NCBI GenBank assembly: GCA_030447525.1
Contig: JAUJOR010000014.1
Span: 1 to 64,000 of the forward strand
DNA from: Chloroflexota bacterium
GTDB lineage: Bacteria > Chloroflexota > UBA11872 > UBA12225
Direction of reading: 5' to 3'
Length of the DNA stretch: 64,000 nucleotides
The stretch's first letter is position 1; every line of letters starts with the position of its first letter. The notes beneath the pieces were generated by a model. It had not been told where the DNA came from and made no database searches. It worked only from the letters and a program-made list of their open reading frames with translations. The position numbers were made by a program, and so were the translations under genes. Below are positions 1 through 64,000 of the stretch, in pieces.

Positions 1-283
1 GGTTTTTTTTACTCTGCGTTTTCTAGTGGGGGGCCACTGTGGTGCCCCAACCCGCGGTCTGGGGGGCGCCCGGGGGGGCCACGCACCCCCCCCCGGGGCG
101 CTGTTTGGGGCGGGCGGGGGGGAGCGGGGCGCCGGGGCGGGGGGGGGGTGGGGGGGCCCCCGGGGGGCCCCCCCCCCCCCCCCCGGACGGGGGCGGCAGG
201 CGCCCCCGTCCGGGCGAGGCGCGTCTCAGTGGTCATGGATATCGCTCGCCTCCCGAGCCGGGCGCCCGGGAGTCTACCGCCCG
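1..283. other. Homopolymer-rich low-complexity left end
   Basis: This stretch is dominated by long G and C runs, with a pure C run near position 165-184 and several G runs of 6-10 bases. No convincing gene is present. Long open frames across it code for Gly/Pro/Arg-rich nonsense. The neighbouring gene reaches its stop codon at 284, so the region lies downstream of it. The composition differs sharply from the rest of the window and resembles a poorly resolved contig end. A biological G-quadruplex-forming tract is the alternative. Confidence 0.6.
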
Positions 284-1336
284 CTATCGCCAGCCGGCAC
301 GGTCCATGATGAACAGCGCCCCCCGGCCGTTGTAGCCAAACGTGGCGGCGTTCAACGGGTCCTCCTGGAAGGGCCCCCACGAGGCCAGCAGCGGGTGGAG
401 TTCCACCCCTTCCACCACCGGGAACTCCATGCTCCCCCGCGCGAAGACGGCCTGGGCCGCATCGCCCACGAGGTACTCCAGAAAAGCCACGGCGTTGTCC
501 CGGTGGGGGGCGGTAGCCACGACGCCAGCGCCGCTGACGTTGACGTGCGTCCCGCGCCCGTCCGGGCCCTGGTTGGGGAAGAACAGGGCCAGCTTGTCTG
601 CCGCCTCTCGCTGGGCCGCGTTGTCCGACATCGCCAGCCGGGCATAGTAGTAGTGGTTGGAGATGGCCAGATCGCCGGCGCCGGCCGCGACCGCCAGGAG
701 CTGGTCGGAATCACCCCCCTGCGGCGGGCGCGCCATGTTGGCCACGATGGCCCGCGCCCACTGCTGTGTCGCGTCCAGGCCGTGCGCCTCGATCAGCGCC
801 CCGACGAGCGACTGGTTGTAGACATTGCTGGACGAGCGGACGAGGATCCGCCGGCGCCACTTCGGGTCGGCCAGGGCCTCGTAGGTCGAAAGCTCGGCCG
901 GGTCGACCCGGTGCTTGGCGTAGGCCAGGACGCGGGCGCGCTTGGCCAGGCCAACCCAGAAGCCCTCCGGGTGGCGCAGATTGGCCGGGACGCGGCTGGT
1001 CAGCACCTCCGAGGCCACCGGCTGGAACAGCCCCGCCTGCTCCGTCCGCCACAGCCGCCCGGCATCGACCGTCAGCAGGATATCGGCCGGGCTGTTCGCC
1101 CCCTCGGACTGGATCCGCGCCAGCAGCTGGTCCTCGGTACCCTCGATGAGATTCACCCGTACCCCTGTCTGGGCGGTGAAGTCAGAGTACAGCCGGTCAT
1201 CCGTGTCGTAGTGGCGGGACGAGTAGACGTTGACGTCACCCGGCTGACTCTGGGCGGTGGCGATGGTTGGGACCGCCCCCACGGCGGCCACCCCCAGGGC
1301 CGTCGTGACGCCCCGGACAAATGTCCTCCTGCGCAT
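284..1336 (-). CDS. Fe3+-type ABC transporter substrate-binding protein
   Basis: Periplasmic-binding protein of 350 residues resembling the FbpA/FutA/AfuA ferric-iron group. The N-terminus MRRRTFVRG followed by a hydrophobic stretch ending in TATAQ looks like a twin-arginine signal peptide, so export across the membrane is expected. A YSSRHY segment follows at the start of the mature part. The adjacent tyrosines of NHYYYARL (about residue 213) match the paired Tyr iron ligands of this family. The protein ends in the family-typical MDRAGWR. An AAAGGAG ribosome site lies just before the ATG. No permease or ATPase gene is visible; partners would lie beyond the left edge on this strand. Family assignment is firm; iron as substrate is inferred from the Tyr pair. 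Confidence 0.85.
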   Translation of the reverse strand: MRRRTFVRGVTTALGVAAVGAVPTIATAQSQPGDVNVYSSRHYDTDDRLYSDFTAQTGVRVNLIEGTEDQLLARIQSEGANSPADILLTVDAGRLWRTEQAGLFQPVASEVLTSRVPANLRHPEGFWVGLAKRARVLAYAKHRVDPAELSTYEALADPKWRRRILVRSSSNVYNQSLVGALIEAHGLDATQQWARAIVANMARPPQGGDSDQLLAVAAGAGDLAISNHYYYARLAMSDNAAQREAADKLALFFPNQGPDGRGTHVNVSGAGVVATAPHRDNAVAFLEYLVGDAAQAVFARGSMEFPVVEGVELHPLLASWGPFQEDPLNAATFGYNGRGALFIMDRAGWR

Positions 1337-1351
1337 TGCTCACTCCTTTCT

Positions 1352-1381
1352 TTCCTGTCCCGGTGTTTCCTGTCCCGGTGT
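1352..1381. repeat. 15-bp tandem repeat, two exact copies
   Basis: The unit TTCCTGTCCCGGTGT occurs twice in exact tandem at 1352-1366 and 1367-1381, with a degenerate third copy near 1399. It sits immediately upstream of the ribosome-binding site of the minus-strand solute-binding protein, so it lies in that gene's 5' untranslated leader. Confidence 0.8.
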
Positions 1382-1559
1382 TTCCTGGGTCGGCCGGTTC
1401 TGTCCCGGCGTTCTCGCCACATGCCCCCCCAGCCACGCCGGCTCGATCCGGCGTCGCCCGGGGTCGCCGTTCCCCATGAGACAATTGCCCTTGGGGGAGT
1501 GGCCGGACCGCCGGCCCACAGACCAACCGCGGCAGGCCAGGCGGCGCCTCGTTCAGGTA

Positions 1560-1580
1560 ACTTAAGCGCTTGACTTAAGC
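1560..1580. promoter_or_regulatory. Direct repeat ACTTAAGC, possible operator
   Basis: ACTTAAGC occurs at 1560-1567 and again at 1573-1580, a 13-bp periodicity. Each contains the palindrome CTTAAG. This AT-rich patch is unusual in such GC-rich DNA and lies between two divergent genes, which suggests a regulator-binding site. No regulator can be named. Confidence 0.35.
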
Positions 1581-1772
1581 TTCCCTAATCCCGCGACGAT
1601 GGTAACGGAACCACCGTCGGGCGTGCCAGTCACAACCGGCGTAGCCGTAGCCCGGCCCGCCGAGCGGGGAGACCCGCCGGGCGCGCGGTACCATTGCCGG
1701 CAAGGCCCCCCGGTGATGCCGGCAGGGGCGCCGGCGACGGGCGAGCAGGAGACAACAGGAGGGCAGGGCACG

Positions 1773-3137
1773 ATGACGACTGAAGAAGGGGTCATCCGGG
1801 AAGCGCAGCGTCAGCGGGCCGACGCCCGGCACGACCCCCGTCTGGACTGGTGGCGCGACGCCAAGTTCGGCATGTTCATCCACTGGGGGCTCTACGCCAT
1901 CCCCGCCGGGGAGTGGCAGGGACAGGCCATCCCCGGGATTGGGGAGTGGATCATGCTCCGCGCCCGTATCCCTGTGGCGGAGTACGAGCGCCTCGCGGCG
2001 CAGTTCAATCCCGTGCAGTTCGACGCCGCCCAGTGGGTCTCGCTGGCCAAGCGCGCCGGGCAGAAGTACCTGGTCATCACCGCCAAGCACCACGACGGCT
2101 TCTGCATGTTCCACTCCAAGGTAGGGCGCTACAACATCGTGGACGCCACCCCCTTCGGGCGCGACCCGATGAAGGAGCTGGCCGCCGAGTGCGCCCGGCA
2201 GGGGATCAAGCTCGGCTTCTACTACTCCCAAACCCAGGACTGGCACCACCCGGACGGGGATGGCAACGACTGGGACTTCTCGCCGGAGACGAAGGACTTT
2301 GCCGGGTACATCGAGAACTACGTCAAGCCCCAGGTGCGTGAGCTCCTCACCAACTACGGGCCCGTCTGCCTGATCTGGTTCGACACCCCCAAGGTGATTA
2401 CGCCGGAGCAGAGCCGCTCGCTGGTCGACCTCGTCCATCAGCTACAACCGGACTGCCTGGTCAACGGGCGGATCGGCAACGCCCTGGGTGACTACGCCGA
2501 GGCACGCGACAACGCCATCCCGGACACGCTCGTGGATGCCGACTGGGAGACCCCGGCGACGATCAACGACACCTGGGGCTACAAGCGCGACGACCAGCGC
2601 TGGAAGTCGCCTCAGGAGCTCATCCGCAAGCTGGTGGACATCGCCAGCAAGGGGGGCAACTACCTCCTGAACGTCGGCCCCACGGCAGAAGGGGTCATCC
2701 CGCAGCCGAGCGTCGAGCGGCTCCTGGCCGTGGGGGAGTGGCTGGGGCGCAACGGCGAGTCCGTCTACGGGACACGACCGGGTCCCCTGCAGGGTCTGGC
2801 GTGGGGACGCTCCACGGTCAGGCCGGCTTCCGGCGAACCGGCTTCCGGCGAACCGGCTTCCGGCGGGCCAGAGCGGGTCTACCTGCACGTGTTCGACTGG
2901 CCGGCAGGGGGCGCGCTCCACGTCCCGCTCCCGCACCACCGGGTGCACCGGGCGCTCCTCCTGGGCAGCCCGCCGAGCGCATCCGACGGAGGGGCCACTC
3001 TCCCGGTGACCGCCGGGCCCGAGGGCCTGACGGTGCAAGGGCCGCCGGTGGCTCCGGATGCCGTCGACACTGTGGTCGTGCTCGAACTCGCAGGGAACGG
3101 CGCAACGGGGCCCGGGCGGCGAGACCCAAGTAGATGA
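1773..3137 (+). CDS. Alpha-L-fucosidase, GH29 family
   Basis: Glycoside hydrolase of 454 residues that would release alpha-L-fucose from glycans by a retaining mechanism. The GH29 signature WWRDAKFGMFIHWGLYAIP lies at residues 26-44. The paired-His motif AKHHDGF is at 105-110, and the likely catalytic nucleophile is the Asp of LIWFDTP at about 204. The ATG at 1773 is preferred over an upstream in-frame ATG at 1599 because GGAGG lies about ten bases before it and the catalytic domain begins soon after. No signal peptide is visible, so it is probably cytoplasmic. A linker near 2822-2868 carries a 15-bp tandem repeat encoding PASGE units, after which a beta-rich C-terminal domain follows. The sulfatases further along suggest work on sulfated, fucosylated glycans (inference). 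Confidence 0.92.
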   Translation: MTTEEGVIREAQRQRADARHDPRLDWWRDAKFGMFIHWGLYAIPAGEWQGQAIPGIGEWIMLRARIPVAEYERLAAQFNPVQFDAAQWVSLAKRAGQKYLVITAKHHDGFCMFHSKVGRYNIVDATPFGRDPMKELAAECARQGIKLGFYYSQTQDWHHPDGDGNDWDFSPETKDFAGYIENYVKPQVRELLTNYGPVCLIWFDTPKVITPEQSRSLVDLVHQLQPDCLVNGRIGNALGDYAEARDNAIPDTLVDADWETPATINDTWGYKRDDQRWKSPQELIRKLVDIASKGGNYLLNVGPTAEGVIPQPSVERLLAVGEWLGRNGESVYGTRPGPLQGLAWGRSTVRPASGEPASGEPASGGPERVYLHVFDWPAGGALHVPLPHHRVHRALLLGSPPSASDGGATLPVTAGPEGLTVQGPPVAPDAVDTVVVLELAGNGATGPGRRDPSR

Positions 3138-3308
3138 CCAAGGACGTCCCGCCAATGCTCGTACCGTCAGAGGTAGTATCCGTCCATCGCCAGGGCTATC
3201 CTGTGTCGCGCAGGCAAGGGGGCGGTAAGTAGGGACCGGCACGAGATGTGCATGAGGGCGCGTGGCGCTGTGCGGTGGACGCGCAGTCCAGGCGAAAGGA
3301 AACACGAC

Positions 3309-3527
3309 ATGGCCGGTCAGCAAGAACAGACGATCGTCGACAACCAGGTCTACAACCTCCTCATGGCCACGGCTTCCAAGCTCGAGGGCCTCGCAGCGTA
3401 CAATAAGTACGAGAGCGACGGGGGCCAGGTGTGGCAGCAGCTACGTCAGCAGGATGAGCAGGCCGTACGGCAGCTACTCCAGCAGCTGGAGCAGCTGGCC
3501 CAGCAGGGCAAGCTCAAGCCTCGCTAA
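3309..3527 (+). CDS. Small Gln-rich helical protein, unknown function
   Basis: A 72-residue protein starting MAGQQEQTIVDNQVYNLL. AAAGGAA precedes the ATG. It is acidic to neutral, strongly helical and rich in Gln, with a C-terminal amphipathic stretch of QQL repeats typical of coiled coils. It has no Cys, signal peptide or membrane segment. Its tidy start, ribosome site and non-random composition argue that it is real. It stands alone between the fucosidase and a histidine kinase. I do not recognise a characterised family. Confidence 0.7.
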   Translation: MAGQQEQTIVDNQVYNLLMATASKLEGLAAYNKYESDGGQVWQQLRQQDEQAVRQLLQQLEQLAQQGKLKPR

Positions 3528-3723
3528 TCCGCTTCTCCGTCGGCCATCCGGCGTCAAGCCTGCGTTCAAGGGCGCGTCCAGGTTGCTGGGCGTGCCCTCG
3601 CTGATTCCCCTCGTGTCCCCGGGCCGTCCGAGGTCCCGTACGTCCGGCACCAGGCCAGTTGACAGGTGGGTCTGACGTAGGTATACCCCTGAGCGGATGT
3701 AGGCCGGGGAAGCAGGGGCGAGA

Positions 3724-4995
3724 GTGGGACAGGGAGACCCCGAGGCACGCGCCGAGGACTTCTCTCGAGGGAGCAACCTGGGCTGGGTGGCGGACATACT
3801 GACCGCCAGGCGCGACGAGGTGCTGCACCGGTGGCTGAAGGCCACCGTGGGTCAGCCCTTCCACGAGGGACGCCTCGTTCACGCCGTCGCCAACCACATC
3901 CCTCACCTGTTCGACGCCGTGGTCAACGTGTTGCGGGAGTACGACCACCCGGCCATCAACGCGCCGGCCCCGCTGGACGACCCTCAGGTGCTGGCGGCGG
4001 CTGAGCGCCACTCCTGCGACCGGCTGGCCCAGGGCCTGGACGCTACAGACGTCGTCACCGAGTTCCGTCTACTGCGCCAGGAGATCGGGCGGGTGTTGCG
4101 CCTGCACCTGGCGCCGGATGCCCCGGTGAGGGATGTCGTCGGCGCCGAGCTGCTGGTCAACGACGCCCTGGATGGGGCCATCGCCCTGGCCCTCACGGCC
4201 CTGACCCGCCACGTGGCGGAGGTGCGCCAGGAGTTCCTAGCCATCACCGTGCATGACGTCCGCCAGCCCATGACGGCGCTCAAGGGAAACCTCCAGATAG
4301 CGTCACACGCCACGCGGCGCCTGCCCCCGTCCCAGCATGACGTGCAAGGCATCGTCGTGGCCCTCCAGCGCGCCGGCCAGGCGGTGGATCGGATGGAGGA
4401 GCTGTTGGTCTACCTCTCCGATACCGCCCGCCTGGCGCTGGGACCGGCCGAGCTCCACCGTGGCGCCACCGACCTGGCGGACGTCGTGCGCCGCTCGCTC
4501 GCCCGCCTCACCACCGGCGTCGCCGGGCGCTTCATCGTGGACGTTCCCCCGGGCGTCGACACTACCGGCGAGTGGGATGCCTCGGCCCTGGCCCGGGTGG
4601 TCGACAACCTCCTGTCCAACGCCGTCAAGTACTCACCGGCCGGCGGTGTGATCGCGATCACGATGCGTGCCGCGGGGGCGGCTGGTGACGGCGCTGCGCC
4701 GGGCGCCGTCCACCTCAGTGTGGTCGACCAGGGCGTGGGGCTGACTCAGGAGGAGCTCGACGGGCTCTTTCAGCGCTACGGACGCGCCCCCAGCGCCGAG
4801 CGGCGCCGGATCGAGGGCCAGGGCCTGGGACTGTACCTGTCCCACGGCATCGTCCGCGCCCACGGGGGGCGCATGTGGGCGGAGTCCCCCGGCCCAGGCC
4901 AGGGCACCACGATGCACGTCCTGCTGCCACGCAGGGCGCCGGCCTCTGTATTGCCTGCCGCGCACGTCAGCCAGGGGATCGCCGGCGGTCGGTAG
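3724..4995 (+). CDS. Sensor histidine kinase with RsbRD-like N-terminal domain
   Basis: Soluble histidine kinase of 423 residues starting at GTG. Residues about 20-160 form an all-helical region resembling the RsbRD/RsbR N-terminal sensory domain (DEVLHRWL). The phosphoacceptor is His177 in TVHDVRQPMTALKG. The ATP-binding domain follows, with N-box VDNLLSNAVKYS, G1 box VVDQGVGL and G2 box GQGLGLYLS. No membrane segment is present, so it senses an internal cue or a partner protein. No response regulator gene adjoins it, so it is an orphan whose partner is elsewhere. The HD pair after the His differs slightly from the usual HELR but remains a functional HDxR type. Confidence 0.88.
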   Translation: MGQGDPEARAEDFSRGSNLGWVADILTARRDEVLHRWLKATVGQPFHEGRLVHAVANHIPHLFDAVVNVLREYDHPAINAPAPLDDPQVLAAAERHSCDRLAQGLDATDVVTEFRLLRQEIGRVLRLHLAPDAPVRDVVGAELLVNDALDGAIALALTALTRHVAEVRQEFLAITVHDVRQPMTALKGNLQIASHATRRLPPSQHDVQGIVVALQRAGQAVDRMEELLVYLSDTARLALGPAELHRGATDLADVVRRSLARLTTGVAGRFIVDVPPGVDTTGEWDASALARVVDNLLSNAVKYSPAGGVIAITMRAAGAAGDGAAPGAVHLSVVDQGVGLTQEELDGLFQRYGRAPSAERRRIEGQGLGLYLSHGIVRAHGGRMWAESPGPGQGTTMHVLLPRRAPASVLPAAHVSQGIAGGR

Positions 4996-5300
4996 CGGAC
5001 GTCCAGGTGGGGAGGCTCCAGTGGCTCCCCGCCCCGGTGGCAGCAGGTCATGGTCTCTTTCAAGACGTGGGCGGTGAGGCGGGTGCGCTCCACCGGGTGG
5101 ACCGGCCCCCGACCGCGCGCGACACCGTCCGCCGTGACGCGCAAAGGGACTGCGTCGGCGACTTAACAAGTGGTATATACCCACGACCGGCAAGCCCATC
5201 CCTTCAAGGGTACGGTGCCGTTGTACTTGTAGAGAACACAGGGGTGTGGGGGACGGGGACAGTGGCCGAGACAATCAGCGGGACGACGCAGTGGGTAGAC
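4996..5300. other. Intergenic region without clear gene
   Basis: I find no gene in these 305 bases. The stretch just after the kinase stop contains an imperfect GGGGAGGCTCC/GGCTCCCC inverted match near 5009-5028 that could act as a weak terminator. An AT-rich patch, TTAACAAGTGGTATATACCC, around 5164-5183 stands out and could be a promoter for the short frame downstream. Confidence 0.4.
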
Positions 5301-5498
5301 ATGGATACGGCCGTAATGGTGGAAGACGAGCAGCACTACGACGAAACGCTCGCTCCTGTTACGACGCAGGAAATCGACCGTGTATGGCGCCTGTTCCTGC
5401 GCAAGCTGGCCAGGAAGCACCCAGAGCACCCCTGGGCGAAGGTTGAGCCGGGGGCAGAGGGGAGCGTCGTCTCAGACGCCGCGGGGTCATCGCCGTAG
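5301..5498 (+). CDS. Possible small protein, 65 residues
   Basis: Short frame starting MDTAVMVEDEQHYDETL, with a plausible folded look: an acidic N-terminus, a central basic amphipathic helix (IDRVWRLFLRKLARKH) and a low-complexity tail. No strong ribosome site precedes the ATG and I recognise no family. Its stop codon lies inside the first of two direct copies of CATCGCCGTAGGCC (5488-5501 and 5507-5520). The codon and residue mix looks more natural than the surrounding shadow frames, but the call is tentative. Confidence 0.4.
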   Translation: MDTAVMVEDEQHYDETLAPVTTQEIDRVWRLFLRKLARKHPEHPWAKVEPGAEGSVVSDAAGSSP

Positions 5499-5689
5499 GC
5501 CGGAGCCATCGCCGTAGGCCAGCCGGCCACGGTATTCCTGCCACCGTCCAAGGTGATTGTTTGCGCCCCTGGGCCTCCGCTGTCCCTTCCTGAGAAGCCC
5601 TGCCCCTCACTGCAGGAGCGGCCTGAGAGCCGTGTTCCAGGAGCGGCACCCCTCCAGGCGGCGAGCCGTTCGTCTCACGCCCGGTGCCC

Positions 5690-6496
5690 TCACATCTCGT
5701 TAAGGGTGCGGCGCATGCTGCGTAGGGCGCGGACCTGGAGCTGTTTGACGGCGTCGTCGTGCTTGCCCAGCAGCCGGGCGGTGTCGGCCAGGGAGCGGTC
5801 ATGCAAGAAGCGATGACGGATGACGGCCTGCTGGTCAGGGGTGAGGCGGGCGAGGGCCCCGGCCAGGTGGTGCTGGTCGAGCGCCCCGGCCAGGGCGCGG
5901 GTGGCGCTGGGGTCGTCCAGGGAGACACACGACTCCAGGGGGGTCAGGGGGAACTTGGGCTGGAGGCGCAGGTGGTCGACCAGGCGGTTGTGGGCCACGC
6001 GGTAGAGCCAGGCGGCGAAGGGGGCGCCCCGGAAGTGGTAGCTGGGGAGCTTCTCCAGGGTGCGCAGGAATACGTCAGCGGTCAGGTCCTCGGCCAGGGC
6101 AGCCGCACCGGGACGCGCGCCGAGGTGACCCCGCAGGTAGCGCAGGACGCGGGGGGCAAACAGCCCGTAGAGGGCCGCGAAGGCCGCCTTGTCGCCGGCC
6201 TGCGCCTGCGCCACCAGGACCTGCACCGCCCCCTCCGCGCCGCTGGGCGCCGGGGGAACGACCTCAGGGGGCGGGGGCGTGGGGCGCGGGGCCCCGGTAG
6301 ACGGGAGGCCGGGGACGGCCACCGGCGCCTCAGCCGTGGCCTTGGCGCCGTCCACCACGCCGGCAGCGGGGGCAGCGGGAGCGGCCGCGCATCTCTCGGC
6401 GAGGACGCGCTCGTCGCGGTCGCCCCCGTCTGCGGCAGCGGCGTCGGCCGGCTCGAGGAGCAGGGCGGCGGTGGGGGCCAGAGTTGTCAGTGACAC
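5690..6496 (-). CDS. ECF-family RNA polymerase sigma factor
   Basis: Sigma-70 family protein of 268 residues. Region 2 spans about 105-175, including ADVFLRTLEKLPSYHFRG and FAAWLYRVAHNRLVDHLR. Region 4 spans about 210-265, with RLTPDQQAVIRHRF and an HTH containing SLADTARLLGKHDDAVK. Regions 1.2 and 3 are absent, as in extracytoplasmic-function factors. It carries an unusual Ala/Pro-rich N-terminal extension of about 90 residues. No anti-sigma gene lies beside it, so control may come through that extension or the divergent histidine kinase. A repeat (6521-6540) that recurs before the kinase lies just upstream of its start, suggesting shared control. Confidence 0.88.
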   Translation of the reverse strand: MSLTTLAPTAALLLEPADAAAADGGDRDERVLAERCAAAPAAPAAGVVDGAKATAEAPVAVPGLPSTGAPRPTPPPPEVVPPAPSGAEGAVQVLVAQAQAGDKAAFAALYGLFAPRVLRYLRGHLGARPGAAALAEDLTADVFLRTLEKLPSYHFRGAPFAAWLYRVAHNRLVDHLRLQPKFPLTPLESCVSLDDPSATRALAGALDQHHLAGALARLTPDQQAVIRHRFLHDRSLADTARLLGKHDDAVKQLQVRALRSMRRTLNEM

Positions 6497-6520
6497 GGGC
6501 TTGCTCTCCCAGGATCGGTC

Positions 6521-6540
6521 TATTCAGCTAGCGGACTATA
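6521..6540. promoter_or_regulatory. Operator-like site, copy 1 (sigma-factor side)
   Basis: ATTCAGCTAGCGGACTATAG lies about 25 bases upstream of the sigma-factor start codon. It matches copy 2 at 6848 in 15 of the first 17 positions (ATTsAGCTAGCsGACTA). This copy has lost the right half of the palindrome seen in copy 2. Confidence 0.5.
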
Positions 6541-6847
6541 GGAGTGTACCGCTTCTGCGCCCCGGCGTGTATGACGCCGGTCACATTGGCCCCCATTGGC
6601 GTCCCTGGCGCCGGGATGGCATCACCGCGGCGGGCGCCCGTGGTCGAGTGGGGAGGACCGACGGCTACACTCCTCCACGAGGTGCGCCTCAACCTCCACG
6701 GCATCCGCCGGTTGGCCCTGGACCTGGATGCGCAAGTCCTGTAATCCAGCCAGCCAGGGGACGGCAGCGGGTGTGTTGCTGCCGGCCAGATCGGCGCTGT
6801 CATCCACACCCCATCCGCCTGGCCCGGAAGTGGCATACTCTCTAGTA

Positions 6848-6870
6848 ATTGAGCTAGCCGACTAGCTCAA
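6848..6870. promoter_or_regulatory. Operator-like perfect inverted repeat, copy 2
   Basis: TTGAGCTA (6849-6856) and TAGCTCAA (6863-6870) form a perfect 8-bp inverted repeat with a 6-base spacer, about 100 bases before the sensor-kinase start. It shares its left half and spacer with copy 1 beside the sigma-factor gene. A dimeric repressor or activator governing both divergent genes is a reasonable inference. Confidence 0.55.
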
Positions 6871-6972
6871 CACGCCTCGTGGATGGGAGAGGGCAATGCA
6901 CCCGATGCCCGTCCGCGCCCGCTGTGCCGTGGACGGCGGCGGGGCGAGGCGCCGGAGGGGAGACCAGAGTCG

Positions 6973-8838
6973 ATGACCGCACGCCGGCGAAGCCAGATCA
7001 TCCCCCCGCGTCGGGCCATACCCCCTACGGCGGCGGCACTGGCGACAGAGCGCGATCGCGCCCTGGCCATCGCCCAGGCCGAGCGGGAGCGCCTGCGTGA
7101 CATGGTTATGCAGTCCTCGGCCAGCATCGCCGTGCTCCGCGGGCCGACGCACGTCCTGGAGCTGGTCAACCTGGCCTACCAGCGCATCATCAATGGCCGT
7201 CAGGTGGTGGGCAAGACCGTGCGCCAGGCCCTTCCCGCGCTGGAGGGCCAGGGCTTCTTCGAACAGCTGGACAGCGTCTACGCCACCGGCCAGCCGTTCG
7301 TCGGCACGGAGATCCCTATGCAGATCGATCCGCTTGGCGACGGCACGTTGGAGACGGTGTACCTCAACTCCGTCTACCAGGCCACGCGCGACCCCTGGGG
7401 TGCGATAGACGGCATCGTCGCCCAGGGAGTTGACGTCACCGCGCAGGTGCGCACCCGCCGGCGCACGGAGCAGCTCGCCGGCGCCGCCGAGGCCTTCGCC
7501 CGGGCGGAGCTGGACCTGCCGGCGCTGATGGACGCCATCGTGCGCCGCGTCACAGAGGCCATCGGCGACGCCGGCACCCTCCACCTGCTCCGTTCGGACG
7601 GCCAGACGCTGGCCCTGGAGGCCCTCTCCTGCCCGGAGCCGGACGAGCAGGCCCGCATCCGGCGGCTCATGAGAGACGCCCCCCTGCGCGTTGGGGAGGG
7701 CATCAGCGGCCGGGTGGTGCAGACGGGGAACGTGGTGCGCGTCGCGGAGCTGGACGGAGAAGCCTACCGCGCCGCCCTCCCACCATCATCCCGGGCGGCC
7801 CTGGAGCACGTTGCCATCCACAGCGTCCTGGGCGTGCCCCTGCGCACCGGTGGGCGGGTGGCCGGCGCGCTGACCCTCTGGCGCAGCCGGCGCGGTCGCC
7901 CCTACACAACTGAGGACCAGGCCCTGCTCCAAGATCTGGCCGACCGCGCCGCCCTGGCGGTGGACAACGCCCGGCTGTACGAGGCGGAACGGGCGGCCCG
8001 CGCCGCCGCCGAAGCGGCCCTGGAGGCCGCCCGAGAGGCGGAAGTCGCCCGGGAGGCGGCCCTGCGGAACCTGGCCCAGCGGGAGGCCGAGGCGGCGTCG
8101 CTGCGGGAGCTGGCCCGGCTCAAGGACGAGTTCCTGGGCACCATCTCCCACGAGCTGCGCACCCCCCTGCAAGTCATCTACGGCTACGCCGAGCTGCTGC
8201 AGCTCCGAATCCGGACCTCCAGGGCTGGCCCTGGCCCCGACGTCCCGGCCCTGGCGGGGCGCATCCTGGCCAGCGCCGGCGAGCTGGCCGGTATGGTGGA
8301 CAGCCTACTGGACTTCAGCCAGATGGAGCGGGGGGAGCTGGCGATCCGCCCCCAGGACGTCGACCTCGTGCCCGTCCTGCACGACGCCGTCGCCGCCCTG
8401 GGGCGCCAGCCGGGCGCCGAGCGCCTGGTGACCCAGCTGCCGGACGCCCTGCCGGCGTGTGCCGACCCCATCCACACCGCTCAGGCGGTGACCCACCTCC
8501 TGGTCAACGCCCTCACCTACGCCCCGGATAGCCCGGTCATGCTGCGGGCAGGGCCGGCGCCGGGCCCTCCCGGCGCCGTGCGCGTCGAGGTCGAGGACGG
8601 CGGCCCGGGCATCCCCCGGGCAGAGCAAGCCCGCGTCTGGGAAAGGTTCTACCGCGGCTCCACCCGCCTCACCGCCCCCGAGCGGGGCGCCGGTCTCGGC
8701 CTGGCCGTGGTCAAGGCCGTGGTGGAGGCCCAGGGTGGACGCGTCGGCCTCGTTAGCGGACCCAACGGCGGGAGCCACTTCTGGCTGGAGCTCCCAGCCG
8801 CATCAGAGCCCCTGTTGCCGGGGACCGATAGGCCCTAG
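6973..8838 (+). CDS. PAS-GAF sensor histidine kinase
   Basis: Soluble hybrid-input kinase of 621 residues. Domain order: a PAS/PAC domain (about 45-160, ending GIVAQGVDVTAQ), a GAF domain (about 170-335, ending ALAVDNARLYEAE), an Ala/Glu-rich coiled coil (about 335-385), HisKA with phosphoacceptor His in GTISHELRTPLQ, and HATPase_c with N-box HLLVNALTYAP and the G boxes EDGGPGIP and GAGLGLAV. The ATG at 6973 is chosen over 6883 because GGAGGGGAG precedes it and the PAS domain starts soon after. There are no membrane segments. It is divergent from the ECF sigma gene and has no neighbouring response regulator. Confidence 0.9.
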   Translation: MTARRRSQIIPPRRAIPPTAAALATERDRALAIAQAERERLRDMVMQSSASIAVLRGPTHVLELVNLAYQRIINGRQVVGKTVRQALPALEGQGFFEQLDSVYATGQPFVGTEIPMQIDPLGDGTLETVYLNSVYQATRDPWGAIDGIVAQGVDVTAQVRTRRRTEQLAGAAEAFARAELDLPALMDAIVRRVTEAIGDAGTLHLLRSDGQTLALEALSCPEPDEQARIRRLMRDAPLRVGEGISGRVVQTGNVVRVAELDGEAYRAALPPSSRAALEHVAIHSVLGVPLRTGGRVAGALTLWRSRRGRPYTTEDQALLQDLADRAALAVDNARLYEAERAARAAAEAALEAAREAEVAREAALRNLAQREAEAASLRELARLKDEFLGTISHELRTPLQVIYGYAELLQLRIRTSRAGPGPDVPALAGRILASAGELAGMVDSLLDFSQMERGELAIRPQDVDLVPVLHDAVAALGRQPGAERLVTQLPDALPACADPIHTAQAVTHLLVNALTYAPDSPVMLRAGPAPGPPGAVRVEVEDGGPGIPRAEQARVWERFYRGSTRLTAPERGAGLGLAVVKAVVEAQGGRVGLVSGPNGGSHFWLELPAASEPLLPGTDRP

Positions 8839-8919
8839 AGCAGAGCCGAGGTGAGATCTGCACACGAGGCACGGAGACGAGGCACGGAGCACCCATCTGG
8901 ACCCCACCCTGGCTTAGGT
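8835..8919. repeat. Dispersed repeat, copy A
   Basis: This 85-base element starts CTAGAGCAGAGCCG and ends CGGCTTAGGT-like (CTGGCTTAGGT). It recurs as a 71-base copy at 30738-30808. The extra 14 bases come from a tandem duplication of the GAGGCACGGA core. Here it fills the whole gap between two convergent genes: the kinase TAG stop lies in its left end and the sulfatase TAA stop in its right end. The ends can pair imperfectly (AGCCGAGGTG with CACCCTGGCTT). Confidence 0.7.
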
Positions 8920-10488
8920 AGAGGGTGTGAAGAATTCCCTATCGGCCGCCACCGGGCGGGGGGGCTGGCCCAGGTAGTGCATCTCGGTGGTCAGGTTCCA
9001 GCGATACTGGTCCGCCGGGCGCGTCGCCCGCGCCCAGGCCCGCAAGACCTTGGCGTCCTCACGCTTGGCGGCGATCCGGCGGGTGATCCCCTCAGCGTCC
9101 CAGCCGTCCAGGACGCGGGCGCTGAGCGCCTCGCGCACGGGGGCACAGCGGGGGTCGGCCGCCACGTCGTGCAGCTCGTCCGGGTCACGCGAGAGATCGA
9201 ACAGCTGGGGCCGGTGGCCATGGTAGTGGCACAGCTTCCAGTGGCCGGAGCGGATCATGCGCTGGTACCAGCCCTCTTCGACGCAGAACTCGGAAAAAGC
9301 CACGTCCTCCCAGGCCGCCGGGCCGGGCCGGGGGATGCCGGGCGCGGGCGCCGGGAGGTCGGTAGCGCCGAGCAGGCCGAGCAAGCTGCGCCCGGCGAGC
9401 TGCGGCAGGGCCGGCCCGCCGGCGGCGTCGAGGAGCGTTGCCGTGACATCCAGGGCGCTCACCACCCGCGCGCAGTGCTCCCCCGCCGGCGAGGTAGCCG
9501 GCAAGACGCCGGGCCAGGAGATGATCAAGGGCACGCGCGCCGAAGCCTCGTGGAAGGTCTGCTTCCACCACAGCCCGTGCTCGCCGGCCTGCTCCCCATG
9601 GTCGGAGGTGTAGACGATCATGGTGTTTGTGGCAAAGCCATTCTCCTCCAGGGCCCGGAGAACCTGTCCGATCATGGCGTCCAGCCGGTCGACCAGGGCC
9701 CAGTAGGCGGTGCGGCAGCGCACGACCTCGTCCTCGTCGACCTCCTCGATCCCGGTATGCCGGCGCCACCACTCCAAGTAGGGGTGGTCGGGGGAAGAGG
9801 GGCGGGGGTTGCGGGGCGGGGGGACGCGCCCGCGGTAGCGGGCGTACTCTTCTCCTCGGACGACGAAGGGCTGGTGGGGGAGCATGAACCCCACGGAGAG
9901 GAGAAAGGGCGGCGCCGGCGCGCCGGGGGGCAGGCTGCGCCGCTCCACGCCCCGGCGGTTGAGCCAGTCCACGGCAGCGGCTGTGACGTACTCGTCATGC
10001 ACCTGATAGCCCCCCTGCCCGGGACCGGAACGGGTCAGGCTCACCCGTGCCGGGCCCGCCGTCCCCTCCAGCGGGCCCCGCGGGGCCGAGGGGCCGCCCT
10101 CGAAGTTGGGGGAGTGGTCGCCAACCAGGCGCTCGCTGTAGCCCCGCAGCTGGTCCGGGCCAAGGGAGTGCATCCGCCCCACCAGGGCGGTGTGATAGCC
10201 GGCGGCGCCCAGGGCGTGGGCAAAGGTAGGAATACCGGAGTCCAGAATGTGCGAGTTGTTCCAGCACTCGTTCTGGTACGGATGCCTCCCGGTGAGCATG
10301 GACATGCGCGACGGGACGCAGATGGGGGCGGGGCAGTACGCGGCGTCGAAAACCACCCCCTGCCCGGCTAGCCGATCGAGGTGGGGCGTCTGCACCACCG
10401 CGTCGCCGTAGCAGCCGGCGACATAAGGGCTGTGCTGGTCGGACAGGAGGTGCAAGATGTTCGGGCGCGGTGCAGATCGGTCGTTCAC
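8914..10488 (-). CDS. Sulfatase (arylsulfatase family)
   Basis: Sulfatase-fold hydrolase of 524 residues. The formylglycine motif is CVPSR, with the modified Cys at residue 57 in PICVPSRMSMLTGR. Early metal-site residues (PNILHLLSDQ) and the late HGEQAGEHGLWWKQTFHEAS segment also fit the family. Activity would need a formylglycine-generating enzyme, which is not in the window. There is no N-terminal signal peptide, so it is probably cytoplasmic unless the true start differs. It lies 114 bases downstream of a second sulfatase on the same strand, probably co-transcribed. With the fucosidase this hints at breakdown of sulfated glycans; phosphonate or choline-sulfate substrates are alternatives. 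Confidence 0.9.
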   Translation of the reverse strand: MNDRSAPRPNILHLLSDQHSPYVAGCYGDAVVQTPHLDRLAGQGVVFDAAYCPAPICVPSRMSMLTGRHPYQNECWNNSHILDSGIPTFAHALGAAGYHTALVGRMHSLGPDQLRGYSERLVGDHSPNFEGGPSAPRGPLEGTAGPARVSLTRSGPGQGGYQVHDEYVTAAAVDWLNRRGVERRSLPPGAPAPPFLLSVGFMLPHQPFVVRGEEYARYRGRVPPPRNPRPSSPDHPYLEWWRRHTGIEEVDEDEVVRCRTAYWALVDRLDAMIGQVLRALEENGFATNTMIVYTSDHGEQAGEHGLWWKQTFHEASARVPLIISWPGVLPATSPAGEHCARVVSALDVTATLLDAAGGPALPQLAGRSLLGLLGATDLPAPAPGIPRPGPAAWEDVAFSEFCVEEGWYQRMIRSGHWKLCHYHGHRPQLFDLSRDPDELHDVAADPRCAPVREALSARVLDGWDAEGITRRIAAKREDAKVLRAWARATRPADQYRWNLTTEMHYLGQPPRPVAADREFFTPST

Positions 10489-10602
10489 GCCGCTGGCCAG
10501 GCGCGATCTACGGGCAGGACTTCAGACGAGAGGATCATCGTCTCCAGGGTACCGCTTTCGCGCGTCGTGCGTGCCCCGTGCCCTGCCCCAACACGGGCCG
10601 GC

Positions 10603-11988
10603 TCAGCTCCGGCTGGTGAGGCCGGTGACGGCGGGTTGCCATTCCCGCTCCCAGCGCCGCTCGATCCCCTGGCGCCAGGTCTCGGCGGCGGCGCGCAGCT
10701 CGGCCACGATCTCCGGGCGTCGCGGGGCGTGGTTGTCCCGTTCGCCCGGGTCAGCGGCCAGGTTGGTGAGGAAGACGTCGTCCTCCGGCGGCGCCCCCTC
10801 CACCAGCTGCCCATGCAGCACCAGCTTCCAGTCACCCCGGCGTACCGCCGTCTGCTGGCCCATCTCCCAGAAGATCTGATCGTGCGGCGAGGCGGCCCCC
10901 CGGGCCACCATCGGCAGCACGTCCAGCCCGTCCAGCTCGTATGCCGCCGGGTCGCCCCCGGCGGCTTGCAGGAACGTGGGGAAGACGTCCATCGCCACCC
11001 CCACCTCGTCTACCACCCTGCCGGGCGGGATCTTCTCCAGCCAGGACATCAAGGCCGGCATGCGGATGCCGCCCTCGTAAAGGCTGAACTTGTGGCCCTT
11101 CAGCGCCCCGGCGGTACCACCATAGTAGGGGTCCTGGCGCCCGTCCAGCCAGTTTCGCGCCTCCCGCGAGGGCCCGTTGTCGCTCTGGAAAAAGATACAG
11201 GTCTGCTCCCGGATGCCTTGCCGCTCCAGCTCGTCCAGGACGGCCCCCACGGCGTCGTCCACCGCGCCGATCATCGCCGCCATGATCTGACGGTCCCAGG
11301 GCAAGTGGGCAAAGCGGTCCTTGTACCGCTGCGGGGCGTGCATCGGGTAGTGAGGGGCATTGAACGGGACGTAGAGGAAGAACGGGCGTCCGCCCCGCGC
11401 CCCCGGGGCCGCCTGCCGCACGAAGCGCACCGCCCGCTCTCGAATCAGGTCGGTAAAGTACTCCCCGTCGGCGTAGACTTCCTGACCGTTCTCCCATAAG
11501 TCGTGCAGCGGGTTGGTCTGGCCCCGGCGGACACCGTGCACCTCGATGGGCCGATTCATCCCCCAATACGAGATGTGAGAGTAGTAGTCAATGCAGCCGG
11601 CCATGAAGCCGAGCCACTCGTCGAAGCCGTGGTCTTCGGGGCGCGATCCCCGGGCCAGCCCCAGGTGCCACTTGCCGAACAGGGCCGTCCTGTATCCCAG
11701 GGCCTTGACGGCGGTAGCGATAGTGGGGACGCTCGCCGGCAGGCCGGCGGTGTTGCGCCCCCCGCCGAGGATAGAGCGCACCCCGGCATTGCCCGGGTAG
11801 CGACCGGTCAGCACGCTGGCCCGTGACGGCGAGCAGACCGGCGAGTTGGAGTACCAGTTGGTGAAGCGCACCCCGGTGGCTGCCAGCCGGTCGAGGTGGG
11901 GCGTCTTGAAGTCGGTGGCCCCCATGCACGAGAGGTCGCCGTAGCCCTGGTCGTCGGTGTAAAAGACGATAAAGTTCGGCCGCGTCAT
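10603..11988 (-). CDS. Sulfatase, N-acetylgalactosamine-6-sulfatase/arylsulfatase A type
   Basis: Sulfatase of 461 residues with metal-binding start PNFIVFYTDDQGYGDLSC and formylglycine motif CSPSR (Cys52, then ASVLTGRYP). The KWHLG segment and GHKFSLYEGGIRMPALMSW segment match the arylsulfatase A/GALNS-like branch common in glycan-degrading bacteria. It is distinct from the adjacent sulfatase, so the two probably act on different linkages. No signal peptide is visible. It is the upstream member of the two-gene minus-strand pair. A formylglycine-generating enzyme would be required in trans. Confidence 0.92.
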   Translation of the reverse strand: MTRPNFIVFYTDDQGYGDLSCMGATDFKTPHLDRLAATGVRFTNWYSNSPVCSPSRASVLTGRYPGNAGVRSILGGGRNTAGLPASVPTIATAVKALGYRTALFGKWHLGLARGSRPEDHGFDEWLGFMAGCIDYYSHISYWGMNRPIEVHGVRRGQTNPLHDLWENGQEVYADGEYFTDLIRERAVRFVRQAAPGARGGRPFFLYVPFNAPHYPMHAPQRYKDRFAHLPWDRQIMAAMIGAVDDAVGAVLDELERQGIREQTCIFFQSDNGPSREARNWLDGRQDPYYGGTAGALKGHKFSLYEGGIRMPALMSWLEKIPPGRVVDEVGVAMDVFPTFLQAAGGDPAAYELDGLDVLPMVARGAASPHDQIFWEMGQQTAVRRGDWKLVLHGQLVEGAPPEDDVFLTNLAADPGERDNHAPRRPEIVAELRAAAETWRQGIERRWEREWQPAVTGLTSRS

Positions 11989-12006
11989 GCCCTGTCCCTT
12001 TCAGTT

Positions 12007-12054
12007 CTCAATCCCTACGGTCCTCAATCCCTACGGTCCTCAATCCCTACGGTC
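12007..12054. repeat. 16-bp tandem repeat, three exact copies
   Basis: The unit CTCAATCCCTACGGTC occurs three times in perfect tandem (12007-12022, 12023-12038, 12039-12054), followed by a broken fourth unit. It lies about 20 bases upstream of the sulfatase start on its 5' side. Such short arrays often vary in copy number. Confidence 0.9.
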
Positions 12055-12078
12055 CTTGATTCGACAACGAGACTTCTC

Positions 12079-12188
12079 GGTACCGCGGTGCCTCGTGTCA
12101 TCCTGAATGCAGTGAAGGATCCGTGCCCCGCCACCGCTAGGAGGACGGATCCTTCGCTCCCCCTGTCAGGTCAAGTGAGAATGGTACC
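12079..12188. mobile_element. MITE/REP-like inverted-repeat element
   Basis: The element is bounded by GGTACC at both ends (12079-12084 and 12183-12188). It contains a perfect 11-bp inverted repeat, GAAGGATCCGT at 12114-12124 and ACGGATCCTTC at 12145-12155. The segment GTGTCATCCTGAATGCAGTG resembles widespread non-coding repeats in Chloroflexota and other genomes that read TGTCATCCTGAGCG followed by GAAGGATC. It has no coding capacity. The call as a mobile element is inference from structure. Confidence 0.5.
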
Positions 12189-12343
12189 GACGGGGCGTTT
12201 CGGGGCATGGTTGCGTCAGATGAAAGTGCTACCGAGAGGGGTCGCTCCTGGGGGAGTATGCTACTCGTCAGGAGGCGCGGCGTGACGACCAGTAGACCAG
12301 CTCCCGGGAGGAGACCAGCACCCGGGAGGAAAGGGCCACGGCC

Positions 12344-13222
12344 GTGATCAGCGCCGGCGAGCGGGCCTGGAACTCCGCCACCACCCTGTACCTGGCGCGG
12401 CGCCTGCAGGCCCTGAGGGGCGAGCCAGGGAGGACGCAGCCCCTGGCCGTACTGGACGTAGGCTGCGGCGACGGGACGGTGATGGAGCAGCTGCTCGATT
12501 ACGGCCACTCCCTGTACGGTTACGAGCTACGCGCGTCCGGCCAGGATCCCCGGGGCCGGTTAGGGGCGCGCTTGGGGGCGGAGTATGACCACCGCGTCCG
12601 CTGGGCCTCGGACGAGCGCTCCATCCCCTTTGGCGACGCATCGTTTGACGTGCTCTACGCCAATCAGGTATGCGAGCACGTTCGGTTCTTGGACCGCCTG
12701 TTGGGGGAGTGCGCCCGGGTGCTCAAGCCGGGGGGCGTCTTGCTGGCCACCTTCCCCCTGGCCACGGCCCCTGTGGAGTGGCATCTCAAGGTGCCCTTCG
12801 CCCACTGGGTGCCCCCGGGGGGGCTGCGCGTGCGCTATCTACAGGCCTTCTACGGCCTGGGCCTGCGCCCCCGGCTGGCCGGGGCCTCGGCGCTGGAGAC
12901 GGCGCGTGCCCAGGACGCCTATCTCACCGAACGGGTGTTCTACCGCTTCCTTAACGAGGTGGTCATGCTGGCCGGCCACCACTTCGGGTCGTGCCAGACG
13001 GAGACCGCCCTGTGGCTGCGGGCCAAGCTAGACTTGCTGGGCGCTCGCGGGGGGGCGGCCGGGGCGGGGGTCACGCTGCTGCGCCCACTGGCAGGTGCGA
13101 CGCTGGCGGCGGCCGTAACGCACCTGTTCAACGCCGCCTTTTGCCTGCGCGCTCCGAGCGCCCCACGCGCCCCGGGCGCCGGCGACGCGCCATCGGCCGG
13201 GGCCGTCCCGCACGGTCGCTAG
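12344..13222 (+). CDS. Class I SAM-dependent methyltransferase
   Basis: Protein of 292 residues with the Rossmann methyltransferase motif I VLDVGCGDGTVMEQLL (about 36-51). An acidic motif II follows at GYEL, then IPFGDASFDVLYANQVCEHV and RVLKPGGVLLATFP, typical of Methyltransf_11. The GTG start at 12344 follows a GGGAGGAAAG site. The C-terminal third is Leu/Ala-rich and ends in a disordered Pro/Gly tail. No partner gene defines the substrate. The H/VRFLDRL pattern is common in glycolipid or cell-wall methyltransferases, but this is not enough to name a substrate. Confidence 0.85.
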   Translation: MISAGERAWNSATTLYLARRLQALRGEPGRTQPLAVLDVGCGDGTVMEQLLDYGHSLYGYELRASGQDPRGRLGARLGAEYDHRVRWASDERSIPFGDASFDVLYANQVCEHVRFLDRLLGECARVLKPGGVLLATFPLATAPVEWHLKVPFAHWVPPGGLRVRYLQAFYGLGLRPRLAGASALETARAQDAYLTERVFYRFLNEVVMLAGHHFGSCQTETALWLRAKLDLLGARGGAAGAGVTLLRPLAGATLAAAVTHLFNAAFCLRAPSAPRAPGAGDAPSAGAVPHGR

Positions 13223-13500
13223 GGTGTAGGGGGCTCCGGGGTGCTCTTTCGAGCATCGCTCCCCTGGAGCATCTACGAAGGACTCCCTCACAAGACATGT
13301 GTTGAGCACTCCCGCAGCTGGCAAATAACTTGCATTGTTGGGAGACGAGGCCGGCGGGCAGGCCGCGCCGCGCTCGGATCAGCCCGTTGCTTCGGGGAGG
13401 GGGCTGCGTCTGGCCGCGGGCGCGGTGGCCGGCAGGCGCGGACGTGTACCGTCTTGGCGCGTGCACCGTGTGTATGTGGCGCGTGTAGTAAGGAACGTTG

Positions 13501-14874
13501 ATGCTCAACGCTACCGTCAAGGCCCACCGCCCATATTTGCGGGCCAGCGCCGGCATTCAGAAGCTGTTCGTGATGCTCACCATGCAGCCGACGGTGGAGG
13601 CAGGGCGGGGCCGGCCGCGGATCAACCTGGCGTTGGTGATGGACACCAGCGGCTCGATGCGCGAGCCGGCGCCGGGTGTGCAGCCGGAGATCACCCCGGC
13701 CGAGCCCTTCACCGTGGATGGCAAGACCTATAACGCAACGTATAAAGGTGCCAGCAAGCTGGACGTGGCCATGGAGGCGGCGCGCCGGCTCTTGGAGAGC
13801 CCGCACCTGCAGCCGGATGACACCATCTCCCTTACCCAGTTTGACGACCGGTCAGAGGTGGTGGCTTCCGGTGCGGTGGGTGAACGTAAGATGCAGCTCC
13901 TGGAGGCCGTGGGCCGGCTACAAGAATACAGCGGCGGCACGCACATGGCGCCCGGACTGCAGAACGCCGCCGGGGAGCTCCGCCGCCAGGCAGACGCGAC
14001 GCGCACCGTATTCCTCCTCACAGACGGCCTGGCGGTGGATGAGGACGAGTGCCGCCGGGCGGCGGCCGCGCTGGCGGAGCTGCGCGCCCGCATCGTCGCC
14101 CTGGGCGTGGGCGAGGAGTACAACGAAGATCTCCTTACCGAGCTGTGCAGCATCACCCAGGGCCGGCCGTATGACTTCCGAGACATGACCGTACTGCCCC
14201 AGATTCTGGAGGGGGAGCTGGGATCGGCCACCCGCCAGGTGGTGTCCGACGTGCAAGTCACCGTGAAGACGGTGCGCGACGTGCGCCTGGTCTCGGCCAC
14301 GCGGGTGTACCCCAGCCTGGCTGACCTGGACGCCACCCAGGTGCCTTTGCAGCTGGGCAGCCTGGAGGCGGACGATCGTACGGTGTTCGTCCTGGAGCTG
14401 GACGTCCCCGAGCGCCCGGCGGTACGGGCGCGCCTGGCCCAGGTGGGCGTGACTTACTGGGTACCGGCCGAGCGGTACCGCGGGGAAGTCCCTCCCTTCG
14501 ACCTGGTAGTGGAGTTCACCGCCGAGGAGGCGCTGGCGGCCGCCGTGGACGCCGAGGTGATGGGCTACGTGCAGCAGCGCAACGTAGACAACCTGGTACG
14601 GCAGGCGGCCGACCAGGCCCGCAGCAACCCGGAGCAGGCGGCCAAGACGCTCCAAGTCGCTCGGGGGATGACCCAGCGCCTGGGGAATCGGGGCATGACC
14701 GTAGCCCTGGGCAAGGCCGAGGAAGAGCTGCGTGGGACCGGGGCGATCTCCGAGGGGACGCGCAAGACGATCAAGGTGGGGGCACGCACGCGCACGATGA
14801 AGGTCGGCGGTCCCGACGAGACCCCTCAGAACGTCCCGTCCCAAGAAGAGATCCGGCGACTGACCGGCGCCTGA
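13501..14874 (+). CDS. VWA-domain protein of a phospho-signalling operon
   Basis: Protein of 457 residues with a von Willebrand factor A domain at about 40-235. It carries a complete MIDAS: DTSGS at residues 48-52, the Thr of SGGTHMAPGL, and the Asp of LLTDGLAVDED. A beta-sandwich region (about 240-345) and a helical C-terminal part follow, with a Thr-rich basic tail (KTIKVGARTRTMKVGG) that could be a phosphorylation target. There is no signal peptide. AAGGA precedes ATG 13501. It is first in a four-gene run with FHA, PP2C and kinase genes; in such systems the VWA protein is often the scaffold or effector read by an FHA domain. Confidence 0.88.
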   Translation: MLNATVKAHRPYLRASAGIQKLFVMLTMQPTVEAGRGRPRINLALVMDTSGSMREPAPGVQPEITPAEPFTVDGKTYNATYKGASKLDVAMEAARRLLESPHLQPDDTISLTQFDDRSEVVASGAVGERKMQLLEAVGRLQEYSGGTHMAPGLQNAAGELRRQADATRTVFLLTDGLAVDEDECRRAAAALAELRARIVALGVGEEYNEDLLTELCSITQGRPYDFRDMTVLPQILEGELGSATRQVVSDVQVTVKTVRDVRLVSATRVYPSLADLDATQVPLQLGSLEADDRTVFVLELDVPERPAVRARLAQVGVTYWVPAERYRGEVPPFDLVVEFTAEEALAAAVDAEVMGYVQQRNVDNLVRQAADQARSNPEQAAKTLQVARGMTQRLGNRGMTVALGKAEEELRGTGAISEGTRKTIKVGARTRTMKVGGPDETPQNVPSQEEIRRLTGA

Positions 14875-14940
14875 TCGTCCCGCCGGCGGGCGCCGTCCGC
14901 GGGGTCAATACAAGGCAACGTCTCTATACAGGAGCAACGA

Positions 14941-15699
14941 ATGCAAACGTGCCAGGTGTGTGGGAAGCAGAACCCCGCAGGCGTGGAATACTGCGAGGAC
15001 TGCGGGGCATCGCTGAGGCCGGCAAGCGGGCAGGCGCCGGCCGGCCCCCAGGTGGCCGGCACGTCTGGACCGGTGGCACCACCGGTGGTGACAACGGCGC
15101 CGCCTGTTGGGGCGGCGCCGAGGACAGACGCAGCGCCCGGCGTCGCCCCGGAGCTCCCGACGGCGGGTGTCCCACCGCTCGCGGAGGGTGCGGCGGCCGT
15201 GATGCCACCCACGCCCGTCACAGGAGCAGCCACAGGAGCAGCCACAGGGGACGCTACTGCGCCCGCGCCCCCGGCGCCCCAGACGGCGCCCCAGCCACCA
15301 GCGCCCCAGGCAGCGGGGGCGGCGGTTTCAGACGTCCCGGCGAGTCCGGCGGGGTTGCGTCCGCGCCTGGTGGCGAAGCGCTTTGGCGCCCTCACTGGCG
15401 AGGAGATCCCGTTGCTGGCTCAGCGCCTCGTCGTGGGGCGCTTCGACCCTGAGACGGGACCGGTGGACGTCGACCTCTCCGGCGCCCCAGGGTCGGAGCA
15501 CATCTCCCGGCAGCACGCCGAGCTGTACCGAGAAGGAGACGGGCCGTGGCTGGTACGCGACCTGGGGTCGACCAACGGCGTCTTCGTCAAGGGTGGGCGC
15601 GAGGCGTCGTTCGGCCCGCGGATCACCGCCCCGCGCCCCCTCTCCGATGGCGATGAGCTGGCTTTTGGAAACGCCCGCTTCGTCTTCAAGACCAATTGA
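14941..15699 (+). CDS. Zinc-ribbon and FHA-domain protein
   Basis: Protein of 252 residues. The N-terminal zinc ribbon has Cys at 4, 7, 18 and 21 (CQVC...CEDC), a Pro/Ala/Thr-rich linker spans about 30-135, and a C-terminal FHA domain spans about 150-250. The FHA core residues are present: GRF, SRQHAEL and DLGSTNGVFVKG. It would bind phosphothreonine on partners, most likely the neighbouring VWA protein or kinase. The linker is encoded by repetitive GC-rich DNA and contains several Thr. An AGGAG-like site (CAGGAGCAACG) precedes the ATG. The same four-Cys ribbon opens the kinase two genes downstream, a sign that the pair work together. Confidence 0.9.
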   Translation: MQTCQVCGKQNPAGVEYCEDCGASLRPASGQAPAGPQVAGTSGPVAPPVVTTAPPVGAAPRTDAAPGVAPELPTAGVPPLAEGAAAVMPPTPVTGAATGAATGDATAPAPPAPQTAPQPPAPQAAGAAVSDVPASPAGLRPRLVAKRFGALTGEEIPLLAQRLVVGRFDPETGPVDVDLSGAPGSEHISRQHAELYREGDGPWLVRDLGSTNGVFVKGGREASFGPRITAPRPLSDGDELAFGNARFVFKTN

Positions 15700-15842
15700 C
15701 GACCGCACTGATGCCCGAATCTGCGCCCTTCAATCTGGAGTCGGGAATCGACCCCCATCTGCAACCGGATTCCTCCCTGGAACCGCGCACCTCCAGTTGA
15801 CGAGAGCGATAGACGAGAACGGTTGACGAGAGCGATAAACGT

Positions 15843-18029
15843 ATGAGCCAGGAACGCCAAGAACAGGCGCCGCCCTCCGCTGCGGAGCAGGACGCGGCTC
15901 TGCCAGGGGGGTCGCCCGGCCCCGGCGTGTCGGCTCCGGCCCCCCAAAGCCCTCAGCCACTTCAAGACCCTCAAACCGTCCCGCCGCCCCCGCCCACCCC
16001 GTCTGGCGCAGCGCCCCTGACGAGCGCCGATCCCAGCGGCACGATCAACCTGGTTGATGGCCTGGCCGGGCCCGGCTCCGCCCCGCCGCCGGGCGCTCCC
16101 GAGGCAAGGCCGGCGTCCGGGCCCTTAGAGGCGACCTCGCCGGGAACGCCCGGCCCGGAGGCCCCAGCCTCTGAAGCCTCGGTCGCCCCGGTATCTGAAG
16201 CCCCAGTCTCTAAAGCCCCGGCCGAAGTGGCCAGCGTCCCGCCGGCCGGGACTGCCGGGACAGCCGGGACACCCGAGCCGCCGGGAATTGCGCCCCAGGC
16301 GGGCGGAGAGGACGGCATAGCCCCAGCCGGGCCGGCCCCGGCCCCCGTGGCCCCGGCCCCCACACCCGTGGCGCCAGGCCCGGCCCCTGTCGCAGGGGGC
16401 GAGCTGGAGGAGATCACCCTGCCGTCGTCGATCCAGCCACCGGCGCCCTTGGACTCTGGGACGGTGGTAGGACCGGAGGGCCGGCTGCGCATCGTCCGGC
16501 ACGTGGCGGCGCACGGCCGGATCAACCGCTACGAGGCCACCTGGGAAGACGAGGCGGGCCAGGCGGTGGACGTGGAGCTGCGGGAGGGGCCGGCCGACCA
16601 CCCGGCCCTGCAACGCGAGGCGGAGATCCTGTCCGGCGTGCGATACAGCATGCTCCCCCGGAGCTACGCAACGCTGGAGCACGAAGGGCGCCGCTACCTG
16701 GCCCTGGAGCGACCGGCGGAGGGGACGCTGGAGGAGGCCCTGCACGGCGGCCTCGGCATCGACCAGGCCATCTCCGTCGTCCTGCAGCTCGCCCAGGCCC
16801 TCCGGCGCCTACACCAGGCGGGATGGGCGCTGGTGGGGCTGGCGCCGTCGGACGTGCGACTGGGCCAGCCCATCCGCCTGGCCCAGCTCGGCAGCGCCGT
16901 GCGCATCGGCGAGGCGCCGCCGCAGGCGATGCAAGTGGCCGGCTACTCCGCGCCCGAGCTGGCTCACGCGGCGCTCGTTACCGGCAAGGAGGAAGTCTAT
17001 ACCCTGGGCGCCATCCTCTACCGCGCCCTGGCCGGCCAGGCGCTGTCCGAAGCCGGGGCGGAACAGGGGGCGTTGCCGTTCGCCGCGCCGGTGCCCGGGG
17101 TGCCGCAGCTCCTGTCCCGGGCTCTGGCGCCGGCGGAGGAGCGGGTCGATCTAGAGACGTTCTATCAGCAGCTCCTGGCCCTGAAGCAGCGATTGGCGCA
17201 GGTGGCACTGGCCCTGGAGGTGGCCAGCGGGACGAGCGTCGGCTTGAACCCTACCCGGACGGTCAACGAGGACTCCTGCGGCTACGTGAGCTGGAGCGTG
17301 GGCGACGCGGAGGGGTTGACGCAACGCACGCTCCTGTGCGTCGCGGACGGGATGGGGGGCATGGAGGCGGGTGAGGTGGCTAGCCGCACGGCGCTGCGCA
17401 CGGTATTGAGCGTGGCGACGTTGCCGGCGCCGCCGGCGGCCGGAGAGAATGGGGGAGCACCGCTCCACCAGGAGCCTCCCCTTGACCTTGTGGCGCTGGT
17501 AAAAAAGGCGGCCACCGCCGTCCACGGGGCGGCCCTGGGACGGCAGATGGGCACGACCGTCACCTGCGTGGAGGTACAGGGCGGGGAGGTGAGGCTGGCG
17601 CACGTGGGCGACACGCGGGCCTATCTCTTGAGCGGTGGGGTGTTGACCCAACTGACCGCCGACCACTCCCTGGTCGCCGCCATGGTGGCCAGCGGGGTGC
17701 TCAGCAAGGAGGAGGCGCGTGGCCATCCGGACAGCAACAAGGTGCTGCGCTCGCTGGGCAGCCAGCGGGAGCTGCCGGACGGGTACGTGGACACCCTTGA
17801 GGCGGCCTACGGCCAACCCACCCTCCAGCTCCAACCGGGCGACTGGCTCCTGCTGTGCTCGGACGGCATCTGGGGGTCGGTGCCCGATGAGCGAATCGCG
17901 CAGGTCTTGACCGGGGCCCCCGACTGCCCGGGGGCGGCCCGCCTGCTGGTGGAGCTGGCGCTGCAGGCCGGCGCCCCCGACAACGCCGCGGCCGTGGTCG
18001 CCCGGAGTGTCCGCGCTCCCGCCTGGTAG
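15843..18029 (+). CDS. PP2C phosphatase fused to a degenerate protein-kinase domain
   Basis: Protein of 728 residues. A Pro/Ala-rich disordered region (about 1-195) is followed by a kinase-fold domain (about 205-450) and a PP2C domain (about 460-728). The kinase fold keeps the outline (LALERPAEGTLEEAL, GYSAPELAHAAL, YTLGAILYRALAG) but the HRD loop reads GLAPSDVRLG and the DFG position reads QLGSA, so it lacks catalytic and metal Asp residues: a pseudokinase. The PP2C half is complete: NEDSC, ADGMGGMEAGE, MGTTV, VGDTRAYLL, CSDGIWGSV and APDNAAAVV. It should dephosphorylate Ser/Thr in this signalling set, with the pseudokinase as regulatory or docking module. Confidence 0.88.
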   Translation: MSQERQEQAPPSAAEQDAALPGGSPGPGVSAPAPQSPQPLQDPQTVPPPPPTPSGAAPLTSADPSGTINLVDGLAGPGSAPPPGAPEARPASGPLEATSPGTPGPEAPASEASVAPVSEAPVSKAPAEVASVPPAGTAGTAGTPEPPGIAPQAGGEDGIAPAGPAPAPVAPAPTPVAPGPAPVAGGELEEITLPSSIQPPAPLDSGTVVGPEGRLRIVRHVAAHGRINRYEATWEDEAGQAVDVELREGPADHPALQREAEILSGVRYSMLPRSYATLEHEGRRYLALERPAEGTLEEALHGGLGIDQAISVVLQLAQALRRLHQAGWALVGLAPSDVRLGQPIRLAQLGSAVRIGEAPPQAMQVAGYSAPELAHAALVTGKEEVYTLGAILYRALAGQALSEAGAEQGALPFAAPVPGVPQLLSRALAPAEERVDLETFYQQLLALKQRLAQVALALEVASGTSVGLNPTRTVNEDSCGYVSWSVGDAEGLTQRTLLCVADGMGGMEAGEVASRTALRTVLSVATLPAPPAAGENGGAPLHQEPPLDLVALVKKAATAVHGAALGRQMGTTVTCVEVQGGEVRLAHVGDTRAYLLSGGVLTQLTADHSLVAAMVASGVLSKEEARGHPDSNKVLRSLGSQRELPDGYVDTLEAAYGQPTLQLQPGDWLLLCSDGIWGSVPDERIAQVLTGAPDCPGAARLLVELALQAGAPDNAAAVVARSVRAPAW

Positions 18030-18043
18030 GGGAGTCAACCGGG

Positions 18044-19648
18044 ATGATCCGCTGCCTGGTATGCAACACGGAGAACCCCAGGGGCGCTAGAGTCTGCACG
18101 GCCTGTGGCGCTTCCCTGAGCGGAGACCCCGCCGGGGGATATAGCAGCGCCCTGCCCCTGGGGACGTCGTTGCACGGGGGCCGCTACGCCGTGGGGAGGG
18201 TGCTGGGGCAAGGGGGCTTCGGGATCACCTATCTGGGCAGTGACGCCCGGGCGCGCCGCCCGGTGGCGATCAAGGAATTCTTTCCCCACGGCTCGGCGCG
18301 CCACGGCATGGACGTCCAGCCTTCGGGGGCCATGACGGCCGCCGATTACAACGGCGCGCGGACTAAGTTCCTGGACGAGGCCCGCATCCTGAGCCGGTTT
18401 CATCACCCCGGCATCGTCGACGTATTTGACACCTTTGACGGGAACAACACGGCCTACATGGTGATGGAGCTCCTCCGCGGCCGGTCGCTGTTGAAGCTCC
18501 TAGAGGAGACCGGCCCGGTGCCGGAATACGAGACGGTGGAGTACGCCACCCGGGTGGGCGAGGCGCTGGAGGTGGTGCACGGCGCCAACCTACTCCACCG
18601 CGACATCAAGCCGGACAACATCATGCTTACCGACGATGGACGGGTGGTGTTGATTGACTTCGGCAACGCCCGTACCTTCGCCGCCGGGAAGACAGGGCGC
18701 ATGACCACGATGCTCACGCCGGGCTACGCCCCGCTGGAGCAGTACGGTCAGCAGGTGCGCTTCGGACCGTTCACAGACGTCTATGCCCTGGGGGCCACCC
18801 TGTACCACCTGGCGACCGGGCAGATGCCGGCGGACGCCACCGACCGGGCGACGGGGGCCCCCCTGACGCCCCCCCATGAGGTCAACCCGCATGTAAGCGT
18901 GGGGGTGAGCGAGGCTATCGTCTGGGCCATGGCCATCCGCATCGATGAGCGACCGCAGACGGTGGGGGCGTTCGTGAGCGCCCTGCGCGCCGGCCTCCCG
19001 GAGGCCGGGCTGGCCCAACCGGTCCCCGTGGGGCGGGCGACCCCCCGGCCGTCCCCGTGGTCGACGCCGCCCCCACCAGACCCCCAGCCGGCGGCGGAGC
19101 CGGCCCCGCCCGCACCGCCGGCCACGTTCTACGGGCAGGACGCGCCTCAAGGAACGAGCGAGGGGCCGTACGAGGTGACGGTGGCCGGCGAGACGCTGCG
19201 CTGGCCGGGCCTGTGCGCCTGCTGCTTCGAGCCGGCCGACGCCAGCTTTATGGCGGAGCATACGGGGGGAGACGGTCCCTTCTTCCTATTCGAAGAAACG
19301 CACGGCTGGGACATCCCCTACTGCTCGCAATGCCTGGAGCACGTGCGGGTGGCGGCGTCGTCCCCTGGCCCGGGGCTGGGCCGCCTGGCGGCCGGGTCGC
19401 TCGTGGGGGCGGCCCTCGGCGGTCCCATCGGCCTGCTCGTCGGGCTGGGCGGGGCGGCGGCCGCCTCGGTGCTCGGCGCCACGGATCACAGCGCCCGCCT
19501 GCAGGCCCTGCTCAAGCCGAGCTGCGTCGCCATCGGGCCGGCCGTGGGCTACCTTGGCTGGCACGGCGACCGGCACAGGTTCGCCTTCTTGAACCGCGAC
19601 TTCGCGGCCGCCTTTATGCAGGAGAACGCCGCCAGCGTCGTTTCCTGA
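18044..19648 (+). CDS. Ser/Thr protein kinase with zinc ribbons and membrane segment
   Basis: Kinase of 534 residues. It starts with a zinc ribbon (Cys 4, 7, 18, 21), then a complete kinase domain (about 45-310): Gly loop GQGGFGITY, catalytic Lys in PVAIKEF, HRDIKPDN, the DFG in IDFGNAR, and the TPGYAPLEQY activation segment. A Pro-rich linker leads to a second Cys cluster (CACC and CSQC) and a Gly/Ala-rich hydrophobic stretch (about 445-485) that may be a membrane hairpin. It starts 14 bases after the phosphatase stop, so the two are one operon. It would phosphorylate VWA or FHA partners, opposed by the PP2C protein. Confidence 0.92.
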   Translation: MIRCLVCNTENPRGARVCTACGASLSGDPAGGYSSALPLGTSLHGGRYAVGRVLGQGGFGITYLGSDARARRPVAIKEFFPHGSARHGMDVQPSGAMTAADYNGARTKFLDEARILSRFHHPGIVDVFDTFDGNNTAYMVMELLRGRSLLKLLEETGPVPEYETVEYATRVGEALEVVHGANLLHRDIKPDNIMLTDDGRVVLIDFGNARTFAAGKTGRMTTMLTPGYAPLEQYGQQVRFGPFTDVYALGATLYHLATGQMPADATDRATGAPLTPPHEVNPHVSVGVSEAIVWAMAIRIDERPQTVGAFVSALRAGLPEAGLAQPVPVGRATPRPSPWSTPPPPDPQPAAEPAPPAPPATFYGQDAPQGTSEGPYEVTVAGETLRWPGLCACCFEPADASFMAEHTGGDGPFFLFEETHGWDIPYCSQCLEHVRVAASSPGPGLGRLAAGSLVGAALGGPIGLLVGLGGAAAASVLGATDHSARLQALLKPSCVAIGPAVGYLGWHGDRHRFAFLNRDFAAAFMQENAASVVS

Positions 19649-19693
19649 GACGTGTCTCCAGCCGTGCCCGCCTGGACCGGAGCGCCGCTGCGC

Positions 19694-22375
19694 TCAGGCA
19701 ATCTCGCGTCGCGACTTGCCCGGCCGGGCCGGCTCGGCGGGGCTAGAGCGGGAGCGGCCGAGGCCACCGAGTCGCTCGGCGATCTGGGCGCTGAGGGGCT
19801 CCACCGCCTCGGCCACCTGGCGGGCCCGGGACAGCACCGCCGGGGGCAAGCCCGCCAGGCGGGCCACCTCGATGCCGAAGCTGCGGTCAGCAGCCCCGGG
19901 CTCGATGCGGTGCGTGAACACCACGCCGTCGGCACGCTCCTCTACGGCGGCCCGCAGCAGGGTTAGCTGGGGGTGGGCCATCCCCAGGCCGGCCAGCTCG
20001 TGGTAATGGGTGGCGATAATCGCCCGCGGGCGGACGGGACCGGCGGCGAGGTGCTCGATCACCGCCCAGGCAATGGCCATCCCGTCGTGGGTGCTGGTGC
20101 CGCGCCCGATCTCGTCGAGAAGGACGAGGCTGCGGTCGGTCACGCCACGCAAGACGCCGGCCGTCTCTTCCATCTCCACCATAAACGTCGAGCGTCCACC
20201 GGCCAGGTCATCCACGGCGCCAATGCGGGCGTAGATGGCATCCACCAGGCCAACGCGGGCGCGCCTCGCCGGGACGAATGAGCCGACCTGGGCCAGCACG
20301 GTCAGCACGGCCACCTGGCGCATCCACGTGCTCTTGCCGGCCATGTTGGGGCCGGTCAAGACGACCACCTGGTCGCGCAGGCCCCGGGCCTGCAGGCGAG
20401 CGTCGTTGGGCTGGAATGGCCCGCGCTCCTCTACCACCGGGTGCCGCCCGGCCTCGATCTCCAGCTCACTGCCCTCGTCGACGGTGGGGAGCACCCAGCC
20501 GCGCTCCGCCGCCACCAGCGCCAGAGACAGCAGGGCGTCCACCGCGGCCAGGTGGCGGGCCAGCTCGCGCGCCTCCCCGACGGCCATGGCCGCCGCGACC
20601 CGCAGCTCGTCCAGCACCGCCTTGGTCTCGGCGGCGACAAGTCCCTCCGCTTCAGCCAGCTCCACGGCGTGCCCCTCGAGCGCAGCCGACGTGTAGCGCT
20701 CCGCCTTCTGCAGCCCGCCGCGCCGCACCCAGTCCGCCGGCACAGGGGTGTTGACCGGCACCTCCAGGAACAACCCTTGCGTGCTCGTCCGCTCCAGCTT
20801 GACCTTGCCCAGGCCCGGCCGGCGCCGCAGCTCCTCTACATAACGCCCCTGCCAGGAGCGGGCACGGTCGAGGCGGGCCAGGGCCTGCGCCAGGGCGGGG
20901 CTGGCCTGGGGACGCACCGGGTGCGGCACGGCACCCTGCACGTCGTCGGCGGGGAGGACGGCGGCCGCCCGGACGGCAAAGGCGGCCAGCTGGGGGCGGC
21001 GGTTCCCCAGGGCCCGCAGGAAGGGGGCGCGCGTCCCGGCCACCGCCCGCCCCAGCGAGGGGAGGGCCTGAGCCACGGCGGCGAGCGCTCGGAGGTCATC
21101 CGGCGTCGCCCGGGAGGTAATCCCCATCGGGGAGCCAGGGGGAGGTGCCGGCGCATCGGCCGGCGTCCCCTGGGATGTCCGGGCGGTGCCGGGATGCCCG
21201 CCCCGGCGCATGCTGGGGCCGGGCAGGGGCGAGCCTGCCACAGGAACAGCCCCCCGGCCGGGGCCGCGCCCGCCGGGGGACAGCGCCCGCCGGGGGGCCG
21301 CCCGGCCGGCGAGACGCTCCAGGTCGGTGAGGGTTGAGAGCTGCTCCACCAGGACGGCGCGCAAGCCCTCTTGCTCCACCAGCTCGGCCACGATGCGCTG
21401 ACGTACGCCGATCTTCGAGAGGTTGGTCAGCGGGCGCAGGAGCCAGCTACGCAGCATGCGCCGCCCCATCGGCGTCACGGCGCGGTCGACCGTGGCCAGG
21501 AGACTCCCCTCTCGCCGGCGGGAGTGCTCGACCTCCACCAGCTCCAGGTGGCGCTGCGTCGCGGCGTCAAGCCGGAGGCTGTCCCCGGCCTCGGCGAGCT
21601 GAGGCTGCTCTAGCGGGGGCGTCTCGTCCCCCTGAGTCTGGTTCAGGTAGTCCACCACCACGCCCGCCGCCGCCTGCGCCAGGGGCAGGTCGCCCAAGGG
21701 CTCGTCCGGAAAGGCACGCCGCAGGACGGCAGCCGCCCCCCGGCAAGGGCCCACCGGAGTCACGGTGCGTCGCGCCGTCAGCCCCTCCGGGGCGGGGCGA
21801 TCGCGTGGCACGAGGACCTCCGCCGGGTCGAGGCGCTGAAGCTCGGCGGCGGCCGCTTCCAGATCGAACTCGCCGGCCCTGAACTCCCCGGCCGCGACGT
21901 CCGTCCAGGCCAGGCCGATCCGCCCCGCCGGCCCGCCTCCTCCCCCGCTTTCTCGGCTCCCTTGCTCCTCTGCGACGACGATCGCCAGGAGGTAGGTTGG
22001 CCGGTCATCCCGTAGCAGCCGGGGGTCGGTCACGGTACCCGGCGTCAGCGTGCGCACGACTTCTCGCCGGCGCAGCCCCTCCCCGGCGTCCGCCTCGTCT
22101 TCCTCGCACACCGCCACGCGGTAGCCCCGCCCGAGCAGCCGGGGGAGAAAGGTATCCACGGCGTGGTGGGCGAAGCCGCACTGGGGTACCGGCGGGGCGC
22201 TGCCCCCGGAGGGCCGCTCACCAAGCTTGAGCCCCAGCTCCCGCGCCACCAGCTCGGCGTCCTCGAAGAGCACCTCATAAAAGGAGCCCACGCGGAAGAG
22301 CAGGATGACCCCGGGGTGCTGATCGCGCAGCTCGAGATACTGCCGTACCAGCTCGCCGTACCGTGGACCGGCCAC
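19694..22375 (-). CDS. mutS: DNA mismatch repair protein MutS
   Basis: Full-length MutS of 893 residues. The N-terminal mismatch-reading motif is FRVGSFYEV (Phe-x-Glu kept), where the usual text is KMGDFYE. The ATPase has Walker A TGPNMAGKSTWMRQ, signature LLDEIGRGTSTHDG and ITHYHELAG-like IATHYHELAG. The C-terminal helix-turn-helix region is present, with a basic tail. An extra Pro/Gly-rich segment of about 50 residues interrupts the core near residues 365-418 (21285-21120). It starts four bases from the recD2-like stop, so both are one transcript. It recognises mispairs in DNA and normally works with MutL, which is not in this window. Confidence 0.96.
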   Translation of the reverse strand: MAGPRYGELVRQYLELRDQHPGVILLFRVGSFYEVLFEDAELVARELGLKLGERPSGGSAPPVPQCGFAHHAVDTFLPRLLGRGYRVAVCEEDEADAGEGLRRREVVRTLTPGTVTDPRLLRDDRPTYLLAIVVAEEQGSRESGGGGGPAGRIGLAWTDVAAGEFRAGEFDLEAAAAELQRLDPAEVLVPRDRPAPEGLTARRTVTPVGPCRGAAAVLRRAFPDEPLGDLPLAQAAAGVVVDYLNQTQGDETPPLEQPQLAEAGDSLRLDAATQRHLELVEVEHSRRREGSLLATVDRAVTPMGRRMLRSWLLRPLTNLSKIGVRQRIVAELVEQEGLRAVLVEQLSTLTDLERLAGRAAPRRALSPGGRGPGRGAVPVAGSPLPGPSMRRGGHPGTARTSQGTPADAPAPPPGSPMGITSRATPDDLRALAAVAQALPSLGRAVAGTRAPFLRALGNRRPQLAAFAVRAAAVLPADDVQGAVPHPVRPQASPALAQALARLDRARSWQGRYVEELRRRPGLGKVKLERTSTQGLFLEVPVNTPVPADWVRRGGLQKAERYTSAALEGHAVELAEAEGLVAAETKAVLDELRVAAAMAVGEARELARHLAAVDALLSLALVAAERGWVLPTVDEGSELEIEAGRHPVVEERGPFQPNDARLQARGLRDQVVVLTGPNMAGKSTWMRQVAVLTVLAQVGSFVPARRARVGLVDAIYARIGAVDDLAGGRSTFMVEMEETAGVLRGVTDRSLVLLDEIGRGTSTHDGMAIAWAVIEHLAAGPVRPRAIIATHYHELAGLGMAHPQLTLLRAAVEERADGVVFTHRIEPGAADRSFGIEVARLAGLPPAVLSRARQVAEAVEPLSAQIAERLGGLGRSRSSPAEPARPGKSRREIA

Positions 22376-22378
22376 GGC

Positions 22379-25066
22379 CTATCCCACCTCCCCGGCCGGC
22401 TGGCCGGCCGCCCCGTCGGCCGGCCGGCGCGGGGCCCCCTGGGGCGTCTGCCCGCCCCGGCCGGCCGCCTCCCCGGATACCAGCAGGGCGGCCAGGCCGG
22501 TGCAACGATCCTGGTCGCGCGTCTCCGCCACGGCGCGGGCGACCGCAGCCTCGTCCCCGATGATCACGGCGGCGCGCCGCGCCCGGGTGAGGGCAGTGTA
22601 GAGCAGATTTCGCGAGAGCGTCGGCCCGTAGGCCGACGAGGCCAGGAGCACTACGCCCGGCCACTCGCTGCCCTGCGCCCGGTGCACCGTCAGGCAATAG
22701 GCATGCTCCAGGTCAAGCAGGTCGGCCGGGGCGTAGACGACGTCCCGGCCGTCGCCAAAGTCCACCCGCACCTCGTCCGGCGTGATGGCGACGACAACGC
22801 CGGTATCGCCGTTGAACACGCCGAGGGTGTAGTTGTTGCGCGTCTGGATCACGCGGTCGCCGCTGCGCAGGGGCAGGGCGCCATGGGGGCGCTCGTCCTG
22901 CCCCCGAGGGGGATTCAGCGCCTCCTGCAGCGCCCCGTTCAGAGCCTGGCAGACGCGCGTCAATGGCGCCAGCACCTGCACCTCCTGCGCCGGCAGGCCC
23001 AGGAGGCGGGGCAGGCGCTCGGCCGCCCACGGGGTGGCAATCTCGGCCACGCGGGCGGCGGGCGCCGGCACGAAGACGCAGTCTACGCCCCGTCCGAGGG
23101 CGTCCGGGGGCGCCAGCTCCGGAAGCAGGCCCTCGCGGATGCGGTGGGCGTTGGCCACGATGCGGCTCTGCGCGGCCTGGCGGAAGACCGTCTGCAGGCG
23201 CGCCGCCGGGACGCGCCCGCTGGCCAGGAGGTCACGGAGCACCTGCCCCGGGCCGACGCTAGGGAGCTGGTCGGCGTCCCCAACAAGCACCAGCTGCGAG
23301 AAAGGCCCCACGGCGGAGACCACGGCGCGGGCCAGCTGCGTGTCCAGCATGCTGGCCTCGTCCACGATCACGACGTCGGCCGGCAGGGGGTCGCGCGCGC
23401 CGTGGCGAAACCCCTGCGGCCCGGCCCCCAGGAGGCGGTGCACGGTCTTGGCCTCCGCCGCCGGCGAGTCCGCTCCCTCCCCCCGGCCGCCCCTCTCGGT
23501 CCGTACCACCTCGCCGAGGCGCTTGGCCGCCTTGCCGGTCGGCGCGCCCAGGACGACCGACCGGCCCAGCGCCCGCAGGCAGCGGACGAGGACGCGCAGC
23601 GTCGTGGTCTTGCCCACGCCCGGGCCGCCGGTGAGCACGAATATCCTGCTCCCGGCGGCCCGGCGCACGGCGGCGCGCTGCTCGTCGGACAGGGCCCGCG
23701 CCTCAGAGTCGCCGGCGAGCCAGGCATCGACCCGCTCCGGGCTCGGCGGGGAGCCAGGGCGCGAGTCAATCGGGTGCCGCCTGGCGGAGGGTCCAGCCAG
23801 CTCCAGGAGCCGAGCAGCCAGCGCCTCCTCGGCCCGCACCAGCCCGCTCAGCCCCACTCCGGGCCCGTCCCCGGTCGACCGATCCCCGGTCGACCCGTCT
23901 CCGGCTGTCCCATCGGCCACCGCGGGCTGTGGCTCGAAGACGCGCGGCTCGTAGATGCGCAGCCGGGAAGGGCCCCCGGCGAGCGAATGCCCGCCCCGCC
24001 CCATCCCGCCGGAGGCGGCCTCGTTCCCGCCCCCCGGCCGGTCTGGCCCGGTGGCCCCGGCCGCGACCGCCGGGGCGGGGAGACCCTCGGGGCCGGAGGC
24101 GAAGAGGGGTAGGGGGGGCGACGCTCCTTGCCCCGCCGTGTCGTAGCGCCCGTTGCTGCCGTCTCGCGTCTCTCGTAGCCCGCCGGCGCTGCGCCCCGGG
24201 GCGCCGGCGGCGATGACGCCACCGGCCAGGAGCTGCGTCACCGCCCCCTCCAGGAGCGCGATCTCCGCCGGCAGGCCGCCGGCGGGGGGACCGGCTCCGG
24301 GGTCTGTCCCGGTCCCGGCCAGGTCGGCGGCCTGCCGGACGAGGGCCTCACGCGTCAGGCGGGTGTGGCCCTTCTCGGCGGCGCGGAGCAGCGCGGCGTG
24401 CACGGCGGCCTGTAGCCGTACAGTGGCCGTGGCACGGACGCCGAGATCCCTCCCCAGCCGGTCGGCGACTGCGAATCCCAGGCCGGGAACCTCCGCTACC
24501 AGGCGGTACGGGTTGGCGCCCAGCACCCTGGGGGCGTCCCGGCCGTAGGCGGCGACGAGCCGGGGGGCGTAGCGTGTGTCCAGGCCGTGCTCAGCCAGGA
24601 ACGCCGCCACCGCGCGCAAAGCCCGGTGCTCCACCCACGCCCCGGCGATCGAGGCAGCCCGTTGTGGCCCGATCCCCGGCACCTCCCGCACCCGCTCCGG
24701 CTGCGCATCCAGCACCTCCAGCGTCCGCTCGCCAAAGGCGTCCACGATCCGCCTCGCCAGCACCGGGCCCAGGTGGCGGACAAGCCCCGATCCCAGATAG
24801 CGGACGATGTCCCCCAGCGCCGCGGGGGGGTGCACGGTGACCCCCTGCGGTTGGAACTGCGCCCCATGCACCGGATCGGTGTGCCAGCGCCCGGTCAAGG
24901 CCAGCACCTCGCCCGGCTGCACCGCCGGGAGCGTGCCCACCACGGCCACCGGCTCGCGCCGGCCGCGGAGGCGCAGCTTGACCACGGTGAAGCCAGACTC
25001 GGGGTTGTAGAAGGTCACGCGCTCGACGCTCCCCTCCAGAGACACGACGTCGCCCTGTTGCGCCAC
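22379..25066 (-). CDS. RecD2-type SF1B DNA helicase
   Basis: Helicase of 895 residues from the GTG at 25066. This start is chosen because VAQQGDVVSLEGSVERVTF matches the usual RecD2 beginning; an in-frame ATG at 25312 would add 82 unlikely residues. Order: an OB-like N-terminal domain, tandem helix-hairpin-helix motifs (VPGIGPQRAASI, VPGLGFAVADRLG), then the helicase core with Walker A TGGPGVGKTTT, motif II IVDEASMLD, and motifs V/VI TVHRAQGSEWPGVVLL and RNLLYTALTRAR. A Gly/Pro-rich insertion of about 130 residues (about 285-415) separates the N-terminal domains from the helicase core. It is a 5'-3' helicase, co-transcribed with mutS, fitting a DNA-repair role. There is no RecBC, consistent with RecD2. 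Confidence 0.93.
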   Translation of the reverse strand: MAQQGDVVSLEGSVERVTFYNPESGFTVVKLRLRGRREPVAVVGTLPAVQPGEVLALTGRWHTDPVHGAQFQPQGVTVHPPAALGDIVRYLGSGLVRHLGPVLARRIVDAFGERTLEVLDAQPERVREVPGIGPQRAASIAGAWVEHRALRAVAAFLAEHGLDTRYAPRLVAAYGRDAPRVLGANPYRLVAEVPGLGFAVADRLGRDLGVRATATVRLQAAVHAALLRAAEKGHTRLTREALVRQAADLAGTGTDPGAGPPAGGLPAEIALLEGAVTQLLAGGVIAAGAPGRSAGGLRETRDGSNGRYDTAGQGASPPLPLFASGPEGLPAPAVAAGATGPDRPGGGNEAASGGMGRGGHSLAGGPSRLRIYEPRVFEPQPAVADGTAGDGSTGDRSTGDGPGVGLSGLVRAEEALAARLLELAGPSARRHPIDSRPGSPPSPERVDAWLAGDSEARALSDEQRAAVRRAAGSRIFVLTGGPGVGKTTTLRVLVRCLRALGRSVVLGAPTGKAAKRLGEVVRTERGGRGEGADSPAAEAKTVHRLLGAGPQGFRHGARDPLPADVVIVDEASMLDTQLARAVVSAVGPFSQLVLVGDADQLPSVGPGQVLRDLLASGRVPAARLQTVFRQAAQSRIVANAHRIREGLLPELAPPDALGRGVDCVFVPAPAARVAEIATPWAAERLPRLLGLPAQEVQVLAPLTRVCQALNGALQEALNPPRGQDERPHGALPLRSGDRVIQTRNNYTLGVFNGDTGVVVAITPDEVRVDFGDGRDVVYAPADLLDLEHAYCLTVHRAQGSEWPGVVLLASSAYGPTLSRNLLYTALTRARRAAVIIGDEAAVARAVAETRDQDRCTGLAALLVSGEAAGRGGQTPQGAPRRPADGAAGQPAGEVG

Positions 25067-25468
25067 TGAACAAATGATCCACCAAACGGCCGGCGCCGTC
25101 CAGGTCCCGCCGCCCACCTGCGTGGCCTCTCGAGTGGCACAGGCTCTTCCTGGGCCGGTCGCCGGTGAGAACGCCGTCCATCGTTCCACCGGCCGGGCTG
25201 GACGTCGTTCCGATTGCATGCGGTGCTGGTGCCCTGCCGGGCACAAAAGAATCATCTGGAGCGCCGGCACAGGACTCCCCTCCAGGGGTAGAGAGTGGCC
25301 CGCCCGGCGCATCCTCGGCCGCTCGCCAGGGCCGCCGGGGAGATGTAGCGGCGGACGGCAAGACAGCGCCCGTCGCCCGGACTGCCCCGGCTGGAGTACA
25401 GTGGGGCTGGAGCGGGCGGCCAGCGCCCGTATCGCGGAGCGACTCAGTCTATGACTCGGGAGGTCTCC
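25067..25468. other. Divergent intergenic region
   Basis: These 402 bases lie between the divergent recD2 and aldo/keto reductase genes. The recD2 reading frame stays open through most of it, but the translation has no helicase-family character. I see no other gene or strong structure. Promoters for both directions are expected here. Confidence 0.45.
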
Positions 25469-26440
25469 ATGGACGCTGCCACGCCCGGCGCCGCCGAGAG
25501 CGGCGCTCAGCGCGACGCCGGGGGGCTCCCCCGCCGCCGGTGGGGCAAGAGCGAGCTATCGATCCCGGTGATCCCCTTTGGCACCCAGGGGTTCGGGAAC
25601 AACTTCGGTCCCGTGGCCGACGACCAGGCGGTGGCCCTGATCCACCGCGCCATCGAGCTGGGGGTCAACCACTTTGACTGCGCCCGCTGCTACGGGGACT
25701 CCCTGCGCAAGCTAGCCCTGGGGCTGAAAGGGGTGCCCCGCCAGCGGGTGATCGTCTCCGGGCGTCTGTGCCTGCACGGGCATCGCTCCAACCTCCAGCG
25801 TCCCCTGGAGCCGACCGCTGGCGACGCCGTGCGGGACGTGGAAGACCAGCTCGAGCTGCTGGGGATCGACTATTTCGACGCCGTGCTGATCCACGACCCG
25901 GCGGACATGGGGCCGGTGCTGGCGCGGGGCGGGGCCCTGGAGGGGCTCGTAGCGCTCAAGGAGCGGGGACGGGTAAAGAACGTGGGCTTCGGCATGCGCC
26001 CGCACGACTTCCACCGGCAGGCCCTGGCCACCGGGGCCGTGGACGTGATGCTGACGTTCTCGGACTTTAACCTCTTGCGCCAAAGCGCCGTCGCCCCGGG
26101 GGGCATCGTAGAGGCAGCGGCTCGCCGGGACGTGGGCGTGCTGAACGGCTTTTCCATCGTCCGGGGCATCCTCACAGGGGCCGACGTGGACGAGGCCGCT
26201 CGCCGGGGCGGGTGGAAGGACGAGGGAGACATCGCCCGCGCCAAGCGGATGCGCCAGTGGGCCCTCGACCGAGGCGTCAGTCTCCTCGCCGTCGCCCTGC
26301 AGTTCTGCCTGCGGGAGGGGCGCATCCACGGCAACCCGCTGGGCAACCAGAACACTCAGGACTTGGAGCAGAACGTGGCCGCCGTCTCCACGCCTCTGCC
26401 GGCGGGGGTCCTGGACGAGTTCACGGCCGCCGGCCTATGA
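25469..26440 (+). CDS. Aldo/keto reductase family oxidoreductase
   Basis: Protein of 323 residues with a TIM-barrel aldo/keto reductase pattern: NHFDCARCYGDSLRKLALGL carries the catalytic Asp and Tyr, then LELLGIDYFDAVLIHDP, the NVGFGMRPHD segment and the late cofactor region RIHGNPLGNQNTQDLEQNVAA. The ATG at 25469 is preferred over 25451 because GGGAGG lies six bases before it. The strand that normally ends in the catalytic Lys reads VIVSGRLCLHG, so that Lys may be replaced. The substrate would be a sugar or sugar-derived carbonyl, given the Gfo/Idh and cupin neighbours (inference). With an altered tetrad, it could also be a lyase-like or non-catalytic relative. Confidence 0.82.
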   Translation: MDAATPGAAESGAQRDAGGLPRRRWGKSELSIPVIPFGTQGFGNNFGPVADDQAVALIHRAIELGVNHFDCARCYGDSLRKLALGLKGVPRQRVIVSGRLCLHGHRSNLQRPLEPTAGDAVRDVEDQLELLGIDYFDAVLIHDPADMGPVLARGGALEGLVALKERGRVKNVGFGMRPHDFHRQALATGAVDVMLTFSDFNLLRQSAVAPGGIVEAAARRDVGVLNGFSIVRGILTGADVDEAARRGGWKDEGDIARAKRMRQWALDRGVSLLAVALQFCLREGRIHGNPLGNQNTQDLEQNVAAVSTPLPAGVLDEFTAAGL

Positions 26441-26459
26441 GCGCCCTCACCTCCCACTG

Positions 26460-26720
26460 CGCCGCGGCGACCGGCGTCAGGCCATCAGCCGCAAGTACGA
26501 CGCGGCGCGGCGCTACGAGGATTACCGGCGCATGGTCGAGGAGGTTGCCCCAGAGGGCCTCTACGTGGTGGGCCAGCCCCATTACATGTACGACATCTGG
26601 ATATGGTGCCTGAAAGAAGGGCTGAATCTCTACATCGAGAAGCCCATGGGCCTAACCTGGCCCCAGGCCCTGATGCTGCAGGGGATGACCGAAGTGCGCG
26701 GCGACTACGCCAGCAGGTGA
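26460..26720 (+). pseudogene. Gfo/Idh/MocA oxidoreductase remnant
   Basis: An 87-codon stretch reads like the middle of a Gfo/Idh/MocA dehydrogenase: RKYDAARRYEDYRRMVEEV, then GLYVVGQPHYMYDIWIWCL and LYIEKPMGLTWPQA, ending at TGA 26718-26720. The EKP motif is the family's catalytic landmark. The N-terminal GxGxxG nucleotide fold and the whole C-terminal domain are missing. The only in-frame ATG (26532) would give a 62-residue fragment. It lies between the reductase and a complete, differently diverged Gfo/Idh gene. It looks like a decayed paralogue or a leftover of a deletion. Confidence 0.75.
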
Positions 26721-26751
26721 CGGGTGGAGGGGGAAGGATGGGTGATGCACC

Positions 26752-27867
26752 GTGAGTGAGAGCTGGCACTACGGGCGGGTGACCTACAGCTTCGAGTACG
26801 AGCGGCGCCTGCGGGTGGGGTTCGTGGGGTGCGGCGGGCACTCCTGGCGGAACGTGTACCCCGCGCTCCAGTACGCCCCGGTGGAGCTCGTGGCCGTGGC
26901 CGATCCGGTGGAGGGCCGGGCGGCCGCCTATGCCAGGCAGTTCGGCGCCCCGGCGCATTACCGCGGGCACCGGGAGATGCTGGCGCGGGAGGGCCTCGAT
27001 GCCGTGTTCGTGGTCACGAACTACGACGAGCGGGGCCACCCGCGCTATCCCGGGATTGCGGTGGACGCCCTGCGGGCAGGGACGCACGCCTGGATCGAGA
27101 AGCCCCCGGCGGCGACGCTGGACGAGGTGCGCCAGATGCTGGCGGCGGAACGGGAAACGGGCAAGTTCGTGCAGGTGGGCTACAAGAAGATGTTCTTCCC
27201 GGCCATCGCCAAGGCCAGGGAGATCATCTCTCGCCGGGAGGAGTTCGGCCGGCCGGCCCAGATCTACGTCCGTTACCCGCAGAGCCTACCGGCGCCGGAG
27301 GAGCGCGGGGCGGAGCACCGGCCCATGATCAGCTTTCTCGACCACTTCTTCCACCCGGCGGCCATCGTCCACCGCCTGATGGGGCCCCTGCGGCGCGTAT
27401 CGTACACTCGGGAGCCGCACAGTGGGGGGAGCTTTTCCACCCTGACGTTCGCCAGCGGGGCCGTGGGTGTGATGCACCTGGCGGCGGGGCAGTCCGGGAC
27501 CAGCCCGCTGGAGCGCGTGGAGGTGGTAGGCCAGGGGGCCAACGTGGTGGTGGAGAATGGGGTCAAGCTGACGTACTACCGCCGCGGAGGGCGCGGGCCG
27601 GGGGGCTACGGACGAGCCGCGTCGTTTATCGGGTCGGACGAAGGGGCGCCGATGGTCTGGGAGCCGGAGTTCTCCCTGGGACAGCTGTACAACAAGAACC
27701 TCTTTGCCCTGGGCTATGCCCCAGAAGTGCTCTACTTTTGCGAGCGCGTGCTGGAGGGCCGGCGCCCGGCCTACGCCAACCTGGACGACACGCTGGAGAT
27801 GATGCGCTGGTACGAAGCCTACCGGCAGCCGGAGGGGACGGCGATCGAGCTCCTCGAGGGGGCATAG
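26752..27867 (+). CDS. Gfo/Idh/MocA family oxidoreductase
   Basis: NAD(P)-dependent dehydrogenase of 371 residues, probably acting on a sugar or inositol derivative. The Rossmann start LRVGFVGCGGHSWRNVYPAL lies at about 20-39, ADPVEGRAAAYARQFG binds the nucleotide ribose, and WIEKPPAATLDEV carries the catalytic Lys of the EKP motif. The C-terminal alpha/beta domain includes GYKKMFFPAI and a DHFFHPAAIVHRL segment with the family His. It starts at GTG 26752 after a GGAGGGGGAAGG site. It follows a broken relative and precedes a cupin gene, suggesting a small catabolic set with the aldo/keto reductase. Confidence 0.9.
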   Translation: MSESWHYGRVTYSFEYERRLRVGFVGCGGHSWRNVYPALQYAPVELVAVADPVEGRAAAYARQFGAPAHYRGHREMLAREGLDAVFVVTNYDERGHPRYPGIAVDALRAGTHAWIEKPPAATLDEVRQMLAAERETGKFVQVGYKKMFFPAIAKAREIISRREEFGRPAQIYVRYPQSLPAPEERGAEHRPMISFLDHFFHPAAIVHRLMGPLRRVSYTREPHSGGSFSTLTFASGAVGVMHLAAGQSGTSPLERVEVVGQGANVVVENGVKLTYYRRGGRGPGGYGRAASFIGSDEGAPMVWEPEFSLGQLYNKNLFALGYAPEVLYFCERVLEGRRPAYANLDDTLEMMRWYEAYRQPEGTAIELLEGA

Positions 27868-27998
27868 AGGGCCCGGCGAGTGGCGGGTGGCGTGTACCGT
27901 GGGGCACATCGCCCCCTTCCCAAGAGACGAGCGGCAGGACGGAACATCGGCGGTGTGAAGCATCGGCCGTCTGGACGATGACGATTTAAGGAGGGGAC

Positions 27999-28382
27999 AT
28001 GACCGAAGGCACGCTTGAGACGGGAGTCATCGCCCGGGGGGCGCCCCAGGCGACGCCGGACGTGGCGGCGAACGGATACTCCATCAAGTGGCTGTTCAGC
28101 GGTCGGACGGCCCCCGGGGCGGCGCAGACGCTAGGATACGTGGCCATCGAGGCGGGGCAGAAGAACCCGCTGCACGCGCACCCGAACTGCGAGGAGGTGC
28201 TGTACCTCATCTCCGGCGAGCTGGAGCATAGCCTGGGGGAGGAGGTGCACCGGCTCAAGCCGGGAGACGCCATTCGCGTTCCCGCCGGGGTGAAGCACGA
28301 CGCCAAGTGCGTCGGGACCGGGCCGGCGACGATGGTGGTGTGCTATTCGGTGCCAGACCGGCAGATGGTGAGCTACGAATAG
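27999..28382 (+). CDS. Cupin-domain protein
   Basis: Single-domain cupin of 127 residues. The metal-site motif is HAHPNCEEVLYLISGELEH, where two His and a Glu form the first motif, and PGDAIRVPAGVKHD carries the last His. A strong AAGGAGGGG site precedes the ATG. Proteins of this size and type are often sugar isomerases/epimerases or small-molecule dioxygenases. The Gfo/Idh and aldo/keto reductase neighbours favour carbohydrate metabolism, but the substrate is not readable. The gene ends about 100 bases before a convergent oxidoreductase; a small GGTCACG/CGTGACC hairpin (28422-28437) lies in that gap. Confidence 0.88.
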   Translation: MTEGTLETGVIARGAPQATPDVAANGYSIKWLFSGRTAPGAAQTLGYVAIEAGQKNPLHAHPNCEEVLYLISGELEHSLGEEVHRLKPGDAIRVPAGVKHDAKCVGTGPATMVVCYSVPDRQMVSYE

Positions 28383-28483
28383 GTGGCTGCACCTCGTGGA
28401 CGGGAGAGTTGCGGGCAAGCGGGTCACGGTCGTGACCGTGCCGGCCGCTGGAGGCGCTGGAGGGACGGCCCCCTTCGCTCCGC

Positions 28484-29959
28484 TCAGCTCCCCCTGGGCC
28501 CGCATAGCGCCCCTAGCCCATGCCGGGACCGTAGGGCCGCCTGGGCGGCCGAGAAGCCGCACATCCCATGCACGCCCCCTCCCGGCGGCGTGGAGGACGA
28601 GCACAGGTACAGGCCCTCCGCCGGGGTCGAGTAGGGCACGGCCCGCAGCACGGGCCGGGTGAACAACTGGCGGACGTCCTGCACGCCCCCACCGATGTCG
28701 CCCCCGACGTAGTTGGCGTTGTGGCGTTCCATCTCGGCGGGACCCCTGGCCTGTCGCGCCAGGATGCGCTCGCGGAAACCGGGGGCGAAGCGCTCGATCT
28801 GCCGCTCGATGCGGTCGGTCATGTCGAACCCGGAGCCGTTGGGGACGTGGCAGTACGCCCACACGGTGTGCTTTCCCTGGGGGGCGCGCGTGTTGTCGAA
28901 GAGACTCTGCTGTGCCAGGAGCACGAAGGGTCGCTCGGGGTGCTCTCCCCGGCCGACGGCACGCTCGGCGGCGGCGATCTCCTCCAGCGTGCCGCCGAGG
29001 TGAACGGTGCCGGCACGGGCGCACGCCGGCGCCGCCCAGGGGATGGGACCGTCCAGGGCCCAGTCCACCTTGAACGCCCCCGCACCATAGCGGTAGCCGG
29101 CGAGCTGGCGCCGGTAGCGGGGCGGAAAACACCCCCCGGCGATGGCCAGCAGCTGGCGGGGCGTGACATCGAAGAGCACCAGCGGGGCGGGAGGCAGGTC
29201 GTCCAGGGAACGCACGGGCCGGCGGGTCACGATCTCCCCACCCAGGGCGCGGAAGTACGAAGCCAGGGCGTCTGCGATGCGGCCCGAGCCCCCGCGCGGG
29301 ACGGGCCAGCCGTAGGCGTGCCCCAGCAGTCCGAGCAGCAAGCCGAAGGCGCCGGTCAGCGGGCGCTCCAGGGGCTGGATGGCATGGGCGGCGATCCCGG
29401 CGAAGAGGGCGCGGGCGCGTTCCCCGCGGAACAGGACGCGCGCCAGGCTGGCCGCCGGCAACATCGCCAGCGCGCCGAAGCGCGCCAGCGCCAGCGGATG
29501 TCGGGGTAGCTTGAGCGGGCCGAGCAGGTCGTGGATCAGGTCGTCCGTCGTCCCCACCAGGGGGGCCATCAGCCGGCCATAGGCCCGGGCATCCGGCCCG
29601 AGAGTCGCCCCGGTGGCCTGGACAGAACGCTCGAGCACGGCCGCCGTCCCGCCGTCCATCGGGTGGGCCAGCGGGGCGGGTGGGTGGATCCAGCTGAGGC
29701 CGTGACCTGCCAGTGGCAGGCTGCGGAAAAACGGGGACGCCACGGCGAGAGGGTGCACCGCGGAGCAGACGTCGTGGACGAAGCCGGGGAGCGTCAACTC
29801 GGCCGAGCGGGCGCCCCCGCCGATGGAGTCCTCCGCCTCCATCAGCAGTACGGACAGCCCCGCTGGCGCACGCCGGGCGAGCGTGACCGCAGCGGCCAGC
29901 CCGTTGGGACCAGACCCGACCACCACCGCGTCGTAGGGGCGCGCGCCGGCGTCAGACAC
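28484..29959 (-). CDS. FAD-dependent phytoene-desaturase-like oxidoreductase
   Basis: Flavoprotein of 491 residues of the CrtI/PYROXD2-like amine-oxidase fold. The dinucleotide motif is DAVVVGSGPNGLAAAVTLAR, with the partner segment LLMEAEDSIGGGARS. A C-terminal FAD motif, AEGLYLCSSSTPPGGGVHGMCG, completes the fold. The GTG at 29959 (GGGTGGAGCC just before it) is favoured; an in-frame ATG at 30016 would add a Gly-rich stretch of 19 residues. No other carotenoid gene is nearby, so a carotenoid role is doubtful. It is more likely one of the widespread NAD(P)/FAD oxidoreductases of unknown substrate. Confidence 0.85.
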   Translation of the reverse strand: MSDAGARPYDAVVVGSGPNGLAAAVTLARRAPAGLSVLLMEAEDSIGGGARSAELTLPGFVHDVCSAVHPLAVASPFFRSLPLAGHGLSWIHPPAPLAHPMDGGTAAVLERSVQATGATLGPDARAYGRLMAPLVGTTDDLIHDLLGPLKLPRHPLALARFGALAMLPAASLARVLFRGERARALFAGIAAHAIQPLERPLTGAFGLLLGLLGHAYGWPVPRGGSGRIADALASYFRALGGEIVTRRPVRSLDDLPPAPLVLFDVTPRQLLAIAGGCFPPRYRRQLAGYRYGAGAFKVDWALDGPIPWAAPACARAGTVHLGGTLEEIAAAERAVGRGEHPERPFVLLAQQSLFDNTRAPQGKHTVWAYCHVPNGSGFDMTDRIERQIERFAPGFRERILARQARGPAEMERHNANYVGGDIGGGVQDVRQLFTRPVLRAVPYSTPAEGLYLCSSSTPPGGGVHGMCGFSAAQAALRSRHGLGALCGPRGS

Positions 29960-30079
29960 GGCTCCACCCGGAGAGACCCATCCGCCCCCCGGCGATCCGC
30001 CCCGCCGCGCCGGCAACGCGCTCCACAGGGCCGCGCGGGCAACGCGGCCCCAATCCGGCGTTGATGGGCAACGGGGTCC

Positions 30080-30715
30080 TCACGGGAGGCGTAGGGTCTG
30101 GCCGACGCGGATGAAGTCACGGTCGCCAAGGCCGTTGGCGCGGGCAATCGCCTCCACGGTGACCTGGTGGCGGCTGGCGATAGTGGAGAGGGTATCGCCC
30201 GTCCTGACCAGGTAGACATTGGCGCCGCCCCGCCCGGCGGCAACCGCGGGCGCGGCGGGCTCGGATTCGGCCCTGCGAGTCGTCCCGGCCACGGCCGTTG
30301 GCTGCGTGACGCGGATGGCCTGCACCGTGGGCGCCGGCTGCGCCACGGGCTCCACCACTCGGGCAGCTCCGGCGGCGACCTCCCGCACCGCCCCGGAGGC
30401 GGCGTCGCGCACCGCCCCGGAGGCAGCCTCCCGCACCGCCCCGGAAGCCCCGGCGGCGACCTCCCGGATGGCTTGCACGGCCGCACCCGGCGAATGGGCG
30501 GTGGGCTGCGCCGGGGGGGCGATCCCGTCGGCGGGGCTGGGAGCCACCGGCGGCGTGGCGGTCGCCACCGGCAGGGGGGTAGGTGCGGCCGCCGTCGGCG
30601 TTGCCACAGGGGGCGCGGCCAGGCCATTCCCCGGCTGTGGCTCGCTGACATGGCAGGCCAGGACGGCAAGCCCAAGGGCGACGGCGGGAACGACGCGGCT
30701 CACGAGCTGGGGCAT
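30080..30715 (-). CDS. LysM-domain lipoprotein
   Basis: Envelope protein of 211 residues. Starting at ATG 30715 (GGGAGGAG before it), it has a signal peptide with lipobox LAVLAC, cysteine at about residue 21, so it is probably lipid-anchored outside the membrane. A Pro/Ala/Thr-rich spacer leads to near-repeats of the pattern (S/A)GAVREAA that would form an amphipathic helix, then a C-terminal LysM domain (about 168-211, YLVRTGDTLSTIASRH, ANGLGDRDFIRVGQTLRLP). LysM binds peptidoglycan or related glycans. No catalytic domain is present, so it is likely a wall-binding or structural lipoprotein. Confidence 0.88.
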   Translation of the reverse strand: MPQLVSRVVPAVALGLAVLACHVSEPQPGNGLAAPPVATPTAAAPTPLPVATATPPVAPSPADGIAPPAQPTAHSPGAAVQAIREVAAGASGAVREAASGAVRDAASGAVREVAAGAARVVEPVAQPAPTVQAIRVTQPTAVAGTTRRAESEPAAPAVAAGRGGANVYLVRTGDTLSTIASRHQVTVEAIARANGLGDRDFIRVGQTLRLP

Positions 30716-30737
30716 GAAATGTCTCCTCCCAGGTGGA

Positions 30738-30808
30738 CTAGAGCAGAGCCGGGCTGAGACCCGCGTGCGAGGCACCAAGCACCCATGTCTCCCCACCGCG
30801 GCTTAGGT
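30738..30808. repeat. Dispersed repeat, copy B
   Basis: This 71-base copy of the element at 8835-8919 shares the ends CTAGAGCAGAGCCG and GGCTTAGGT and the core GAGGCACC...AGCACCCAT. It lies just upstream of the LysM lipoprotein, within what would be its leader region. The GCACCCAT core and the pairing ends are kept although the spacer bases differ, which suggests selection on structure or recent copying. Confidence 0.7.
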
Positions 30809-30880
30809 CTGGGCACCTCCTGGTAAGTCCTCCGCAGGTGCTCCAGATCGAGCACCTGCGAAGGGGCAGGTCCGCCCTGC

Positions 30881-31660
30881 TCAGGCCCCGACCCCCAGGG
30901 CAGCGCCGGCCGCCAGCCGCTCCCCTCGCGCCGCTGCCGGCGAGGCGGACGGCTGGAGATCGGAGGGATCCTCTTCGGCCGCGTCGTCTGCGGTCTCCCC
31001 CATCGTGTCGTCCCCGGCTACGTCTTCTCCGGCTGCGTCCTCTCCGGCTACGTCCTCTCCGGCTGCGTCCTCCCGGCTCGCTCCGGACGAGAACAGGCCG
31101 AACAGGGTAGCGAAGAGCACGCCACCGGCCACCGGCGCCCACAGAGCCGCCGACCACGCCTGCCCCATGGCCACCGCCACTGCCGGGTTGAGGATCCCCT
31201 TGCTGGTCAGCAGGCCGGCCCCCAGGGCGGCACCGATGGCCAGCCCGCTGCCGGCCTTGGGGACGTGCTTCTCAGACACGGCGACGACGGTGACCATCAG
31301 GAAGCCGACGCCGATCAGCTCGGCGAAGGGGCTCGCGGCGTGGAACTCAGAGGGGACAGGACCGACCCGCGCGGCCAGCAGGCCGGCGGCGCCGGCCCCC
31401 GCCAACTGCGCCAGCACGTAGAGCACGCCCTTCCCGGCGGGGAGCCGGCCGGCCGACACCAGGCCCAGCGTCACCGCGGGGTTGACGTGGCCGCCCGAGA
31501 CGTTGCCGATGGCGTAGACCAGGGCCGTCAGCGCGAGGGCGACGGCGAAGGGCGTGCCGCCCAGGAGGGCCGCCAGGGTCAAGAAGGCGGTGCCGAGCAG
31601 CTCGGCGGCCACTGCCTTGAGCGTATCCAGGCCAAATACGTCGTCCAACACGTGGTGCAT
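30881..31660 (-). CDS. Aquaporin/glycerol-facilitator (MIP) family channel
   Basis: Membrane channel of 259 residues with six predicted helices and both MIP half-helix motifs: GGHVNPAVTLG after helix 2 and GILNPAVAVAMG after helix 5. The start is ATG 31660; the longer frame to 31756 adds no membrane character. In the second NPA motif the usual Arg of NPAR is Val, so the aromatic/arginine selectivity filter is altered. The C-terminal tail is long, acidic and built of repeated AGEDVAGEDA units encoded by a short DNA tandem repeat near 31014-31075. Water, glycerol or another small neutral solute could be carried; the altered filter makes orthodox water selectivity uncertain. Confidence 0.88.
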   Translation of the reverse strand: MHHVLDDVFGLDTLKAVAAELLGTAFLTLAALLGGTPFAVALALTALVYAIGNVSGGHVNPAVTLGLVSAGRLPAGKGVLYVLAQLAGAGAAGLLAARVGPVPSEFHAASPFAELIGVGFLMVTVVAVSEKHVPKAGSGLAIGAALGAGLLTSKGILNPAVAVAMGQAWSAALWAPVAGGVLFATLFGLFSSGASREDAAGEDVAGEDAAGEDVAGDDTMGETADDAAEEDPSDLQPSASPAAARGERLAAGAALGVGA

Positions 31661-31907
31661 CTGGCGGTGCCTTCCGGGCCTCACCGGCGAGGAGGTGTCT
31701 GCCGGAGTTGGAACGGTGCCCCAGGCGAAATGTTGCGGCGCAGGGCCCGAGCCCAACGGCGACGACCGCGGGAACCGTACCGAGACGCTGTGACCGGGGC
31801 GTTAAGGGGCATTAGCACCTGCGTTACTCGCGCCTGCCACTGTTCTTCAGCCGATGCCGCCTTGGCTCCGTCCTGGTTTTTTCCTGGCTTTTTCTAAGGA
31901 GAAGCAG

Positions 31908-33359
31908 ATGCTCCGCCCTATAACCCTCCCCGGCGCCCCCGCAGCCCAAGGGACACCTGGCCCTACGGTTCACCCTACGCCTGGCTCAACAACAGGGACG
32001 CAGACGTCAGGGACGCAGCCATCCCCCACCCGCAGGCGGGTGCTCGTCCACGCCCCGATGGTCGGGGCCGCTGCCGCCCTCGCGGCCTGCGGCCAGGCCC
32101 AGTCGAGCGGTGACCAACCACGAGCGCCGGCGAGCGAGCCGGGGGCGCGAGGGACGGTGCAGTTCTGGCAGTGGGGCGTGGTCTACAACGACGGCTTCGA
32201 CACCCTGGTCAAGGAGCACAACGCCAGGGGCACCGGCGTCACCGTGGAGCTCACGCCGGCAGCCAACGGCGTGAGCTACTGGGACAAGCTCACCTCTGCC
32301 CTGGCCGGGAACGTGGGCCCTGACGTCTTCCTGATGAACAGCAACGCCCGCACCTGGGCGACCAAGGGGCTGCTGCGCCCGCTGGATGACCTCATCAAGC
32401 GGGACAAAGCGGCCGAGGCGTCAAACGGGACGATCCACCGGAACTTCCGGGAGTGGTACGAAGTGGGCGGCAAGCAGACTGGCTGGGGCTGGGACTACAG
32501 CACCATCGCCACCGCCTACAACGTCACCCACCTGCGCGAAGCGGGTCTCAAGGCCCCTTCCGAGCTGGGCGAGCAGTGGGATTGGGACACCTTCCTCGAG
32601 TACGCCCAGAAGCTCAACCGACCGGGCGTCCGCTGGGGGGTATGGTCGAACCCCGACTACCAGACTGGCTGGCTCAACTTCGTGCGGGCCAACGGCGGAG
32701 ACTACTTCAGCGAGGACCGCAAGCGGTGCGTCCTCGGCTCGCCGGCTGCGGTTGAAGCGATGGAGTTCCTCGCCGGCCTGGTGACCCGAGGAAAGCTCTC
32801 CCCGACACGGGCCGATGTCGCCGCCGTCACCGGCGGAGGGGTGCAGATGTTCATCGACGGGCAGCTCTCCATGGGCACGTTTGGAGACTGGTCGTTCTCC
32901 GACTTCGCGAAGAAGGGCCAGGGGCTGGACTGGGACATTGCGGCCGTCCCGCGCAAGAACGGCAGGACCGGCAGCACGGCGAACTTCCGCGCCCTGGTGC
33001 TCAACCCCAGCACCAGGGTGCCGGAAGCCTCTTTCGAGTGGCTCAAGTTCGCCCTGACCAAGCCGGTGCAGGACCGCATCCCCGGCCTCTTCAACGAGGT
33101 GCCGGCACGCCTCGACTCGGCGCAGGAAGTCTACGCCGACGCCGCCAAGGCCGGGCCGCCGGCCGGGCGCCGCACACTCAAGGACGCCATCGCGGCCACG
33201 AAGGCCCAGCCGGCGCTGGACAACGTCCCGCCCAACGAGTTCCACAGCATTGCCACTGCGCTGGTCAACGATGCCTGGGACGGCAAGATCCCCGTCAAGC
33301 AAGCGATGACGCAGGCGCAGGAGCAGATCACCGCCCTCGTCCAGCGGTACGGTTCCTGA
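31908..33359 (+). CDS. Extracellular solute-binding lipoprotein, family 1 (sugar ABC type)
   Basis: Binding protein of 483 residues starting at ATG 31908 behind AAGGAGA. It has a long pre-region, then TRRRVLVHAP and a hydrophobic stretch ending LAAC at about residue 66, which fits a twin-arginine lipoprotein signal. The mature part has the family-1 layout: VQFWQWGVV, LTSALAGNVGPDVFLMN, WDWDTFLEYAQKL and QMFIDGQLSMGTFGDWSF. It would hand oligosaccharides to an ABC permease. No permease or ATPase gene follows; the next gene is a regulator, so this is an orphan subunit. Its presence near the fucosidase and sulfatases is only loosely suggestive. Confidence 0.88.
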   Translation: MLRPITLPGAPAAQGTPGPTVHPTPGSTTGTQTSGTQPSPTRRRVLVHAPMVGAAAALAACGQAQSSGDQPRAPASEPGARGTVQFWQWGVVYNDGFDTLVKEHNARGTGVTVELTPAANGVSYWDKLTSALAGNVGPDVFLMNSNARTWATKGLLRPLDDLIKRDKAAEASNGTIHRNFREWYEVGGKQTGWGWDYSTIATAYNVTHLREAGLKAPSELGEQWDWDTFLEYAQKLNRPGVRWGVWSNPDYQTGWLNFVRANGGDYFSEDRKRCVLGSPAAVEAMEFLAGLVTRGKLSPTRADVAAVTGGGVQMFIDGQLSMGTFGDWSFSDFAKKGQGLDWDIAAVPRKNGRTGSTANFRALVLNPSTRVPEASFEWLKFALTKPVQDRIPGLFNEVPARLDSAQEVYADAAKAGPPAGRRTLKDAIAATKAQPALDNVPPNEFHSIATALVNDAWDGKIPVKQAMTQAQEQITALVQRYGS

Positions 33360-33758
33360 CACCCGGGCACGTTAATCCCCAGTTAGTCGGTGTGTTACGT
33401 GGGCGACGTAACGTCATGCTGCGTCTGAGCAGGAGGGGCACGGGGAGGGGGCAGTTGCTGACGCGCCTGTAGCTACCTCTACCTACGACCGGCGCTCCAC
33501 CATTGCGTTGTCCGACATTGGCCCTCGGAACGCCAAGGGCGCCTGACGTGCGTCGTTGAGCGCCGGCGCGAGGGGCACTCCTGTGCCAGCTGGTACGGGA
33601 GCTGCTCGCCCCCCAGGCAGCTCCCGCACCAACTCCAGGTAGGAGGTCAATCTGCCATCGATGGGCGAACGTGCCTGAGCCTGTCCTTGACCACACGTCC
33701 ACCCGCCTGGGTCCTCAGAGGACCAGCACCCAAACAGCGCTTGAGGGGAAAGGTCAAT
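33360..33758. other. Intergenic region upstream of the large regulator
   Basis: I find no gene in these 399 bases. A minus-strand frame (33483-33860) is open but overlaps the start of the regulator and shows no family features. The region should contain the regulator promoter. No clear operator or terminator hairpin was seen. Confidence 0.45.
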
Positions 33759-36700
33759 ATGGCTCACGCTGCCGCTGTGCTCCCCGCTGCCCGCTCCCTG
33801 AGCAGACCTGGCACGCCCGTCGTGGTCATACGGCAAGAACGACTTATCCGGCGCCTGCACGAGTTGGTGCGGGGGCGCCTTATCACCGTGGTAGCACCCG
33901 CTGGGTACGGCAAGACGGTGCTCCTTAGGGACTTCGCCATCGACTACGAAGCCCGTGGCGCGGCCCTGGCGGTGAGCTGGTACACCGTGGCGCCCTGGGA
34001 TGATGACCCCACGCTCATCGTGGGAGGCCTGGCCAGGGCCATCCGGGCGCGGTGGCCAGGGGCGGTCGAGCGTACCCTGCGCCTCTTGAAAGAGGCACGG
34101 ACCGGGGCATCCCCGGCCGAATCAGAACGACTCGTGGCCTCCGCGGTCGGCGCCCTGGCCACCGGCCTACAGGAGCACGAGCCGGAAGGACTCGTGCTGG
34201 TACTGGACGACTACCATGTGGTGAACCAGAACGCCTCGGTGGGCCACGCGGTGGGGCTCCTGCTGAGGCAGTTACCGGCCCATGTGTGCCTCGTGCTCCT
34301 ATCGCGCACCATTCCCGCCGTGGACAGCGGCGGGTTCTTGCCGGCGCACGAGGTGGGGACGCTCAGCGTGGAAGACCTGGCCTTCACGCCAGCCGAGCTG
34401 GAGAGCCTCTTGCGCCGTCATGGCTTGGAACCAGACCAGGCCCTTGTGGCTGCGGTACACCGGCAGACCGAGGGCTGGATCGCCGGGGTGGTACTGGCGA
34501 TGCCGGGTCCGGACGAAGGCCCGGCGGCGGAGCGGTGCGCCATGCTGCGTTCTCGGCTCAGCGCCGTGGCCAACGAGCACATCCACGACTACCTGGCCAA
34601 CCAACTCTTCCAACGCCAGCCACAAGACGACCGGGAGCTCCTCCTGGCGGCGGCGCTCCCAGACGTGTGTGATGCCCGAGACCTGGATGAGGTGTTACAG
34701 CGTGCGGACTCGGCGGCGGCCCTCGTCCGGCTGCAGCGGGCCGGAGTACCCCTTACGCGGGACGCAGCGCCCGACCGATTTCGGATGCATGGCCTGCTGC
34801 AGCAGTTTCTGCGGGCCCATCTCGAGCGCCATGATCGCAGGCGCCTTCGGCAGCTACGCTACCGCTGGGGGGCGGCCGCCGAACGGCGTGATGACCACGC
34901 CGCCGCCATCGCGCAGTACTTAGCCGGGCGGCTGTACGGGCGGGCGGCGCACGTCCTGGAGCGAATCGGCGAGCATTGGATCGACGTGGGGCGCTGGCAG
35001 GTCATCGACGGCTGGCTCAGCCAGTTCCCGGCACCGCTGGTGCAGGAGCGTCCCCGGCTCGGGCTCTGCGCTGCCCGGCTGGCGCTGGCTCAAGGGCAGC
35101 GCCCGTCACTCGCCGTCGAGCGTGCCCGCACGGCCCGCTTCGCCGCCCAACGGAGCCGCGACTCGGAGGCAGAGGCTCGCGCCCTGCTCGTCGAGGCCAT
35201 GGCGCTGGTGGCCAGTGGTCAACCGGCCGAGGGCCGGCAGCTCTGTGAAGAAGCATTGCAATCCCGCTCCGTGCGGCGCTCGAAGCCCCTACTGGCGGAG
35301 GCCTACCGCAGCCTGAGCATTGCCGAGAGCGTCCGCGGCCTCCCCGCGGCCGCGCTGGAGCACCTGGAGCAGGCGCTGCTCCTCTACGAGAAGGACGGGC
35401 GAACCTGGGACGTGGCTGTGGCCTTGAACAACCTCGGCGTGGCCTACGAGCAGCTCGGGCAGGCCGAGCGGGCACGCCGCTACCACACCCGGGCGCTGGA
35501 GCTGCGCCGCGAGCTAGGTGACCTGGCGGGCGCCGCCACGAGCATGAACAACCTGGGGTTGTTACGGTTCTACGATGGCGCGCTAGGCCAGGCGGAGGCC
35601 CTGTTCGGCGAAGCGCTGCGGCTGGCGGAGCAGACAGCCAACCTGCGCGCCCAGGCAGCGGCGCGGGTCAACCTCGGCGACCTGTGGCGGGCGCGACAGC
35701 GTCCGGACGAGGCCCTGGCGTGGTACGGCGCCGCGCTCACTGTGGCGCCGACGGTGAGTGACCCGCGCTGGCGGGCCTATGCCCTCGTCGGCGTGGCCGC
35801 CGGCAAGCTACTCAGCGGCGACGTCACGGCCGCCCAGCAGGCGGCGCGGCACGCCATCGAGGAAGCCGAGCGGAACCAGCTCGTAGAGGTTGGGGGCCAC
35901 GCCAGCGTCGTGCTCGCGGCCGTGGCCCTGGCCAGTGGCCAGCGGCGCACCGCCGACGCCATCTTGGAGCGCGCCCGGCAGATCGCGCGCGAAACGGGAA
36001 GCCAGCCCCTCCAGGTCCGCGCCTACCTGTGGTCGGCGCACGCCGCGTACCAGAGAAAGCGCTGGGGGGAAGCCCTATCCTGCGCCCGGTTGGCCTGCGA
36101 AGCCGCGGCCGCTCTGGGCGGGCCGACGCTGGTGGTGCTGGAGGGGCCGGCGCTGGTGCCAGTGCTGCGCATGGCCGCCGAGCGCGGCGTCGCCACCGAG
36201 TTGCTCGCCCGCGCGCTGGACGACTTGAACGGCGCGGTGGCCGCCGCCGTACGCGAAGCGACCGCCCCGGCCCCGGCCCCGGTCCTGCTCCCGATGGTGA
36301 CGCTGCGCCTGCTGGGGACGTTCGCCGGCACGATGGCCGGCGAGCCCCTCGAACTGGTGGTGCCACCGCGATCCCGCTTGCGCGAGCTGCTGGCCTACCT
36401 CGCCCTGCACCCCGCCGGACGGCGCCGGGAGGAACTGACGGCCGACCTGTGGCCGGATGCCCCGCCGGGTAACGAAGGGGCGCTGCTCTACACCACCCTG
36501 CACCGTTTGCGTCAGGCCGTCTTTCCCGAGCTGATCTCTAGCGAAGGCCCGCCGGCAGGGGTTTACCGCATCGACCCCGGCGTCCCGTTGAGCGTGGACG
36601 TGCACCAGTTCGAGCAGCTACTGGATGAGGCCGAGACCACCGGACTGGCCCCGGCCCGGCGCCTGAGCTGCCTGAGCGCCGCCGTCGACCACTACGGGGG

Positions 36701-37091
36701 ACCTTTCTTCCCGGAGTGCTACGCCGATTGGGCCGCCGCCGCCCGGTACCGTCTGGAGCGCCGCTATGTCACGGCGCTGGCGCAGCTGGCGGAGGCAACG
36801 TGGGAGGCGCAAGACTACCGCGCCTGCCTGGCCTGGTGCGAGCGCCTCCTGGCCACCGAGCCGGAAGAAGAGAGCATCCATTGTCGCACCCTGGAGTGTT
36901 ACGAGCGACTCGGCGAGGCCCTGGCCGGGGTGATGCACTATCGCCACTACGCCCGCCGGCTGGACGAAGACTACCGCACCCGACCGGCCGCTCAAGTCAC
37001 GGCCATCGCCCGACGGCTCGAGGCCCTGTGCGCCAGTATCGGCATGGTCGCCGGCCATTCCCCCCGCACCGCCCGCCAGTGGGCGACATAA
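33759..37091 (+). CDS. Large ATPase-TPR-SARP (BTAD) transcriptional regulator
   Basis: Regulator of 1110 residues. Starting at ATG 33759 (AAAGG before it), it has a STAND-type ATPase domain with P-loop VVAPAGYGKTVLL (about 46-58) and LVLVLDDYHVV as Walker B, as in MalT-like proteins. A TPR region (about 410-830) includes repeats such as ALNNLGVAYEQLGQ and SMNNLGLLRFYDG. The C-terminus holds an OmpR-like winged helix (about 845-950, VTLRLLGTFAG, LWPDAPPGNEGALLYTTLHRLRQAVFP) and a bacterial transcriptional activator domain (about 955-1090). This matches large SARP regulators, well known as pathway-specific activators of secondary metabolism. It ends about 110 bases before the aromatic operon on the same strand, so it probably controls that operon. 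Confidence 0.9.
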   Translation: MAHAAAVLPAARSLSRPGTPVVVIRQERLIRRLHELVRGRLITVVAPAGYGKTVLLRDFAIDYEARGAALAVSWYTVAPWDDDPTLIVGGLARAIRARWPGAVERTLRLLKEARTGASPAESERLVASAVGALATGLQEHEPEGLVLVLDDYHVVNQNASVGHAVGLLLRQLPAHVCLVLLSRTIPAVDSGGFLPAHEVGTLSVEDLAFTPAELESLLRRHGLEPDQALVAAVHRQTEGWIAGVVLAMPGPDEGPAAERCAMLRSRLSAVANEHIHDYLANQLFQRQPQDDRELLLAAALPDVCDARDLDEVLQRADSAAALVRLQRAGVPLTRDAAPDRFRMHGLLQQFLRAHLERHDRRRLRQLRYRWGAAAERRDDHAAAIAQYLAGRLYGRAAHVLERIGEHWIDVGRWQVIDGWLSQFPAPLVQERPRLGLCAARLALAQGQRPSLAVERARTARFAAQRSRDSEAEARALLVEAMALVASGQPAEGRQLCEEALQSRSVRRSKPLLAEAYRSLSIAESVRGLPAAALEHLEQALLLYEKDGRTWDVAVALNNLGVAYEQLGQAERARRYHTRALELRRELGDLAGAATSMNNLGLLRFYDGALGQAEALFGEALRLAEQTANLRAQAAARVNLGDLWRARQRPDEALAWYGAALTVAPTVSDPRWRAYALVGVAAGKLLSGDVTAAQQAARHAIEEAERNQLVEVGGHASVVLAAVALASGQRRTADAILERARQIARETGSQPLQVRAYLWSAHAAYQRKRWGEALSCARLACEAAAALGGPTLVVLEGPALVPVLRMAAERGVATELLARALDDLNGAVAAAVREATAPAPAPVLLPMVTLRLLGTFAGTMAGEPLELVVPPRSRLRELLAYLALHPAGRRREELTADLWPDAPPGNEGALLYTTLHRLRQAVFPELISSEGPPAGVYRIDPGVPLSVDVHQFEQLLDEAETTGLAPARRLSCLSAAVDHYGGPFFPECYADWAAAARYRLERRYVTALAQLAEATWEAQDYRACLAWCERLLATEPEEESIHCRTLECYERLGEALAGVMHYRHYARRLDEDYRTRPAAQVTAIARRLEALCASIGMVAGHSPRTARQWAT

Positions 37092-37202
37092 GACGCCGGC
37101 CAGGGCTCTCAGAGGTAGCGCACAATACGCCTCGGGATACGCCTTAGGGCGGATGTCCGGCCGCCGATCCAGGGGTATGGTGCTCCTGTGGGAGGACAAG
37201 CC

Positions 37203-38182
37203 TTGGTCGTCAGGCCTAATGCCGAAAGAACCGACCTAGTGCCGGAGATGGCCGGCGCGCTGCGGACTGCCCCCGCCGGGCGGCCCCCGGAACCCTACCG
37301 GCTGGTCAGTCGTGCCTACCGGCCGGAGAACACGGTTGTCGAGGTCGGCTCGGTCGGCATCGGCGGCCCGGACTTCGTCGTCATGGCCGGCCCGTGCTCG
37401 GTCGAGAGTCGGGATCAGCTCCTGGCGACCGCCGCCGCGGTGGCCGCCGCCGGGGGGGCGCTGCTGCGGGGCGGGGCCTTCAAGCCTCGCACCTCGCCCT
37501 ACTCCTTCCAGGGGCTGGAGGAGGAGGGACTGGCCCTGCTGGCCGAAGGGAGACGGCGCACGGGGCTGCCGGTGGTGACCGAAGTCATGGAGCCGGGCAA
37601 GGTGGAGCACGTTGCCCGCTTCGCCGATGTCCTCCAGGTGGGCGCGCGCAACATGCAGAACGTACCACTGCTTAGAGCGGTCGGGGGTAGCCGACGACCG
37701 GTGCTGCTGAAGCGCGGGCTCTCGGCCACCATCGAGGAGTGGCTGCTGGCGGCGGAGTACGTCATGCACGAGGGGAACCCGCACGTCATCCTCTGCGAGC
37801 GAGGCATCCGCACCTTCGAAACGGCCACGCGCAACACCCTCGACCTGAGCGCCATCCCAGTGGTCAAGCGGATCAGCCACCTGCCGGTATTCGCCGACCC
37901 GAGTCACGGAACGGGCCACAGCTACCTCGTGGCGTCGATGGCCATGGCGGCGGCGGCGGCTGGTGCGGACGGCCTGATCGTAGAGGTGCATCCGGAGCCG
38001 CAAGCGGCCCTCTCGGACGGGCAGCAATCGCTCACGCCGGCGCACTTCCACAGTCTGATGCGCTCGCTGGAGCGCGTCGTGGCCGCCGTAGACCGGCCGA
38101 TGTGGCGCCCACCGCAGACTACCCGGCGCGCCCGGGCGACGTCATCGCCGGGGCGCGCCGGCGTGCCGGTGGGCCATCGGTG

Positions 38183-38183
<1 letters not shown>
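37203..38183 (+). CDS. aroF: DAHP synthase, shortened regulatory domain
   Basis: 3-deoxy-7-phosphoheptulonate synthase of 326 residues, joining phosphoenolpyruvate and erythrose 4-phosphate in the first shikimate step. Class I-beta motifs are complete: [54 protein letters not shown] and ADPSHGTGH. Only about 30 residues precede the catalytic [14 protein letters not shown], where the Thermotoga-type enzyme has about 70 forming a ferredoxin-like domain for Tyr/Phe inhibition. The start is probably TTG 37203 (GGGAGG eight bases before); GTG 37188 is the alternative. Its stop overlaps the trpE start, so it is committed to the tryptophan operon. Confidence 0.92.
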
Positions 38184-42256
<4,073 letters not shown>

Positions 42257-42260
<4 letters not shown>

Positions 42261-42904
42261 CGCTGGTCAAGATCTGCGGCATCCGCACCCTGGCCGAAGC
42301 GCGGGCGGCGACGCGCTCGGGAGCCGACCTGCTGGGCTTCGTCTTCTCTCCCCACAGCCGGCGCACGGTCACCGCCGCCGCCGCCGCGCGGATCATCCGC
42401 CAGGCCCGTGAGGAGTCGGCGGGCTGGTCTGCCGTCGGGGTATTCGTCGACCCGACCCCGGATGAGGTGGTCGAGATCGCCCGCGTGTGCGCCCTGGACG
42501 TAGTCCAGCTGGCCGGTAGCGAAAGCCCCGCCTGCGTGCGCGCTATGCCCCTGCCGGTGCTCAAGACCATCCACGTGCGCGCCGGCGACGAGCCCCGCGC
42601 GGCCGAGACGGTAGAGACAGACGCCGCCGGCGCCCATCTCTACCTGCTGGACACACACGTCCCTGGCACGCACGGCGGGACCGGACGGCAGTTCGACTGG
42701 CAAGCGCTGCGGACGATCGGGCCGCGCTGCTTGGTGGCCGGAGGCCTGCGCCCGGACAACGTTGGCGCCGCGCTGGCCGCCCTCTCCCCGCGTGGGGTGG
42801 ACGTCAGCAGCGGCGTCGAGCACGCCGGTGGTGGCAAGAACCCGCAGCTTATCCGCGCCTTTCTGGAGAGAGTGAAAGCCTATGATCGCCACATTCACCC
42901 CTAG
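42257..42904 (+). CDS. trpF: Phosphoribosylanthranilate isomerase
   Basis: TrpF of 215 residues, performing the Amadori rearrangement before TrpC. It opens with [12 protein letters not shown] (catalytic Cys), has the substrate Asp in [19 protein letters not shown] and the C-terminal phosphate site [10 protein letters not shown] plus [16 protein letters not shown]. The ATG at 42257 overlaps the trpC stop. The 3' end overlaps trpB by 23 bases, the longest overlap in the operon. Confidence 0.95.
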
Positions 42905-44090
42905 CCCTCCCATCCTGGCCGGCAGCCGCTTCGGAGCGTACGGCGGCCAGTATGTCCCCGAGACGATCGTGCCCGCGCTCGCCGAGCTGGAGCAGGGCTA
43001 CCGGCAGGCGCTGGCCGACTCGACCTTCGTCGAGCACCTCCAGAGCGTCTTGCGCCACTACGTCGGCCGGCCGACGCCACTGTACGAGGCAGCCCGCTTC
43101 GCCCAGCGCGTCGGAGGCGGACCGGTCTGGCTGAAGCGCGAAGACCTGGCCCACACCGGGGCGCACAAGATCAACAACGCCATTGGCCAGGGCCTGCTCG
43201 CCCAGCGGATGGGGAAGCGTCGAATCATCGCCGAGACGGGCGCCGGCCAGCACGGCGTGGCCACGGCCACGGTGTGCGCCATGCTCGGTCTTGCGTGCGT
43301 CGTCTACATGGGCGAGGAGGACACCCGGCGCCAGGCGCTCAACGTGTACCGCATGCGCCTGCTCGGGGCCGAGGTGCGGCCGGTCAGCGCCGGTACTCGC
43401 ACTCTCAAGGATGCCATCAACGAGGCCTTCCGGGACTGGGTGACCGGTATCGAGTCCAGCTACTATCTCATCGGCTCGGCGGTCGGCCCGCACCCGTACC
43501 CCGAGATCGTGCGCACGTTCCAGTCGATTATCAGCCAGGAGGCCCGCGCCCAGGCGCTGACAGCGATCGGCCACCTGCCCCATCGGGTCGTGGCCTGCGT
43601 CGGCGGCGGCTCGAACGCCGTCGGCTCGTTCGCCGCCTTTCTGGAAGACGCTTGCGTCGAGCTCGTCGGCGTCGAGGCCGGGGGCCGCGGGCCTGGACTG
43701 GGCGACAACGCCGCCACGCTGGGGGCCGGACGGCCGGGGGTGCTGCACGGGGCGCACAGCTACGTCTTGCAAGATAGCGGCGGTCAAATCGGCGCCACCC
43801 ACAGCATCTCGGCAGGGCTCGATTACCCCGGTGTCGGGCCAGAGCACGCCCACCTCAAGGATTCCCGCCGCGTGCGCTACCACGCCGTAGAAGATGTGGG
43901 GGCGCTGGATGCCTTTTTCGCCCTTACTGAGAGCGAGGGCATCATGCCCGCCCTGGAGCCGGCGCACGCGTTGGCCTGGGTACAGGCCAACCGCCATCCG
44001 GGCGTGACGCTGGTCACCCTCTCCGGACGGGGGGACAAGGACATCCATACCGTGGCCAGCGCCTCCGGGCGCCAGGAGTACCTGGCATGA
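42882..44090 (+). CDS. trpB: Tryptophan synthase beta chain
   Basis: PLP enzyme of 402 residues joining indole and serine. It shows [12 protein letters not shown], the PLP Lys in [30 protein letters not shown], the phosphate-binding [10 protein letters not shown] and the C-terminal [12 protein letters not shown]. This is the TrpB1 type that works with TrpA. It starts within trpF and overlaps trpA by four bases. Confidence 0.97.
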
Positions 44091-45013
44091 TCCCGCTAGC
44101 CCCGCTTTCGTTGGCTTCCCCAACCCCAGCGTCTCCCCCCACCCCAGCGGCCCCTCCTACGCCTGGCCAGGCCGACGGGCGCCTGGCGCGTAGCTTCGAG
44201 CGCCGGCGCGCCGGCGCCACGTGCGGCCTGTTCCCCTACCTCACGGCCGGCTTCCCGGATGTCGCCACGGACCGGGCGCTGGCGGCGGCCGCCCTCGAGG
44301 CGGGAGTGGACGGATTCGAGATTGGCGTGCCCTTCTCCGACCCGCTAGCGGACGGCGCCACGCTGCAGCGCGCCAACGCCCGCGCCTTGGAGGGGGGCGC
44401 CACCCTGGACACGGCCCTGGATCTGGCCGGCTACATCCGCCAACGCGCGCCGGATACGCCGGTGGTGTTGATGTCCTACTACAACCCGCTCCTTCAGCGG
44501 GGGCATCGTCAGGTGGCCGCCGATCTGGAGGCCGTCCAGGCCGATGGCGTGATCGTCGCGGACCTCCCGCCCGAGGAAGGCGCCTCGCTCCACCAGGGGC
44601 TCGCCGAGCGCAGCCTGGCCTTGATCCCGATGCTGGCCCCCACCAGCCATACCGCCCGCGTCCGCGCCGTGGCCGCGCTCGATCCGGCGTTCGTCTACTG
44701 CGTGGCGCTCGTGGGCGTCACCGGCGCCCGCCAGGACCTCTCCCAAACCCTGGGTGACTTCCTGGGTCGGGTGCGGGCTGAGCTGTCCGCCCCGCTGGTG
44801 GTCGGCTTCGGCGTCGCCACGCCTGAGCACGTGCGGCGCGTGGCGCAGCTAGGGGCCGCCGGCGTCATCGTCGCCAGCGCCCTGGCCGACCTGGTAGAGC
44901 GCTCGCCTGAGCCGGTGGCGGCCGCTCGCGCCTACGTATCGTCTTTGGTGGTCGCCGCACACGGGCGCAGCTCAGACGACCTGAAGGATCAGGGCCTCCC
45001 GGAGCACCGCTGA
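44087..45013 (+). CDS. trpA: Tryptophan synthase alpha chain
   Basis: TIM-barrel TrpA of 308 residues that releases indole from indole-glycerol phosphate. Catalytic Glu lies in [15 protein letters not shown] and the second acid in the same motif; TAGFPD and [10 protein letters not shown] complete the active site and phosphate site. A Pro/Ala-rich N-terminal extension of about 30 residues precedes the usual start, and its ATG overlaps the trpB stop. The stop (TGA 45011-45013) overlaps the ATG of the ATP-grasp gene, binding tryptophan synthesis to that ligase. Confidence 0.95.
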
Positions 45014-46356
45014 TGGACGAGGCACGCGCGCGGACCAATCGGAAGCGGCCGGCATTCTTGCTGCTGGCGAAGCTGGCCCCGCTGACAAGCCACCCTCTGT
45101 TTCTCAAGGAGCTGCGGCAGCGTGCACTGGCGCCCCTGCTCGTGACCGACATGCTCCCCAGCGGCGCCGGTGGGCCGTCGGAGCTGGGTCGTCAGAACCC
45201 GGTGCTGGCGGGACTCGAAGACGTTGCCGTGCTGGACGGGGCGCACCACCTGCCCATCCTCCAGCGCGTCGCGGCCTGGGCGGAGGAGTACGCCATCCGT
45301 GGCACGCTCTGCTTGGGAGAGGTGTTCGTGGAGGCCGGTGGCCTGGCAGCCGACCTGCTCGGGCTACGGCACGCCGGTGTGCGCGCCGCCCGCGTCTGTC
45401 GGAACAAGCATCTCCAGCGACTGTACCTACAACCCTGGAGTCCGGCGAGCCGGCTGATCACGCCGCAGATGCGGGTGACATCCACTGGGAGCGCCAGGGC
45501 CGACTTTGCGGCCGACTTCTCAGCCGGCCCGGCGATCCTGAAGCCCGTGGCGAGGTTCGCGAGTTCCGGCGTCCAGCAAGTGGCCGATGCGCACGAGCTT
45601 CGCCGGCGCTTCGAGGACTATGCGCCAGACGAGATGCTCCTGCTGGAGACTAAGGTCATTGGCCGGGAGATCTCGGTCGAGGCGCTCGTCCAGGACGGCG
45701 ACGTCGTGTTCTCTGGAATCACGCAGAAGTCGACCAATGAGAGCGAGGGCCGGCACTTCGTGGAGACAGCCCATACCATCCCCGGCGGGAACCTATCGTC
45801 CACTGAGGTCGCCGCCGTGCTGGCGGCGAACAATCAGGTGCTGTGCCGCCTGGGTTTCGAGCACGGGGTGGCGCACGCCGAGTACCGGGTCACCGCAGAC
45901 GGCGTGCCCTACTTGATGGAGATCGCGTGTCGCGCGCCGGGCGACGGCATCCTGGCCCTGTACCACCTGGCCACCCTCCACTCCCTGGAGGCTGAGCTGA
46001 TCAAGTGCGCCCTCGGGGAGCCGGTGGCGTACCCGCAACCGGTGCGCTACGCGCGGCAGGTGTATCTGCCCCACCCCACCGGCCGGCTGATGGACGTCCG
46101 CGTCGCGAATCTGCCTGGAGTGGCGCCGTACTGGGTGCCCTGCCACGGACGCTGGCCAGACATCGAGGCCGGCTCCGCCGGCGATCCGGCCCGACTGCGG
46201 CAGCTCCTCGTCCTCAAGGAACGCGGGGCGGCGCTCTGCGAGCTGCACGACTCGTTCGACCGCGCCGTCACCTTCTTGATCGATGCCCCGACGGCGGAGG
46301 CGCTGGACGGCCTGGAGGGGCACGTCCGCCAGTCGGTGAGCATCGTCACGGGCTAG
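45013..46356 (+). CDS. ATP-grasp carboxylate-amine ligase (coupled to trpA)
   Basis: ATP-grasp ligase of 447 residues. An N-terminal pre-ATP-grasp region is followed by RNKHLQRLYL, the ATP-binding AILKPVARFASSGV (Lys), LLLETKVIGREISVEALVQDG, and the metal-binding end VAHAEYRVTADGVPYLMEIACRAPGDGI. The C-terminal lobe resembles carnosine-synthase/L-amino-acid-ligase relatives. Such enzymes form an acyl phosphate and join it to an amine. Its ATG shares a base with the trpA stop, so it is made together with tryptophan synthase, and two further ATP-grasp genes face it. A tryptophan-derived substrate is a fair inference. No part of primary tryptophan synthesis needs it. Confidence 0.88.
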   Translation: MDEARARTNRKRPAFLLLAKLAPLTSHPLFLKELRQRALAPLLVTDMLPSGAGGPSELGRQNPVLAGLEDVAVLDGAHHLPILQRVAAWAEEYAIRGTLCLGEVFVEAGGLAADLLGLRHAGVRAARVCRNKHLQRLYLQPWSPASRLITPQMRVTSTGSARADFAADFSAGPAILKPVARFASSGVQQVADAHELRRRFEDYAPDEMLLLETKVIGREISVEALVQDGDVVFSGITQKSTNESEGRHFVETAHTIPGGNLSSTEVAAVLAANNQVLCRLGFEHGVAHAEYRVTADGVPYLMEIACRAPGDGILALYHLATLHSLEAELIKCALGEPVAYPQPVRYARQVYLPHPTGRLMDVRVANLPGVAPYWVPCHGRWPDIEAGSAGDPARLRQLLVLKERGAALCELHDSFDRAVTFLIDAPTAEALDGLEGHVRQSVSIVTG

Positions 46357-46391
46357 GCGCTGCGGAGCAGCATAGGCGCTGCGCAGCAGCA
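46354..46391. repeat. 19-bp tandem repeat in the convergent gap
   Basis: TAGGCGCTGCGGAGCAGCA (46354-46372) is repeated with one change (G to C) at 46373-46391. The second unit contains the palindrome GCTGCGCAGC. It includes the plus-strand stop codon and lies in the 74-base gap where the two operons converge, so it may help end transcription from either side. Confidence 0.65.
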
Positions 46392-46430
46392 CGTCCGCCC
46401 CTCGGCGGGCGGCGATCTCGGTGAACGGCG

Positions 46431-47867
46431 TCACGGGGTGGCATCCGCCGTCGCGTTCGCCACCCCGTGGCTCGCCACGCTGATCACGTTGTGTGGCGCG
46501 TCACGGCGCAGCGCGGCCTCTTTCAGCGCCACCTCCAGGCCGTCCAGGATGCGGTAGCAGTCACGCTGCAGGGCGAGGGGGTGGGAGCCCCGCAGCAGGA
46601 GGGTGCCGGCGTAGTTCCGCGTCCCGGCCGTAGACGAGAACACCGGCATCGGCGATCCGGAGGGCCGCGTCTGGCTCCAGACGACCTCGACCTGCGTGTC
46701 CGGTCCGGTGAGTCGCTCCCAGTCGACGCGATCCGGCAGGAACTCGGGATGCGCTGTCCACGGCCTGCCCTGTGCATCGGTAGCGATCATCATCAGCGAG
46801 GCGACGGCAGTCCCCGAGCCCGTCGACGTTAGCATCGGTTCCGGGATCTGGAGGGGCTCGCCCAACAGCGCCCGCGTCAGCAGATCGATCAGGTCAACCT
46901 GGAACGCCTCGTAGACGAGGCGCGGGATCATCGCCCCACCCAGCCGGGCGGCGTTCTCTATGAGGCACAGACCGCCGTCGCGCTGTAGCTTCACCTCGGT
47001 GTGGGTGCCGCAGAAATCCAGGCCCAATGAGTCCACCGCGGCACGCGCCAGGGCCTCGATGCGTCGCTGCTTCTCCGCCGAGAGCACTGTGGGCGCATGG
47101 AAGCTCAGCTCCACAAACGGCGGGATCGTCGGCAGCCGGGCGGTGATAGAGATGGGAAAGTAGCGGCCGCCAACCACCACTCCCTCGACGCTCACGTAGT
47201 CGCCGTAGCCCTCCACGTCGTACCACGACTCGGTAGTGGCTTCGATGATCTCCTCGGCGATGAACTGCGTGCCCCGCCCCAGGGACATGCAGTCGTGCAG
47301 GCGAATGCGGTCCATCTCCTCGATGGCCGTCGTCGCGGTACGCCAGGCCGCGCCGAGATCGGTGGTCTCGTGGATGATCACCTGGCCCTGTGAGCCCGCC
47401 AGCCAGGATGGCTTGAGCAGGAACGGCTTCCGCAGCTCCCCGCCGGCACGGTGCAAGTCGGCGAGCGACCGGACGGGCACGAACGCCGGGCCGGGCAGCC
47501 CGTGTTGCTGCCAGATAGATCGCATCTCTACCTTGTCTCGCGAGCGGACGACGTTGGGGCCCGGTCCGCGCAGGCCGAGTTGCTGGCAGGCGGCGGCCAC
47601 GGCGACGATGGCGAACTCGCTGAAGGCCACCACCGCGTCCGCCCGCACCTGGCGCGCAGCGTCGACGATGGCATCTGGCATTACCGCGTCCGGGCGCAGA
47701 CAGCGCAAGGACGTGCACCAACCGCGGAGCAACGGTTCCACCGCCGGCGAGGGAGGGGCAAAGAGCAGCGCGTGGACGTCCCCGTGCCGGCGGAGGCGCG
47801 GGAGCGCGAACTCCGGCGGGGGCCCACCCAGGGCCGGGATCACATAGAGGATACTCGCTCTGGACAC
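46431..47867 (-). CDS. ATP-grasp ligase, last gene of the kynurenine-type operon
   Basis: ATP-grasp protein of 478 residues. Segments include NVVRSRDKVEMRSIWQQHGL (start of the ATP-grasp fold), FLLKPSWLAGSQGQVIIHE (ATP Lys), QFIAEEIIEA and YVSVEGVVVGG, and the metal site CGTHTEVKLQRDGG with LCLIENAARLGGAMIP. The GTG start at 47867 directly follows the stop of the cyclase-family gene, with GGGAGG six bases before it. It is only moderately like the other two ligases here, so the three probably have different substrates. It ends the minus-strand run and faces the trpA-linked ligase. Confidence 0.88.
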   Translation of the reverse strand: MSRASILYVIPALGGPPPEFALPRLRRHGDVHALLFAPPSPAVEPLLRGWCTSLRCLRPDAVMPDAIVDAARQVRADAVVAFSEFAIVAVAAACQQLGLRGPGPNVVRSRDKVEMRSIWQQHGLPGPAFVPVRSLADLHRAGGELRKPFLLKPSWLAGSQGQVIIHETTDLGAAWRTATTAIEEMDRIRLHDCMSLGRGTQFIAEEIIEATTESWYDVEGYGDYVSVEGVVVGGRYFPISITARLPTIPPFVELSFHAPTVLSAEKQRRIEALARAAVDSLGLDFCGTHTEVKLQRDGGLCLIENAARLGGAMIPRLVYEAFQVDLIDLLTRALLGEPLQIPEPMLTSTGSGTAVASLMMIATDAQGRPWTAHPEFLPDRVDWERLTGPDTQVEVVWSQTRPSGSPMPVFSSTAGTRNYAGTLLLRGSHPLALQRDCYRILDGLEVALKEAALRRDAPHNVISVASHGVANATADATP

Positions 47868-48653
47868 TCACTCACCTCCCTGCTTGATTTGCGAGCGCTC
47901 GACGAGCGCGAGAACGCGCGCCGGGCTACCGGAGCCACCGACGATGGGCAGCGGCCCGGTGATGACAACCGCGCCCTGTGGCGGCAGTCGCTTCAGATTC
48001 TGCAGTTGCGTCAGGCCGTACTTGTTGGCCCCCTGGAAGTACCAGTGGCAGGGCCACGGCTGCTCGGTGAACGCCATCGCCTGACCGGCATCGGTGCCCA
48101 CGGTCTCCACCCCCAGACCGATCAGGGACGTCTCCTGCGCCAGCCACCTGGCGCAGTCCGGGGCCACACCCGGGGTGTGGCCCCCGTTGAGGAACTGCTC
48201 GGCGTCCCCGCTCCTGCCGTCCCAACCGGTGCGGTAGAGTAGCCAGCCGCGCTCCGGCAGCGGGCCGTGCTCGGCTTGCCACGCCTCAACGTCCTCGCGC
48301 CGGAGCAAGAAGTCGTGGTCAGCGGCCGCGGCCGCGGAACAGTCCAGCACCGCCGCCGGGGCCACCACCCGCCCCGGTGGCACGGCGGAGACGTCGTCCA
48401 GGTGCCGGCCGGACGGCCAGTGCACCGGGGCGTCGAAGTGCGTGCCGGTGTGCTCAGAGAGCCTGATGTTGTTCCAGTACGCCTCGCCGGCCGAGTCGTA
48501 GCGGCTGATCACCTGGCGCTCGAACGGCCACGGCTGACCGTGCGAGGGGGGCAGACGGATGACCGGCGTGCCCTCGGAGAGCGGGGCCGTCAGATCGATC
48601 ACCTCCACCGAGCCGGCGGCGAGGCCGGCGACGAGATCCGTCAGCAGCGCCAC
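47868..48653 (-). CDS. Cyclase-family metal hydrolase (kynurenine formamidase/isatin hydrolase-like)
   Basis: Hydrolase of 261 residues with the family metal motif HTGTHFDAPVHW (HxGTHxDxPxH) after an ISRYDSAGEAYWNNIRLSE segment, and LIGLGVETVGTDAGQ later. This family includes bacterial kynurenine formamidase (KynB) and isatin hydrolase; the length and the conserved CHWYFQGANKYGLTQL stretch lean to the longer, isatin-hydrolase-like branch. Between two TDO-type enzymes and a kynureninase-like enzyme, removing the formyl group from N-formylkynurenine is the obvious role, but another ring-opening amide hydrolysis is possible. GTG 48653 is chosen; an upstream in-frame ATG at 48698 lies inside the previous gene. 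Confidence 0.85.
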   Translation of the reverse strand: MALLTDLVAGLAAGSVEVIDLTAPLSEGTPVIRLPPSHGQPWPFERQVISRYDSAGEAYWNNIRLSEHTGTHFDAPVHWPSGRHLDDVSAVPPGRVVAPAAVLDCSAAAAADHDFLLRREDVEAWQAEHGPLPERGWLLYRTGWDGRSGDAEQFLNGGHTPGVAPDCARWLAQETSLIGLGVETVGTDAGQAMAFTEQPWPCHWYFQGANKYGLTQLQNLKRLPPQGAVVITGPLPIVGGSGSPARVLALVERSQIKQGGE

Positions 48654-48657
48654 GGCA

Positions 48658-49644
48658 TCACCCCCTGACGAGCACGGTGCCGGCCACGTCCCCGGCAACG
48701 TCCGGTGCCGGCTCGATGTCGTAGACGGGGGTGATCCAACGGCCGGCCGCGGTGCCTGCCCGCGCGGCGCGGTCGTAGAGGTCTTGCAGCCTGGCCGTCA
48801 ATGGCCCCGGCAGGCCATCCCCGACCGGCACCCGATCGACAGACACGACCGGCAGAATCTCGGCCAGGGTGCCGCAAAGGAAGACCTCCTCGGCGACGTA
48901 TAGCTCCGTCCGATCGACCTCTCGCTCCTCAACCACGAGCCCGAGCTCGTGGCGGGCCAGGCTGGCCACGGTGGCCAGGGTGATCCCCTCGAGGCTACCG
49001 CTGGTGGCCGGCGGGGTGATCAGCCTCCCATCGCGGACCATCACCACGCAGGAGCCCGGGGCTTCGGCGATGCTCCCCCGCTGGTTCAGGATCAGCGCCG
49101 TGTGATAGCCGTTTCTGACCGCCTCCTGGTGCGCCAGCCGGTTGTTGAGGTAGTTGGCGCCCGACTTGATCCGCGGGGGCATCGTATCGTCACTGATGCG
49201 TCTCCAGGACGAGACGCAGATGGGCACACCGCCCCGGTAGGCATCGGAGCGGGGCTTAGGGAGCGCGGTGATATGGACGCCCGTGTCCTCTGTGAGGCCC
49301 ATCGTGTCGAAGTGCTCCCCGATGCCAAAGAAGGCCACCACTACGATGTGGACGTCATCTCGGAACGCATTGACCCGCAGGAGCTGCAAGCACGCCTCGC
49401 GGAGTGCAAGGTCCGAGTACGCCACCTGCAAGCGCACGGACTTCATGGACCGCCGCAGACGTTGGAGATGGTCCTCCAGGCGGAAGGCGTAGAGCTGTCC
49501 GGCGCTCGGTGACCAGTAGGCTCGAATGCCCTCGAAGACATTTGCCCCCCAGAACGCCCCTTGCGTGCGCCCGTGCAGAACGCACGCCTCCCATGGAATG
49601 ATCTCGCCGTTCATCCAGGCGTAAGGTGGTGTCGCTGACATCAT
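48658..49644 (-). CDS. Class IV PLP aminotransferase (BCAT/D-amino-acid type)
   Basis: PLP enzyme of 328 residues. It has the class IV start AWMNGEIIPWEACVLHG, FEGIRAYW, the PLP Lys160 in RIKSGANYLNNRLAHQEA, the IAEAPGSCVVMVRDG Glu segment and LEGITLATVASLA for phosphate binding. It resembles branched-chain aminotransferases but sits 13 bases after a flavin hydroxylase and before a kynurenine-type hydrolase, so it probably acts in the pathway: transaminating a kynurenine or aryl-alanine side chain, or making a keto-acid building block. Aminodeoxychorismate lyase relatives share the fold. ATG 49644 or 49641 is the start. Confidence 0.88.
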   Translation of the reverse strand: MMSATPPYAWMNGEIIPWEACVLHGRTQGAFWGANVFEGIRAYWSPSAGQLYAFRLEDHLQRLRRSMKSVRLQVAYSDLALREACLQLLRVNAFRDDVHIVVVAFFGIGEHFDTMGLTEDTGVHITALPKPRSDAYRGGVPICVSSWRRISDDTMPPRIKSGANYLNNRLAHQEAVRNGYHTALILNQRGSIAEAPGSCVVMVRDGRLITPPATSGSLEGITLATVASLARHELGLVVEEREVDRTELYVAEEVFLCGTLAEILPVVSVDRVPVGDGLPGPLTARLQDLYDRAARAGTAAGRWITPVYDIEPAPDVAGDVAGTVLVRG

Positions 49645-49657
49645 CGCGGTGTGCCCC

Positions 49658-51346
49658 CTATCCCACCGTTGTCCCGGTCCCGGCTGTTGTCCCCATGGTG
49701 GCGTGGGCGCGGAAGGCGGCCCCACTGCGCCGCGCGTCTTCGTCCTTTGCCGGGAGCGCGTCGGCGCAGCGGCGGAGTGCCTCCGCGAAATCGGGAGGGC
49801 GCTCGGCGTCATGGCCGGCGGCGATGTGCCCGTCCGGGCGCACCAGGAACCAGGCCGGTCGCGACGCGCCGTAGGTGGCGCGCAGGCGCGGGTCGTCGTC
49901 GTGGACGACGCACGCCAGTGGCCAGAGATCATCGGATCCCTGGCCCGGCGGCAGGACAACGTAGAGCCGGAAAGGCACCGAGACCGGCCGAGCCTGCGCC
50001 TGCTCCGCGAAGCGGCGGGCCGCCAGCGGATCGGCGCCGAAGTACAGGCCGACGAACTCCCGCCCCAGGAGCTGGCGCAGCCGCCGGCGCTGGCCGGCCA
50101 CTGAGACCGCCCCGTCGGGCGCAAGGCTTCCCACCAGGGGGCTACCGGCGCGCCGGTCAACGATGGGCGAGTCCGCGTAGACGTACGGCTCCGCCATCCG
50201 CCCGCTGTTTACGTGGCGGCGCAGAAACTTGAGCGGCGGGGCGACGCGCAGCAGCGTGTCGCGCGCCCAGCGACGCAGCGGGCTCGGCGGCACCATGAAG
50301 CGGATGGTGGCCTCGGTCACGCGCAAGTTTTCCCGGGCGGCGGCGTACCGCTCCACGTGGTAGCTCTCCAGCAGCGTGCTGTTCGCCCGGCCCTTCAGCA
50401 CCAGGTGGAGCTTCCAGGCCAGGTTGTCCACGTCCTGGATGCCACTGTTCATGCCCCGGGCGCCATACGGCGGCAGGGCGTGCGCGGCGTCGCCCGCCAG
50501 GAAGACGCGGCCGACGCGCAGGCGGGCCGCCACGCGCTGGTTGAATCGGTAGGTGCTCAGCCAGTCGATCTCGTAGGGGATGCTCCCGATCACGGCGCGG
50601 ATGCGCCGGTCGAGCTGGTTCGTCCTCCGTTCAGCCTCGACGTCGGTGTCCGGCGCGAGCTGCCAATCGATTCGCCACACGTTGTCCGGCTGGGCGTGGA
50701 TGACCAGCTGGCGGCCCGGGTTGAAGGGCGGGTCGAAGTGGAAGTGCCGCTCGTGGGCGAACGGCAGGTCGGCCCGGATGTCCGTGATCAGGAAGCGGTC
50801 GCCGTGGCGGTAGCCGATCCACTCCACGCCCAGCAAGCGCCGCACCTCGCTGTGAATGCCGTCGCAGGCGACCAGGTAGCGGAATCGCATCTCTTGCGTC
50901 CCGTCAGGGGTGGTGACCGTCACCGTCACGCCCTGGTCGCCCTGCGCCACGCCGGTGACCCGGTGCGACCAGAGCACGGTGGCCAGCGGGACACTCTCCA
51001 GCCGCTCCAGCATGATCTGCTGGGTGCGGTACTGGGAGATATTGATGAAGGGCGCGAAGCCCCCCGTGCGTGGGAACTCGGTGGTGGAGAGCACCTTGCC
51101 ACGGACGTAGGTCCGCGCCACGTGCCAGCCGATCCCTTCCGCGGCGATGGCCTCGGCGCACCCCACCTGACCAAGGATCTCGACGACGTCGCCCTGGATG
51201 CAGCAGGCGCGCGACCCCTGCTTACGCAAGGCCGGCTCCGCCTCCAGCACCAGGCTGGGGACGCCGAACGAGGCCAACCGCAAGGCGCACGCCAGGCCGG
51301 CAGGCCCCGCGCCGACGATGCCCACAGGAACGTCCACGTCGCTCAT
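49658..51346 (-). CDS. Flavin-dependent aromatic hydroxylase with thioredoxin-like tail
   Basis: Class A flavoprotein monooxygenase of 562 residues. The FAD motif is VGIVGAGPAGLACALRLASFG, the DG motif YLVACDGIHSEVRRLLG, and the GD motif VFLAGDAAHALPPYGARGMNSGIQD. The last about 150 residues (SPLVGSLAPDG, EFVGLYFGAD, AWFLVRPDGHIAAG) form the thioredoxin-like C-terminal domain seen in MhpA and RdmE-type hydroxylases rather than in kynurenine 3-monooxygenase. It would hydroxylate an aromatic ring using NAD(P)H and oxygen; kynurenine, anthranilate or a derivative fits the context. Its ATG overlaps the stop of the TDO-like gene (ATGA), a sign of coupled function. Confidence 0.9.
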   Translation of the reverse strand: MSDVDVPVGIVGAGPAGLACALRLASFGVPSLVLEAEPALRKQGSRACCIQGDVVEILGQVGCAEAIAAEGIGWHVARTYVRGKVLSTTEFPRTGGFAPFINISQYRTQQIMLERLESVPLATVLWSHRVTGVAQGDQGVTVTVTTPDGTQEMRFRYLVACDGIHSEVRRLLGVEWIGYRHGDRFLITDIRADLPFAHERHFHFDPPFNPGRQLVIHAQPDNVWRIDWQLAPDTDVEAERRTNQLDRRIRAVIGSIPYEIDWLSTYRFNQRVAARLRVGRVFLAGDAAHALPPYGARGMNSGIQDVDNLAWKLHLVLKGRANSTLLESYHVERYAAARENLRVTEATIRFMVPPSPLRRWARDTLLRVAPPLKFLRRHVNSGRMAEPYVYADSPIVDRRAGSPLVGSLAPDGAVSVAGQRRRLRQLLGREFVGLYFGADPLAARRFAEQAQARPVSVPFRLYVVLPPGQGSDDLWPLACVVHDDDPRLRATYGASRPAWFLVRPDGHIAAGHDAERPPDFAEALRRCADALPAKDEDARRSGAAFRAHATMGTTAGTGTTVG

Positions 51347-52680
51347 GCGTGTCCTCGCACACTGCTTGTTTGCGGGGTCTGCACCGCGGCGCCCGCCTCG
51401 GCCGGCGCCGAGTGGGGGGCCACGCCGTTCTCCCCCTCCGCCAGGGACGGGAATACGGGGATCTCCTGGACTGACGCCAGGTACGGCGGCCCCTGGGTGT
51501 AGCCCGTGCCGGTGCGCTCGCCGAGCATCCGTACGGCGAGCCGGTAGTGCGTCCGGCGCCACTGCAGCAGGGTGGACGCGAACCGCGTCATCTCCTGCTG
51601 AAGGGCATCCGCTTCACGCGGTCTGAGCCGGCCAGCGGCGCGGGCCGCCCCGAACGCGCCGTCGAGGGTCGCCTGGCCGGCGAGCACCCGCCCACGGACC
51701 TCGGGCACGGAGTGATAGGCGATCGAGTCCAGGCGGGACGAGTCGGGCTGCCGGCACAAGGACTCGACGATCTTGTAGTTGCGCGACTGAATCGCGCTGG
51801 CACCCTCAGTAAAGGCGCGGAACGTGCGAAACGCCTCCACCTGCATCGTCGCCAGCAACGAGAACAAAGGGGCCGCCTCGCGCAGGGCCGTGTCGGCCCC
51901 ACCGACGCAGCGGAGCGCCAGGTCGGGCGCGCCGTCCGCCAGCGCCGTTACGGCGGCCCGGATCTGGACGGCCACCAGGGCGAAGGTGCTCTCGAAGGAC
52001 TGCAACACGCGGATGAACTGATACTCGTCGTGGACGACGTACACCGGCAGCATGCTCAACCGCAAGGTGCACCGCTCGCCGGGCCCAAGGGCGGCGGCGA
52101 CGTTGGCCCACAGTCGGCCGGCGCCGGCGAGCGGATCAGCCTCGGCCACCTCGGCCACGCCGTCGCTCAGCCCCAGGCGCTGACCGGCCGGCCCGGCGGC
52201 GCGCAGGCCCAGGAGGCAGCGCTTCACGGTCGTGCGGGTATCCGGGCGCATCTGGGGCAGGAGCCCCGTACGGTGCGTCGCCGCGTCCACCTCGAAGCGT
52301 AAGGCGTCTGCGATCAGCTGCAGGAAGAGACGATCGTAGCGTCGCTCGGCAGCCGTGACGTCCTGCGGCAGGTCGTCCACCGCGGGCAGCGGGAGGAGAC
52401 TGAGCGCCAGGTAGGTTGGGTAGTCGTAACGGCCGTCCCGCTTGTCCAGGGCGGCGTCGAGAAAGCGCTCCAAACGCTGCACGCCGCTGGTCGAGCCGCG
52501 TACCCCCGGCAGCATCGCTCGGACGCCGGCCAGCGCCTCGAGGAGATTGGCGTCCACAAAGTGTTTCCCCACTCGGTGGAATGCCTCTAGCACGGCCTCG
52601 TAGGGGAACGCTTCGGCGTCTCGGTGGGCTAGCCAGTCCCTGAGCGCTTCCGCTTGACCGGCGCCTTCTTCTACCTTCAT
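51343..52680 (-). CDS. Divergent tryptophan-2,3-dioxygenase-superfamily heme protein
   Basis: Protein of 445 residues. The C-terminal 260 residues match the TDO fold: HDEYQFIRVLQSFESTFALVAVQ in place of the distal-His helix, EAFRTFRAFTEGASAIQSRNYK for the FR..GFQS..YR substrate segment, and QWRRTHYRLAVRMLGERTGTG for the proximal heme His (about 378) and GTGGSSG loop. The N-terminal about 180 residues have no match I can name. Distal-site residues differ from true TDO, so its chemistry may be hydroxylation, peroxygenation or rearrangement, as in the TDO relatives PrnB and SfmD. It follows a 259-base gap, where an internal promoter may lie. Confidence 0.8.
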   Translation of the reverse strand: MKVEEGAGQAEALRDWLAHRDAEAFPYEAVLEAFHRVGKHFVDANLLEALAGVRAMLPGVRGSTSGVQRLERFLDAALDKRDGRYDYPTYLALSLLPLPAVDDLPQDVTAAERRYDRLFLQLIADALRFEVDAATHRTGLLPQMRPDTRTTVKRCLLGLRAAGPAGQRLGLSDGVAEVAEADPLAGAGRLWANVAAALGPGERCTLRLSMLPVYVVHDEYQFIRVLQSFESTFALVAVQIRAAVTALADGAPDLALRCVGGADTALREAAPLFSLLATMQVEAFRTFRAFTEGASAIQSRNYKIVESLCRQPDSSRLDSIAYHSVPEVRGRVLAGQATLDGAFGAARAAGRLRPREADALQQEMTRFASTLLQWRRTHYRLAVRMLGERTGTGYTQGPPYLASVQEIPVFPSLAEGENGVAPHSAPAEAGAAVQTPQTSSVRGHA

Positions 52681-52939
52681 GAATCACCTGCCCAAAGAAG
52701 ATCGGTTGGGTTGGCGAGGAACGTTCGTCTAGCGCCACAGTAAGGCGGCCGGCGCGCCGGCGGATCGGTGAGAAGGCGTACTCGTAAGGCGTATCTTGGT
52801 CACGCCGCGAGCCGTGAGGCGCCCGCCGGGGGCCGGCCCGCCGGGACCCGACCGCGAAGAGGGGCAGTCCCCGGCGCCGCGATCACCCAGCGCCGGGCGG
52901 GCGGCACCCGCCGGGGGCCGCCGGTGCCCGTGGCGGCGC

Positions 52940-54088
52940 TCAGTCCGGCCGCGTGCGCCGGTAGCGCGCTATGCCCGCGCACACCGCGTCCACATCGGCC
53001 GTGGTGTTGTAGTAATGGAAGGACAGCCGCGCGACGTCACACCGCGGGCTGACCACGATCCGCCGGGAGGCTAACCACGCGGCCAGAGCCGGGGCGTTCG
53101 CGTCGATCAGGGCGACGTGGGCGCCCCGGTCTGCCGGCGCGACCGGCAGCTGCAGCCGCTCCCCTTGCGCGGCGAGCTGCCCGGCGGCGTACGCCACCAG
53201 CGAGGCGACGTGCCGCTGCACGGCCCGGCGGTCGAGACGGTTGAGCAGGGCCATGCCGGCGTTGGCGGTATAGAGGGCGGGCACGGCCGGCGTCCCGGTC
53301 TCCAGGCGTCGGGCCTCATCTGGGAAGTCCAACCGCTGCGGATCGAACGCCAGGGGATCGACGCGCCCGTACCAGCCCGTGAGACGGGGCGCGCGATCGG
53401 CGTCAGAGGGCGACCTGACGTAAAGAAAGGCCACTCCAGGGAGGCCCAGCAGATACTTGAGCGTGCCCGAGACGAGGTAGTCGCACCCCAGCTCGGTGAC
53501 GTCCACCGGCACGACGCCGGCGGCCTGGTAGGCGTCCACGAAGACGCGCGCACCGGCGCCGTGCGCGGCCGCGGCCACGTCCGCTACCGGGAGCCGGGCC
53601 CCGCTGCGGTAGGTCACCAGGGGGATCGAGACCAGCCCGGTGCGCGCGTCGATCTCGGCCAAGTAGTCCCCCGCCCGCACGGTGTCCTCGCGCTCTCGGA
53701 CGTACACCACCCGGGCTCCGCGTGGGCGCTGGGCGAGCCAGACGTGCGCCACCGAGGGGAACTCAGCCACGGTGGTGACCACTGTGGGCCGGCTGGCCCA
53801 CTCCAGCGCGGACGCGACCTGGTAGGCGCCGATGGAGGCGTTGGGGACGATCGCGATCTGGTCTGGCCGGGCCCCGATGAGGGCCGCGAAGCGCGCCCGC
53901 GCCTCGCTGACCTGGGCCTCGAACTGTGGCCACGGCACGCCGGGCTCGGCCATGGTGTCCAACATCCGCGTCAGCGCCGCGTCGAGATCAATCGACCGAG
54001 CGCCAAGGCTGCAGCTGGCCAGGTAGACCGTCCCCTCCAAGGCGGGGAAGCGGCTGCGGAACGCGGCCGCATCCATCCCTGGCACCAT
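52940..54088 (-). CDS. Kynureninase-like class V PLP enzyme
   Basis: PLP enzyme of 382 residues, fold type I. Family features: YLASCSLGARS at the N-terminus, the PLP-Asp segment VFVDAYQAAGVVPVDV, the Schiff-base Lys211 in VSGTLKYLLGLPG, GWYGRVDPLAFDP, and ADRGAHVALID. These follow the kynureninase plan (GWFG, RGSHV, SAGAVPVDL), although the usual CTYKYLNGGPG and the DLAHS His are altered, so a cysteine-desulfurase-like or other beta-gamma lyase role cannot be excluded. Cleaving kynurenine or 3-hydroxykynurenine to the anthranilate plus alanine fits its place, six bases after a tryptophan dioxygenase. The ATG at 54088 has GGGGTGA before it. Confidence 0.8.
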   Translation of the reverse strand: MVPGMDAAAFRSRFPALEGTVYLASCSLGARSIDLDAALTRMLDTMAEPGVPWPQFEAQVSEARARFAALIGARPDQIAIVPNASIGAYQVASALEWASRPTVVTTVAEFPSVAHVWLAQRPRGARVVYVREREDTVRAGDYLAEIDARTGLVSIPLVTYRSGARLPVADVAAAAHGAGARVFVDAYQAAGVVPVDVTELGCDYLVSGTLKYLLGLPGVAFLYVRSPSDADRAPRLTGWYGRVDPLAFDPQRLDFPDEARRLETGTPAVPALYTANAGMALLNRLDRRAVQRHVASLVAYAAGQLAAQGERLQLPVAPADRGAHVALIDANAPALAAWLASRRIVVSPRCDVARLSFHYYNTTADVDAVCAGIARYRRTRPD

Positions 54089-54094
54089 GGCGCG

Positions 54095-54817
54095 TCACCC
54101 CCCGCCGGCCGGCGCGCCCGCGCTCATCGGGCCCGTCTCCGTCAGCACGGTGCGGACGCGCCACAGCTCCGGAAAGAACTTGTGGCTGATGAGGCCGCTC
54201 AAGACGTCTACCGGCGTGCCCTTGGTGCCCACCACCTGGTGCCCGATCGTCCGCGTGGCGACCTTGTAGTGCCGCACTCGCCACAGGGCGACGCGCTCGT
54301 CCCACTCGATCATGGCTTCGGCCAGCCGGTAGAGCGGCGCGTTGGGGCTGCCGCGGTAGAGCTCGACGAGGTCGACCCGGCGTTCGCCCAGGAGCGCGGC
54401 AAAGACCTGCCCCAGCTCCTGGCTGGCCCGCTTCACCTCGCGCCAGCCGGGCGATTCGAAGCCCGAGCCGTGGCCGAGCACCGTCCGGATCAGCTGAAAC
54501 GTCCAGGGGGCGAGATGGCGCAGCATCTCCAGCTGGCCGGTGATCAGCTCCATCCCCAGGGACGCGCGGGCCAGCAGGTGTACCGCGCTCTCGATCTCGC
54601 CGGCGTGGATGTCTCGCGTCGCCTGCTCCAGCTCGAAACAGGCGTGCTTGAGCCACAGCTCAGTGGACTGGTGCACGGTCTGGAACAGCAGCTCGTCTCG
54701 GTGCACCATCTCCTGCGGCCGGCGCTGCAGTGAGAGCAGGGTGTCTGTCCGCATGTACCGGGCATAGTCCGTATCCCCCTCCCCAGGTAACACCGGCACC
54801 GCATAGTTGATCGTCAA
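54095..54817 (-). CDS. Tryptophan 2,3-dioxygenase, short form
   Basis: Heme dioxygenase of 240 residues that would open the indole ring of tryptophan to N-formylkynurenine. It keeps the distal His49 in FQTVHQSTELWLKHA, the carboxylate-binding Arg in LIRTVLGHGSGFES and the proximal heme His183 in WRVRHYKVATR. It is shorter than the usual 280-300, lacking part of the middle helices, and the GTGGSSG loop reads GTKGTPVD. TTG 54817 is taken as start (GGAAGGA eight bases before); the frame up to 54997 lies over the preceding gene and has no TDO character. It is probably the entry enzyme of the pathway. Confidence 0.87.
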   Translation of the reverse strand: MTINYAVPVLPGEGDTDYARYMRTDTLLSLQRRPQEMVHRDELLFQTVHQSTELWLKHACFELEQATRDIHAGEIESAVHLLARASLGMELITGQLEMLRHLAPWTFQLIRTVLGHGSGFESPGWREVKRASQELGQVFAALLGERRVDLVELYRGSPNAPLYRLAEAMIEWDERVALWRVRHYKVATRTIGHQVVGTKGTPVDVLSGLISHKFFPELWRVRTVLTETGPMSAGAPAGGG

Positions 54818-54878
54818 CGCAGTCGTCCTTCCGAGTCGGTTGTCAATTGCAGCCGTCCTGCCGGCGCGAGTGGCCACG

Positions 54879-56186
54879 TCAAGCGATGGGGGTGAGGTGA
54901 TGGACGGCAGCCGGCGCGGGCCTTGCCACGGCGACCGTGACGCGGGCGGCGGCCTGCTGGGCCAGAGCCAGCGCCTCGCCGGCCGTCGCGGCGCCAACCC
55001 GGACGTAACCCACCCGATCCCACGAGCTGCGCAGCTCGCGCGTCCGGTCCCCAGGCTTGATCAGGACGTCAGCACTCAGGAAGCCGGGAACCTGCCGCAT
55101 GTCATCGGCGCCCTGGACGCTCAGCACCTCGCCCGGCTCGACGCGCAAGAAGCACACGGCCGCCCCGGCGACCGGCTCCCGCGGCAGCATTGCGGACACG
55201 TCTGCGCCGCGCATCACCGCCTCGAACAGCGCCACCATGTCCGTTCCCCAGGCGTAGTCGATCAAGTCGACGATCCCGTCGCCCGGCATGCGTCCGGCGC
55301 ACTCCACCAGAAACGGCACCCCGTGGGAGACGATCCACTCGCAGTGCACGAAGCCACTGCCGAAGCCGGCGGCGTCGAGGACACGGCGCGTCTGGTCCAC
55401 CAGGAGCTCCCAGAGCCGGCCGGGGATCTGGGCCGGCACCGCGTGGCCCATCTCGATCGGCCGCGGGCCGGGAAAGAGCCGCTTCTGCGTGACGTTCGAG
55501 AACAGCGGCACGCCCTCGCGGACGAGCATCTCCACACTCAGCTCGTCCCCCCTGACGTACTGCTCGGCGAGCATCCGCAGGGGCATCTGGCGATCCGGCA
55601 GGTTCACGCCTTCGTCCTGCTCCAGGCACTCCTGCCACCCCGGCTCGACCTCGGAGAGGTGGTACAGCACCCGGGTGCCCACCGAGGCCTGCCGATTGGC
55701 CGGCTTGAGAACCACGGGTCCGCCCTGCGCGCGCATGAACTCCCGCACTTCGTCCGGACCGGCGACCGGCTGCGACCGCGGATTGGCGACGCCAGCCTGG
55801 CCCGTGACCTGGCGCAGTCGCCACTTGTCGCGCAAGACCCCGGCCGCGTCCGGCCCGGCGCCGGGCACGCCGTAGAGGGCCGCCAGCTGCGCCGCGAAGG
55901 GCACGGCGTACTCCACGCACGGCAGCACCGCCACCGGGCGGAGCTCGGCGTAAGTACGGTGGAAACACTCGGCCGCGCCCGGCAGCTGGTACTCCCAATC
56001 AATCAGCCGGTCGGCGATCCCGGCGCCCGCGAGCTTGGTGTGGGCGCCCCGCTTGCGCGCCACGGCCGGTTCCTCGATCACGAGCACAGGACCCTCGGCC
56101 CGGGGTTGTTCCAGCACATGCAGCCAGGCGATGGAGTACCCCACCAGAAGGAGCGGGCGGCCCGGCGGGAGAGTCACACTCGGCAT
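54879..56186 (-). CDS. ATP-grasp ligase, first of the minus-strand operon
   Basis: ATP-grasp protein of 435 residues. It has LRDKWRLRQVTGQAGVANP, the ATP Lys in PVVLKPANRQASVGTRVLY, MLAEQYVRGDELSVEMLVREG and the metal end FVHCEWIVSHGVPFLVECAGRMPGDGIVDLI. The AGRMPGDGI and ACRAPGDGI endings make it closest to the trpA-linked ligase on the plus strand. The start overlaps the MFS gene by 13 bases. Likely job: ATP-driven amide formation between two amino-acid-type building blocks, upstream of the dioxygenase in the transcript. It has no carrier domain or NRPS partner nearby. Confidence 0.88.
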   Translation of the reverse strand: MPSVTLPPGRPLLLVGYSIAWLHVLEQPRAEGPVLVIEEPAVARKRGAHTKLAGAGIADRLIDWEYQLPGAAECFHRTYAELRPVAVLPCVEYAVPFAAQLAALYGVPGAGPDAAGVLRDKWRLRQVTGQAGVANPRSQPVAGPDEVREFMRAQGGPVVLKPANRQASVGTRVLYHLSEVEPGWQECLEQDEGVNLPDRQMPLRMLAEQYVRGDELSVEMLVREGVPLFSNVTQKRLFPGPRPIEMGHAVPAQIPGRLWELLVDQTRRVLDAAGFGSGFVHCEWIVSHGVPFLVECAGRMPGDGIVDLIDYAWGTDMVALFEAVMRGADVSAMLPREPVAGAAVCFLRVEPGEVLSVQGADDMRQVPGFLSADVLIKPGDRTRELRSSWDRVGYVRVGAATAGEALALAQQAAARVTVAVARPAPAAVHHLTPIA

Positions 56187-57538
56187 TCCTTTGCCCTCCG
56201 AGATGATGGCGTGGCCCCGGGCGAAGAAGCCCGCAGCCCGCTAACAGCCGCCGCCGCGGACAGCGCCGCCACGGCGCCGCAGACGGCCCAGATGCCGTTG
56301 CCCAGGGCGTTCCATAGCAGCACGCCGGTGGGTGCCCCGAGGGCGCCGCCGAGCCCGAACATGGCGTTGGCCGCGCCGATGTACCGTCCCCTGGCACCCG
56401 CCGGGGCGACCTTGCCGGGATGGGCGAGCATGGTGGGTCCGCTGATCATCTGGCCCGCCACACCTACCGTGGTGGCCACGAGCAGCAGCGCCACGCCGCC
56501 GGGGAGACCGAACGCCGCCAGGCCCACGCCCAGGAGGACAATGCCCAGGCCCGCGGCCCGTTCCGGCCGCCAGTGCTGTACGTACCTCGTCACCAGCAGC
56601 TCGCAGGTGATGACTAGCCCGGCAGACAGCGCCAGCACCCAGCTGTAGACGACGGTCGGATAGGCGCCGCTGGTGATCTTCAGCGGCAGAACGGCGAAGT
56701 ACTGCACGTAGACCAACACGCTGGTGAACATGGCGAACAGGTACAGCAAGAAGCGGCCGTCTCGGAGCAACGTCAGGTAGCCGGCCGGCGGCCGGAGGGC
56801 GTCCCGCGCGGCAGGCGCCGCCGCCGGCACGTCCCGATCCCGAGGCAGGAAGAACACGGCGACGGCGGCGTAGGCCACGGACGTGAGACCATCGGCCCAG
56901 AACAAGAGGTCCCAGGACACCCTCACCAGCCCTGCCGCCAGCAACGGCCCCACCACCCCACCAGAGTTAAGGGCAATGCGGTACATCGAGAACACCATCG
57001 CCCGCCGCGCCGCCGGGGTCAGGTCTGCGAGCAACGCCGCCGCCGCCGTCCGACACGCCTGCGCCATGGCGCCGGTAGCCGCCACCACCACCAGCAGGGC
57101 CGCGTAGGTCTCCGGGCGACCCAGAACGCTCACCGAGACGGTCAGGACGGCCGCCGACGCCATGGAGATGATGATCGTCGACCGCCGCCCCAGCCGGTCG
57201 GCCAGCTCGCCGCCAAAAATCGTGCCCAGTACGGCCCCCAGGCCGTACGCGCCGAGGCCGAAACCGGCCTGGCCCTGGGTCAGTCCGGCCTGCACCAGGT
57301 AAAGCACCAGGAACGCCTGTACGAAGGCGCCCAGCTGGTTGACGAACACGCCGAACAGCAGGAAGCCGGTAGGGGCCGAGGTTTCCCGGAGGCTGGTCAG
57401 GACGCCCGCCTGGCGTCCCTCGCCGCCGGGCGCCGAGACCGCCGGGAGCGGCGTCGCGGCGGAGGGCGGCGTGCCACCCAGCGGACCGGCCACCGCCGGA
57501 GGGGCGTTGGGACGCACCAGACTGCTCGATCCGCTCAC
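56174..57538 (-). CDS. MFS transporter, probable product exporter
   Basis: Major facilitator protein of about 454 residues with twelve predicted membrane helices after a disordered Pro/Ala N-terminus of about 45 residues. The loop 2-3 motif GGELADRLGRRSTIIISM is the MFS motif A (GxxaDrxGrr). PAGARGRYIGAANAMFGLGGALG fits the second half. The GTG at 57538 is chosen because GGGTGATG precedes it; ATG 57562 is an in-frame alternative. As first gene of the metabolic run it is the natural candidate to export the product and give self-protection. Drug-efflux MFS relatives are the closest in look. Confidence 0.88.
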   Translation of the reverse strand: MSGSSSLVRPNAPPAVAGPLGGTPPSAATPLPAVSAPGGEGRQAGVLTSLRETSAPTGFLLFGVFVNQLGAFVQAFLVLYLVQAGLTQGQAGFGLGAYGLGAVLGTIFGGELADRLGRRSTIIISMASAAVLTVSVSVLGRPETYAALLVVVAATGAMAQACRTAAAALLADLTPAARRAMVFSMYRIALNSGGVVGPLLAAGLVRVSWDLLFWADGLTSVAYAAVAVFFLPRDRDVPAAAPAARDALRPPAGYLTLLRDGRFLLYLFAMFTSVLVYVQYFAVLPLKITSGAYPTVVYSWVLALSAGLVITCELLVTRYVQHWRPERAAGLGIVLLGVGLAAFGLPGGVALLLVATTVGVAGQMISGPTMLAHPGKVAPAGARGRYIGAANAMFGLGGALGAPTGVLLWNALGNGIWAVCGAVAALSAAAAVSGLRASSPGATPSSRRAKECRV

Positions 57539-57710
57539 GTTTTCATCACCCGGATGGCCCACTTGCCCGGTGCGGACTCCGCCACGTGGCCGGCCCGCGC
57601 CGATGGCTCCACCCTAGCCCCGCCCTCGGCCGAGCGCATCCGTGACAAGACGTAGCCGGAGGCGTATCTGCGTGGCCCGGCGGTACCCGGGCCCGGGCGC
57701 GGCGGCGCGC

Positions 57711-58193
57711 TCAGGCGCGGGGGGCTTCCGACCGATCTGCGCCGGGACGCGCCCGGCCGGCAGGATCACCAGAGACGGCCCGCCGCTCGATCACCCAGGC
57801 GGCCACCTGCGCCCGAGACACCAGGTGCAGCTTGCCCAGGATGTTCTGGACGTGCGTGTCGGCGGTTCGTTCGCTGATGATCAACTCCTCTCCGATCTGG
57901 CGATTGGTCAGTCCGCGCGCGATGAACCGCGCCACCTCGTGCTCCCGAGCGGTCAGCTGATCGCCGTCTGCCACCCGGTCCAGCGGCATCGGACCACCGG
58001 CGGTCGGCGGGCGTGGCGGCGGGACTGTGGCGCTGAGGGCCTGGGCGGCGGCGAGGAGGCGGGCGACGCGATCAGCCTGGCCGGCGGAGCCGGCGAGATC
58101 TGCCAGCGCCGCCAGGCAAGTCGCCAGCGCCCGCTCCACGGCGTCGTAGGTCGTCCGTGGCGCCGTCCCGCCGGCATGTCCTGTTACCTGCAT
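57711..58193 (-). CDS. Short LuxR-family HTH regulator
   Basis: Regulator of 160 residues with a C-terminal LuxR/FixJ helix-turn-helix: LTAREHEVARFIARGLTNRQIGEELIIS with ERTADTHVQNILGKL. The first 75 residues (ALADLAGSAGQADRVARLLAAAQAL) look like the tail of the TPR region of a large LAL-type regulator, so this seems a trimmed descendant of such a protein. It has no receiver domain. AAAGGAG precedes its ATG. It lies 148 bases upstream of the MFS gene on the same strand and is a good candidate for pathway control, together with the SARP protein at the other end. Confidence 0.88.
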   Translation of the reverse strand: MQVTGHAGGTAPRTTYDAVERALATCLAALADLAGSAGQADRVARLLAAAQALSATVPPPRPPTAGGPMPLDRVADGDQLTAREHEVARFIARGLTNRQIGEELIISERTADTHVQNILGKLHLVSRAQVAAWVIERRAVSGDPAGRARPGADRSEAPRA

Positions 58194-58213
58194 GGTGCGG
58201 CTCCTTTCGTCGG

Positions 58214-58852
58214 TCAGCGGCGGCCGGCGGCGGGGAGCGGGCCGGACGCCTCACCGGCCAGGGCGGCGCCGGGCCCCAGCGGCTTTGCGCCGCCGGCCCG
58301 GCACGACGACGCCACGAGCACGAAGACACCGGCGGTGATCGCCACGTCGCCCGCGCTGAACACGCGCGGCCGGGACGCGAGCGGGCTGACGAACACGTCA
58401 GAGAGCCACCACAGCCGCGTTTCCCCGACCTCCAGCAACACGTTCTTCGACCTGGGCAGGCGCACGCCCGGGTTGCCGCGGGCGTGCGCCAGGCTGTCGA
58501 TCATCCCGGCCCGGCGCAAAGCCGCCTCGTGCGTGGGCATCAAGCCCCCGTTGGCGAAGATCGCGGCGGCATTGCCTGCCAGGCCGAGGAGGATCAAGGG
58601 CATACCCGGCAGGCGGCGGTTACCCCAGGCGAAGAAGGCCAGGGCGATCAGCGTCGCCGGGAGCCAGAACCGCAGTGGTTCTGGCCCCGCCGCCGGGAGC
58701 ACCGGTGGGAGGAGCACCAACGGGGTCTGCACCGCCAGCGCCAGCAGCGGCAGCCAGGCGTACGTCAGGTGAAGCGCCGCCAGGTGACTCAACCGGCCGC
58801 CGCTGACGAGGCCGGCGAAAAGGCCGGCGATCAAACCGACGAAGAGATCCAT
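58214..58852 (-). CDS. DUF5317-type polytopic membrane protein
   Basis: Membrane protein of 212 residues with about five hydrophobic helices: two at the N-terminus (LFVGLIAGLFAGLVSGG, WLPLLALAVQTPLVLL), two in the middle (LPATLIALAFFAWGN, LILLGLAGNAAAIFANGGLMP) and one near the end (FSAGDVAITAGVFVLVAS). The NAAAIFANGGLMPTHEAAL and FSAGD landmarks match DUF5317, a family without known function. It lies 20 bases upstream of the LuxR gene and 16 behind a small membrane peptide gene. GATCCATGGCT is directly repeated at its start region (58850-58871). A role in making or sensing a signal for the LuxR protein is only a suggestion. Confidence 0.78.
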   Translation of the reverse strand: MDLFVGLIAGLFAGLVSGGRLSHLAALHLTYAWLPLLALAVQTPLVLLPPVLPAAGPEPLRFWLPATLIALAFFAWGNRRLPGMPLILLGLAGNAAAIFANGGLMPTHEAALRRAGMIDSLAHARGNPGVRLPRSKNVLLEVGETRLWWLSDVFVSPLASRPRVFSAGDVAITAGVFVLVASSCRAGGAKPLGPGAALAGEASGPLPAAGRR

Positions 58853-58868
58853 GGCTAGAGATCCATGG

Positions 58869-59027
58869 CTATGGAATCACGATCTCTCCCGGCGCGCCGA
58901 TGGTGAGGGTGGCGGCGGCCAGCACGGCTAGGACGAACAGCAGGCGCCCCAGACGGCCACCGGACGCCCGTGAATGAACTACCCGCCGCCGGAGAGAGGC
59001 GGCTGCTCGGATGTGGCGCTCGCTCAT
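58869..59027 (-). CDS. Small single-helix membrane peptide
   Basis: A 52-residue frame starting MSERHIRAAASLRRRVV. It has a strongly basic first half, one hydrophobic segment (LGRLLFVLAVLAAATLTIG) and a short tail APGEIVIP. GGAG lies seven bases before the ATG at 59027. It is followed after 16 bases by the DUF5317 gene and then LuxR, so all three may share a transcript. The layout (positive head, helix, short tail) suits a type II membrane peptide or a secreted precursor. No characterised family is recognised. Confidence 0.6.
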   Translation of the reverse strand: MSERHIRAAASLRRRVVHSRASGGRLGRLLFVLAVLAAATLTIGAPGEIVIP

Positions 59028-59484
59028 GTCTATGCTCCGCTGCGTCGGCACTCGTGGTTGCCGGCTCGCCCGTCGGAGCCGGTCGACGTCCGCGGGCCCC
59101 GCCGAAACGACGGTCTACGGACAGGAGACAGGCTACGCCGCACGTCTTACAGACCCCTAACACCTGACCCATCCGCCGGATGTAGGTGCGCCTGATCTGG
59201 GGCGCTCCGCCGCATGGCACCGCCCCACCAGTCCCTTACGCCGAGTTCGGGACAACGTAGGGTGCTGTAGGGGGCGCGTTCGGTGGGGCTGGGAGGCACC
59301 ACGGGCGCCAGCCGGAGCGGCGCCGGCCCCTTAGGTACGGGAACCGGGCACCTTCACGGGGGCGCTTCTGGTCAGTCGGGGGCCGAGCACCTGCGCTGGA
59401 TGCACGACCGCCCGCGCCCAAGGACCGGCGCCCAAGGGCCGACCCCCAGGGACCGGAGCGAAGACCGGGAGGGCGCCGGCAGCG
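59028..59484. other. Intergenic region upstream of the small-peptide/DUF5317/LuxR set
   Basis: No gene is supported in these 457 bases. Open frames here are short, Arg/Pro-rich and lack ribosome sites. The region must hold the promoter of the minus-strand small-peptide operon and the end of the phytase-like gene transcript. A patch of repeated GGACCGG and CCCAAGG-like text near 59410-59460 is present without a clear hairpin. Confidence 0.45.
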
Positions 59485-61977
59485 TCAGCGCCGGTGGTCG
59501 ACCACGTTGGCCGGGACGATCACCGGCTCGAAGGTGAAGACGTTGGGTGTGGTGGCGTCTACCGTCGCCCGCACCCAATGCACGTCCGGCGTGCCAAAGG
59601 TCTCCAGGCGGGTGAAGTGCTCCACCCGGCGGTTGGTGCTGCTGGCGAACATTGGTTTGTTGATCTGGAAGTTATGGGAATCGCCGTGTACCAGCACCAC
59701 CTGGCCGGGAAAGTTCAGCGTCTCCTCTTGCAGAACGCCGAGAAAGTCGTTAAAGCCGGTGCGCTGCTCCGGGCGCAGCTCGAACCCCGGATTGGCCTGG
59801 ATAACTACCATGATCCCGCGGTTGCCGTTGCCCCTGGCCTGATTGAAGGCCAGGCGGAGCCAGGTGAGGTTGGCGTAGTTCCGCTCCAGGTACTCCTGGT
59901 CCTGCTCGGCCGTGCGCCCCAGATTGTTGTTGCTGCCCTGGACGTTGAGGCCCACGAACATCACGTTGCCATATGTCCAGCGGACGTTCTCGCGGAACGC
60001 CGCGTAGGCAGGATCGTCGCTCTGGCGCTGGAGGGGGAGCGTGCGGCGCCCTAGCGTGCGGTTGCCGGGGAAGAACATCCCCCGCAGCTTGGCCAGGCGC
60101 TCCAACGGGTCGTATGCCCCGTTGTTCTCCCGGTGGCAGTCCGTCCACTCGTTGTCCCCGGGGATATAGATGAACGGGTGCGCCGAGGACTGGAACAGCC
60201 CCAGGCGATCCTCAAAGGTGGCGTCGTCGCATGGCGTGCTGCCGCTCTTGAAGTCGCCGTCGTGGATCACAAAGGCCAGGGGCGCGGCGTCCATGCTGGC
60301 CATCAGCGACGGGTACTTAGCCACCTCTTCGGCGGTGTACAGCAAGTCTCCGATCAGGCCCACCTGGAACCGCACCGCGCCCGCCCCGCCACCCGGGGCG
60401 CCGGATTGGGGCGGCGCCCCGCCGGCCGGCGGGGCAGCCAGGATCGTGGCCGGCGGCACCAGCAGCGAGAAGAGCAACAGCGCCACACCGGCCAGCGGCG
60501 CCCCGAGGCGCCGGGCGTGCCGGCCCAGGGGAGCCATCAGGAGCAGCGCCAGCCCCACAGTCCCGGCCACGGTCCCCCACAGGGTCCAGGGTGCGCCTCC
60601 AACGCTCCCCGTCTGGGGCAGGCCGAGACCCACTCCCCCGCCCCCCGCGGAGCGCGCCTCACGCGAGGTCACGCGCAGCGAGTCGGCCAGGCGCAGCAGG
60701 ACGAACTCGCTGTCGTCCGGGGCATTGGGGGCATTCGGCCGGCGACCCACGGAAAAAGGATAGTTGTTGTCGTTGACGATCAGCAGCGTCCTGGGGTCGG
60801 CGACGAGCACGGACTCGATGGTCACAAAGGGCATGGTGAACGTGCTCCCCAGCCCGATAGCCCCGGACGACAGCGGCCCGCCCAGCGCGGAGATGCCGGC
60901 GGGGTCGGCCACGTCCATCAAGTCTGCCACCAGCACCTTGGGGGCCACGCCCTGGGCGTCCGGCTGGGCCAAGTTCGTCAGGTACACGCGCTTGAACCGG
61001 GCGCTCGTCCCCTGCCCGCCGTCCCTCTCGATCACCAGGTACTCCGACTCGTTCACGGCGGTCATCTCGCCGATGGCGTGCCCGGGATCCTCTAGCCGGT
61101 ACCAGACGGTACGGCCGGTGTAGCGCCGGCCGGCAAGATCGAACTCGCTGATCAGCAGGCGGGTAGGCGTCGGGTCGTCCCGCAGGGCGCCCTCGAGCAA
61201 GGTGTACAGCCGGGTGCCGTCTGCGCTCAGAGCCAGCCCCTCGAACCCGCGGCTGCCGCCGAGATTGGACGCGGCGTTGCGGGCGTCGGCGCCGGCCAAG
61301 GAGGCGAAGTCCGGATGGTCGGGTGACTGCACGAAGGGGAGGCCGCGGGCCGCGCCCCGCAGGGCGTCCGGCACCGGTAGCGGGAAGGGCGCCTCCAGCA
61401 GCCTCCCCCCGGCGTCCGTGTGCAGGAGATACGGGCCGAACTCCTCGCCGAACCAGAACGTCCCGTCCGGCGCGCGGCGGAACGACTCCACGTCGAAGTC
61501 CGCCCCGGTGAGAATGCGCTGTGGCGTGTTCCCGTTGACGATCGGCCATGGTACCCGCCGGTCCGGGTCACGCAGCTCAAAGAAGCCCAGGACATCCACC
61601 CCCCCGGCCCCCGCCCCGGGGCCGGTCTTGAACGTGGGGCGCACGGTGTAGACGCGCAGGTGATAGTCGTCTGAGTTGCCCTTGGCGCCAAACCCGTTGT
61701 CGCTCAGCACCCAGTACCGGTCCGCCCCGGCGTAGAGCACGCTGGAGATCCCCTGTACCGGGTGGCGGGGGAAGGGCACGGTGCGACCGTTCGCCTCGGC
61801 CGGATTGATCCGCGCGCCGCTGGCCGGACCATTGGCGAACGTGTCCGCCGGGAGCACCGCCCAGCCGACGAGCCGGGCCCTTCCGGCGTCCTGGGCCAAC
61901 GCCGGAGACGCCCCCAGCGCCATGGCGACGACCAGCAGCATCCCCAGGGGGAACAGACCGATTAACGAGCGCTTCAT
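59485..61977 (-). CDS. Secreted phytase-like esterase / metallophosphoesterase fusion
   Basis: Protein of 830 residues in two halves. A Sec signal peptide (MKRSLIGLFPLGMLLVVAMA, cleaved after ALA) leads to an esterase-like/phytase-like beta-propeller domain (about 35-440; VLSDNGFGAKGN, FWFGEEFGPYLLH, GFEGLALSADG, LIVNDNNYPF). Then come LPQTG at about 452, a hydrophobic helix and Arg cluster, a second hydrophobic stretch, and a calcineurin-type phosphoesterase domain (about 545-825; GLIGDLLYT, VIHDGDFKSG, YIPGDNEWTDCHR, VHGDSHNF). The middle resembles a sortase tail joined to a new signal peptide beginning MAPLGRHARR (ATG 60537). It may scavenge phosphate outside the cell. A fusion is more likely than an internal start, as no ribosome site precedes that ATG. 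Confidence 0.85.
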   Translation of the reverse strand: MKRSLIGLFPLGMLLVVAMALGASPALAQDAGRARLVGWAVLPADTFANGPASGARINPAEANGRTVPFPRHPVQGISSVLYAGADRYWVLSDNGFGAKGNSDDYHLRVYTVRPTFKTGPGAGAGGVDVLGFFELRDPDRRVPWPIVNGNTPQRILTGADFDVESFRRAPDGTFWFGEEFGPYLLHTDAGGRLLEAPFPLPVPDALRGAARGLPFVQSPDHPDFASLAGADARNAASNLGGSRGFEGLALSADGTRLYTLLEGALRDDPTPTRLLISEFDLAGRRYTGRTVWYRLEDPGHAIGEMTAVNESEYLVIERDGGQGTSARFKRVYLTNLAQPDAQGVAPKVLVADLMDVADPAGISALGGPLSSGAIGLGSTFTMPFVTIESVLVADPRTLLIVNDNNYPFSVGRRPNAPNAPDDSEFVLLRLADSLRVTSREARSAGGGGVGLGLPQTGSVGGAPWTLWGTVAGTVGLALLLMAPLGRHARRLGAPLAGVALLLFSLLVPPATILAAPPAGGAPPQSGAPGGGAGAVRFQVGLIGDLLYTAEEVAKYPSLMASMDAAPLAFVIHDGDFKSGSTPCDDATFEDRLGLFQSSAHPFIYIPGDNEWTDCHRENNGAYDPLERLAKLRGMFFPGNRTLGRRTLPLQRQSDDPAYAAFRENVRWTYGNVMFVGLNVQGSNNNLGRTAEQDQEYLERNYANLTWLRLAFNQARGNGNRGIMVVIQANPGFELRPEQRTGFNDFLGVLQEETLNFPGQVVLVHGDSHNFQINKPMFASSTNRRVEHFTRLETFGTPDVHWVRATVDATTPNVFTFEPVIVPANVVDHRR

Positions 61978-62226
61978 ACCGCCTCCTCGCGTCCGGACAA
62001 GACCGCCAGATGGTAGGAACGGCGCGTGAACAGGGTATTAAGGTTTCCAGCCCCCGGCCCAAGCCCCCATGTCTTAGCGTCCTACGCGCAGGTCTATTGA
62101 CATTTGCACAGGCACCATGATAGATTCTGGACGCGAAGGGTAAGGGTAGCGCCCCGGCGGCCCGCTGAGAGGACGCCCCCGGGGCGGGCCCACCTCGCCA
62201 GACTGTAAGGAGGATAAGACCAAGAC

Positions 62227-62748
62227 ATGGCAAGCATCGTTCGCTATGAGCCGTTCTCGCTGATCGACCGTTGGACGCGCCCGTCCGCCGATCGCTTCTT
62301 CGAGCGCTTCGATCGGATGGTGCAGGAGGCCCTTAGCGGCCCGTCTGGCGTCTCCGACACCGCCAATCCCGGCGTGGCGGCCAATCTGTACGAGACAGGT
62401 GATGGGTACTGGGTGGAGCTGCCCCTCCCCGGGGTCAAGTCGGAGGCCCTGGAGCTGAGCGTGCAGCAGAACCTCCTGACCATCAAGGGGGAGCGCCACG
62501 GGGCCACCCCGGAGAACGCCCAGACCCTGTGGCAGGGCTTCGGTCCCGGGCGATTGCACCAGACCCTCACCCTGCCCGGTGAGGTGGACGCCGAGCGGGT
62601 CGAAGCCCGCCTCGAAGATGGCGTTCTACGCCTCCACCTGCCGAAGGCGGAGCACCTCCGCCCCCGGCAGATCAAGGTGCAGGCCGGCGGCGACGTCAAG
62701 ACCATCGAGGCGAAGTCGGTCAAGCCCAACGCCGGCAACGCCCAATAG
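62227..62748 (+). CDS. Small heat-shock protein, Hsp20/alpha-crystallin family
   Basis: Chaperone of 173 residues that holds unfolding proteins without ATP. The alpha-crystallin domain spans about 50-140: GDGYWVELPLPGVKSEALELS, NLLTIKGERHG, FHQT-like LHQTLTLPGEVD and the closing ARLEDGVLRLHLPKAE. The C-terminal tail reads RQIKVQAGG, supplying the IxV anchor. A strong AAGGAGG site precedes the ATG. It stands alone; a heat-shock promoter element of known type (CIRCE) was not seen. A long hairpin lies 20 bases after its stop. Confidence 0.93.
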   Translation: MASIVRYEPFSLIDRWTRPSADRFFERFDRMVQEALSGPSGVSDTANPGVAANLYETGDGYWVELPLPGVKSEALELSVQQNLLTIKGERHGATPENAQTLWQGFGPGRLHQTLTLPGEVDAERVEARLEDGVLRLHLPKAEHLRPRQIKVQAGGDVKTIEAKSVKPNAGNAQ

Positions 62749-62767
62749 GGGCGCGCTTTCCTAGCTC

Positions 62768-62817
62768 CACATAGAGCAAGGCCCGGGGCCACATGGCCCC
62801 GGGCCTTGCTCTATGTG
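62768..62817. terminator. 24-bp hairpin behind the Hsp20 gene
   Basis: The arms 62768-62791 and 62794-62817 are complementary over 24 bases around a two-base loop: left arm starts CACATAGAGCAAGGCCCGGG, right arm mirrors it. It would fold into a very stable stem in RNA. No T-run follows on either strand, so it is not a classic intrinsic terminator but may stop transcription or protect the Hsp20 mRNA end. Confidence 0.7.
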
Positions 62818-63175
62818 CCCCAAGGGGACGCAGGCGGCGGAGAAGCTGGAGCGAGATGGGGACGGGCAGTGAGGATGTCCCCAACGCCAGGTGATGGTAG
62901 TCTCCTGAAAATGGCCCCTTCCAAGGGCTAAGGGCGGCTTGCCCTTTCGACCGCGGCGGCGGGACGAATATCAACGCAAGATATAGCGCCGTCCACCACA
63001 GCTATTGACGGCGTCACGTCCCAAGCAGACCATGGACCCTCGTGGAGAGCGTCGCACGAACCTGACAAGACGGGTAGGAATCGCCCGCGCTTGCTCCCGC
63101 GCCATCTTGGAGTCCGCGGCCGTTCGTGGCAGGTGCCGAGGCGCTGTGGGAGCTGCAGAGAAGGAGTAACGCACT
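62818..63175. other. Intergenic region without recognised gene
   Basis: No gene is evident between the Hsp20 hairpin and the small gene at 63176. A minus-strand frame across 62971-63699 is open but runs antisense over the sulfatase and has no family features. A GAAGGAG site at its end serves the next gene. Confidence 0.45.
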
Positions 63176-63367
63176 ATGAGTGGGCTGCGCGTCAGATTCC
63201 CGGAAATGGGGAAGGCTGAGCTCCAGCCAGTAGAGGTGGACGAGAGCCGGTGGGCAGACGTTGAATGGGCGAAGCAGATGGCGGGTCTGTGGACGGGCGA
63301 GGCGGTGAGCGCGCGCGCCGTCGTCGAGCAAGCCCTGCCCCCTCTAAGGGCGATTGTCGGCGGCTGA
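63176..63367 (+). CDS. Small protein of 63 residues, possible dehydrogenase remnant
   Basis: Frame starting MSGLRVRFPEMGKAELQPVEV behind a good GAAGGAG site. The first 25 residues recall the start of zinc-dependent medium-chain dehydrogenases (VRFPxxGxxELxxVxV), after which similarity stops and a Trp-containing helical segment (WADVEWAKQMAGLWTGEAVS) follows. It may be a truncated dehydrogenase gene or an unrelated small protein. The strong ribosome site suggests it is translated. Confidence 0.5.
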   Translation: MSGLRVRFPEMGKAELQPVEVDESRWADVEWAKQMAGLWTGEAVSARAVVEQALPPLRAIVGG

Positions 63368-63420
63368 CCTGCCGGTCCAGGCCCGCGGATCTCCCCTGCA
63401 CCACCACGTATCATGCCCGC

Positions 63421-64000
63421 ATGACGCCTGAGCCAGCCGCCGTGCCCAGGACTGCCGCCGGGGATGCCGGCGGCGCACCCGGCGCGCGGCGCCCCAACCT
63501 CCTCTTTGTGATGGCGGACGAGTGGCGCCGCATGGCACTCGGCTGCACGGGGGAAGACCCGGTCGAGACGCCGCACTTCGACCGCTTCGCCGCCGGGGGC
63601 CGGCTGTTCACCAACGCCCTGTCCGTCTGTCCGGTGTGCGTCCCGGCGCGCGCCTCGATCCTCACCGGGCGGTATCCCGTCACCAACCGGGTGATCCACA
63701 ACGGCCGCCGCCTCCCGGACGACGAGCGTTCCATTGGCACCATCCTACAGCAGGCGGGGTATGCCACCGGGTACATCGGCAAGTGGCACCTGGACGGCCG
63801 TCACCACGAGACGCAGTACGTGCCGCCGGAGCGACGTCATGGCTTCGACTTTTGGCACGCCGCCAACATGCCCCACCATCTCTGGATCCGCGAGTACTAC
63901 GCCGCCCAGGGACCCGAGCCGGGGCGCCACGTCCTGCAACAGGGCTGGTCGCCGGACCATGAGACGGACGTCGCAATTGACTTCATTACGCAGCGCGCCC
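63421..64000 (+). CDS. Sulfatase, 3' end beyond the window
   Basis: The frame from ATG 63421 stays open to the window edge (193 codons). It reads RRPNLLFVMADEWRRMALGC, then TPHFDRFAAGGRLFTNAL and the formylglycine motif CVPAR (Cys73, in PVCVPARASILTGRYP), then YIGKWHLDG. This is a third sulfatase, distinct from the two at 8.9-12.0 kb. CxPAR instead of CxPSR is a known variant that is still modified. An Ala/Gly-rich N-terminal extension precedes the sulfatase start; an internal ATG at 63511 is an unlikely alternative as it would drop the first metal-site residues. Confidence 0.88.
   Translation, partial: MTPEPAAVPRTAAGDAGGAPGARRPNLLFVMADEWRRMALGCTGEDPVETPHFDRFAAGGRLFTNALSVCPVCVPARASILTGRYPVTNRVIHNGRRLPDDERSIGTILQQAGYATGYIGKWHLDGRHHETQYVPPERRHGFDFWHAANMPHHLWIREYYAAQGPEPGRHVLQQGWSPDHETDVAIDFITQRA

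Follow-up and report, generated by a model that had tools for sequence, protein, structure and literature searches.

HemeX, a divergent tryptophan dioxygenase-like protein with a predicted helical N-terminal half and a candidate role in kynurenine oxygenation

The window analysed here is a stretch of 64,000 nucleotides from contig JAUJOR010000014.1 of a Chloroflexota bacterium. It contains a gene cluster whose minus-strand genes occur in the order ATP-grasp ligase, tryptophan dioxygenase (TDO), kynureninase-like enzyme, HemeX, flavin monooxygenase, class IV aminotransferase, formamidase-like cyclase and ATP-grasp ligase. HemeX is the name given here to the gene of interest. The genes at the locus are as follows.

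37188 to 45013, plus strand: DAHP synthase, TrpE, TrpGD, TrpC, TrpB and TrpA, a complete tryptophan operon
45013 to 46356, plus strand: ATP-grasp ligase (domain match)
46431 to 47867, minus strand: ATP-grasp ligase, BacD-like (domain matches)
47868 to 48698, minus strand: cyclase-family hydrolase, probable N-formylkynurenine formamidase (domain matches, recurring neighbour)
48658 to 49641, minus strand: class IV aminotransferase, branched-chain type (domain matches, recurring neighbour)
49658 to 51346, minus strand: group A flavin monooxygenase, PRK08132 family
51343 to 52680, minus strand: HemeX, divergent TDO-superfamily protein of 445 aa with an ATG start
52940 to 54088, minus strand: class V PLP enzyme, kynureninase-like (weak match, below the curated cut-off)
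54095 to 54997, minus strand: TDO, short type, with distal His and Arg117 kept (TIGR03036, 132 bits, also below the 390.7 required)
54879 to 56186, minus strand: ATP-grasp ligase with an L-amino acid ligase C-terminal domain (domain match)
56174 to 57562, minus strand: MFS transporter

The tryptophan operon may be a dedicated supply of tryptophan for the cluster; the genome carries another trpA on contig 15. LuxR and BTAD-domain regulators are also close by. The true start of the TDO gene is probably nearer 54820. A search of the rest of the genome with the kynureninase model gave no further match. The aminotransferase is conserved within the operon and has no evident role in the kynurenine pathway.

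The HemeX reading frame had been proposed from the sequence without a strand. It is confirmed as coding, on the minus strand. Its GC content by codon position is 0.74/0.51/0.86, and its differences from the nearest relative (120, 85 and 217 at positions 1, 2 and 3) are in excess at third positions, which together indicate a real gene under selection. Its stop shares an ATGA overlap with the start of the flavin monooxygenase. The sole Pfam match is PF03301 (Trp_dioxygenase), with an E of 6.5e-12 that exceeds the family cut-off, and no FAD-binding domain was found by Pfam. The NCBI curated TDO equivalog, TIGR03036, gave 57.2 bits, which misses its cut-off of 390.7. The sequence-only reading of a second, divergent TDO-superfamily protein next to a TDO is borne out by the PF03301 match, the predicted TDO fold and a neighbouring TDO with its distal His.

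The predicted structure agrees with this assignment. The AF2 model of the whole protein has a pLDDT of 92, and a Foldseek search with it ranked TDO first (E about 1e-5, target TM 0.64-0.72), followed by the 2-oxindole-forming monooxygenase MarE (E 3e-4). The fold and the proximal His are those of the HDAO superfamily. PrnB and SfmD had been suggested as relatives; the nearest known structures are instead TDO and MarE, with PrnB at only E 0.8 in the profile search. Residue correspondences were taken from an alignment to Xanthomonas campestris TDO (XcTDO) and 49 aligned family members. The following features of HemeX, all on the minus strand, can be located.

52033 to 52680: N-terminal half, residues 1-216, an all-helical conserved domain without Pfam or PDB relatives
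52408 to 52428: YDYPTYL, residues 85-91, possible counterpart of TDO Y24xxY27L28 (hhalign second alignment)
52003 to 52005: Leu226 codon, at the position of TDO distal His55
51817 to 51819: Arg288 codon, counterpart of the carboxylate-binding Arg117 of TDO, invariant in 49 of 49
51547 to 51549: His378 codon, counterpart of the proximal heme ligand His240 of TDO, invariant in 49 of 49
51490 to 51510: GTGYTQG loop, residues 391-397, counterpart of TDO GTGGSSG

In XcTDO we take His55 to be the distal His and indole-NH base, Arg117 to bind the carboxylate and His240 to be the proximal heme ligand. The stretch QWRRTHYRLAVRML (HemeX residues 373-386) holds His378, which aligns with His240, so the proximal heme His motif seen earlier is upheld. 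The distal His helix is altered as had been noticed, with His55 replaced by L226. The GTGGSSG loop, also described as altered, is changed to GTGYTQG and partly kept. Tyr113 is replaced by F284. The XcTDO residues that are kept are Phe51 (F222), Arg117 (R288), Ser124 (S295), Tyr131 (Y302) and Thr254 (T392). Invariant in the 49 members are H217-D218-E219, F222, R224, E230, F284, R288, S295, Q298, S299, H378 and the Gly loop. At the distal position, subfamilies A and B have Leu and subfamily C has Ile or Val; His does not occur there. Lys303 was considered as a replacement for the carboxylate Arg and rejected, as XcTDO chain numbering puts Arg117 at the invariant Arg288.

By this alignment, HemeX has lost the distal base and retained the amino-acid anchor of TDO. 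The kept Arg288 makes an alpha-amino acid such as kynurenine a likely substrate, and the loss of the indole base makes kynurenine the best candidate. Anthranilates, which had been proposed beside it, are less likely. IDO, like HemeX, has no distal His, so the loss is also compatible with tryptophan. HemeX could then oxygenate tryptophan or N-formylkynurenine, by ring hydroxylation ahead of TDO or by a MarE-like monooxygenation, with the flavin monooxygenase as the kynurenine hydroxylase. This is unlikely in our estimation. The tryptophan-binding Arg and Ser are retained, the flavin monooxygenase is next in the operon with its ATGA overlap, and MarE, which is structurally close to HemeX, acts as a monooxygenase on a tryptophan (PMC11904535). 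However, the indole-NH base is gone in 49 of 49 members, MarE retains the distal His that HemeX does not, and several loci with TDO and HemeX lack the flavin enzyme.

The N-terminal half, called unexplained in the sequence-only reading, is a conserved domain, present in all three subfamilies with G38, Y90, E130 and R154 invariant, and has no detectable homologue. The 180 extra residues described earlier are nearer 215 ahead of the HDE core, although the number comes close once a possible YxxYL at 87-91 is allowed for. The first 214 residues modelled alone are all helical (AF2, pLDDT 93). No Pfam family was matched, PDB profiles gave no match except designed helical repeats, and Foldseek with this half alone gave none below E 0.87. 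It was thus rejected as a known domain, and it is not a swap for any domain known. The full model found no match among viral structures, nor did PHROGs give one.

A possible link to TDO lies in the YDYPTYL stretch. A YxxYL stretch acts in cis in IDO but across the subunit boundary in TDO, where Y24xxY27L28 of one subunit lines the active site of its neighbour. In MarE the corresponding N-terminal stretch also lines the neighbouring subunit's active site (PMC11904535). The HemeX stretch is collinear with the TDO N-terminus, with weak statistics (P about 0.014-0.03, hhalign second alignment); no other part of HemeX matches that terminus, and its Y90 is invariant in 49 of 49. The match is no more than suggestive; if it is real, HemeX may be seen as a TDO that is extended at its N-terminus and carries an insertion of about 110 residues between YDYPTYL and the core.

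About 50 full-length relatives were collected, nearly all actinobacterial. A single genome scan gave nine, at 46-55% identity, from Microbispora, Actinosynnema, Cellulomonas, Streptomyces, Actinomadura, Pseudonocardia and Geodermatophilus, and further searches added about 40. Members are rare: in a set of 396 genomes from the actinobacterial phylum, 3 reach E 1e-40, with the centre genome counted. In the tree, the family stands apart from TDO with a support of 99 and divides into subfamilies A (29 rows, including the window), B (10) and C (9). The window protein pairs with one from a genome of the same phylum (G233) within an otherwise actinobacterial clade, and this nesting suggests lateral transfer. 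No characterised member, including any biochemistry, was found in the literature searched, which covered the HDAO superfamily in part. A deeper relative in genome G180 (L013:1396-2679) has Ile at the distal column and His in the adjacent column. It adjoins a tryptophanyl-tRNA synthetase-like gene (L013:344-1351), which may be a resistance copy or a paralogue that activates an amino acid.

The neighbours of HemeX can indicate the pathway in which it takes part. TDO adjoins HemeX in 23 of 27 subfamily A loci (G233 counted), and an operon of TDO, kynureninase-like, HemeX and formamidase genes was found in about 20 loci. Besides the window, 18 loci have the order TDO, kynureninase-like, HemeX, flavin monooxygenase, (aminotransferase), formamidase. 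At L007, the HemeX neighbour is a kynureninase that exceeds the curated cut-off, and a TDO-family gene lies 16 kb off. Nine cassettes (L005, L010, L072, L073, L074, L083, L096, L097 and L103) also encode, ahead of TDO and an ATP-grasp gene, a 519-aa protein with no Pfam or NCBIfam match (at L010, positions 5154-6710); it is missing from the window operon.

HemeX could also be imagined as a regulatory or structural partner of the adjacent TDO with no chemistry of its own. The proximity of TDO in most subfamily A loci and the missing distal base would fit such a pseudo-enzyme. We regard it as very improbable, as the proximal His, Arg, Ser and Gly loop are invariant despite wide divergence and HemeX occurs at several loci where no TDO is close by.

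A flavin monooxygenase profile that detects the enzyme in all 18 cassettes found nothing in L006, L007, L008, L069, L075 and L100; its match in L009 was weak. Five of the genomes that hold these seven loci have no flavin-enzyme match anywhere at E 1e-60. The flavin monooxygenase was thus rejected as an obligate partner; HemeX is the constant oxygenase and the flavin enzyme is dispensable. The same loci bear on a further reading, that HemeX oxidises kynurenine or 3-hydroxykynurenine by a second hydroxylation, an oxidative cyclisation or an N-oxidation, and not by 3-hydroxylation. The chemistry of the superfamily is varied (PrnB, for example, rearranges its substrate), and the operon often includes another hydroxylase and an aminotransferase. 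L069 and L075, on the other hand, have TDO, a kynureninase-like enzyme and HemeX with no other hydroxylase detected by homology, and a kynurenine route there would make sense only with a hydroxylation. Such an oxidation seems rather improbable.

Subfamily C adjoins TDO in L080, L087, L091, L092 and L095. A Methyltransf_2 gene is alongside in 8 of 9 loci, together with TDO in L080, L091, L092 and L095. This pairing fits 4-methyl-3-hydroxyanthranilate, whose synthesis needs a kynurenine hydroxylase. No flavin hydroxylase of the window class was found near 8 of the 9 loci, and the match near L095 is marginal (E 8e-5). L079 has no TDO nearby; beside a methyltransferase it has a dihydroxybenzoate-AMP-ligase-like (aryl-acid AMP ligase) gene and a multicopper oxidase (L079:4296-5987 and 10549-12030), possibly for a phenoxazinone-type pathway. 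Subfamily B carries the same pocket residues. Its loci L086, L070, L077, L078 and L104-L106 gave no detectable homologue of TDO or kynureninase, and L086 has pyridoxal decarboxylase-like and acyl-CoA dehydrogenase genes. The substrate of subfamily B may be different.

Taken with the pocket, these genes point to a His-ligated heme oxygenase that acts after TDO and adds oxygen to the ring of kynurenine, most likely giving 3-hydroxykynurenine. We give about even chances to this proposal, which draws on sequence, predicted fold and gene context, together with the view that the family is its own subgroup of the TDO/HDAO superfamily with its own N-terminal helical domain. The narrower proposal, of a non-flavin kynurenine 3-hydroxylase family that depends on heme and derives from a TDO relative by loss of the indole base and gain of a new N-terminal domain, falls a little short of even. 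Tryptophan would be opened by TDO and L-kynurenine freed by the formamidase. HemeX could hold kynurenine above a heme on His378, gripping its carboxylate by means of Arg288, Thr392 and Ser295; using O2 and a reductant or H2O2, the enzyme would add a single oxygen to the aromatic ring, with 3-hydroxykynurenine as the most likely product. The kynureninase-like enzyme would release a hydroxyanthranilate-type acid, to be built into a product by ATP-grasp ligases in the window or by NRPSs elsewhere. HemeX would thus stand one or two steps downstream of TDO. The flavin enzyme of the window may carry out a second modification or share the work with HemeX. Ring hydroxylation is the best candidate reaction because SfmD and TyrH hydroxylate tyrosine-type substrates. 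The earlier suggestion that HemeX probably acts on a later intermediate beside a genuine TDO is supported: that TDO keeps its distal His, and the operon recurs in about 20 loci.

Several observations count against kynurenine as the substrate. The window and most subfamily A operons hold a flavin monooxygenase that could hydroxylate kynurenine, leaving HemeX another step. The class V enzyme of the window is a weak kynureninase match, subfamily B has the same pocket with no TDO or kynureninase detected, and in L006 and L008 neither was found within 10 kb of HemeX.

If true, the proposal would extend the few His-ligated heme aromatic oxygenases by a new reaction and a new domain architecture, and provide a second, unrelated solution to kynurenine hydroxylation, which is usually done by a flavin enzyme. 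This hydroxylation is the branch point toward 3-hydroxyanthranilate, phenoxazinones and benzodiazepine antibiotics, and the HemeX subfamilies would supply it in natural-product clusters without the flavin enzyme. A missing kynurenine hydroxylase has been noted for an actinomycin cluster (PMC6521150). The family also marks many uncharacterised clusters, including the tryptophan-supplied one of the window, beyond the actinobacterial majority.

Compared with known systems, HemeX shares with TDO (PF03301) the heme-binding core fold, the proximal His, the carboxylate Arg, the Ser, the Phe, most of the Gly loop and a collinear order of motifs. It differs in the change of distal His to Leu and of Tyr113 to Phe, the GTGYTQG loop, the long pre-core region and the low TIGR03036 score. 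MarE resembles HemeX in fold, natural-product setting and carboxylate Arg. MarE is shorter and has His55 and an SLGGR loop, its His55 and Arg118 matching the TDO residues (PMC11904535); the His55 and SLGGR features of this subgroup are absent from HemeX, which has Leu226, GTGYT, 445 aa and kynurenine-pathway genes. The SfmD subgroup has a heme thioether Cys and a bis-His ligand set. SfmD and TyrH (LmbB2 type) are probably functional analogues in their His-ligated heme and hydroxylation of aromatic amino acids. Both oxygenate substrates of the tyrosine type (PMC11791213), and a reference within PMC9570651 treats SfmD as a hydroxylase. Neither gave a sequence match to HemeX in the profile search of PDB chains or appeared among the 50 best fold matches listed. 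The anthramycin-type 3-hydroxyanthranilate and its 4-methyl form are made with TDO, formamidase, flavin kynurenine 3-monooxygenase, kynureninase and a C-methyltransferase; PBD clusters obtain plain anthranilate through chorismate and use the kynurenine route where a 3-OH is required (PMC4194701). The HemeX-family clusters hold much the same gene set, with HemeX in the place of the flavin enzyme. As a protein, flavin kynurenine 3-monooxygenase (for example anthramycin ORF23) is unrelated to HemeX, which lacks its FAD-binding domain; the two would have in common the proposed reaction and the place in the pathway.
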